A stretch of DNA of 24,260 nucleotides from a virus. This document shows positions 1 through 24,260 of this stretch, in pieces (position 1 is the first letter of the stretch; every line of letters begins with the position of its first letter). The notes under the pieces were generated by a model. That model did not search any database and had not been told where the DNA came from. It saw only the letters and a program-made list of their open reading frames with translations. Where the stretch lies: IMG/VR virus record IMGVR_UViG_3300031774_000148, positions 1-24,260 of that record; one strand, written 5' to 3'. The position numbers were made by a program, and so were the translations under genes.

Positions 1-2
1 TG

Positions 3-194
3 CTGGTATCATTTATGGTATCAGCAGAACCTAAAAAAGAAGAAGTTGGTAGATATAAATTAATAGTATCATCTTATACAAGTAATAAAACAGGTAAAAT
101 GTATATACTTGAGACTACAATAGATACCAAGAATGGTAAAGTAATTAAAAGAAAACGATTTTATCATGCAAATTACGGGAAAAAGAAAAAATGA
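3..194 (+). CDS. C-terminal part of a small exported protein (5' end outside window)
   Basis: An open frame enters from the left edge and ends with TGA at 192-194, giving 63 visible residues. The first visible residues (LVSFMVSA, then EPKKEE) look like the hydrophobic end of a signal peptide with a V-S-A/E cleavage site. The rest is a short, basic, beta-rich sequence (RYKLIVSS, KMYILETTID) ending in four lysines. I recognise no family. The stop overlaps the start of the next gene in an ATGA arrangement, so the two are probably translationally coupled and both exported. An in-frame ATG at 15 could be an internal start, but the signal-peptide-like residues before it suggest the true start lies outside the window. 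Confidence 0.55.
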   Translation: MVSFMVSAEPKKEEVGRYKLIVSSYTSNKTGKMYILETTIDTKNGKVIKRKRFYHANYGKKKK

Positions 195-769
195 GATTTT
201 TAATATTGTTAATGTTGAGTTTTGGTTTATCAACAGAATGGGGAACATCGGTAAGTGTAAGAACACCAAATGATGCAACAAAAGAATTAGATTATGAGTT
301 TTCAATTAAATTTGAAGACACAAACGAAAAAATTAGATATTTATTAAAAAGAGATTGGGAAAGAGAACTAGGTGAAAAGTATATCGATGATGTAGTTAAA
401 TTTTCACATCAAGTATATGATAATTTTTATTATGGTATAGATTATGTGAATAAAGAATCAAAAGATATTTTTTACACAACTTATAATATTGGTATAACTC
501 ACGATGGTTGGAATTTTGGTATATCAGTTAAAGATGAAGATAAGTTAGCTAGTTTTGGATATAATAAAAAATTAAAACAAGACGATTTAGAATATAATGT
601 AGGATTATCTTTTAAATCTGATTTAGGTGAAAACAATATTATCAATCTAAAATCAGAAGTAAAGAAGTGGTTATCTGAAAATATTAATATATTTGCTTTA
701 TATAAACATGAGTATTACAATAAACAAGAAGATTTTCAATTCAAAGTTGGATTGGGAATTAAATTATAA
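191..769 (+). CDS. Exported protein, possible outer-membrane beta-barrel
   Basis: This 192-residue protein starts with a signal-peptide-like segment (MRFLILLMLSFGLSTEWG, about residues 1-17). The mature part has many alternating strands with aromatic residues (FYYGIDYV, FYTTYNIGI, WNFGISV, EYNVGLSF, INIFALYKHEYY) and ends in a strand, FQFKVGLGIKL. This is the look of a small 8-strand outer-membrane barrel, although the last residue is L rather than the usual aromatic. I do not recognise a family. An exported barrel next to another exported protein in a phage could alter the infected cell surface, for example receptor masking or superinfection exclusion; that role is inference. It shares a 4-nt ATGA overlap with the preceding gene. 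Confidence 0.65.
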   Translation: MRFLILLMLSFGLSTEWGTSVSVRTPNDATKELDYEFSIKFEDTNEKIRYLLKRDWERELGEKYIDDVVKFSHQVYDNFYYGIDYVNKESKDIFYTTYNIGITHDGWNFGISVKDEDKLASFGYNKKLKQDDLEYNVGLSFKSDLGENNIINLKSEVKKWLSENINIFALYKHEYYNKQEDFQFKVGLGIKL

Positions 770-818
770 AAAGCTTGTAAAATTGATAAATAATTCGTAA
801 ATTACATAGAGGTGTATT

Positions 819-3800
819 GTGAACAAACTTGTAGAAGAAATAATAAAACCGATTTTAGAAGCCAACTCAAATATTAAAAAAGTTGTTGGTGTATATGGTG
901 GTAGATTCCAACCATTTGGTCCTCATCATTATAAAACTTATAAGTGGTTGACTAAACAAGTTGACGAAGCATACATCACAACATCCAATATAAAGAAACC
1001 ACCAAGACATCCAATGAATTATAAAGAAAAAGTCAGACATATGACTAAAATGGGTGTTCCTTCAAATCGTATCATTGTAGAAAAAACACCTTATGTTGCA
1101 AATAACCTTTCAAAGAAATACAATAAAGATACAACAGCATTCGTTTATGTATTCGGTGCTAAAGATGCTGGTAGATTAGGTGGTAGTGGAAAATACTATA
1201 AAGATTATAAGAAGAATAAAAAGAATTTAGAAGGATTTGAAAAACACGGATATTATTTAGTTGCACCACATGTTTCAATATCAGTTGGTGGTAAAGAAGT
1301 AAGTGGAACATCAATGAGAGAATTACTTGGTTCAGATAAGTATGATGATAAGCAAAGAGCTAAGTTATTTAAAAAGATGTTTGGGTATTATGACAAAGGT
1401 GTATTTCAAATGATGGTGAATAAATTCAAAAAATTATTTGAATGGGATAATACAAAAGAAAAACCAAAAAATCCAAAACACTTTGATAAAAAAAACAGAG
1501 ATTTATTACAAGATGTTGAAAATTGGTTAAAAAAAGGTAGTAAAAAAGATAGAGAATTAAAGTTAAAGATAAGTAAATTATATTCTAAAGCCTTTAAACA
1601 AATGCCAGGTTCAGCAAATCAATTAAAGATAAGAAAAGAAATAGAAAAATTAAGAAATCAATTAAGTGAGGGAGTTGATTTACCAATAGAAATAGGTGAT
1701 ACTGTTAGAATGGGTAAATTTAAAAACAAAAAGGTTGTTATTAAAAAAATTGAATGGAATGAAAAAGGTGATTTACTTATAAACGGAAGACCAGCTATGA
1801 AATTCAGACTTGAGAAAAAAGCTGAAGTTGAAGAAGGTTATCCTAATGAAGAGGATATGAAAAAGATTAGAAAAAGAGTTAAGAAAGCAAGAAGTAAATC
1901 AGATAGTAGTAAAGAATATCAATATCATCCAATTGATGAATTTTTAATTCATACTGATATAAGTAAAATTTTTGAAGTTTCAAATACTGGAACTGATGGT
2001 ATTCAAGGTGTTGACTCTGGTCCAAGTTTAATGTTTAAAAATGCAGAACATTATAAGGGTAGAGGTGACATGGAAGCAGAAAAACTTGGTTGGATTGTTA
2101 TTAATTATATTTTACAAGGTGATGTAGATAGTTTACCACCAGATGAATCTGAAATGTTAGATGGGTGGCCAATGGGCCCACATAACTCAGTATCCTATTT
2201 ACCAGCCGGAATAGGAACAGGAACAACACCAAATAACCAAGAAAATCTAACTGGCGCAAAAGGATATGATAAGTGGGTTAGGGCTATGAGGTCAACGGCT
2301 GAAGAAGTTGGTTATGAATTAATGAAGTTTACAAAACAAGATAGAGATACAAGAAAACAAATCGCTAAAGATACTGTGGATACGATTAAACAACAAGAAA
2401 AAGAAGAAGTTGAAGAAAATGTATTCTCAAAAGATTGGTGGGATGATATTTTAACAGAAGTATCTGCTAAAACAAAAAAATTCAAACAAAAATTAATGAG
2501 AAGAGGTATCAAGATAAGATACGATAAAGAAAAAGCTCAACAAGACTTACAACAAAAATATGGTGGACAAGGTGAGGTTGTTGGTAAAAAGTTTGGATTA
2601 AGAAAAGCTTATTATGCAGTTCCTAAAAAAGGATTTAAGAAAGATACAAAACCAACAATTACAATCAATAAAAAGGAAATGGATAAATTACATACAGATA
2701 AACAGATTGAAAAAGGTAATTTAAGAGTATTGTATAAAGAGGGTTTATTAATGGAAGGTGGTGCATATGGACATATGGCTCATCCATTTGATGACAAAGA
2801 TTTAACATTCGGTGATTTAAAGAAAATTATTGAAAATGGTTTAGGTGGAACATTAAGTCGTGAAGATGGAGTTACAGAAAAACTTGATGGACAAAACATT
2901 ATGATAAGTTGGAAAGACGGAAAACTTATTGCAGCTAGAAACAAAGGACATATCAAGAATGGTGGAAAGACTGCATTGGATACAAAAGGTATTATCAGTA
3001 AGTTTAAAGGTAGGGGTGATATAAAAGATGCTTTTGTATTTGCTATGAAAGATTTAGAAAAAGCTATTAAGTCTTTATCAGATAAACAAAAAGAAAAGAT
3101 ATTCAATAATGGATATAACTTTATGAATTTAGAAGTAATGTGGCCTAAATCAGAAAATGTGGTTAATTACGATAAAGCTGAATTGGTATTTCACGGAGCA
3201 TTGGTTTACGATGATAAAGGAACTGTAAAAGGTGAAGTAAAAGGTAGTGGTAGAATACTTGCTGGTATGATTAAACAAAGAAACCAAAACATTCAAAAGA
3301 AATATTCAATTGGTAAACCTGTGTTTTTAGATGTTCCAAAACATCAAGACTTTAGTAAGATGAAAAGTAAGTTTTTAGGAAAATTATCTAAATTACAATC
3401 TAAATTTGGATTATCAGATAATGATACATTAGGTTTATATCATCAGAAATGGTGGGAACAATTTATTATAAAGAATATAGGGCAACCATTACCAAATGTA
3501 TTAAGGGGATTAACTTTACGATGGGCTTTCTTTGATAAATCATTTAAAATACCAGAAATTAAAAAACATATAAAGGATGAAAAAAAATTAGAATGGGTAT
3601 TAAAGTTTGATAAACAAAATCATCAAAAACAAGTGAAAGAAAATATGAAACCATTTGAAGAATTGTTCTTTGGAGTTGGTGCGGAAATATTAAAAAATGT
3701 AAAAGGATTTATGGCTGCTAATCCAAAGAAATCAGTTCAAAGTATTAGAAAGAAATTAAATACATCAATAGAGAATGTAAAAGCTAGTGGTGATAAGAAA

Positions 3801-3965
3801 AAATTAAATACATTAAAATTACAATTAGATAAATTAAACAAGATTGGTGGTGTTGATGCTATAGTTCCAAGTGAAGGAATAGTGTTCAAGTATAAAGGAA
3901 AGACTTATAAATTTACAGGTGCATTTGCTCCAATAAATCAAATCACAGGTTTAATTTATTTTTAG
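819..3965 (+). CDS. Nucleotidyltransferase-ligase fusion, possible protease-processed polyprotein
   Basis: A 1048-residue multidomain protein; GTG start with AGAGG at 808-812. Residues 22-170 form an HxGH-superfamily nucleotidyltransferase: GRFQPFGPHH (28-37) matches the GxFxPxHxGH nucleotide site and SGTSMR (162-167) the distal S/TxxR motif, as in NMN adenylyl- and cytidylyltransferases. Residues 285-545 hold a small beta domain (IGDTVRMGKFKNKKV) and a region I cannot assign. Residues 647-1048 look like a covalent nucleotidyltransferase of the DNA/RNA ligase type: EKLDGQ (687-692, predicted AMP-accepting K688), FMNLEVMW (768-775), FHGALVYDD (791-799), EGIVFKYKG (1019-1027) and KTYKFTG (1028-1034). 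Candidate gp21-type sites are ILE14/A, QLSE284/G, ILTE547/V and LLME646/G; the last falls just before the ligase domain. Substrates are unknown; an NAD- or RNA-repair role would be inference. The large insert before motif IV is unusual for small RNA ligases. Confidence 0.85.
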   Translation: MNKLVEEIIKPILEANSNIKKVVGVYGGRFQPFGPHHYKTYKWLTKQVDEAYITTSNIKKPPRHPMNYKEKVRHMTKMGVPSNRIIVEKTPYVANNLSKKYNKDTTAFVYVFGAKDAGRLGGSGKYYKDYKKNKKNLEGFEKHGYYLVAPHVSISVGGKEVSGTSMRELLGSDKYDDKQRAKLFKKMFGYYDKGVFQMMVNKFKKLFEWDNTKEKPKNPKHFDKKNRDLLQDVENWLKKGSKKDRELKLKISKLYSKAFKQMPGSANQLKIRKEIEKLRNQLSEGVDLPIEIGDTVRMGKFKNKKVVIKKIEWNEKGDLLINGRPAMKFRLEKKAEVEEGYPNEEDMKKIRKRVKKARSKSDSSKEYQYHPIDEFLIHTDISKIFEVSNTGTDGIQGVDSGPSLMFKNAEHYKGRGDMEAEKLGWIVINYILQGDVDSLPPDESEMLDGWPMGPHNSVSYLPAGIGTGTTPNNQENLTGAKGYDKWVRAMRSTAEEVGYELMKFTKQDRDTRKQIAKDTVDTIKQQEKEEVEENVFSKDWWDDILTEVSAKTKKFKQKLMRRGIKIRYDKEKAQQDLQQKYGGQGEVVGKKFGLRKAYYAVPKKGFKKDTKPTITINKKEMDKLHTDKQIEKGNLRVLYKEGLLMEGGAYGHMAHPFDDKDLTFGDLKKIIENGLGGTLSREDGVTEKLDGQNIMISWKDGKLIAARNKGHIKNGGKTALDTKGIISKFKGRGDIKDAFVFAMKDLEKAIKSLSDKQKEKIFNNGYNFMNLEVMWPKSENVVNYDKAELVFHGALVYDDKGTVKGEVKGSGRILAGMIKQRNQNIQKKYSIGKPVFLDVPKHQDFSKMKSKFLGKLSKLQSKFGLSDNDTLGLYHQKWWEQFIIKNIGQPLPNVLRGLTLRWAFFDKSFKIPEIKKHIKDEKKLEWVLKFDKQNHQKQVKENMKPFEELFFGVGAEILKNVKGFMAANPKKSVQSIRKKLNTSIENVKASGDKKKLNTLKLQLDKLNKIGGVDAIVPSEGIVFKYKGKTYKFTGAFAPINQITGLIYF

Positions 3966-3980
3966 ATATTTATATATACA
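3965..3980 (+). promoter_or_regulatory. Candidate late promoter, copy 1
   Basis: ATATTTATATA at 3966-3976 followed by TACAAGAAT, in the 30-nt gap between the fusion gene and the zinc-ribbon gene. The same 11-mer occurs at four other intergenic sites. The gap leaves only about 16 nt to the ATG at 3996, including the Shine-Dalgarno sequence AAGAGG, so the leader would be very short. No transcription data; the call rests on recurrence and position. Confidence 0.6.
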
Positions 3981-3995
3981 AGAATAAGAGGTATT

Positions 3996-4523
3996 ATGGC
4001 AAAAGAAAGTAAAAATCTACAAAAAGTCCAAGATATGTTGGATGGAAATTATGGTGGAAAGATACAATCTGGATATTCACATACTGAAGAAGTAAGAAAA
4101 GTTGGTGATAAATGGACAGATAGTGAAGGATACGAGTGGGAACAGAAAGAAGGATATAAATATAAAATACCTTCAATGCCAGCTGTTGGTATGTTTTCTC
4201 ACCAATGTAAAGATTGTCAAAAAAATTGTAGTCCAAAGACAGCAAAGCCGTGGGATAGAGATTGTTTTAAAGCGGATGGTAGATGTTATTATTGTCAGAT
4301 GGATTATGAAGTGGATTTAAAAGTTAAACCAATAAGATGGTTTGCTTATAGAAGATTAAAAGATTTGAGAAATATGGATTCTCTTGAAAAAGATATGATT
4401 CAATGGGTTGATGAAATGGAAAAAAATAGAGAAAGAAATCCATTTGATGAAAAAGTAGCCAATGCTTTAGCAAATGGTGAGGTTGAAATGTCAATAAATA
4501 AAGTAACTAATAAACTCGTATAG
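3996..4523 (+). CDS. Zinc-ribbon-like protein
   Basis: A 175-residue soluble protein with six cysteines: C71-x2-C74, C78, C90 and C97-x2-C100. The two CxxC knuckles, 22 residues apart, look like a four-cysteine zinc ribbon, with C78 and C90 possible extra ligands. The N-terminal 60 residues hold a lysine-rich helix and a W/Y-rich strand region (KVGDKWTDSEGYEWEQKEG). The C-terminal half is helical and charged. I recall similar proteins of unknown function in marine T4-like phages; their role is not known to me. It is the first gene after candidate promoter copy 1 and starts the run leading to terminase. A nucleic-acid or protein-binding role is plausible from the ribbon, not shown. Confidence 0.75.
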   Translation: MAKESKNLQKVQDMLDGNYGGKIQSGYSHTEEVRKVGDKWTDSEGYEWEQKEGYKYKIPSMPAVGMFSHQCKDCQKNCSPKTAKPWDRDCFKADGRCYYCQMDYEVDLKVKPIRWFAYRRLKDLRNMDSLEKDMIQWVDEMEKNRERNPFDEKVANALANGEVEMSINKVTNKLV

Positions 4524-4533
4524 GAGAAAAACT

Positions 4534-4683
4534 ATGGAATGGGTAATGGCAAATTGGGAATGGATAATGTTAGGATTTTACACATTAGAAAAAATCGTAA
4601 AATTATCACCAAGTAAAAAAGACGACATCATATTCGATGCAGTAATTAAACCTGTGTGGGATAAACTACCTTTCGGTAAGTAA
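4534..4683 (+). CDS. Small conserved-looking phage protein (49 aa)
   Basis: A short reading frame of 49 residues beginning MEWVMANWEW, preceded by a good Shine-Dalgarno sequence (AGGAG at 4522-4526, about 7 nt before the ATG). It fills the gap between two confident genes and its stop lies 1 nt from the next start. The N-terminal half is tryptophan-rich and hydrophobic (WIMLGFYTLEKIVKL), perhaps a membrane-associated amphipathic helix; the C-terminal half is charged and ends KLPFGK. No function can be assigned. Confidence 0.75.
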   Translation: MEWVMANWEWIMLGFYTLEKIVKLSPSKKDDIIFDAVIKPVWDKLPFGK

Positions 4684-4684
4684 G

Positions 4685-5005
4685 ATGTTTAGCAAAATCA
4701 AAAAATATGTAATTGGATTTTTTGTTTTGGCTGGAGGTATTCTTTTTGCTTTCTTGAGTGGTAAAAGTGCTGGACGAAAGAAAGAACGATTAGGTGGATT
4801 GAAAGATAAAATCAAAGAAACCGATAAATCAATCAAGAAAACAGAAAAGAAAAAAAGAGGAATTAAAAAGTCTCTTGAAAGCAAAAAGAAATCGTTAGAA
4901 GAAATTAAAAAACAAAGAGAATCATTTGGTGCATATAATAGTCCAAGTTCAAATGCTAAAGATGCAGCTGATTATCTTAAAAAATTTAGCAAGGAGAAAA
5001 AATAA
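4685..5005 (+). CDS. Membrane-anchored coiled-coil protein (possible inner-membrane spanin)
   Basis: This 106-residue protein has one N-terminal transmembrane segment (YVIGFFVLAGGILFAFLSG, about residues 8-26) followed by a long lysine/glutamate-rich coiled coil (about 30-80) and a short tail. N-terminal anchor plus periplasmic coiled coil is the layout of Rz-type inner-membrane spanins, and the cell-wall-facing protein at 5424 could be a partner. No endolysin gene is visible nearby, so this is only a topology argument; it could equally be another membrane protein. It overlaps the next gene by 1 nt (TAATG), whose Shine-Dalgarno (AAGGAG, 4991-4996) lies within this gene. Confidence 0.7.
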   Translation: MFSKIKKYVIGFFVLAGGILFAFLSGKSAGRKKERLGGLKDKIKETDKSIKKTEKKKRGIKKSLESKKKSLEEIKKQRESFGAYNSPSSNAKDAADYLKKFSKEKK

Positions 5006-5424
5006 TGGCACAGACTGATGGTGGAAACCAAAGACAAAATAATAATCCTTTGCCAGGAGATGGTGCTAACAATCAAACAAGACCTGGTAAAACAAGAAAT
5101 GCAGGAATGAGTGGATTAAGTGGAACTGCGGGGCAAAGTGCTCTGTATAAGATATATGGTACAAATGAACCTTATAATGGATTAACTGTTGAAGTAGGTG
5201 GATTTTTGTATTCAACTATGGGTGGAGCTTTAGAGGGTGACTCTTATCAACTTATGGCAAATTCACCACAAGCAGACCCAAATAAAAAACTAATCACTCC
5301 TACTAACCCACAATCATCTCAAATTCCTCCAATTTCATCAACAAGACCTGGTGGTGGAAATCAAAATACAACACCAGGTGGTCCAAGAAATGATAAAATA
5401 AATCAAGGTGGGAGTTCATATTAA
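5005..5424 (+). CDS. Low-complexity Gly/Asn/Pro-rich protein of unknown function
   Basis: A 139-residue protein with disordered ends rich in Q, N, G and P (residues 1-35 and about 90-139) around a short ordered-looking core (SALYKIYGTNEPYNGLTVEV, then GGFLYSTMGGAL). The C-terminal third has repeated P-G-G motifs (STRPGGG, NTTPGGP). There is no signal peptide or membrane segment. I do not recognise it. Its position between membrane proteins and terminase suggests a late or structural role, but the sequence does not show one. Its stop overlaps the next start (TAATG), and the Shine-Dalgarno of that gene (GGTGGGAG, 5407-5414) lies inside it. Confidence 0.7.
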   Translation: MAQTDGGNQRQNNNPLPGDGANNQTRPGKTRNAGMSGLSGTAGQSALYKIYGTNEPYNGLTVEVGGFLYSTMGGALEGDSYQLMANSPQADPNKKLITPTNPQSSQIPPISSTRPGGGNQNTTPGGPRNDKINQGGSSY

Positions 5425-5780
5425 TGTATAAATTATTATTTATATTATTAATTACTTTTTCATTCACACAAGAGGTTTGTGATGGAACTTGTTTTTCGGA
5501 AGAGGAAATTCTGAATATAACAGGCAATATAAAAGAGCTTGAATTTAAACTTAAAAAGGGTTTGGAGATTGAAACTAATTTAAATTCACAAATTCAATCT
5601 TATATTGAACAAGAGAAGTTAAATGAATCTTTAATCAATGATTATAAAAATCAATTACAATGGAAAGAAGAAATGATTGATTTGGTGAAACCAAAATGGT
5701 ATGATAATAAATATCTTTGGTTCTTTGGTGGAATGATAATAACAAGTGGTTCTGTATATTTAGCAGGACAGATAAAATGA
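5424..5780 (+). CDS. Exported coiled-coil protein with C-terminal membrane segment
   Basis: 118 residues: a signal-peptide-like N-terminus (MYKLLFILLITFSFTQ, about 1-16), two cysteines just after it (C19, C23), a coiled coil (about 28-80), then a tryptophan-rich junction (KPKWYDNKYLWFFGG) and a C-terminal transmembrane segment (about 93-114). Two membrane-directed ends with a periplasmic coiled coil suggest an envelope protein active late in infection; with the 4685 gene it may form a lysis pair. The cysteines are not in a clear lipobox (VCDG, no small residue pattern L-x-[AGS]-C). The gene shares a 4-nt ATGA overlap with terminase. Confidence 0.7.
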   Translation: MYKLLFILLITFSFTQEVCDGTCFSEEEILNITGNIKELEFKLKKGLEIETNLNSQIQSYIEQEKLNESLINDYKNQLQWKEEMIDLVKPKWYDNKYLWFFGGMIITSGSVYLAGQIK

Positions 5781-7390
5781 GTGATTTAAAACAAGCTATA
5801 CAAAGGGAATACTTGAAATGTGCATCCGACCCTGTATATTTTATGAGAAAGTATTGTACTATTCAACACCCTACAAGAGGTAAGGTGAAGTTTGATTTAT
5901 ATCCATTTCAAGAAAAATGTTTAACAGAATTTAAAGACAATCGTTACAATATAATTTTAAAAGCTAGACAATTAGGTATTTCAACTTTATCAGCTGGATA
6001 TTCATTATGGTTAATGTTATTTCATAATGATAAAAATGTTTTGGTAATTGCTACAGGTAAAGAAACTGCTAAAAACCTTGTTACAAAGGTTAGAGTGATG
6101 TATGAAGGATTACCTCAATGGTTAAAAACAGGAACAGAAGAGATAAACAAATTATCATTAAGATTTAAAAATGGTTCACAAATTAAAGCGATTGCATCTA
6201 ATGAATCTGCTGGTCGTTCTGAAGCATTATCACTACTGATAATTGATGAGGCTGCGTTTATTGACAAGATAGATACAATATGGACAGCTGCACAACAAAC
6301 ACTAGCAACTGGTGGTGGATGTATTGCTCTTTCTACACCAAATGGTGTTGGTAATTGGTTTCATAAACAATGGTTAGGTGCTGAAGAGGGTTCAAATCAA
6401 TTTAACACAATTAGATTACATTGGACAGACCATCCTGATAGAACGGAAGAATGGAGAAAAGAACAAGATAAGATTTTAGGACCATCACAAGCAGCTCAAG
6501 AATGTGATACGGACTTCTTATCTTCTGGACAATCAGTAGTCGACCCTGCAATTCTACAATGGTATAAAGAAGAATTAACTGAAGCTCCTATTGAAGAATT
6601 AGGAATAGATAGAGGTATGTGGGTATTTAGACAACCTGATTATACAAAAGAATATATAGTAGTTGCTGATGTGGCTCGTGGTGATGGAACGGATTTCTCA
6701 GCTTGTCAAGTGTTTGAAGTTGATGATATGGAACAAGTTGCAGAATATAAAGGACAATTATCTACTACAGATTATGGAAACTTCTTAATTGAAGTTGCAA
6801 CAAAATACAATGATGCTTTACTTATAGTTGAGAACAACAATATCGGTTGGGCTACAATACAAACTATTATTGATAGAGGATATAAGAATCTATTCTATCA
6901 ATCAAAAGATTTACAAGTTGTTGATACAGAACATAACATTACAAACAAATACAGAGCACAAGATAGAAATATGGTGCCTGGTTTTTCAACAACTACAAAA
7001 ACTCGTCCATTAGTGATAGCTAAAATGGAAGAGTATACAAGAGAAAAATTAGTGAAAATTCACTCAAATCGATTAATTGATGAATTATTTGTATTTATAT
7101 ACAAGAGTGGAGTTTCACATTCAAAAGCAGAAGCAATGCAAGGTTACAATGACGACTTAGTTATGTCTTATTCAATAGCACTTTGGGTTAGAGATACAGC
7201 TCTAAGACTACAGAAAGACAAAAATGACCAACAATGGGCAACAATGAACTCAATGTTGAAGTCAAATGGAAACAAATCGGAACACGCAGCAGGTTTTGGA
7301 GTAGGTTCTACTGGACAACCACAAAAGAATCCATATGAAATGGATAATGGTGTGGGTGAAAAAGAAGATTTAACTTGGTTAATTAAATAA
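5777..7390 (+). CDS. terL: Terminase large subunit (gp17-like)
   Basis: The DNA-packaging motor and headful nuclease, 537 residues from the ATG at 5777, which overlaps the upstream stop as ATGA. ATPase domain: Walker A-like ARQLGIST (63-70), Walker B LLIIDEAA (153-160, D157 and E158), coupling motif STPNG (186-190). Nuclease domain of the RNase H fold: D298 in VVADVARGDG, E352 in IVENNN, and D459/D460 in YNDDLVM. The T4 enzyme is somewhat longer (about 610 residues). I rejected the upstream ATG at 5717, which would add 20 residues (VLWWNDNNKWF...) read from the preceding gene's coding sequence. Residues 266-270 happen to read ELTEA, an LxE/A match that is probably chance. No small terminase subunit is recognised in the window. 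Confidence 0.97.
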   Translation: MSDLKQAIQREYLKCASDPVYFMRKYCTIQHPTRGKVKFDLYPFQEKCLTEFKDNRYNIILKARQLGISTLSAGYSLWLMLFHNDKNVLVIATGKETAKNLVTKVRVMYEGLPQWLKTGTEEINKLSLRFKNGSQIKAIASNESAGRSEALSLLIIDEAAFIDKIDTIWTAAQQTLATGGGCIALSTPNGVGNWFHKQWLGAEEGSNQFNTIRLHWTDHPDRTEEWRKEQDKILGPSQAAQECDTDFLSSGQSVVDPAILQWYKEELTEAPIEELGIDRGMWVFRQPDYTKEYIVVADVARGDGTDFSACQVFEVDDMEQVAEYKGQLSTTDYGNFLIEVATKYNDALLIVENNNIGWATIQTIIDRGYKNLFYQSKDLQVVDTEHNITNKYRAQDRNMVPGFSTTTKTRPLVIAKMEEYTREKLVKIHSNRLIDELFVFIYKSGVSHSKAEAMQGYNDDLVMSYSIALWVRDTALRLQKDKNDQQWATMNSMLKSNGNKSEHAAGFGVGSTGQPQKNPYEMDNGVGEKEDLTWLIK

Positions 7391-7400
7391 GAGGTAAAAA

Positions 7401-9197
7401 ATGGCAGACAATGAAAATATATTAACGAGATTAGGAAAATTATTCCAAAATCAAATCGTAGTTAGAAAAACAGATTCAGGACAAGTTAAGGTAAAAGATG
7501 TTGAGTTTTCTCAAACAGCTTTAACTTCAAACTTTATTGATAGGTATAATAAGATACATTCGGGTGGAAATAATATGTCATCATATCAAGCTAAACAAAA
7601 TGCTAGTGCATATGATATAGCTCGTAAAGAATTGTTTAGAGACTATGAATTAATGGATGCTGACCCAATTATATCATCAGCGTTAGATATTTATTGTGAT
7701 GAATCTACGGTTGATAATATTGAAAACAGAATAATGAAAATTAAAACTGATAATCCAAAAGTCCATAAAATTTTACATAACTTATTTTATGACATAATGA
7801 ACATTGAATTTAACCTATGGAGTTATATTCGTAATATGACTAAATATGGTGATTTCTACTTACATTTAGATATATTGGATAAACACGGAGTTGTTAATGT
7901 AAAACCTCTTTCAGTATATGAAGTGAATAGATTAGAAGGGCATGACCCAAGTAATCCAAAATTGGTTCAATTTGAAGTTCAACAATATTCAGAAACAAGA
8001 AGAGCAAAGGCGGGTGATTTTTATGAAAACTATGAAATTGCTCACTTTAGAAATATGGCTGATACAAACTACTTACCTTATGGTAAATCAATGTTGGAGG
8101 GTGCAAGAAGAGTATTTAAACAATTAACTCTTATGGAAGACGCTATGTTAATTCATAGAATGATGAGAGCACCAGAGAAAAGAGTATTTAAAGTAGACAT
8201 TGGAAACATTCCACCAAATGAAGTTGATAACTTTATGCAACAAATCATTGGTAAGATGAAAAAAACACCTGTGATGAATAGTAATGGTGAATATAATTTA
8301 AAATACAATATGGAATCAGTAACAGAAGATTATTACTTACCTGTTCGTGGTGGTGATAGTGGAACATCTATTGATACTTTACCAGCATTAAGTAATGAGG
8401 GTGCTATCGATGATGTTGAGTATTTAAGAAACAAAATGATGGCAGCATTGAAAATACCAAAAGCATTTCTTGGATATGATGAGAATGTAGGTTCAAAAGC
8501 TACATTGGCTGCTGAAGATGTAAGATTTGCAAGAACAATTGAAAGATTACAGAAGATTGTAGTTGCTGAATTAGAAAAGATTGCTATTGTTCACTTATAC
8601 ACACAAGGGTTTGATGATGCGGAATTGATTAATTTTGAATTGGAATTAACAAATCCATCAATGATACATCAACAAGAAAAATTAGAATTGTTAACAATGC
8701 AGAAAGACATAGCTAATGACTTGATTGAAAATAAATTATTTTCAAGACAATGGATATATGATAATATCTTTGACTTAAACGACCAAGAAAAAGTTGATGT
8801 TTTTGATGGTGTTATTGAAGATAGAAAACAAGCATTTAGAATGGAACAAATTGAAACAGAAGGAACTGACCCAGCCGAAGGTGGTGGTGAAGAAGTTGAC
8901 AATGACGAAGACTTTGAAATGGCTAGACGAGGTGAACACGGTGGTGACAGAAGAAGTGGGACTGGTAAGAAAGAATTTGGTAATGAATACAGTGCCAAAG
9001 ACATAAAAGATGCAACAAAGTATGAAAGAGAACGATATGGTAAACGAGAGTTTAAAGGTGGTTCTCCACTAGCTACATCAAAAGGTGCTACAATAGTTGC
9101 AAGAGAAGGACTACTAAATCAGTTAAAAGATAACTTTGGTAAAGATTTAGATAAGTCTATGTTAAATGAAGAAATTATTTTAGATGAAGAAGAATAA
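7401..9197 (+). CDS. Portal protein (gp20-like)
   Basis: Twelve-subunit portal vertex protein through which DNA is packaged, 598 residues, close to T4 gp20 (about 520) but longer. The family signature regions are visible: RAPEKRVFKVDIGNIPP (from about 256) and KIPKAFLGYD (from 351) followed by KATLAAEDVRFARTIERLQ (about 367-385). The N-terminus is polar; the C-terminus after about residue 500 is acidic then Gly/Arg/Lys-rich and ends IILDEEE. It sits 10 nt after terminase with GAGGT before its ATG, the usual T4 neighbour order. It is followed by an 81-nt gap with candidate promoter copy 2. Confidence 0.95.
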   Translation: MADNENILTRLGKLFQNQIVVRKTDSGQVKVKDVEFSQTALTSNFIDRYNKIHSGGNNMSSYQAKQNASAYDIARKELFRDYELMDADPIISSALDIYCDESTVDNIENRIMKIKTDNPKVHKILHNLFYDIMNIEFNLWSYIRNMTKYGDFYLHLDILDKHGVVNVKPLSVYEVNRLEGHDPSNPKLVQFEVQQYSETRRAKAGDFYENYEIAHFRNMADTNYLPYGKSMLEGARRVFKQLTLMEDAMLIHRMMRAPEKRVFKVDIGNIPPNEVDNFMQQIIGKMKKTPVMNSNGEYNLKYNMESVTEDYYLPVRGGDSGTSIDTLPALSNEGAIDDVEYLRNKMMAALKIPKAFLGYDENVGSKATLAAEDVRFARTIERLQKIVVAELEKIAIVHLYTQGFDDAELINFELELTNPSMIHQQEKLELLTMQKDIANDLIENKLFSRQWIYDNIFDLNDQEKVDVFDGVIEDRKQAFRMEQIETEGTDPAEGGGEEVDNDEDFEMARRGEHGGDRRSGTGKKEFGNEYSAKDIKDATKYERERYGKREFKGGSPLATSKGATIVAREGLLNQLKDNFGKDLDKSMLNEEIILDEEE

Positions 9198-9221
9198 AAT
9201 TGGATTATTTACAAAAAACAT

Positions 9222-9236
9222 TATATTTATATATGA
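9222..9236 (+). promoter_or_regulatory. Candidate late promoter, copy 2
   Basis: ATATTTATATA at 9223-9233 followed by TGAAT, in the 81-nt gap between portal and the core-protein operon. The ATG of the next gene is at 9279, about 45 nt downstream. Same 11-mer as at 3966, 17264, 20147 and 20847. Confidence 0.65.
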
Positions 9237-9278
9237 ATAATTACATAAATAGTGACCAATTAAAATGGGGACTTAGAC

Positions 9279-10154
9279 ATGCGTAAAGTTAAACACAATA
9301 AAATCCGCAATACTGGTCTATTGTTTGAATGTTTACTTAGACAGATTACATCTGATGTATTAAACAAAGATAATAATAGTAAAGCGGTATCTATCGTTAA
9401 AGATAAATTTAACGAAAATACGGAGTTAGGTAAAGAACTTGCTCTGTATAATATTTTAATTACAAAGAAATTTAAATCAGACTCAAAAGCTGATTATTTT
9501 ATAAATGAGGTTATGAAAACAAGGGGTGATTTAAATAACTCTACACTTCGTAGAGAGAAATATAATTTGATTAAAGAGATTCAGTCAAATTATGATTTAC
9601 AAAAATTTATGTCTTCCAAAGTTCCAAACTATAAGGTTTTTGCTTCTATTTATAAATTATTCGAATACAACACTTTATCACCTGATGAAAAAACTGAGTC
9701 GTTTTTCAATATCGTTGAACATGTTACAACTGAAGATAAAAGTATTAAATTATCAGAAACTGTTCATACTTTACCAGATGATGAAGATTTAAGAATCCTT
9801 ACTTACAGAACTCTTTTAGAAAAATTCAATCAAAAATATACAAAATTAAGTGGAGCTCAAAAGAACTTACTTAGAGAGTATATCAATAATGTATCTAATA
9901 CTAATTCATTAAAAGATACCTTAAAAGAGATTGTAAAGGGGCTAAAAAACGATTTAAAAACACACTCTAAAAATCTTAAAGATAAAGTTGTAAAAATCAA
10001 AATGAGTGAAGCTATAAAATCTATTGACAAATTCTGTGGTATAGAAGATAAATCAGATGTTGTTAAAGATGAATATGTTATTCAGACAATGAGATACTTA
10101 GAACTTGTAAAGGAAGTGAAAAAAAGTGGAAATAAAAAACAGAAAGTTATTTAA
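9279..10154 (+). CDS. Helical protein of unknown function downstream of portal
   Basis: 291 residues, almost entirely helical and basic, starting MRKVKHNKIRNTGLLFECLL, with no membrane segment and no catalytic motif that I recognise. It is the first gene after candidate promoter copy 2 and lies where T4 has its prohead core genes 67 and 68, but at 291 residues it is much larger than those. I recall similar proteins of unknown function after the portal in marine T4-like phages. Shine-Dalgarno GGGGA lies at 9267-9271. The last 29 nt overlap the next gene. A structural or assembly role is inference from position. Confidence 0.75.
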   Translation: MRKVKHNKIRNTGLLFECLLRQITSDVLNKDNNSKAVSIVKDKFNENTELGKELALYNILITKKFKSDSKADYFINEVMKTRGDLNNSTLRREKYNLIKEIQSNYDLQKFMSSKVPNYKVFASIYKLFEYNTLSPDEKTESFFNIVEHVTTEDKSIKLSETVHTLPDDEDLRILTYRTLLEKFNQKYTKLSGAQKNLLREYINNVSNTNSLKDTLKEIVKGLKNDLKTHSKNLKDKVVKIKMSEAIKSIDKFCGIEDKSDVVKDEYVIQTMRYLELVKEVKKSGNKKQKVI

Positions 10155-10431
10155 AGAGTTAATTAAAAAATTAACCCTTGAACTTTTAGACGAAGAAAGT
10201 TTAGAAGAAATATCCACAACTGCTGGTGTAGATGGATATTCCACACCAAACGCTTTTAGTTCAAAAAAGGACGAAAAGAAAAAGAAAAAAAGATTAAAAA
10301 AGAGCACTGGTTACTCATGGGTAAATGAAGCTCTTGATGATAAAGATTTAAAACAAATAACAAAATTAATAAGAAATGTCGTTGGTGATATATTGAGAGA
10401 TATATGGCTTAAACGAACAGCTTGGAAATAG
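10126..10431 (+). CDS. Putative prohead core protein with protease-type sites
   Basis: 101 residues from a GTG start inside the end of the previous gene. An amphipathic leader (RKLFKELIKKLTLELL) leads to SLEE28/ISTTAGVDGY, a fit to the (L/I)xE gp21 rule; a second candidate is WVNE68/ALDD. Between them lies a lysine tract (KKDEKKKKKRLKK, about 47-59). The C-terminal helix reads LIRNVVGDILRDIWLKR. Size, charge and position between portal and protease resemble T4 core proteins gp67/gp68. I recall the STTAGVDGY segment recurring in marine T4-like phages. If both sites are cut, a 28-residue leader, a 40-residue Lys-rich peptide and a 33-residue helical peptide would result. Confidence 0.7.
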   Translation: MEIKNRKLFKELIKKLTLELLDEESLEEISTTAGVDGYSTPNAFSSKKDEKKKKKRLKKSTGYSWVNEALDDKDLKQITKLIRNVVGDILRDIWLKRTAWK

Positions 10432-10456
10432 GAGATAATAAATGTCAAATTATGTA
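10429..10456 (+). promoter_or_regulatory. Strong ribosome-binding site shared with the capsid gene
   Basis: The 28 nt from TAGGAGATAATAA through ATG and the first five codons differ at one base from 18368-18395, the start of the major capsid gene. Strong AGGAGA with 6-nt spacing to the ATG. The shared DNA includes the coding start (M-S-N-Y-V), so it may reflect duplication. Confidence 0.7.
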
Positions 10457-10771
10457 GCAGATGGAAATAAGCAAGTACCTAATAGTCCAACAATACAAGG
10501 TACTCAAGTTAGTCGTGCTGCTTGTCCCGTAGGAAATACTGTAGTAAAAAGACCATCATATGTTAACATTAATACTGTTGGCACATATGCTTTTTTATAT
10601 GAAACAACAGCTTCTATTGGAGGAACGACTACTGCTGGTTTTGTAACTGGTTCAATTGTTGTAGCAAATCATGGTAATGTAAAATTAGATATAAATCCTC
10701 TTGCTTGGACAAGATGTGATGCTGCAAATGCAGTCGGACAAGTAACATTTGTATATGTGAGGACAAGATAA
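10442..10771 (+). CDS. Small probable structural protein with capsid-like start
   Basis: 109 residues, beta-rich and Gly/Thr-rich (TYAFLYETTASIGGTTTAGF, VTGSIVVANHGN), with no signal peptide or membrane segment. It ends in a strand, VTFVYVRTR. Its translation-start region is nearly identical to that of the major capsid gene, implying very high expression. A small, highly translated beta protein beside the prohead protease could be a head decoration or outer-surface protein; this is inference, and no family is recognised with confidence. Its stop overlaps the protease start by 1 nt (TAATG). Confidence 0.7.
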   Translation: MSNYVADGNKQVPNSPTIQGTQVSRAACPVGNTVVKRPSYVNINTVGTYAFLYETTASIGGTTTAGFVTGSIVVANHGNVKLDINPLAWTRCDAANAVGQVTFVYVRTR

Positions 10772-11397
10772 TGAAAGATATAATTGTAGATTACATACCA
10801 TTTGAAATAACACCTCAACAAATCAATGAGTCAATGAAAAATAATGATGGAAGATTAGTTGTTAAGGGTGTATTGCAAAGAGCAGAAGCTAAAAATCAAA
10901 ACGGAAGAGTTTATCCAAGAGAAACCTTAGTCAGAGAAGCCAAAAAATATGCTGAGATTCAAATTGCTGAACGAAGAGCATTAGGTGAACTTGACCATCC
11001 AGATTCTTCTGTTGTTAACTTAAACAATGTATCACATAATATACTTGAAATGCATTGGAAAGGTAATGATTTAGAAGGAACTGTTGAGGTTCTTGGAACA
11101 CCAGCTGGAAACATCTTAAAAGAATTATTTAAATCAGGTATTAAACTTGGTATATCTTCGAGAGGACTTGGTTCAGTAAAAGAAATGAATGAAGATGATT
11201 CAGTAGAGGTTCAACCAGACTTTGAACTTATTGCTTTTGATTTCGTATCAAATCCATCTACACACGGAGCTTTCTTATCTCCAACAAATGAAGGAAAATT
11301 AAACGAAAGTGCGGGTGCTTGTGATTTAGCAACTGGTACTTGTTGTCACGATTGTAAAGTTGAATCTATAATTAACGATATATTCAGAGGAGAATAA
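10771..11397 (+). CDS. Prohead core protease (gp21-like)
   Basis: 208-residue serine protease of the T4 gp21 family (Peptidase S80), close to T4 gp21 (212). It degrades the scaffold and trims capsid and internal proteins after (L/I)xE. Family motifs: KNQNGRVYPRETL (41-53), GELDHP (72-77, predicted catalytic H76) and LGISSRGLGSV (126-136, predicted nucleophile S129 or S130). The stretch FDFVSNPSTHGAF (156-168) is the usual next conserved block. Near the C-terminus, E-G-K-L-N-E179/S180 fits the enzyme's own cleavage rule and the cassette repeated in the polyproteins nearby, so it is the probable self-processing point. The released tail would be 29 residues with C184, C191, C192, H193 and C195, a possible metal site. 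The upstream gene overlaps by 1 nt. Confidence 0.93.
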   Translation: MKDIIVDYIPFEITPQQINESMKNNDGRLVVKGVLQRAEAKNQNGRVYPRETLVREAKKYAEIQIAERRALGELDHPDSSVVNLNNVSHNILEMHWKGNDLEGTVEVLGTPAGNILKELFKSGIKLGISSRGLGSVKEMNEDDSVEVQPDFELIAFDFVSNPSTHGAFLSPTNEGKLNESAGACDLATGTCCHDCKVESIINDIFRGE

Positions 11398-11398
11398 G

Positions 11399-11707
11399 AT
11401 GGATTATAAATCTTTAATGGGATATAATGATAAGAAGAAAAAAGAATCAAAACCTAAACAGAATAAAGTATTGGAATCTATCAAAGATGAGTTTAATATA
11501 AATGAAGGTCCTGCTTACGAATACAAAAAACATTCCAAAAAAATAGACAAATCATTAAAAGAATTACAGAAAAATTATTTAGAATTTTATGAAACTTTAA
11601 GAAAAAAAGGACTTCACGATGAAGCTGCTGACTTTCTTGATAACTATAAAAAGAATGTAGTTGGATTTACTAAAAAATATAAAAAAGATTTCGGAAATTT
11701 ACTATAA
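11399..11707 (+). CDS. Small helical head-core or internal protein candidate
   Basis: 102 residues, very lysine-rich. A basic leader (KKKKESKPKQNKVLESIKDEF) is followed by NINE36/GPAYEYKKHSKK, matching (L/I)xE/G for gp21. The remainder is a helical hairpin-like sequence (KIDKSLKELQKNYLEFYETL; DEAADFLDNYKKNVVGF). If cut, a 66-residue basic helical protein would remain. I recall the GPAYEYKK segment in other marine phage proteins of unknown function. It starts 1 nt after the protease stop and overlaps the next gene by 1 nt, so it is in the core of the head operon. Packaging in the head is inference. Confidence 0.7.
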   Translation: MDYKSLMGYNDKKKKESKPKQNKVLESIKDEFNINEGPAYEYKKHSKKIDKSLKELQKNYLEFYETLRKKGLHDEAADFLDNYKKNVVGFTKKYKKDFGNLL

Positions 11708-12468
11708 TGCCATTCAAATCCGAAAAACAACGGAAATGGATGCACGCAAATGATCCTGAAATGGCCAAGAAATGGGAAAAGAAAGAGAAAAAAATGAAAC
11801 GAGTTAAAGAATTGATAAAGAAAATGGTTCGTGAAGAGTTGGCTGAAATGAAAGAGTCAAAACTTAATGAATTTAACAAGTCACATTTCCTTAATCTAAT
11901 TAAACAAGAAATAGAAAGTCTTAAAGGTCAGATTGCATATGCTAAAGATAAGGTTAATTATAAAGGAACAGCTGATTGGGAAAAGAAAGAATTTAAAGCA
12001 GTTTTAAAAGATAAGGTAAAAGATTTATCTAAAACAATAAAACATTATAAAAGAGTTCAGAAACTTAAAGAAGGAAAACTTACAGAAGCTAAAGAACCAC
12101 TATGGACAAAAGAAACTGTTAAAGATGCAATCAAACAAATCAAAAAAGGTTTAAAAAATGCAGTTCCTTACTTAGATGGTATTGGTACTGGTTTTGGTGG
12201 TGAATCTATTATAGGTAAAATATCATTAGATGATAAAAAAACTTGGACAAATAATATATTAGAAAATTCAAGATGGGCTTTAATACATTTCCATCCTGAT
12301 GGGACACTTGATACGATTCGTATGCATGGTTGGGGTGATTTTAAAACAAGAAAAAAAGTTCCAATTTTAAGAAAATCAAAAAACAAAAGTATAAAACAAG
12401 CTGTTGATAGAATGGGTAAATACTTTACTGTTGTTAGATTAAAACACCCAGATACAAAGGGTAAATAG
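11707..12468 (+). CDS. Putative internal-head polyprotein with two cleavage cassettes
   Basis: 253 residues in three modules. Residues 1-55 begin MPFKSEKQRKWMHANDPEMA, a short basic motif I recall from many small phage proteins, followed by a helix (RVKELIKKMVREELAEM) and SKLNE55/F. Residues 56-127 are a helical basic module (NLIKQEIESLKGQIAYAK...KTIKHYKRVQKL) ending E-G-K-L-T-E127/A. Residues 128-253 are a mixed alpha/beta module (NSRWALIHFHPDGTLDTIRM...KYFTVVRLKHP) of unknown fold. The 20-nt DNA encoding the second site is repeated exactly at 16411-16430. The gene lies just downstream of the protease. Cleavage into pieces of about 55, 72 and 126 residues is predicted, not shown; an uncut protein is the alternative. 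Confidence 0.7.
   Translation: MPFKSEKQRKWMHANDPEMAKKWEKKEKKMKRVKELIKKMVREELAEMKESKLNEFNKSHFLNLIKQEIESLKGQIAYAKDKVNYKGTADWEKKEFKAVLKDKVKDLSKTIKHYKRVQKLKEGKLTEAKEPLWTKETVKDAIKQIKKGLKNAVPYLDGIGTGFGGESIIGKISLDDKKTWTNNILENSRWALIHFHPDGTLDTIRMHGWGDFKTRKKVPILRKSKNKSIKQAVDRMGKYFTVVRLKHPDTKGK
12070..12090 (+). repeat. E-G-K-L-T-E-A cassette, copy 1
   Basis: GAAGGAAAACTTACAGAAGC plus T, identical over 20 nt to 16411-16430 and one mismatch from 16738-16758; a looser copy (GAAGGAAAATTAAACGAAAG) lies at 11290-11309 in the protease gene. All are in the same reading frame relative to the protein motif. Confidence 0.85.
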
Positions 12469-12469
12469 A

Positions 12470-12494
12470 ATGATTAAATTAAAAGACATATTAA
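12470..12494 (+). repeat. Targeting-leader repeat, copy 1
   Basis: ATGATTAAATTAAAAGACAT and the next 5 nt (ATTAA), identical to 22551-22575. The copy at 12817-12840 differs at one base over 24 nt. The conservation includes synonymous positions, so it goes beyond protein constraint. Confidence 0.85.
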
Positions 12495-12820
12495 ACGAAG
12501 CTTCAACAAGTGAATCATATCAACAGATGAAAAATATGTTGAAAAATGGTTTACCAATGATATTTCCAAGAGAAGAAGGTGAACTTCAAGAAAAATATTA
12601 TTCTAAAACAGTACATAATGGTGATGTTGGTGCATTAATTCAAGCAGTAATGGTTGGTGACCCTAAAGCTATAAAATTATGGCCAAAAGCTGAAAAGGTA
12701 ATAAAAAAGAATATAGCTGATTTCTATAAAGAAGATATTATGATTAAGAAAAAATTAAATATTGAAAGAAATAAAGTATTGATGATGATGGGTAAATATG
12801 GAAAGAAATTAAAGGTATGA
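12470..12820 (+). CDS. Putative internal head protein with 10-residue targeting leader
   Basis: 116 residues starting MIKLKDILNE10/A. The leader length, amphipathic character and (L/I)xE/A end match the capsid-targeting sequence of T4 internal proteins (MKTYQEFIAE/A in IPIII). The rest is basic and helical with a central stretch DVGALIQAVMVGDPKAIKLW and a Lys-rich C-terminus (MMGKYGKKLKV). No enzyme motif is recognised. The first 25 nt are identical to those of the gene at 22551 and one mismatch (over 24 nt) from the gene at 12817. It follows the polyprotein by 1 nt and overlaps the next gene as ATGA. Head targeting is inferred from the leader and from the nearby gp21-type protease. Confidence 0.72.
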   Translation: MIKLKDILNEASTSESYQQMKNMLKNGLPMIFPREEGELQEKYYSKTVHNGDVGALIQAVMVGDPKAIKLWPKAEKVIKKNIADFYKEDIMIKKKLNIERNKVLMMMGKYGKKLKV

Positions 12821-13089
12821 TTAAATTAAAAGACTTATTATCAGAAGGAAAATGGGGAACTAAAGGTAAATATCTAACTATGCCAGATGGTGAAATATCA
12901 TCAATACCTGGTGATAGAGATAGAGATTCTATTGTATTCAGTATTGGTCAATCTACATTTCGTCTTAATAGTTTTGCAGGTGGAAAGAAAATGTCTATAG
13001 TTGGTGATTACCAAAAAGATTTTAAAAATGTAAATGATTTAGTCAAATGGTTAAATAAAAATAAAGCTAAATATTTAGGAATAGATTAA
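12817..13089 (+). CDS. Putative internal head protein with 10-residue targeting leader
   Basis: 90 residues starting MIKLKDLLSE10/G, the same leader type as the preceding gene. After the leader comes GKWGTKGKY, similar to the GKMSIGKGKY that follows the leader at 22551, so these two may be related beyond it. The mature part would be about 80 residues, with beta strands (DSIVFSIGQSTFRLNSF) and a C-terminal helix (VNDLVKWLNKNKAKYL). No family is recognised. Its ATG overlaps the upstream TGA (ATGA) and its stop overlaps the next ATG (TAATG), so it is translationally coupled on both sides. Confidence 0.72.
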   Translation: MIKLKDLLSEGKWGTKGKYLTMPDGEISSIPGDRDRDSIVFSIGQSTFRLNSFAGGKKMSIVGDYQKDFKNVNDLVKWLNKNKAKYLGID

Positions 13090-13613
13090 TGAAACTTCAA
13101 GACTTATTAAAAGATTTAGAATTAGGTAAGGTTTATACTGATAAAGACAGAAAACCTTTTAAAGTTAATGAAGACAAATGTAATTGTAATTGTAATTGTC
13201 ATTCAGATAACATAGATGAGGCTGGTGCAATCGGAGGAGCTCTTGATTTGACTGATATGAATACATCTTATGTAGCTCCAAAAAGAGATACTGATGGTGT
13301 TAAAAATCAAGGAGTATTTTTACAAAAGTTTTCTTCTAAAGAAGCTAAAGCAATTATTGATGGTAATTTAAAGTTATGGGCAAAAGAATTAAGAAAAGTT
13401 CAATATAAAGTAATAAAAGATTGGATGTCAGCTGCTAAAAGTGGTAAGATTGATTTCTTTGATATTATACGAGGATTAAAGACAGGTGATGTTTCAAGAG
13501 CACATCAATATGAAACAGATTTTTTAGTTTCAGTACTAACACGAGATAAAATTATAGACAGATTTAGAAAGTATTTTGGTGGTAAAAAAGGTAAAAGTGG
13601 AAGGCGTAAATAA
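13089..13613 (+). CDS. Cys-rich-leader protein of unknown function in the head operon
   Basis: 174 residues. The start MKLQDLLKDL resembles the nearby leaders, but without E at residue 10. Residues 31-38 read CNCNCNCH, four alternating cysteines and a histidine, likely metal-binding, encoded by three TGTAAT units. Then NIDE44/AGAIGGALDL is a candidate gp21 site, so the metal-binding leader could be removed. The remainder is helical and basic (EAKAIIDGNLKLWAKELRK; RKYFGGKKGKSGRRK at the end), suited to nucleic-acid contact. The Gly/Ala stretch after the site is short and not a clear membrane segment. Function unknown; overlaps its neighbours by 1 nt. Confidence 0.68.
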   Translation: MKLQDLLKDLELGKVYTDKDRKPFKVNEDKCNCNCNCHSDNIDEAGAIGGALDLTDMNTSYVAPKRDTDGVKNQGVFLQKFSSKEAKAIIDGNLKLWAKELRKVQYKVIKDWMSAAKSGKIDFFDIIRGLKTGDVSRAHQYETDFLVSVLTRDKIIDRFRKYFGGKKGKSGRRK

Positions 13614-13900
13614 TGGCGACGAATAAAGATATACTGAAGAAATTAGATTGTGTTGAAACAAAATTAATGAATGGTGAATTGGAAGAGATTCATACTACTG
13701 TAAAAGAAATTAAAGAAGTGTTGTTAGATCCAGAAGATGGTATTATTGTGAGAGTAAACAAAAATACTTATTGGAGAAAACAAATCAATATACAAGAAAT
13801 AGAAGAATTAAAAAGTTTTAAACAAAATGTAACTCATGCATTATGGGGTATTTACTCATTAGTGTTGGGTGTAATCGCTAAACTAATATTTTGGGAATAG
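13613..13900 (+). CDS. Small coiled-coil protein with C-terminal membrane segment
   Basis: 95 residues: a helical coiled-coil-like N-terminus (DILKKLDCVETKLMNGELEE... about 5-35), a middle region ending EELKSFKQNV, and one C-terminal transmembrane segment (ALWGIYSLVLGVIAKLIFW, about 76-94). This topology resembles small phage tail-anchored proteins such as XhlA-type haemolysin/holin partners, which also pair a coiled coil with a C-terminal membrane span. A lysis role is possible but uncertain because the gene is inside the head operon. TAATG overlap upstream. Confidence 0.68.
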   Translation: MATNKDILKKLDCVETKLMNGELEEIHTTVKEIKEVLLDPEDGIIVRVNKNTYWRKQINIQEIEELKSFKQNVTHALWGIYSLVLGVIAKLIFWE

Positions 13901-13913
13901 GGAGACTAAAAAA

Positions 13914-14501
13914 ATGGCAAAATTAAAAAACATACTACAAGAGGTATTCGAAGAATCACCAAAAGTAGATAAATACAAAGTAGTTGAAGGTGTTAAGAAC
14001 TTTGGTATTGTTGGAAAACAACTTTACAACAATAATAACATAGTTGAAACAGCTAAACAACTTGCTGAAATTGCAGAATCTGCTCATCATCATATCTTAG
14101 GTGAAAATGATGATTGGTTTGATAAGATTTCAGTAAACAAAAATATGAAAACACTTAAAGGTAGTGTTGTAGAATTTACAAAAACTGCTAAAGAGGCAAA
14201 TATGTTAAATCAAAGATTAACTGCTCTATATGAAGATATAGGACATGTATTGAATCGTTATTATGATATAGATGAAGCTCTTGACCCAGTTGATACTGAT
14301 AAAGTAGAACCTGAAGATGACTTTGAAGATAGAGAAGATAAGGACATCGATAATGATGGTGATTCTGATGATTCAGATGAGTATCTTCACAAAAAAAGAC
14401 AAGCTATTACTAAATCTGTTAAAAAAGAAAGTAAAAGTTTAAAAGATGCTGGTGGTGTTGTTGGAATACCTTCACTTGGAGATATGATTAGAGGTAAATA
14501 A
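13914..14501 (+). CDS. Head-operon protein with targeting-type leader and acidic Ca-loop-like tail
   Basis: 195 residues starting MAKLKNILQE10/V, a variant of the 10-residue leader with V after the scissile Glu. Residues 25-115 are helical (VETAKQLAEIAESAHHH; NMLNQRLTALYEDIGHVL), then YDIDE121/ALDP is a second candidate site. Residues 129-158 are very acidic and contain DIDNDGDSDDSDE (144-156), which matches the D-x-D-x-D-G pattern of EF-hand or dockerin calcium loops. The C-terminus is basic and ends in a short hydrophobic segment (GIPSLGDMIRGK). A core or scaffold-associated role fits the context. Shine-Dalgarno GGGAG at 13900-13904. Confidence 0.7.
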   Translation: MAKLKNILQEVFEESPKVDKYKVVEGVKNFGIVGKQLYNNNNIVETAKQLAEIAESAHHHILGENDDWFDKISVNKNMKTLKGSVVEFTKTAKEANMLNQRLTALYEDIGHVLNRYYDIDEALDPVDTDKVEPEDDFEDREDKDIDNDGDSDDSDEYLHKKRQAITKSVKKESKSLKDAGGVVGIPSLGDMIRGK

Positions 14502-14812
14502 TGACTTTTGTGGATTTTATTATTTATAGTCTATTTATATGGCAAGTAGTATTAGGTTGTTATGTTTTACTTATATGGTGTTCAAAAAACTTTAAGTTTC
14601 ACAAGTCTCCCAACTTAAACATCGGTGAGGTGATAAAAACTTCAACGATAGAGGAAACAAAAGTTAAAAAGAATATGGGGCCAATAGAAGTAGATGTAAA
14701 GAGTAATGTGATAATGGACACAAAATCAGATGAAGTTAGTGTGAAGTTAGACGAAAAAATTAAGGGTAAGGTTAAAACCCAAAAAGATAAACTAAAGAAA
14801 CTAAGAGGTTAA
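14501..14812 (+). CDS. Single-span membrane protein upstream of the actin-like gene
   Basis: 103 residues with one N-terminal hydrophobic segment (FIIYSLFIWQVVLGCYVLLI, about 6-25) and a long charged tail ending KLKKLRG. The tail is lysine-rich with short acidic parts and is probably cytoplasmic given the basic residues just after the span (KNFKFHK). It starts in a TAATG overlap and ends 1 nt before the actin-like ATPase, so the two are likely coupled; a membrane adaptor for a filament is a reasonable but untested idea. No family is recognised. Confidence 0.65.
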   Translation: MTFVDFIIYSLFIWQVVLGCYVLLIWCSKNFKFHKSPNLNIGEVIKTSTIEETKVKKNMGPIEVDVKSNVIMDTKSDEVSVKLDEKIKGKVKTQKDKLKKLRG

Positions 14813-14813
14813 T

Positions 14814-15860
14814 ATGGCTAAAGGCTTAGATTGTGGAACAAGTTATTATATAACAGCCACAGAAAAAAGTATGAAAAAACAAAGGAATGTATTCTTAACC
14901 GTTGACGGAGATGCAAATCAAGTTAAACGAATGTTAAAAAGACAAAGAATACCTTTTGTAGAAAAAGCAGGTAAGGTTCACATCGTTGGACAACATGCTT
15001 TTAACTACGCACAAATATTTAGTACGACAGAATTAAAGAGACCAATGTCTCAAGGGTTATTAAACCCGAAGGAAAAAGATGCACTACCTGTATTGAATGC
15101 GATTATAGGTGAGTTGGTTGGAAAAGCTAAAAAAGATGAAGTATGTGTTTATTGCATACCAGCAAAACCAATCGACCAAACAAGAGAAGTTTCTTATCAC
15201 GAAGATGTGTTGAAGCAGATTATTGAAACATATGGATACAATGTCAAAGTTATAGAGGAGAGTGTTGCTCTCGCTTACGAAGGCCTTGTAGATAATGACT
15301 TGACGGGGATAGCAATATCTATGGGTGCCGGGATGTGTAATGTATGTGTGATGTATCAAGGGATGAGTGCACTCTCCTTTTCTGTAGCAAGAGGTGGAGA
15401 TTGGATAGATGAAAATGTAGCAAGTGATTGTGGTGTTACAAAGGCAAAAGTGATAAGTGTTAAAGAGAACTCAAGTAAGTTAGATTTAACAAAAAGTGCA
15501 ATAAATGATATTTATAATGAGGGAAGTGATGAGTATAACATCATTAATGCTATTAGAAGTTATTACGGAGCATTAGTGAATTACTTGTTGACAAACCTAA
15601 CAAATCAGTTTAACAATGCTGAAAGTGTACCAAACTTTCCTGAATCCATACCAATTGTATTTGGTGGTGGAACAAGTTTAGTAAAGGGTTTTATGGAAGT
15701 TGTAGGGGAACAATTTAATCAAGATGAATTTCCTATTGATGTGGAGAAATTTACATTAGTGGAAGATGCTCACACAGCAGTCGCAAGAGGTTGTTTGAGT
15801 GAAGCACAATTAATTGAAGAAGAGGAGCAAGAGGGTGAAAATCAAGAAGAGTCAGCTTAA
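14814..15860 (+). CDS. Actin-like ATPase (MreB/ParM/Hsp70 superfamily)
   Basis: 348 residues with the actin-fold nucleotide motifs in order: phosphate 1 LDCGTS (5-10), connect/phosphate region KVIEESVALAYEGL (about 144-157), phosphate 2 ISMGAGMCNVCVMYQG (about 167-182), SVARGGDWIDENVA (about 190-203, like the GGD-hDE segment of MreB) and adenosine motif PIVFGGGTSLVKGF (about 277-290). In phosphate 2 the usual first Asp is Ser (I-S-M-G-A-G), so hydrolysis may be altered. The acidic C-terminus follows a CLSE/A match at about residue 330. Probably filament-forming; DNA or capsid positioning would be inference. Its codon use looks slightly different (more GGG, GTG and ACG), hinting at transfer. 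Its membrane-anchored neighbour at 14501 and location inside a head operon are unusual. Confidence 0.8.
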   Translation: MAKGLDCGTSYYITATEKSMKKQRNVFLTVDGDANQVKRMLKRQRIPFVEKAGKVHIVGQHAFNYAQIFSTTELKRPMSQGLLNPKEKDALPVLNAIIGELVGKAKKDEVCVYCIPAKPIDQTREVSYHEDVLKQIIETYGYNVKVIEESVALAYEGLVDNDLTGIAISMGAGMCNVCVMYQGMSALSFSVARGGDWIDENVASDCGVTKAKVISVKENSSKLDLTKSAINDIYNEGSDEYNIINAIRSYYGALVNYLLTNLTNQFNNAESVPNFPESIPIVFGGGTSLVKGFMEVVGEQFNQDEFPIDVEKFTLVEDAHTAVARGCLSEAQLIEEEEQEGENQEESA

Positions 15861-16986
15861 AGAATTAATCAAACAAACTATCGTTGATTTAACTGAAAAA
15901 ACATTTGGTTCAAAAGCACAATATGATGCTTATAGAAAAAAACATAACTTGAAACCCGGTAGTAAACATAAAGTAGCTGGTAAAACAGTTACTGTTAGAG
16001 ACACTAAAAAAATATCAAAGTCTGCTAAGAAAAAAGCTGACAAATTTGCAGCTGCTCAAAATGCTAAATTAGATGCTGCTGAAAAAGCAGCAAAGAAAAA
16101 AAAGAAATCAACATATACTCATAAAGGTGATGATAAATTGGTTAGTCTTAAAGTTAGAAAAGAATCAGTTAGTAAAAGTAGAAGATACACTGTAAAAGAA
16201 GTAAGAACATGGATGAAAAAATTAGAAGAGAATCGTTATAAGAAAGTATATAATTCAGACGCTCGTAGAGTTGCTTGGATGGTGAATAACGAAGGTGTTG
16301 AATTATCTGAAATGCCACAATCAATGAGTAAGAAATGGACAAAGGCTCAATACGGAAGAGAAAGATATTTGGCTACTGAGTTTTTGAAATCTAAATCAGA
16401 ACAAATGACTGAAGGAAAACTTACAGAAGCAATTAGTGGTGCTGATAGAAAAATACTATTCATTCTTGTTAGAGAAATAGTTAGAAATCTTAAATCACAA
16501 ATTAAAAATATGGATGTGAATAATAAATCTCATTTGAATAGAGTTGGTAGTTCAATTCTTGCTATCATAAGAGCTATGTCATATTCACCAGATAATGTGA
16601 ATTATAAAAACTTTAAAAAGTATTTTCCAAAGAACTTTAATAGTAAATTAATTCAAAAGAAATTAAAACAATTCCATAGTCAAAACGACAAAGTCCAAGT
16701 AACATTAGTCACACAAGCTATAAAGAATGAACTTGGTGAAGGAAAACTTAAAGAAGCTTATAGGTCTCAATCAATATTTTTTGATAAAAAAGATAAATCA
16801 AAATTAGAAAAACTTTTAAAAAAACATAAAGGAAAATTTCCATTCAATCCATCAGGTGAATCAGTTGTAAATTGGTCATTAAATGATAAAGGTAGTAAAG
16901 GACTTGAGTGGAGTGGTATTCCAAAAGCAAATTATAATAAAGCAGTAGAATTTTTTATGAAATACAAACTAAATCCAAGAGGTTAA
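15835..16986 (+). CDS. Putative internal-head polyprotein with three cleavage-type sites
   Basis: 383 residues from the GTG at 15835, chosen because GAGGAG (15822-15827) lies 7 nt upstream; it overlaps the ATPase gene by 26 nt. The leader (KIKKSQLKELIKQTIVDLTE21/K) resembles an amphipathic targeting helix. Residues 22-198 are Lys/Ala-rich with a tract of Ala-Lys repeats (about 60-92) and end E-G-K-L-T-E198/A. Residues 199-307 are a helical module (KILFILVREIVRNLKSQIK) ending E-G-K-L-K-E307/A. Residues 308-383 are a small basic alpha/beta module (SQSIFFDKKDKSKLEKLLKK). The two cassettes are nearly identical in DNA to the one at 12070. Predicted pieces: 21, 177, 109 and 76 residues. The module functions are unknown. 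Confidence 0.72.
   Translation: MKIKKSQLKELIKQTIVDLTEKTFGSKAQYDAYRKKHNLKPGSKHKVAGKTVTVRDTKKISKSAKKKADKFAAAQNAKLDAAEKAAKKKKKSTYTHKGDDKLVSLKVRKESVSKSRRYTVKEVRTWMKKLEENRYKKVYNSDARRVAWMVNNEGVELSEMPQSMSKKWTKAQYGRERYLATEFLKSKSEQMTEGKLTEAISGADRKILFILVREIVRNLKSQIKNMDVNNKSHLNRVGSSILAIIRAMSYSPDNVNYKNFKKYFPKNFNSKLIQKKLKQFHSQNDKVQVTLVTQAIKNELGEGKLKEAYRSQSIFFDKKDKSKLEKLLKKHKGKFPFNPSGESVVNWSLNDKGSKGLEWSGIPKANYNKAVEFFMKYKLNPRG
16411..16431 (+). repeat. E-G-K-L-T-E-A cassette, copy 2
   Basis: GAAGGAAAACTTACAGAAGC plus A, identical over 20 nt to 12070-12089 although 4.3 kb away in a different gene. Confidence 0.85.
16738..16758 (+). repeat. E-G-K-L-K-E-A cassette, copy 3
   Basis: GAAGGAAAACTTAAAGAAGC plus T, one mismatch from copies 1 and 2; encodes the second site of the same polyprotein. 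Confidence 0.8.
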
Positions 16987-16987
16987 T

Positions 16988-17239
16988 ATGAGAAAAAGAA
17001 AGAACTTTAGGAAACGACCTAAAGATAATTCAGAAGGTTTACAAGTAAATGTTTTTAACAACAATGTAGAAGAAGCATTAAAGAGATTGAAAAGAAAAGT
17101 AAAAAACTCTGGTATGTTACAAGAATTAAGAAAAAAAGAATATTTTGTAAAACCATCGGTTATTAAAAGAGAAAAAATAAATCTTGCAAAATTAAGAAAT
17201 CATTATAAAGTCTTAAAAGAAAAAGAAAATGATAAATAA
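16988..17239 (+). CDS. rpsU: Ribosomal protein bS21 homologue
   Basis: 83 residues. The core VFNNNVEEALKRLKRKVKNS (about 22-41) then GMLQELRKKEYFVKPSVIKR matches bS21: the N-terminal strand, V-x-x-A-L-R/K-x-x-K-R helix, G-[IVM]-[LF]-x-E-[LMV]-[RK] turn and the R/K-E/R-x-[FY]-[EV]-K-P-S motif, followed by a basic tail. Length fits the family (about 60-80). bS21 sits at the 30S platform near the 16S rRNA 3' end, where mRNA Shine-Dalgarno pairing occurs. Phage-encoded bS21 is known from large marine phages; the exchange of host bS21 to favour phage mRNA is a published hypothesis, not shown here. It precedes the scaffold/capsid operon and follows the polyprotein by 1 nt. Confidence 0.9.
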   Translation: MRKRKNFRKRPKDNSEGLQVNVFNNNVEEALKRLKRKVKNSGMLQELRKKEYFVKPSVIKREKINLAKLRNHYKVLKEKENDK

Positions 17240-17262
17240 TTATTAGTTTTTAATAAAAACTT

Positions 17263-17277
17263 TATATTTATATACAT
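17263..17277 (+). promoter_or_regulatory. Candidate late promoter, copy 3 (scaffold/capsid operon)
   Basis: ATATTTATATA at 17264-17274 followed by CATAAGAAT, in the 144-nt gap before the scaffold gene. The distance to the ATG at 17384 is about 110 nt, leaving a leader that contains the hairpin at 17289-17312. Confidence 0.65.
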
Positions 17278-17288
17278 AAGAATCTAAT

Positions 17289-17312
17289 ACACCGTCTACC
17301 CTTTTACGGTGT
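17289..17312 (+). promoter_or_regulatory. Leader hairpin upstream of the scaffold/capsid operon
   Basis: ACACCGT (17289-17295) and ACGGTGT (17306-17312) form a perfect 7-bp stem with a 10-nt loop (CTACCCTTTT). It begins about 15 nt after promoter copy 3, so it would lie at or near the 5' end of the capsid mRNA and could stabilise it. No U-tract follows, so it is not an intrinsic terminator. Confidence 0.55.
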
Positions 17313-17383
17313 CTAAATATAACTTAACAAACATTAAGTTTCCTAATAAACTTATTCCAAAAAATACATTGAGGAGAAATATC

Positions 17384-18364
17384 ATGGGAGATATTTTAAA
17401 AGAAGCTATCGCTGATGCTAAAGCAGTTAGAGAAACTGCATTAGAGAACGCAAAAATGGCTTTAGAAGAAGCATTCACACCTCAAATCAAATCTATGCTT
17501 TCTGCTAAGTTAAAGGAAGAAGAACTTGAAGAAGATGAAGTTCCTGTAACTGAAGAAGAAGATGAAATGGATGATGATGAAGGTGAAGCTGAAGAAGGTT
17601 ATCATGAAGAAGATGAAATGGGTGACGAAGAAGAAGTACCTGCTGAAGAAGGTGAACACGGTGATGAAGAAGTTGCTGATGAAGTTCCTGCTGAAGAAGG
17701 TTCTTATTCTGAAGAAGATGAAATGGGTGAAGAAGAAGAAGTTGAAGAAGAAAATCTTGACTTAGAAGCTGTTATCGCAGAACTTGAGGCTGAATTGTCT
17801 GAAGGTGAAGATGATGATGATGATGAAGTTGAAGAATCTACTGAAGCTGTTTCTGAAGATACTGTTGAAGAATCTGATGAACCTGTTGAAGAGTCTACTG
17901 AAGAAGTTGACGAAGAAATCGAAATAGACGAAAATGCTCTAACAGAAGAAGAGGACGAAGAAGAAGTTGAAGAATCTAATACTTCTGCACTTGAATCTGA
18001 ACTTAAAGAGTATAAAGAAGCTGTTTCTTTCTTAAAAGACAAACTTCACGAAGTAAACATCTTGAATGCTAAATTATTATTTACAAATAAACTATTTAAA
18101 GCTTATTCGTTAGATAATAATCAGAAACTTAAAGTGGTTGAAACATTTGACAGAGCACAAACTACAAGAGAGATTAAACTTGTTTATTCTACACTTGCAG
18201 AACAATTCTCTGACAATAGTTCAATCGTAACAAAAAAATCAATAAGTGAATCAGCTAGTTCTGCTGTTGCATCAACAAAACCTGCTCCAGAAGCTAAGAA
18301 AGTAATTTCTGAAGAGGTTGAAGTTGCTAACAGGTTTAAAAAACTTGCTGGTTTAATTAAATAA
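17384..18364 (+). CDS. Prohead scaffold protein (gp22-like)
   Basis: 326 residues from the ATG at 17384 with GAGGAG (17371-17376) upstream; I rejected the GTG at 17309, which would read through the leader. It begins MGDILKE7/AIADAKAVRETALENAKM, a helical N-terminus with a candidate gp21 site. Residues about 43-205 are extremely acidic (Glu/Asp) with internal repeats (EEDEMGDEEEVPAEEG-like units). The C-terminal part is a coiled coil (LESELKEYKEAVSFLKDKLH) and helices, ending FKKLAGLIK. An acidic, helical protein immediately upstream of the capsid gene fits gp22, the core scaffold degraded by gp21; it is longer than T4 gp22 (about 270). It is co-transcribed with the capsid gene. Confidence 0.87.
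   Translation: MGDILKEAIADAKAVRETALENAKMALEEAFTPQIKSMLSAKLKEEELEEDEVPVTEEEDEMDDDEGEAEEGYHEEDEMGDEEEVPAEEGEHGDEEVADEVPAEEGSYSEEDEMGEEEEVEEENLDLEAVIAELEAELSEGEDDDDDEVEESTEAVSEDTVEESDEPVEESTEEVDEEIEIDENALTEEEDEEEVEESNTSALESELKEYKEAVSFLKDKLHEVNILNAKLLFTNKLFKAYSLDNNQKLKVVETFDRAQTTREIKLVYSTLAEQFSDNSSIVTKKSISESASSAVASTKPAPEAKKVISEEVEVANRFKKLAGLIK
17552..17740 (+). repeat. Imperfect acidic repeats inside the scaffold gene
   Basis: GAAGAAGATGAAATGG occurs three times (ending near 17570, 17621 and 17726) and CCTGCTGAAGAAGGT twice (17639-17653, 17688-17702). They encode acidic E-E-D-E-M-G and P-A-E-E-G units, suggesting local duplication; the repeat length is irregular. Confidence 0.7.
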
Positions 18365-18367
18365 TAT

Positions 18368-18395
18368 TAGGAGATAATAAATGTCAAACTATGTA
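18368..18395 (+). promoter_or_regulatory. Strong ribosome-binding site of the major capsid gene
   Basis: TAGGAGATAATAA then ATG and the first codons; one mismatch in 28 nt from 10429-10456. AGGAGA spacing is 6 nt to the ATG. Confidence 0.75.
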
Positions 18396-20081
18396 AACGA
18401 TGCGTTATTAGACGCGTCTCCTTATAAAAAACAACAAGACGAATCAAAACATCTTGTCTCTAAATGGGATAAGACTGGTCTTCTTGATGGTTTGAATGAG
18501 GATTTTCAAAAAAGTGGTATGGCTGTTATGCTTGAAAACCAAGCAAAACAACTTATCAATGAGAACTCTGCAACTGGTGGAGGTGCTGGTGCTGGTAGTG
18601 CTGGTACGGCTGGTTCAGAGGAATGGTCTGGTGTTGCACTTCCGTTAGTTCGTAGAATTTTCGGTGAGATTGCAGCTCAAGACTTTGTAAGTGTACAACC
18701 AATGAACTTACCATCTGGTCTAGTATTTTACTTAGACTTTAAATATGGTACAAACACTGGTGTGTATGGTAACTCAAATGGACTATCTGTTGGTTCAAGT
18801 GTAGATTCACTTGCTGGTAAATCAGGTCCTAACTCTCCATCAGGTTCATCTGCTCCTTACGGTGTTGGTGGTTTGTATGGTGAAGGTAGATATGATTACT
18901 CTATCAATGTTAAAGCAGGTAATGCTTTAGCACTTGGTACAGTACAAGTTGGTTCAGAATCAGGAACTGCTGCTTCAACAGCTTCAGCTGATTATAAAGA
19001 CATCAACTTCAACCAAGAGTTTAGTGCTTCTTTAGCGGCTTCTAAACTTATCAAAGTTACTTTTGATGCTAATGCATTAGATAGTAAATTTGATGCAAAA
19101 TCTGTTAGAGCTATTAATGTTGTTAGTGGTACAGCTGATATTAATTCTGTATTACCACAATTTACAAAACTAGCTTCAAATGGAACTGATGTAACATTAG
19201 TTGTATCTGCTTCTTCATTGGCTAACTTATCAGGCGATTCAATCAAGATTGATATGCCGTTACAACCAACTGAAGCTGATAGAGGTGACTTTGAAGATAC
19301 AACAGGAACAACTGCTGCTACAATAGGTATTCCTGAAGTTGATTTACAACTTAAATCTCAAGCTATCGTTGCGAAAACAAGAAAACTAAAAGCTGTATGG
19401 TCTCCTGAGTTAGCTCAAGACTTGAATGCTTATCATTCTGTTGACGCTGAAGCTGAGTTAACTTCAATGTTAAGTGAGTATATTTCAATGGAAATTGATT
19501 TAGAAATACTTGATATGTTGATTACAGATGCTACTACAGTTGATTACTGGTCAGCTACACCTGGTGAAGATTATGAAGGTGCAGGTGCTACTGAAGCTAA
19601 CTGGAACATTACAACATTCTACGGAACAAGATATGAATGGTATCAAACTCTTTTAGGTAAAATCCAAAAGGTTTCTAACGAAATCCAAAGATTAACTATG
19701 AGAGGTGGTGCTAACTTCGTAGTTGTTTCACCGACTGTTGCTACTATCTTGGAATCAATTCCTGGATACTCAGTTTCTACAGATGGAAATAAATCTCAGT
19801 TTGCTGCTGGTGTTCAAGTTGCAGGAAGTCTAAATAATAGATTTACTGTTTATAAGAACCCATATATGACTGAAAATACTGTACTTGTAGGTTTCAGAGG
19901 AAGTAACTTCCTTGAAACAGGTGCTGTATATTCTCCATATGTACCACTAATTATGACTCCAATGGTATATGATCCAGAAGACTTCACTCCAAGAAAAGGT
20001 GTGATGACTCGATATGCTAAGAAAATGATTAGGCCTGAGTTCTATGGTAAAATCCATTGTAAAGACTTAAACTTAGTATAA
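18381..20081 (+). CDS. Major capsid protein (gp23-like)
   Basis: 566 residues, a little longer than T4 gp23 (521). After an N-terminal propeptide rich in charged residues, the sequence MLENQAKQLINE61/NSATGGGAG is the expected gp21 processing position (T4: FLTE65/A), with Asn rather than Ala after the cut. Then VQPMNLPSGLVFYLDFKYG (105-123) is the conserved gp23 block (T4 VQPMNSPTGQVFALRAVYG). Residues about 170-290 are a Ser/Ala/Thr-rich beta insert, a candidate surface-exposed domain. C-terminal segments PYVPLIMTPMVYDPEDFTP and MIRPEFYGKIH are also family-like. It follows the scaffold by 16 nt and is closed by the terminator at 20106. Confidence 0.96.
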   Translation: MSNYVNDALLDASPYKKQQDESKHLVSKWDKTGLLDGLNEDFQKSGMAVMLENQAKQLINENSATGGGAGAGSAGTAGSEEWSGVALPLVRRIFGEIAAQDFVSVQPMNLPSGLVFYLDFKYGTNTGVYGNSNGLSVGSSVDSLAGKSGPNSPSGSSAPYGVGGLYGEGRYDYSINVKAGNALALGTVQVGSESGTAASTASADYKDINFNQEFSASLAASKLIKVTFDANALDSKFDAKSVRAINVVSGTADINSVLPQFTKLASNGTDVTLVVSASSLANLSGDSIKIDMPLQPTEADRGDFEDTTGTTAATIGIPEVDLQLKSQAIVAKTRKLKAVWSPELAQDLNAYHSVDAEAELTSMLSEYISMEIDLEILDMLITDATTVDYWSATPGEDYEGAGATEANWNITTFYGTRYEWYQTLLGKIQKVSNEIQRLTMRGGANFVVVSPTVATILESIPGYSVSTDGNKSQFAAGVQVAGSLNNRFTVYKNPYMTENTVLVGFRGSNFLETGAVYSPYVPLIMTPMVYDPEDFTPRKGVMTRYAKKMIRPEFYGKIHCKDLNLV

Positions 20082-20105
20082 GTTAACTCTTTATAAACTT
20101 AGTTG

Positions 20106-20136
20106 AAAAGCCCCCTGTTTTTTAGGGGGTTTTTCT
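20106..20136 (+). terminator. Intrinsic terminator after the capsid gene
   Basis: AAAAGCCCCCT (20106-20116) pairs with AGGGGGTTTTT (20124-20134) around a 7-nt loop, 11 base pairs including one G-U, ending in a T-rich stretch. It is 25 nt after the capsid stop and just before promoter copy 4. The leading A-tract would allow function in both directions. Confidence 0.9.
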
Positions 20137-20145
20137 TTTATATTT

Positions 20146-20160
20146 GATATTTATATACGA
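20146..20160 (+). promoter_or_regulatory. Candidate late promoter, copy 4
   Basis: ATATTTATATA at 20147-20157 followed by CGAAT, directly after the terminator at 20106-20136 and about 95 nt before the ATG at 20253. Confidence 0.68.
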
Positions 20161-20235
20161 ATCAATGAAAGTAGTACTAACCAACATTGATTGTAGTTAA
20201 TTAACAATTTAGTATAACCTAAAAAGTAGTACTAA
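20160..20235 (+). promoter_or_regulatory. Structured leader with inverted and direct repeats
   Basis: AATCAATG (20160-20167) and CATTGATT (20185-20192) can form an 8-bp stem with a 17-nt loop at the expected 5' end of the mRNA. A 13-nt direct repeat, AAAGTAGTACTAA, lies in the loop (20168-20180) and again at 20223-20235; its core AGTACT is self-complementary. These may stabilise the transcript or bind a regulator; nothing else is seen in this 171-nt gap apart from the terminator, promoter and Shine-Dalgarno AGGAGA (20242-20247). Confidence 0.5.
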
Positions 20236-20252
20236 ACATTTAGGAGATAAAA

Positions 20253-20780
20253 ATGGCAAAAAGAAGTTATCGTGGAAAACATCCACACAATGATATGAAA
20301 GTAGAAACCGCTAGTTCTACTAAGTATAGTCCAAAACTTAAAACACAATACGATAAGTTAAAAGATAATAAACAAAAGTATGATTTTATTAAAACTAATT
20401 ATTATAATCCACAAGCTACTATGGTTATTTCAGGTACCGCAGATTTAGTTGCGGCATCAGCTATAACAATGAGTTCAGCTAATGGGTCAACTTTATCAAT
20501 TAAAGGTGTTGCTGGAGCTACAAATACAAGTAACAAAGTATTTAAAACTAATGGAACAGCTGCTGAAGCATCCAATGGTATCAGAGATATTGTTAATGTT
20601 CAAATGGGTGGAAAAATCACAGCATCAGTTGCAAATGACATTGTAACTTTAAAACAAGAACAACCTGGTCCAGATGGTAACAGTGCATTTACTTTAAAAG
20701 CAACAACAATAGTTCAAGCTGTAACTTTCAATGGAACAGCTGCTAACAATTCAGCAAGTATTGCTTTTAGTGGTGGATAA
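20253..20780 (+). CDS. Probable virion surface or decoration protein
   Basis: 175 residues, with a basic N-terminus (MAKRSYRGKHPHND) and a helical segment to about 50, then a Ser/Thr/Ala/Gly-rich beta domain (STLSIKGVAGATNTSNKVF; NGTAAEASNGIRDIVN; GGKITASVANDIVTLKQEQ; NGTAANNSASIAFSGG). The ordering of strand-NGTA-helix-strand-GNSAFTL and the F-x-G-G end resembles a small beta domain that I recall recurring in marine phage structural proteins; the identification is tentative. It is a one-gene unit with its own promoter, structured leader, strong ribosome-binding site and terminator, placed right after the capsid gene, consistent with a highly expressed decoration or fibre component. Confidence 0.72.
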   Translation: MAKRSYRGKHPHNDMKVETASSTKYSPKLKTQYDKLKDNKQKYDFIKTNYYNPQATMVISGTADLVAASAITMSSANGSTLSIKGVAGATNTSNKVFKTNGTAAEASNGIRDIVNVQMGGKITASVANDIVTLKQEQPGPDGNSAFTLKATTIVQAVTFNGTAANNSASIAFSGG

Positions 20781-20804
20781 TCAGTAAATTATAAACAATA
20801 ACTT

Positions 20805-20836
20805 AAAAGGGTAAGATTTATTTCTTACCCTTTTTT
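20805..20836 (+). terminator. Intrinsic terminator after the single-gene unit
   Basis: AAAAGGGTAAGA (20805-20816) and TCTTACCCTTTT (20823-20834) form a perfect 12-bp stem with a 6-nt loop and a run of T. It lies 25 nt after the stop codon and just before promoter copy 5. Symmetric A/T tails suggest bidirectional activity. Confidence 0.92.
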
Positions 20837-20845
20837 GTTTATTTT

Positions 20846-20860
20846 GATATTTATATATGA
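20846..20860 (+). promoter_or_regulatory. Candidate late promoter, copy 5 (neck operon)
   Basis: ATATTTATATA at 20847-20857 followed by TGAAGAAT, between the terminator and the ATG at 20889, about 31 nt upstream of the start. Confidence 0.68.
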
Positions 20861-20888
20861 AGAATAATACCCATTTTGGAGAATGTAA

Positions 20889-22073
20889 ATGTCAAAATTT
20901 AATTTTATATATGAAGATCCAACATCAAGTAATCAAGTAACTGGTTCAACACCACATGCTATCTATGATGTAGATAGTGAATTTCAAAGCGATAGTTTAA
21001 CAACTTGTAAATATGTTGCTAGAAAACTTGGACATCCAGTGATGCAACTTGAATTTAATAGTGGTTCAATATACGCTTGTTTCGAAGAAGCAGTATCGGA
21101 ATACTCACAACAAATCAATCATTACAATACAAAGAATTGGATGTGGGAACATTATGGAAACACCACTACTGGTTCTAATTTCAGTTCAACTGGTTCACAT
21201 CAAGCTGAGTCACCAAATGGTGGAATGTCTTTATTTACATTATCAGAACAATACGGACAAGCTGTTAATGTTGGTGGAAACACTACAATGTATACTGGTT
21301 CAATAACTTTAACAGGCTCTCAACAAGTATATGATTTAACAAGTGAGGGTAATTTTGAATCATCTGTTACTGGAACTAATAGGATAGAAATTCAAAGAAT
21401 ATTAAATGATGGCCCTGCTGCTATATCTAAATTTTATGACCCATTTGCTGGAACTTATGATAATATAGAATTATTGGATTCATTTGGATTCGGTAATGTA
21501 TCACCAGCAGTATCTTATATATTAAGACCAATATCATATGATTTGGGTAGAGCAAATGCAATTGAAACAAATGATAAGATTAGAAAATCAGCATATTCAT
21601 TTGAATTAATTAATAATAAATTAAGAATATTCCCATTACCAACTGATAAAGATGCTGGTAACAAGGTACATTTCCATTATTATAAGAGGGATGATAAAAT
21701 TGATGTAACACAAAATTATACAAGTAATAAAGTATCAGACCCATCTAATATTCCATATAAGTTTATTACCTATACAGAGATAAATTCAATGGGTAGAAAT
21801 TGGATTAGAAAATACACATTAGCATTAGCAAAAGAACTACTTGGTATCATCAGAAGTAAATATGCTTCAATGCCACTTCCAAATGGTGAAGTATCACTTG
21901 ATGGTGAATCATTAAAGGCGGAAGGTAGAGAGGAAAAAGCAAACCTTTCAGAAGAGTTAAATTTATTCTTAGAAGCTGTTAGTAAAAAAGAACAAGCATT
22001 AACAGAACAAGAAGTTGCTAATTCTCAACAAGAAGTATTGAATAAAGCTCCATTAAAAATATACATAGGATAA
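20889..22073 (+). CDS. Putative neck / head-completion protein (gp13 position)
   Basis: 394 residues. Residues 43-58 (KYVARKLGHPVMQLEF) and 63-75 (IYACFEEAVSEYS) resemble the N-terminus of neck proteins found at the gp13 position in marine T4-like phages, with a K-L-G-x-P motif and a following helix. The middle is Ser/Thr/Gly-rich beta sequence, and the C-terminus is helical (ANLSEELNLFLEAVSKKEQAL). It is larger than T4 gp13 (about 309), mostly by the insert at about 90-150. Position after capsid and before a second connector-type protein supports a head-tail junction role; direct recognition is moderate. SD GGAGA at 20878-20882. Confidence 0.62.
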   Translation: MSKFNFIYEDPTSSNQVTGSTPHAIYDVDSEFQSDSLTTCKYVARKLGHPVMQLEFNSGSIYACFEEAVSEYSQQINHYNTKNWMWEHYGNTTTGSNFSSTGSHQAESPNGGMSLFTLSEQYGQAVNVGGNTTMYTGSITLTGSQQVYDLTSEGNFESSVTGTNRIEIQRILNDGPAAISKFYDPFAGTYDNIELLDSFGFGNVSPAVSYILRPISYDLGRANAIETNDKIRKSAYSFELINNKLRIFPLPTDKDAGNKVHFHYYKRDDKIDVTQNYTSNKVSDPSNIPYKFITYTEINSMGRNWIRKYTLALAKELLGIIRSKYASMPLPNGEVSLDGESLKAEGREEKANLSEELNLFLEAVSKKEQALTEQEVANSQQEVLNKAPLKIYIG

Positions 22074-22077
22074 ATAA

Positions 22078-22551
22078 ATGTCACAAACAAAACCATTTTT
22101 CATACCACAAAAAGAATTTGATTTGATTAATCAAATGAATGAAGAACTGATTGACGAAATTGTCGGACAATCAGTTGATATTTATAAAGTGAATATTGAA
22201 AGAACAGAAGACAATGTTTATGGTGAATCAACTGCTAAATATTATGATATTGGATTTAGAGTAAATTGTTTAATTAATTATAATGAACCCGAAGTGATTC
22301 AAGACGAGTTTGGTGCGGATACTAATTCTTCAATTGAAATGTTTTTCCAAAGAGAAAATCTATCAAGTGGTTCTCTTAACTTTTATCCTGAGACTGGTGA
22401 TATTGTTGATTGGAATGATTTCTATTGGGAAATAAATGGAACAACAGAACCACAATTATTCGCAGGACATCCAAACTTTAAACACAACATCGTAGCAACA
22501 GCACATCGTTCAAGATTATCATCTTTACAAATTGAAGAGAGACCAAGATAA
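22078..22551 (+). CDS. Putative neck / head-closure protein (gp14 position)
   Basis: 157 residues, starting MSQTKPFFIPQKEFDLINQMNEELIDE, then an alpha-beta sequence (VDIYKVNIERTEDNVYGES; YDIGFRVNCLINYNEPEVI) and a C-terminal beta region (GDIVDWNDFYWEINGT; HNIVATAHRSRLSSLQI). I recall proteins with the FFIPQKE start at this position in marine T4-like phages, where a neck or head-closure role is assumed. It is shorter than T4 gp14 (about 256). It begins 4 nt after its neighbour and overlaps the internal-protein gene by 1 nt (TAATG). Confidence 0.58.
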   Translation: MSQTKPFFIPQKEFDLINQMNEELIDEIVGQSVDIYKVNIERTEDNVYGESTAKYYDIGFRVNCLINYNEPEVIQDEFGADTNSSIEMFFQRENLSSGSLNFYPETGDIVDWNDFYWEINGTTEPQLFAGHPNFKHNIVATAHRSRLSSLQIEERPR

Positions 22552-22575
22552 TGATTAAATTAAAAGACATATTAA
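22551..22575 (+). repeat. Targeting-leader repeat, copy 3
   Basis: 25 nt identical to 12470-12494, beginning at the start codon. Copy 2 lies at 12817-12840 (one mismatch over 24 nt). Confidence 0.85.
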
Positions 22576-22913
22576 CAGAAGGTAAGATGTCTATTGGTAA
22601 GGGTAAATATGCCAATATCTATGATATGAAGAAAGAAATGGGTGAAGGAAAGTTCGACCCAAAGAATCCAACTATTGCAGTTACTGGTCTTGGAGTGTAC
22701 AATCTTAAACAATTAGAAAAAAGAATACAAAAAGATTTAGGAAAAGCCGTTAATGATTTAGGATATGAAAGTGGTATAAATAATCTAATGTATCATTTAT
22801 ATAAGGATAAATCACCACTAAGTTCTAAAATAAAAGGATTACACGAAGTTTATCAACAAATGAACTCACCAGCTTTTAAAAAAGCTGTGACTCTATATAA
22901 GAGGAAAAAATAA
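22551..22913 (+). CDS. Putative internal head protein with 10-residue targeting leader
   Basis: 120 residues starting MIKLKDILTE10/G, the same leader as at 12470 and 12817, although this gene is 10 kb away in the neck operon. The first 25 nt are identical to 12470-12494. After the predicted cut the protein begins GKMSIGKGKY, then a basic helical sequence (NLKQLEKRIQKDLGKAVNDL; FKKAVTLYKRKK). No enzyme motif is recognised. It is predicted to enter the prohead and be trimmed to about 110 residues. TAATG overlaps on both sides. Confidence 0.74.
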   Translation: MIKLKDILTEGKMSIGKGKYANIYDMKKEMGEGKFDPKNPTIAVTGLGVYNLKQLEKRIQKDLGKAVNDLGYESGINNLMYHLYKDKSPLSSKIKGLHEVYQQMNSPAFKKAVTLYKRKK

Positions 22914-23032
22914 TGCCAAATAGAAAAGCGAAACAAAGAAAACAAGACAGACAAAAAAAGAATAAGATTTTAGAAAGAACTGGTAGAACACCAGCACAAA
23001 TAAAAAGATTTAAAAAACGAGGTAATAACTAA
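22913..23032 (+). CDS. Very small basic protein (39 aa)
   Basis: A 39-residue frame starting MPNRKAKQRKQDRQ and ending KRFKKRGNN, in a TAATG overlap with the previous stop and ending exactly where the next ATG begins. It is about 40% Lys/Arg, so it could bind nucleic acid; composition alone does not prove this. GAGG (22901-22904) about 8 nt before the ATG acts as Shine-Dalgarno. It fits the tight packing of the operon, which is the main reason to accept it. Confidence 0.65.
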   Translation: MPNRKAKQRKQDRQKKNKILERTGRTPAQIKRFKKRGNN

Positions 23033-24260
23033 ATGAGTTTAGATTTATTAAAAGAAAGATTTGGTGGTTCTATATCTACAGATAAAAAAGAAGTAGATAA
23101 GAAAAAACTAAATGAAGTATTTAATCCTACTCCTGCGGGAGATATAAAATCTTTTAAAGACCAATATCAAGGAGAGTTAGAAGAAAAAGATAGAATTATT
23201 GAAAATTTAAAACAAGAATTAGATTCACAATGGTTGACAAATCAGACTGCTTTTAATACAAAAAAATTATACGAAGATAAAATTAAAAAAATGAACATTG
23301 TGGATAGTACAAATTTAATTCCTACATTAATAGAAGTATCAAAACAGAAACAAGGTAATGTAAAATTAGATTGGATGAGTTGGTTAGAAATACCAGAAAG
23401 TAATTATTTATTTCAGATAAATGAAAGTTTAGCTAAAAAAGTATTTCAAGAAAATAATAATTTAATAGAAAAAGACAGATACGGACTTAGAGGTAGAAAA
23501 GGAAGAGGTGGAGATGTGGCTGTTGATACAGATTATGCATTAACATTCGGTGGTGATTCTGTAACCGATTATGTATCAACTACATTTAATCCTGATAATT
23601 ATGATGGTACAGGAACTGGACTTAATAACGGATTTACTGTTTCTTATTGGGTTAAACCAGCTCAAATTGGTGGGGTTCGTAAAGCTTTAGGTAGAAGGCC
23701 AGAAACTGATGGAAGATGGGAATTTGGTATTAAAAATGCAGATGATGTGCATGTGGGTGTCGGTGCAACCGTCAAGATGGATAACAACCGTAATGCTGGT
23801 GTTGAAGGTGGTACAACCACAAACACAGGTCACGGAATGACAGTAGGTAATTGGTATCATTGGGTGGTAACATATGGTGGTGATGATGCTGTTGCAATTG
23901 GTGGTGATAGATTTGTTCGGATATGGATAAATGGAAAAGAAATCTATAAAGATGGAGCCGCTAGTGGTACTGGAAATGAGAATGGTATGGGAACTGCAAA
24001 TTGGCGTAATGATGATACTAATACCGTTAATGCTGCAAGTAATCTTTACTTTGGAGCTCGTGCTGCTTTTCAAGACCTTGATACACCATACAATCAAGGT
24101 TGGGCTTGTAGTCTTAGTGAAGTAGCTATTTATAAGGATGAAAAAGATGAAGATGGTACTTTTGCTAATGAAGTATATAATGCTGGATTTGGTTATGACC
24201 ATAGAAAAAATAGTAATCTTGTAGGATATTGGAGATTAAATGAAGGTAGTGGAAATCGTG
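23033..24260 (+). CDS. LamG / concanavalin A-like lectin-domain structural protein (3' end outside window)
   Basis: 409 residues are visible and the frame runs off the right edge. It starts MSLDLLKERFGG, then VDKKKLNE28/VFNP (a KLNE match like the gp21 cassettes), then a coiled coil (about 40-85) and a helical region to about 150. From about residue 165 there is a LamG-type jelly roll: YALTFGGDSVTDYV, GFTVSYWVKP, WYHWVVTYGG, FVRIWINGKEIY, NLYFGARA, SLSEVAIY and LVGYWRLNEGSG. Such domains bind glycans or protein on virion surfaces, so a tail, baseplate or head-fibre role is likely. The gene begins at the previous stop (ATG overlaps TAA by 0-1 nt). Function beyond the fold is inference. Confidence 0.85.
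   Translation, partial: MSLDLLKERFGGSISTDKKEVDKKKLNEVFNPTPAGDIKSFKDQYQGELEEKDRIIENLKQELDSQWLTNQTAFNTKKLYEDKIKKMNIVDSTNLIPTLIEVSKQKQGNVKLDWMSWLEIPESNYLFQINESLAKKVFQENNNLIEKDRYGLRGRKGRGGDVAVDTDYALTFGGDSVTDYVSTTFNPDNYDGTGTGLNNGFTVSYWVKPAQIGGVRKALGRRPETDGRWEFGIKNADDVHVGVGATVKMDNNRNAGVEGGTTTNTGHGMTVGNWYHWVVTYGGDDAVAIGGDRFVRIWINGKEIYKDGAASGTGNENGMGTANWRNDDTNTVNAASNLYFGARAAFQDLDTPYNQGWACSLSEVAIYKDEKDEDGTFANEVYNAGFGYDHRKNSNLVGYWRLNEGSGNR

Follow-up and report, generated by a model that had tools for sequence, protein, structure and literature searches.

A putative head-protease-cut polyprotein of T4-like phages that might carry an injectable RNA-repair kit, with an RNA ligase possibly released as two fragments in one lineage

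In phage T4 the prohead protease gp21 cleaves after L/I-x-E, and internal proteins carry targeting propeptides of 10-19 residues (PMC9026906). Giant phages (SPN3US gp245, phiKZ gp175) have many packaged proteins that are cut after Glu, together with long propeptides containing multiple sites (PMC10052503, PMC9026906). Enzymes related to nucleotide transfer have been found in cyanophage virions: S-SM1 virions contained a putative citidylyltransferase (PMC3037559), and a cytidylyltransferase was detected in those of S-CREM2 and NMNAT-like proteins in those of three more cyanophages (PMC10665884). In the description of the polyvalent proteins, 2H domains were not seen associated with RNA ligases (PMC5512222).

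The window (the whole stretch of DNA analysed, a 24.3-kb virus record of 24,260 nucleotides) covers the head region of a marine T4-like myovirus, with genes for terminase, portal, S77 prohead protease, Volactin and major capsid protein. Searched by tblastn, the terminase and capsid protein have Microcystis phage Mel-JY01 and Flavobacterium phage immuto among their best matches (50-55% identity). The gp21-like prohead protease, the presumed cutter, is encoded at 10771-11397 (Peptidase_S77, Pfam PF03420, E 3e-28) and the major capsid protein gp23, with a candidate maturation site QLINE61/N (a slash marks the predicted cut), at 18381-20081 (Pfam PF07068, E 4e-80); both genes, like all features of the polyprotein given below, are on the + strand. 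An actin-like protein of the Volactin family (PF25216, E 7e-76) is encoded at 14814-15860 within the head gene cluster. Internal GKLTE/A and GKLKE/A or LKE/G repeats were observed in 11707-12468 and 15814-16986, the products of which may be further cut polyproteins.

The initial annotation had placed a protein of 1048 residues at 819-3965, and this reading frame was confirmed, with a GTG start preceded by AGAGGTG. The T4-type late promoter TATAAATA was not found upstream of the gene. The octamer TATTTATA is enriched in the window (15 copies over both strands versus 4.3 expected); five + strand copies, at 3967, 9224, 17265, 20148 and 20848, are intergenic, lie 29-105 nt upstream of the next gene, share the context ATATTTATATA and are possible late promoters. 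The start of the contig truncates the neighbourhood of the polyprotein gene, and kinase, HD and CCA modules are absent from the polyprotein of the window.

The protein begins with a leader, MNKLVEEIIKPILE/A (residues 1-14; 819-860), a candidate capsid-targeting propeptide. The nucleotidyltransferase that follows (residues 15-208; 861-1442) ends in KKLFE208, where BLAST homology stops in many relatives (at ~208) and where E208 (1440-1442) forms the candidate module-border site KLFE/W. The middle of the protein consists of a variable helical module, delimited from relatives and an AlphaFold2 model, which ends in QLSE284/G (residues 209-284; 1443-1670); a KOW-like small beta module, named by motif resemblance, with an uncertain site VEE339/G (residues 285-339; 1671-1835); a module with a border at 364-385 and the end KIFE386/V (residues 340-386; 1836-1976); a 'VDSGP' module present in many relatives, ending in ILTE547/V (residues 387-547; 1977-2459); and a variable, poorly predicted segment ending in LLME646/G (residues 548-646; 2460-2756). 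The candidate site at E646 (2754-2756) abuts a divergent ligase-type nucleotidyltransferase starting GGAYGHMAHPF (residues 647-1048; 2757-3962). The KOW-like module resembles HTVC008M gp128 by motif and has its matches in separate ORFs of the split-ligase group described below. The four gp21 sites proposed initially, PILE14/A, QLSE284/G, ILTE547/V and LLME646/G, are all present at these residues, but the list was incomplete, since KLFE208 and KIFE386 are also on module borders and VEE339/G is possible.

In a Pfam scan of the 1048-residue protein the only family above cut-off was CTP_transf_like, in residues 15-208 (PF01467, E 2e-6), and no known polyvalent marker domain was found; a search of PDB with the whole protein sequence gave a best match of just E 0.31. 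The N-terminal domain has the HIGH-type Rossmann fold of NadM/NMNAT (Z 12.5 over 164 residues), and its best fold matches include a bifunctional NMNAT/ADP-ribose pyrophosphatase (Z 12.5). An SxTxxR-like motif, SGTSMR, is located at residues 162-167 (1302-1319). Of the HxGH nucleotidyltransferase that had been described, the fold was retained and the motif was not: the HxGH position is occupied by GPHH (residues 34-37; 918-929), in which the first His is missing. Most relatives have GxHH in the family tally, and HKGH, HRGH or HAGH are confined to distant relatives. Because GPHH replaces HxGH, catalysis by this domain is putative, and GPHH may be inactive; the domain shares the NMNAT fold, and its membership in the NMNAT family is unproven.

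The KxDG ligase-type domain predicted directly after site 646 was located, with motif I as KLDG at residues 688-691 (2880-2891) and motif IV, PSEGIVFKY (1017-1025), together with motif V, K1031-F-T1033, at 3867-3917. Motifs I (KxDG), III (E) and IV (EG) of the Rnl1/Trl1 type are represented by K688, E772 and E1019. KxDG, E772, EG1020 and K1031 are conserved in all or nearly all family members, and in the extended set K688, D690, G691, E1019, K1031 and T1033 are each conserved in at least 97%. Motif V reads K1031-x-T1033 throughout the family and differs from the KxK of the Rnl1/Trl1 type. The large insert reported between motif IIIa (about 791) and motif IV was found to span ~225 residues, mostly predicted helix, and is kept across the family. 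No Pfam ligase model matched the 1048-residue protein, and the ligase profile gave only chance-level matches among PDB sequences. Membership in Rnl1 or DUF6267 was considered and is not claimed, because the profile comparisons were non-significant, even with distant relatives added (hhalign to T4 Rnl1, 0.5-0.6%).

When the model of the ligase domain (mean pLDDT 72.5) was compared with PDB structures, the best match was a weak one to Trl1 (Z 5.8), and the top rows were mainly tRNA/RNA ligases. In BFVD, beyond close relatives, most named matches were RNA ligases, the RM378 ligase being first, with non-significant E-values. From its motifs and this model, the C-terminal domain appears RNA-ligase-like with a weak Trl1/Rnl1 resemblance, its ligase family membership being unproven. 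The structural matches also included AsfvLIG (Z 5.0-5.1), another DNA ligase (5.4) and an unrelated RNA methyltransferase (5.0). The DNA ligase rows, and the place of DNA ligases within the nucleotidyltransferase superfamily, would agree with a packaged and cut polyprotein which heals and seals the ends of the injected genome; this is very unlikely, as fungal and archaeal RNA/tRNA ligases occupy more of the top rows and tRNA-specific CCA-type modules occur in relatives.

A pattern scan of IMG/VR yielded 104 relatives of the 1048-residue protein, and a scan with the ligase profile yielded at least 549 stretches encoding relatives among the 600 matches listed. In named phages tblastn gave three matches, of which the Mel-JY01 one (polyprotein WWT39297.1, with GGLGGHM after IIAE) is annotated as 'cytidylyltransferase like protein'. 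The 'NadR' protein of phage immuto, in which an NTase lies between other modules, was examined as a relative and rejected, tblastn giving no match to the 1048-residue protein. The constant parts of the family are the NTase (1-208) and the ligase (643-1048), while the middle is variable: one relative (L023) has both ends and almost no middle, and another (L311) has the reversed order, ligase then NTase. Recurrent architectures are kinase-NTase-ligase, the commonest larger set, CCA-NTase-ligase, NTase-Nudix-ligase, NTase-KOW-ParB-ligase and HD-kinase-NTase-split ligase. The architecture tally displays several domains in one polypeptide and modular exchange, its KOW, ParB, zincin and Pol-beta labels being regular-expression landmarks rather than family matches. 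Pfam hints below the curated cut-off were obtained for ParB_N (L082) and an MTPAP-like domain (L035). The partner modules in relatives comprise a CCA-type module (PolyA_pol, E 6e-30), HD, Nudix and a kinase, which was aligned to T4 PseT by hhalign at 92%. The N-terminal part of one product (L078:4076-7531) looked Ntn-hydrolase-like by eye alone and gave no match in Pfam.

The kinase, HD, CCA-type and Pol-beta-like partners suggest RNA end repair, with NAD metabolism as a live alternative, and NMNAT plus Nudix fits both equally well; RNA repair is given about an even chance of being the role. In the alternative, a polyprotein equally packaged and cut would serve NAD+ metabolism, its NTase (in some cases with Nudix) refilling NAD+ drained by host defences and its ligase-type domain adenylylating a non-RNA target. 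The match of the NTase to the bifunctional NMNAT/ADP-ribose pyrophosphatase and the fusion of Nudix in L037-L041 favour it, and the NMNAT-like proteins of cyanophage virions have been interpreted likewise (PMC10665884). It is nevertheless judged improbable: the partner modules suit RNA ends better, the NTase is without the first catalytic His, and the predicted fold of the ligase ranks nearest to tRNA/RNA ligases.

The protein contains 11 [LI]xE sites. Their number was rejected as evidence of cleavage, the motif being short, common and also present in uncut proteins (the terminase has 7 versus 5.5 expected from shuffling), and position and conservation were examined instead. Across 50 related polyproteins with 319 module borders in all, 80 borders have an [LI]xE site no more than 3 residues away, versus 21 expected (500 shifts, maximum 36), the borders of related proteins being non-independent. 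Of 16 related records, 15 share with the window a gene for an S77 prohead protease. As modelled at full length by AlphaFold2 (mean pLDDT 59.5), the NTase and ligase are ordered, and the poorly predicted stretches, with pLDDT <50 at 209-223, 331-343, 385-414 and 506-654, contain most border sites. Site 284 is within a block of pLDDT 56, and the non-border sites 88, 672 and 913 fall within predicted strands or helices or immediately next to them. The possibility that the sites are buried in folded domains had been raised at the outset; the border sites were found in low-confidence stretches or at helix ends. This evidence is modest, because the full-length model is weak overall and low pLDDT from a shallow alignment does not prove disorder.

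Leaders like MNKLVEEIIKPILE precede non-homologous modules in relatives, such as a kinase (MDKLTEFLVKPFLTE/G) and a KOW-like protein (MSNKLTEWLVKPLLE/D). In total, MNKLVEEIIKPILE and MIKLKDLLxE-type leaders were identified before unrelated sequences in 78 ORFs belonging to 38 sequence clusters, including the window genes at 12470, 12817 and 22551. The 14-residue leader is therefore a candidate for a short transferable N-terminal element with a putative targeting function. Packaging of the polyprotein in the capsid is considered probable. The cyanophage virion proteins lend it indirect support, since they belong to another T4-like branch and the HTVC008M version of the cytidylyltransferase has no obvious leader site.

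Among 119 distinct contexts of the ligase border (before GGxxGHM), 89 have E at P1 and all the others, 30, have M; P3 is L or I in 118 of 119 and P2 is free. At the kinase border P1 is E in 86 of 86 cases, whether the kinase is a short gene or fused in a polyprotein, and P3 is L, I, V or F. Free-standing ligases were identified in distant large phages, each retaining a short leader and a site, ..LILE/GG in L083 and ..PILE/GG in L315 (about 26% identity to the query). In one further sequence (L265:2405-3660) the ligase reading frame is broken after MNLEIM, possibly by a sequencing frameshift.

In about 20 contigs (L046-L066) the ligase gene is split and permuted. The C-terminal part starts after a new site, MLNE/, LLSE/, LMSE/ or LIKE/GKLIAARN, where intact proteins read WKD/GKLIAAR, so that the new [LI]xE/G site falls exactly at the break in the ligase. 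The catalytic lysine lies in the N-terminal part, a separate ORF of ~80 aa that starts 612-910 nt downstream of the C-part and has its own site LNE/GGAYGHM (LLE/GG in L061). It is tentatively proposed, with rather less than an even chance of being correct in full, that a polyprotein of a widespread group of T4-like phages yields an injectable RNA-repair kit and that in this lineage the RNA ligase consists solely of two protease-released fragments, one with the catalytic lysine, which must unite to be active.

The homologues that have no Glu at the ligase border, a circumstance named initially as evidence against cleavage, are the 30 Met contexts, and in all 30 a Shine-Dalgarno-like sequence is followed by an ATG in frame. 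They read AAGGAG-TTATTA(C/T)T(T/A)-ATG-GG or close variants, and in a slightly larger set the AAG GAG codons are present in 29 of 33 Met cases versus about 5% expected from codon use. The arrangement may be an alternative way to the same free ligase end. In these lineages the exact site is lost, which makes packaging of the ligase less clear there, and in 18 of 33 an [LI]xE is retained upstream at a distance of 5-32 residues (20% expected). In the window the ligase GG is preceded by GAGG-8 nt-ATG-GAA, with the ATG two codons before GG, which makes an internal ligase start possible there as well. By their sequences, the split group, the free-standing ligases and the Met contexts would each, in a different way, give rise to a ligase part whose free N-terminus is defined.

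The same starts, always in frame, in 30 of 119 contexts, and the GAGG and ATG of the window, could be read as signs of an ordinary uncleaved multidomain enzyme, from which free ligase is made by internal initiation and in which [LI]xE, frequent in proteins that are not cut, is structural or due to chance. This explanation is unlikely, given the restriction of the ligase-border P1 to E or M, the invariant E of the kinase border, the new E/G site at the split point of the ligase, the recurrence of leaders on unrelated genes and the excess of sites at module borders. Comparison with several hundred loci supported the reading of the protein as a polyprotein cut at predicted sites. It likely functions as a polyprotein that the head protease matures, and it probably belongs to the class of prohead-protease cargo.

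The best explanation, to which a little better than an even chance is assigned, is a protease-cut and capsid-delivered RNA-repair kit. The 14-residue leader would bring the polyprotein into the prohead core, where the S77 protease would cut after [LI]xE at module borders, freeing the nucleotidyltransferase with the NMNAT fold, the small modules of the middle and a ligase with the mature end GGAYGHM. The freed modules would be packed alongside the DNA and then injected. Polyproteins of the family and their neighbours add, as modules that could be cut out likewise, a PNK-like kinase, HD phosphohydrolase, CCA-type nucleotidyltransferase, Pol-beta-like NTase or Nudix enzyme. The result would be a kit for RNA (probably tRNA) end repair, in which ends are healed, lost nucleotides restored and breaks sealed, and which may, for example, counter tRNA-cleaving RNases of the host. 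Made in advance, such a kit could act ahead of phage gene expression. The sequences themselves show the modules, the sites at their borders, the conservation of these sites and the protease gene. Cleavage, packaging, injection, an RNA substrate, enzyme activity and counter-defence are all steps that we infer from comparison.

Eukaryotic RNA viruses and retroviruses are well known for polyprotein processing. If the explanation is true, tailed phages deliver several enzymes at once by this means, and RNA repair takes place at genome entry and not after early expression, which bears on how phages withstand tRNA-cutting defences. An annotation rule would also follow, Glu-ended module borders and MIKLxxLLxE-type leaders marking capsid cargo in this phage group.

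No description of such a head-protease-cut RNA-repair polyprotein was found in the literature, which was covered in part. The nearest resemblance in fold and motif is to fungal Trl1 and to T4 Pnkp plus Rnl1, which share the logic of ligase and kinase (with or without phosphoesterase); the present protein differs in having no significant sequence match to them, motif V as KxT, the ~225-residue gap between motifs IIIa and IV, an NTase partner and a gene beside head genes. In gene content the closest system is gp127-gp130 of HTVC008M (Kyanoviridae), where KOW-like, kinase and cytidylyltransferase genes are likewise adjacent and the kinase is about 41% identical to that of L052. There, however, the genes are separate, and the KWDG protein is a DUF6267 member with no significant match to the ligase described here. 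This protein, gp127 (L085:4236-5468), adjoins the KOW-like, kinase and cytidyltransferase genes and possibly represents a second ligase-like cargo family. Polyvalent proteins (PMC5512222) likewise combine several domains, exchange enzyme domains and have packaging and injection predicted for them, and some contain ParB-like or zincin-like segments, as in the polyproteins here (landmark labels); their processing was proposed to be by built-in zincin peptidases (PMC5512222), whereas the sites here fit a separate prohead protease. The T4 internal head proteins (Alt, IPI-III) have in common with this system a short propeptide at the N-terminus that ends in [LI]xE, an S77 protease and a T4-like head cluster, but they are single units from which terminal propeptides are removed, in contrast to chained modules with sites between them. 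With the giant-phage head proteins is shared the cutting of packaged proteins after Glu by a prohead protease, predicted here; apart from the self-cut of the protease, all identified cleavages in those phages yield N-terminal propeptides, while in the polyprotein they would free several enzymes.

Follow-up and report, generated by a model that had tools for sequence, protein, structure and literature searches.

Why should a phage keep the gene of an actin-like protein, directly behind that of a small membrane protein, among the genes for its heads? Phage-made cytoskeletons are already known, with filaments that place DNA (AlpC, TubZ) or transport heads (the PhuZ tubulin), and the actin described here adds one member to an established family. 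The phages in question form a group from the ocean. An earlier note on this DNA, made from the sequence alone, had suggested a role in positioning capsids or DNA at the membrane. In the open-licence papers that we searched by titles and abstracts, we found neither an actin gene among head genes nor a phage volactin.

The window and its head genes

The DNA analyzed, called the window below, is a stretch of 24,260 bases from the virus record IMGVR_UViG_3300031774_000148, and its genes all lie on one strand. PHROGs and Pfam identified a large terminase, a portal, a prohead protease, a Gp23-type capsid protein, and a head–tail adaptor, which confirms the head-gene location given in the earlier note. 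The two open reading frames described there also exist, one encoding the 103-residue membrane protein that we call U and, one base further on, one encoding the 348-residue actin-like protein (Table 1).

Table 1. Positions of the features discussed, in window coordinates.
Feature	Position	Strand	Basis
Candidate late promoter, TATTTATA, in the gap before gene block 9279-17239, to which U and actin belong	9224..9231	+	
Prohead protease (gp21 type), in the gene block of U and actin	10771..11397	+	phrog_207, E 9.2e-54
U, membrane protein with a single span and a C-terminal tail, 103 aa	14501..14812	+	hydrophobicity, AlphaFold, homologues
C-terminal tail of U (residues 55-102), motif shared with D	14663..14806	+	D-only profile
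Volactin-family actin-like protein, 348 aa	14814..15860	+	Pfam PF25216, AlphaFold fold, PDB matches
Ser169 codon, replacing the phosphate-2 Asp	15318..15320	+	sequence; alignments to MreB and MamK
Acidic scaffold-like protein	17309..18364	+	composition and place before the capsid gene
Major capsid protein, Gp23 family	18381..20081	+	Pfam Gp23, 270.4 bits; phrog_138, E 2.9e-74
Head-tail adaptor (neck)	20889..22073	+	phrog_211, E 4.1e-13
Neck/head-completion-like protein	22078..22551	+	homologues directly upstream of the D insertion

The capsid protein of the window matched those of Flavobacterium phage vB_FspM_immuto (Immutovirus) and Microcystis phage Mel-JY01 at 50% over 97–99% of the query, and that of Rhodothermus phage RM378 at 41.5% over 65% of the query. 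Gene order and neck genes are also common to the clade of the window and to these phages, and on such sequence grounds the window phage is classed as T4-type, distant from T4 itself and on the side of RM378, Immutovirus, and Mel-JY01. One relative (L088) lies on a MAG contig labelled Pelagibacter, which may be a binning error.

The scaffold-like protein, for which the PHROGs search gave no family match, has homologues in all 20 actin-bearing and all 30 actin-less loci compared. The head block further holds a gene for ribosomal protein bS21 (16988–17239; Pfam, 58.7 bits), with homologues in 20/20 loci with and 22/30 loci without actin, and the gene of another small protein, its membrane segment being C-terminal (13613–13900), which was found in 14/20 and 0/30 of these loci, respectively. 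Near the start of the window, positions 819–3965 encode a protein of 1048 residues with a cytidylyltransferase-like domain and, further on, a ligase-like EKLDGQN motif that was recognized by eye.

The element listed as candidate promoter is TATAAATA when read on the minus strand. Together, TATAAATA and TATTTATA occur 15 times against 4.3 expected, and 13 of these occurrences read TATTTATA on the plus strand. The form ATATTTATATA lies on the gene strand in five intergenic gaps (3967, 9224, 17265, 20148, and 20848), and the repeated intergenic element may be a late promoter of the window phage.

Many small proteins open with a leader of the kind of MIKLKDILNE or MKITKSKLKEIIREE, after which (L/I)xE often stands, including those encoded at 12470, 12817, 13914, 15835, and 22551 and others in related loci. 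The leader was found in 77 of 357 genes of 13 actin-bearing loci, where shuffled sequences let 4.5 be expected and a single case was seen at residues 41–70, and in 29 of 310 genes of 12 actin-less loci (3.5 expected). In T4, a capsid-targeting leader is removed by the prohead protease, and by analogy the leader seen here may likewise target proteins to the capsid and be cleaved by the prohead protease.

Family, fold, and active site of the actin-like protein

The 348-residue protein matched the Pfam family PF25216 with 256.2 bits (E = 6.9e-76; curated cut-off 35), residues 1–331 covering positions 1–321 of the 321-position profile, and the Pfam profile MreB_Mbl gave 25 bits, below its cut-off of 27 for membership of MreB. 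We regard it as virtually certain that the protein belongs to the Volactin family, and this family is its closest relation instead of MreB, ParM, or AlpC, which the earlier note had named as yardsticks. AlphaFold predicted an actin fold (mean pLDDT 88.4, pTM 0.87), and the best solved structures were MamK (Z 27.6, rmsd 3.2, 297 residues aligned), BeeR (26.5), MreB (about 25), and eukaryotic actins. The actin-like ATPase fold given in the earlier note is supported. The Hsp70 and sugar kinase families, which the earlier note had named as the case against an actin, gave no Pfam match up to E = 1; the best 50 PDB matches were all of actin type, and in a viral library Hsp70-like proteins did appear, at lower rank. 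MamK lines up cargo and has MamJ as its partner, as MreB has RodZ. MamK, BeeR, and MreB have the closest solved folds but belong to other families and are cellular, and MamK and E. coli MreB carry an Asp at phosphate 2, where the window actin has Ser169.

The actin motifs are found at D6 (phosphate 1), E149 (connect 1), I-S169-M-G-A-G (phosphate 2), GGG 284–286 (adenosine), and D318 (connect 2), the names being the usual actin-fold terms. Alignment with E. coli MreB by hhalign placed S169 on the phosphate-2 Asp and E149 on the connect-1 Glu, in full agreement with the motifs and the serine that had been read from the sequence before. However, the serine is not peculiar to the window protein but fixed in the family. 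It was found in 67/67 distinct proteins of our first set, throughout 37 cellular Volactin loci, and in 45/45 rows of a comparison of six groups that took in archaea, bacteria, and phages (T4-type and huge phages, Planctomycetota, Thermoplasmatota, Pseudomonadota, and two others). As all Volactin members compared carry this serine, we consider it a mark of the family, a feature noticed here and not a published Volactin criterion. An active-site loss peculiar to the phage actin was thereby ruled out. The phosphate-2 Asp is thought to be necessary in actins, and with Ser in its place the protein may hydrolyze ATP slowly or not at all.

The lost Asp and the place of the gene among assembly genes would also fit an actin-fold ATPase that does not polymerize and serves as an assembly factor or switch in head building. 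We consider this very improbable, as the serine is present in all 45 members, the best-matching archaeal Volactins included, and as Haloferax volactin, whose own residue lies outside the comparison, is described as forming dynamic filaments with tips that touch the membrane (PMC10869688). This protein (VolA, HVO_2015, of Haloferax volcanii, PF25216) shares its sequence family with the window actin along the full length, but it is cellular, linked to cell shape, and without U or D; neither was found in the flanks of the cellular Volactin loci that we fetched.

U is paired with the actin gene

A single segment of U is strongly hydrophobic (2.26 at residues 7–25), and the model of the protein comprises an N-terminal membrane helix (residues 3–30, pLDDT about 90–97), a disordered charged linker, and two short C-terminal helices, of which the membrane helix alone is confident, the tail being modeled at a pLDDT of 44–65. 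The earlier description of a single-span protein with a charged tail is thus borne out. Positive residues past the helix suggest that the tail faces the cytoplasm. Neither Pfam nor PHROGs gave a name to U, to the protein D described below, or to the 157-residue and 289-residue neck proteins.

A U gene was present in 72 of 84 actin loci, and in 68 of the 69 that had at least 500 nt upstream. In these 72 loci it lies at most 4 nt upstream of actin in 47, 5–500 nt upstream in 14, more than 500 nt upstream in 7, and downstream in 4. When U alone was used for the search and actin was left out, 56 of 61 new loci proved to have actin, and the other five end 0.4–2.7 kb past U. Among the loci searched with U or with the capsid protein, U without actin was not found in any that left room for the actin gene. 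The pairing is thus no coincidence, and together with the U-only search it ruled out that U is some general membrane protein without a relation to actin.

A second protein, D, carries the tail of U

In relatives of the window phage, the U profile detected a second gene, D, which lies 4.8–8.8 kb downstream of actin. D is soluble and has only its C-terminal tail of about 46 residues in common with U. The relation holds in both directions: a profile made from D only matched residues 55–102 of the window's U (32.8 bits, E = 4.2e-08), and a profile made from U only detected 16/16 D tails (E = 3e-12 to 4e-5). Comparison of the U and D tails by hhalign gave 98.5% across 46 columns at an identity of 48%; D tails scored 22.8–45.9 bits, against 12.2 bits for the highest-scoring among 1600 shuffled D proteins. 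The tail columns rank among the most conserved in both proteins; concerted changes between the U and D tails were not visible by eye.

D is inserted between two neck genes, with homologues in Mel-JY01 (36% and 33%), and precedes the tail sheath gene. In relatives that lack D, the homologue of the last neck gene of Table 1 abuts the next neck gene. From this arrangement, the window's own D would fall just past the end of the window. When D alone was used for the search, 4 of 80 loci had actin, placed 8.6–9.2 kb upstream, and 76 did not; this search says little about actin because all loci without it end within 8.3 kb upstream.

In another reading, the actin might position phage DNA or remodel the host cell in the manner of ParM or AlpC, with U as membrane anchor, and the tail of D would be a basic motif that binds nucleic acid or membrane and has no relation to actin. 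In agreement with this, the tails are indeed basic, the best PHROG of the actin, though weak, is a "partition protein" (E = 0.001), and AlpC of prophage CGP3, a phage actin-like protein that is co-transcribed with its partner AlpA, ties DNA to filaments directed at the membrane (PMC4446434). However, AlpA binds DNA, and AlpAC is described there as an early operon with a role in DNA replication and outside a head-gene context (PMC4446434), whereas the partner found here is a membrane protein, the Pfam scans of the neighbours revealed no adjoining adaptor gene and no family that binds DNA, and the location among head genes is clade-wide. Conservation of the tail over 46 columns also goes beyond what a loose basic stretch needs. 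We therefore judge a role in DNA placement or host remodeling to be improbable.

Actin, U, and D occur together

We also used a search anchored on the capsid protein and thus independent of actin, U, and D. It yielded 131 distinct loci; 42 of them reached 5 kb or more upstream and 6.5 kb or more downstream, and of these 40 lacked every one of the three genes and 2 had them all. In a direct count for D, restricted to loci with the neck gene and at least 700 nt before it, D was present in 27/27 loci with actin (25 distinct contigs, L135 and L271 being repeats of L018 and L031) and in 0/38 without; a further 94 loci (59 with D, 35 without) could not be judged for actin. The gap between the neck genes measured 322–2240 nt in 25/25 actin-bearing loci and -117 to 13 nt in 40/40 actin-less ones, which include two cultured phages. 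As the neck genes abut without space in all 40, it was ruled out that D had been overlooked in actin-less relatives. Among 15 actin loci that extend 9.2 kb or more downstream, four (L050, L052, L073, and L079) apparently lacked D; L050 and L073 end short of the full region of D and neck genes, L079 differs downstream, and the count given above was redone on loci with the neck gene, with these four left out.

When 22 genes were compared, only U, actin, and D were present in every actin-bearing and in no actin-less locus (U and actin each 20/20 versus 0/30, D 4/4 versus 0/27). Exactly one U, one actin, and one D are present in each of three long virus records (113, 169, and 114 kb), and the whole genomes of the cultured relatives immuto, Mel-JY01, and RM378 contain none of the three. 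The huge phages LR756511 and LR745208 have a related actin and neither U nor D, and actin can therefore serve without them. In a capsid tree, the 29 rows with actin form one side of a branch (SH-aLRT 100). As the actin-bearing viruses are one clade, the trio represents a single gain that was jointly retained, and the counts are not independent events.

For an analysis of co-evolution, we used 19 viruses with all six proteins and corrected the distances for the capsid, neck, and head-completion proteins. Partial correlations were 0.65 for U and D, 0.46 for actin and U, and 0.47 for actin and D (permutation P = 0.001–0.002). Those with the capsid protein were -0.03 for actin and -0.15 for U, and positive values were also obtained for actin and neck (0.27), actin and head-completion (0.39), D and neck (0.38), and U and neck (0.39). 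These distance correlations back the trio moderately. We consider it highly probable that actin, U, and D are functionally linked.

A link that bypasses actin must also be weighed, in which the tail would bind the portal or another head protein, U would anchor the start of the prohead, D would displace U when the neck is built, and actin would have a separate role nearby. The insertion of D between neck genes agrees with this, as do the U genes that do not adjoin actin (see above), and T4 offers a precedent: its proheads start on the inner membrane at a membrane-bound portal with gp40 and depart after cleavage (PMC9958956). T4 is comparable as a T4-type phage whose head assembly includes a stage at the membrane (PMC9958956), but its system works without actin. 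Portal, protease, scaffold, and neck genes are, however, common to 30–40 actin-less relatives that have neither U nor D, and U is never seen without actin where room permits. We therefore consider binding of the tail to a head protein, with actin apart, rather unlikely.

Spread of the Volactin family and codon use

Genomes with a protein over the PF25216 cut-off numbered 59 of 149 in Planctomycetota, 12 of 116 in Thermoplasmatota, and 16 of 200 in the phylum of G007, the phage-like contig L088 of that genome being counted in. In the tree, the Volactins of T4-type phages form one clade on a long branch with a support of 100/100, and we conclude from this single long-branch clade that the actin gene is an old possession of these phages. 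Codon use had been taken as a possible sign of acquisition. The deviation itself was confirmed, actin being the most deviant of the window genes (z about 10; GC3 0.249 versus a mean of 0.172), with the capsid (z 8) and scaffold (z 7) genes likewise deviant. Over 12 loci, however, actin ranked first only in the window, third in L002, L016, and L066, and between 4th and 17th elsewhere, with z values of -0.3 to 2.6 in the lower-ranked loci (L027 0.0; L034 and L047 0.8; L050 -0.3). As the deviation is limited to the window and its close relatives, codon use does not show a recent acquisition of actin, in accordance with the one deep clade.

Several other members of the family deserve mention. In L121 (3945–10747), a Volactin-family gene is part of a gas-vesicle cluster, with GvpL/GvpF on both sides and an ArsA-type ATPase adjoining. 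Two huge phages and a contig labelled Actinomycetota also encode Volactins (L083, L084, and L120); L084 and L120 have a downstream gene in common, and L120 is therefore probably viral. The neighbours of the huge-phage actins remained without a name in Pfam and PHROGs, save for a weak tail-lysin match near the actin of L083. Upstream of the Planctomycetota volactins (L089, L098) lies a conserved, helical-looking protein starting with MESVNEIKEQLSARSRT, which matched no known family.

A possible tether between membrane and neck

We propose that actin, U, and D would form a phage cytoskeletal unit that is made late in infection. The Volactin protein would bind ATP and form filaments. U would insert its N-terminal helix into the inner membrane and reach with a flexible linker into the cytoplasm, presenting a basic, partly helical tail at the end. 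D, with a tail of the same type, would sit on heads, at the neck or the portal vertex, and would accordingly be found in virions, and the tails of U and D would grip one and the same site of actin. Filaments or short oligomers could thereby join points on the membrane to the necks of virions, and heads might be held, released, or moved in a given direction; proheads begun on the membrane, for example, might depart for packaging and tail joining. This tether or transport model, in which the tails of U and D hold on to actin filaments at membrane and neck, is plausible as a whole, and we put it forward as tentative. The partner of the tail could also be the protein encoded at 15835 instead of actin; its gene is nearly clade-specific (20/20 actin-bearing versus 4/30 actin-less loci). 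The role in handling heads or DNA at the membrane that the earlier note had suggested is still the best reading and is strengthened by the D tail among the neck genes; its interpretation as a whole is partly supported.

We know of no established link between head and filament, even for PhuZ. In jumbo phages, procapsids are described as traveling from the membrane along the PhuZ tubulin, and a review suggested an adaptor between procapsid and filament (PMC8314001). Common to both systems would be a filament of the phage's own that, as proposed, takes charge of heads begun on the membrane, which in our case is read from genes alone; PhuZ differs in being a tubulin, and the sections of the review consulted describe no membrane and neck protein pair with a common tail (PMC8314001). 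The titles and abstracts of the open-licence papers searched likewise mention no tail shared by a membrane protein and a neck protein alongside an actin. The present system could be the first phage actin machine that tethers or transports virions, with one tail motif plugging membrane and neck into the filament, a claim that in its entirety we regard as doubtful.

What the genes themselves suggest is a link between head and filament, as a short tail is carried by a membrane anchor and by a neck protein, and only together with actin. This shared tail is small and in parts soluble, and it can be tested with peptides. The Volactin family, named from one archaeon, extends deep into bacteria and phages, and its members, as far as compared, share an active site without the Asp that is considered indispensable in actins.
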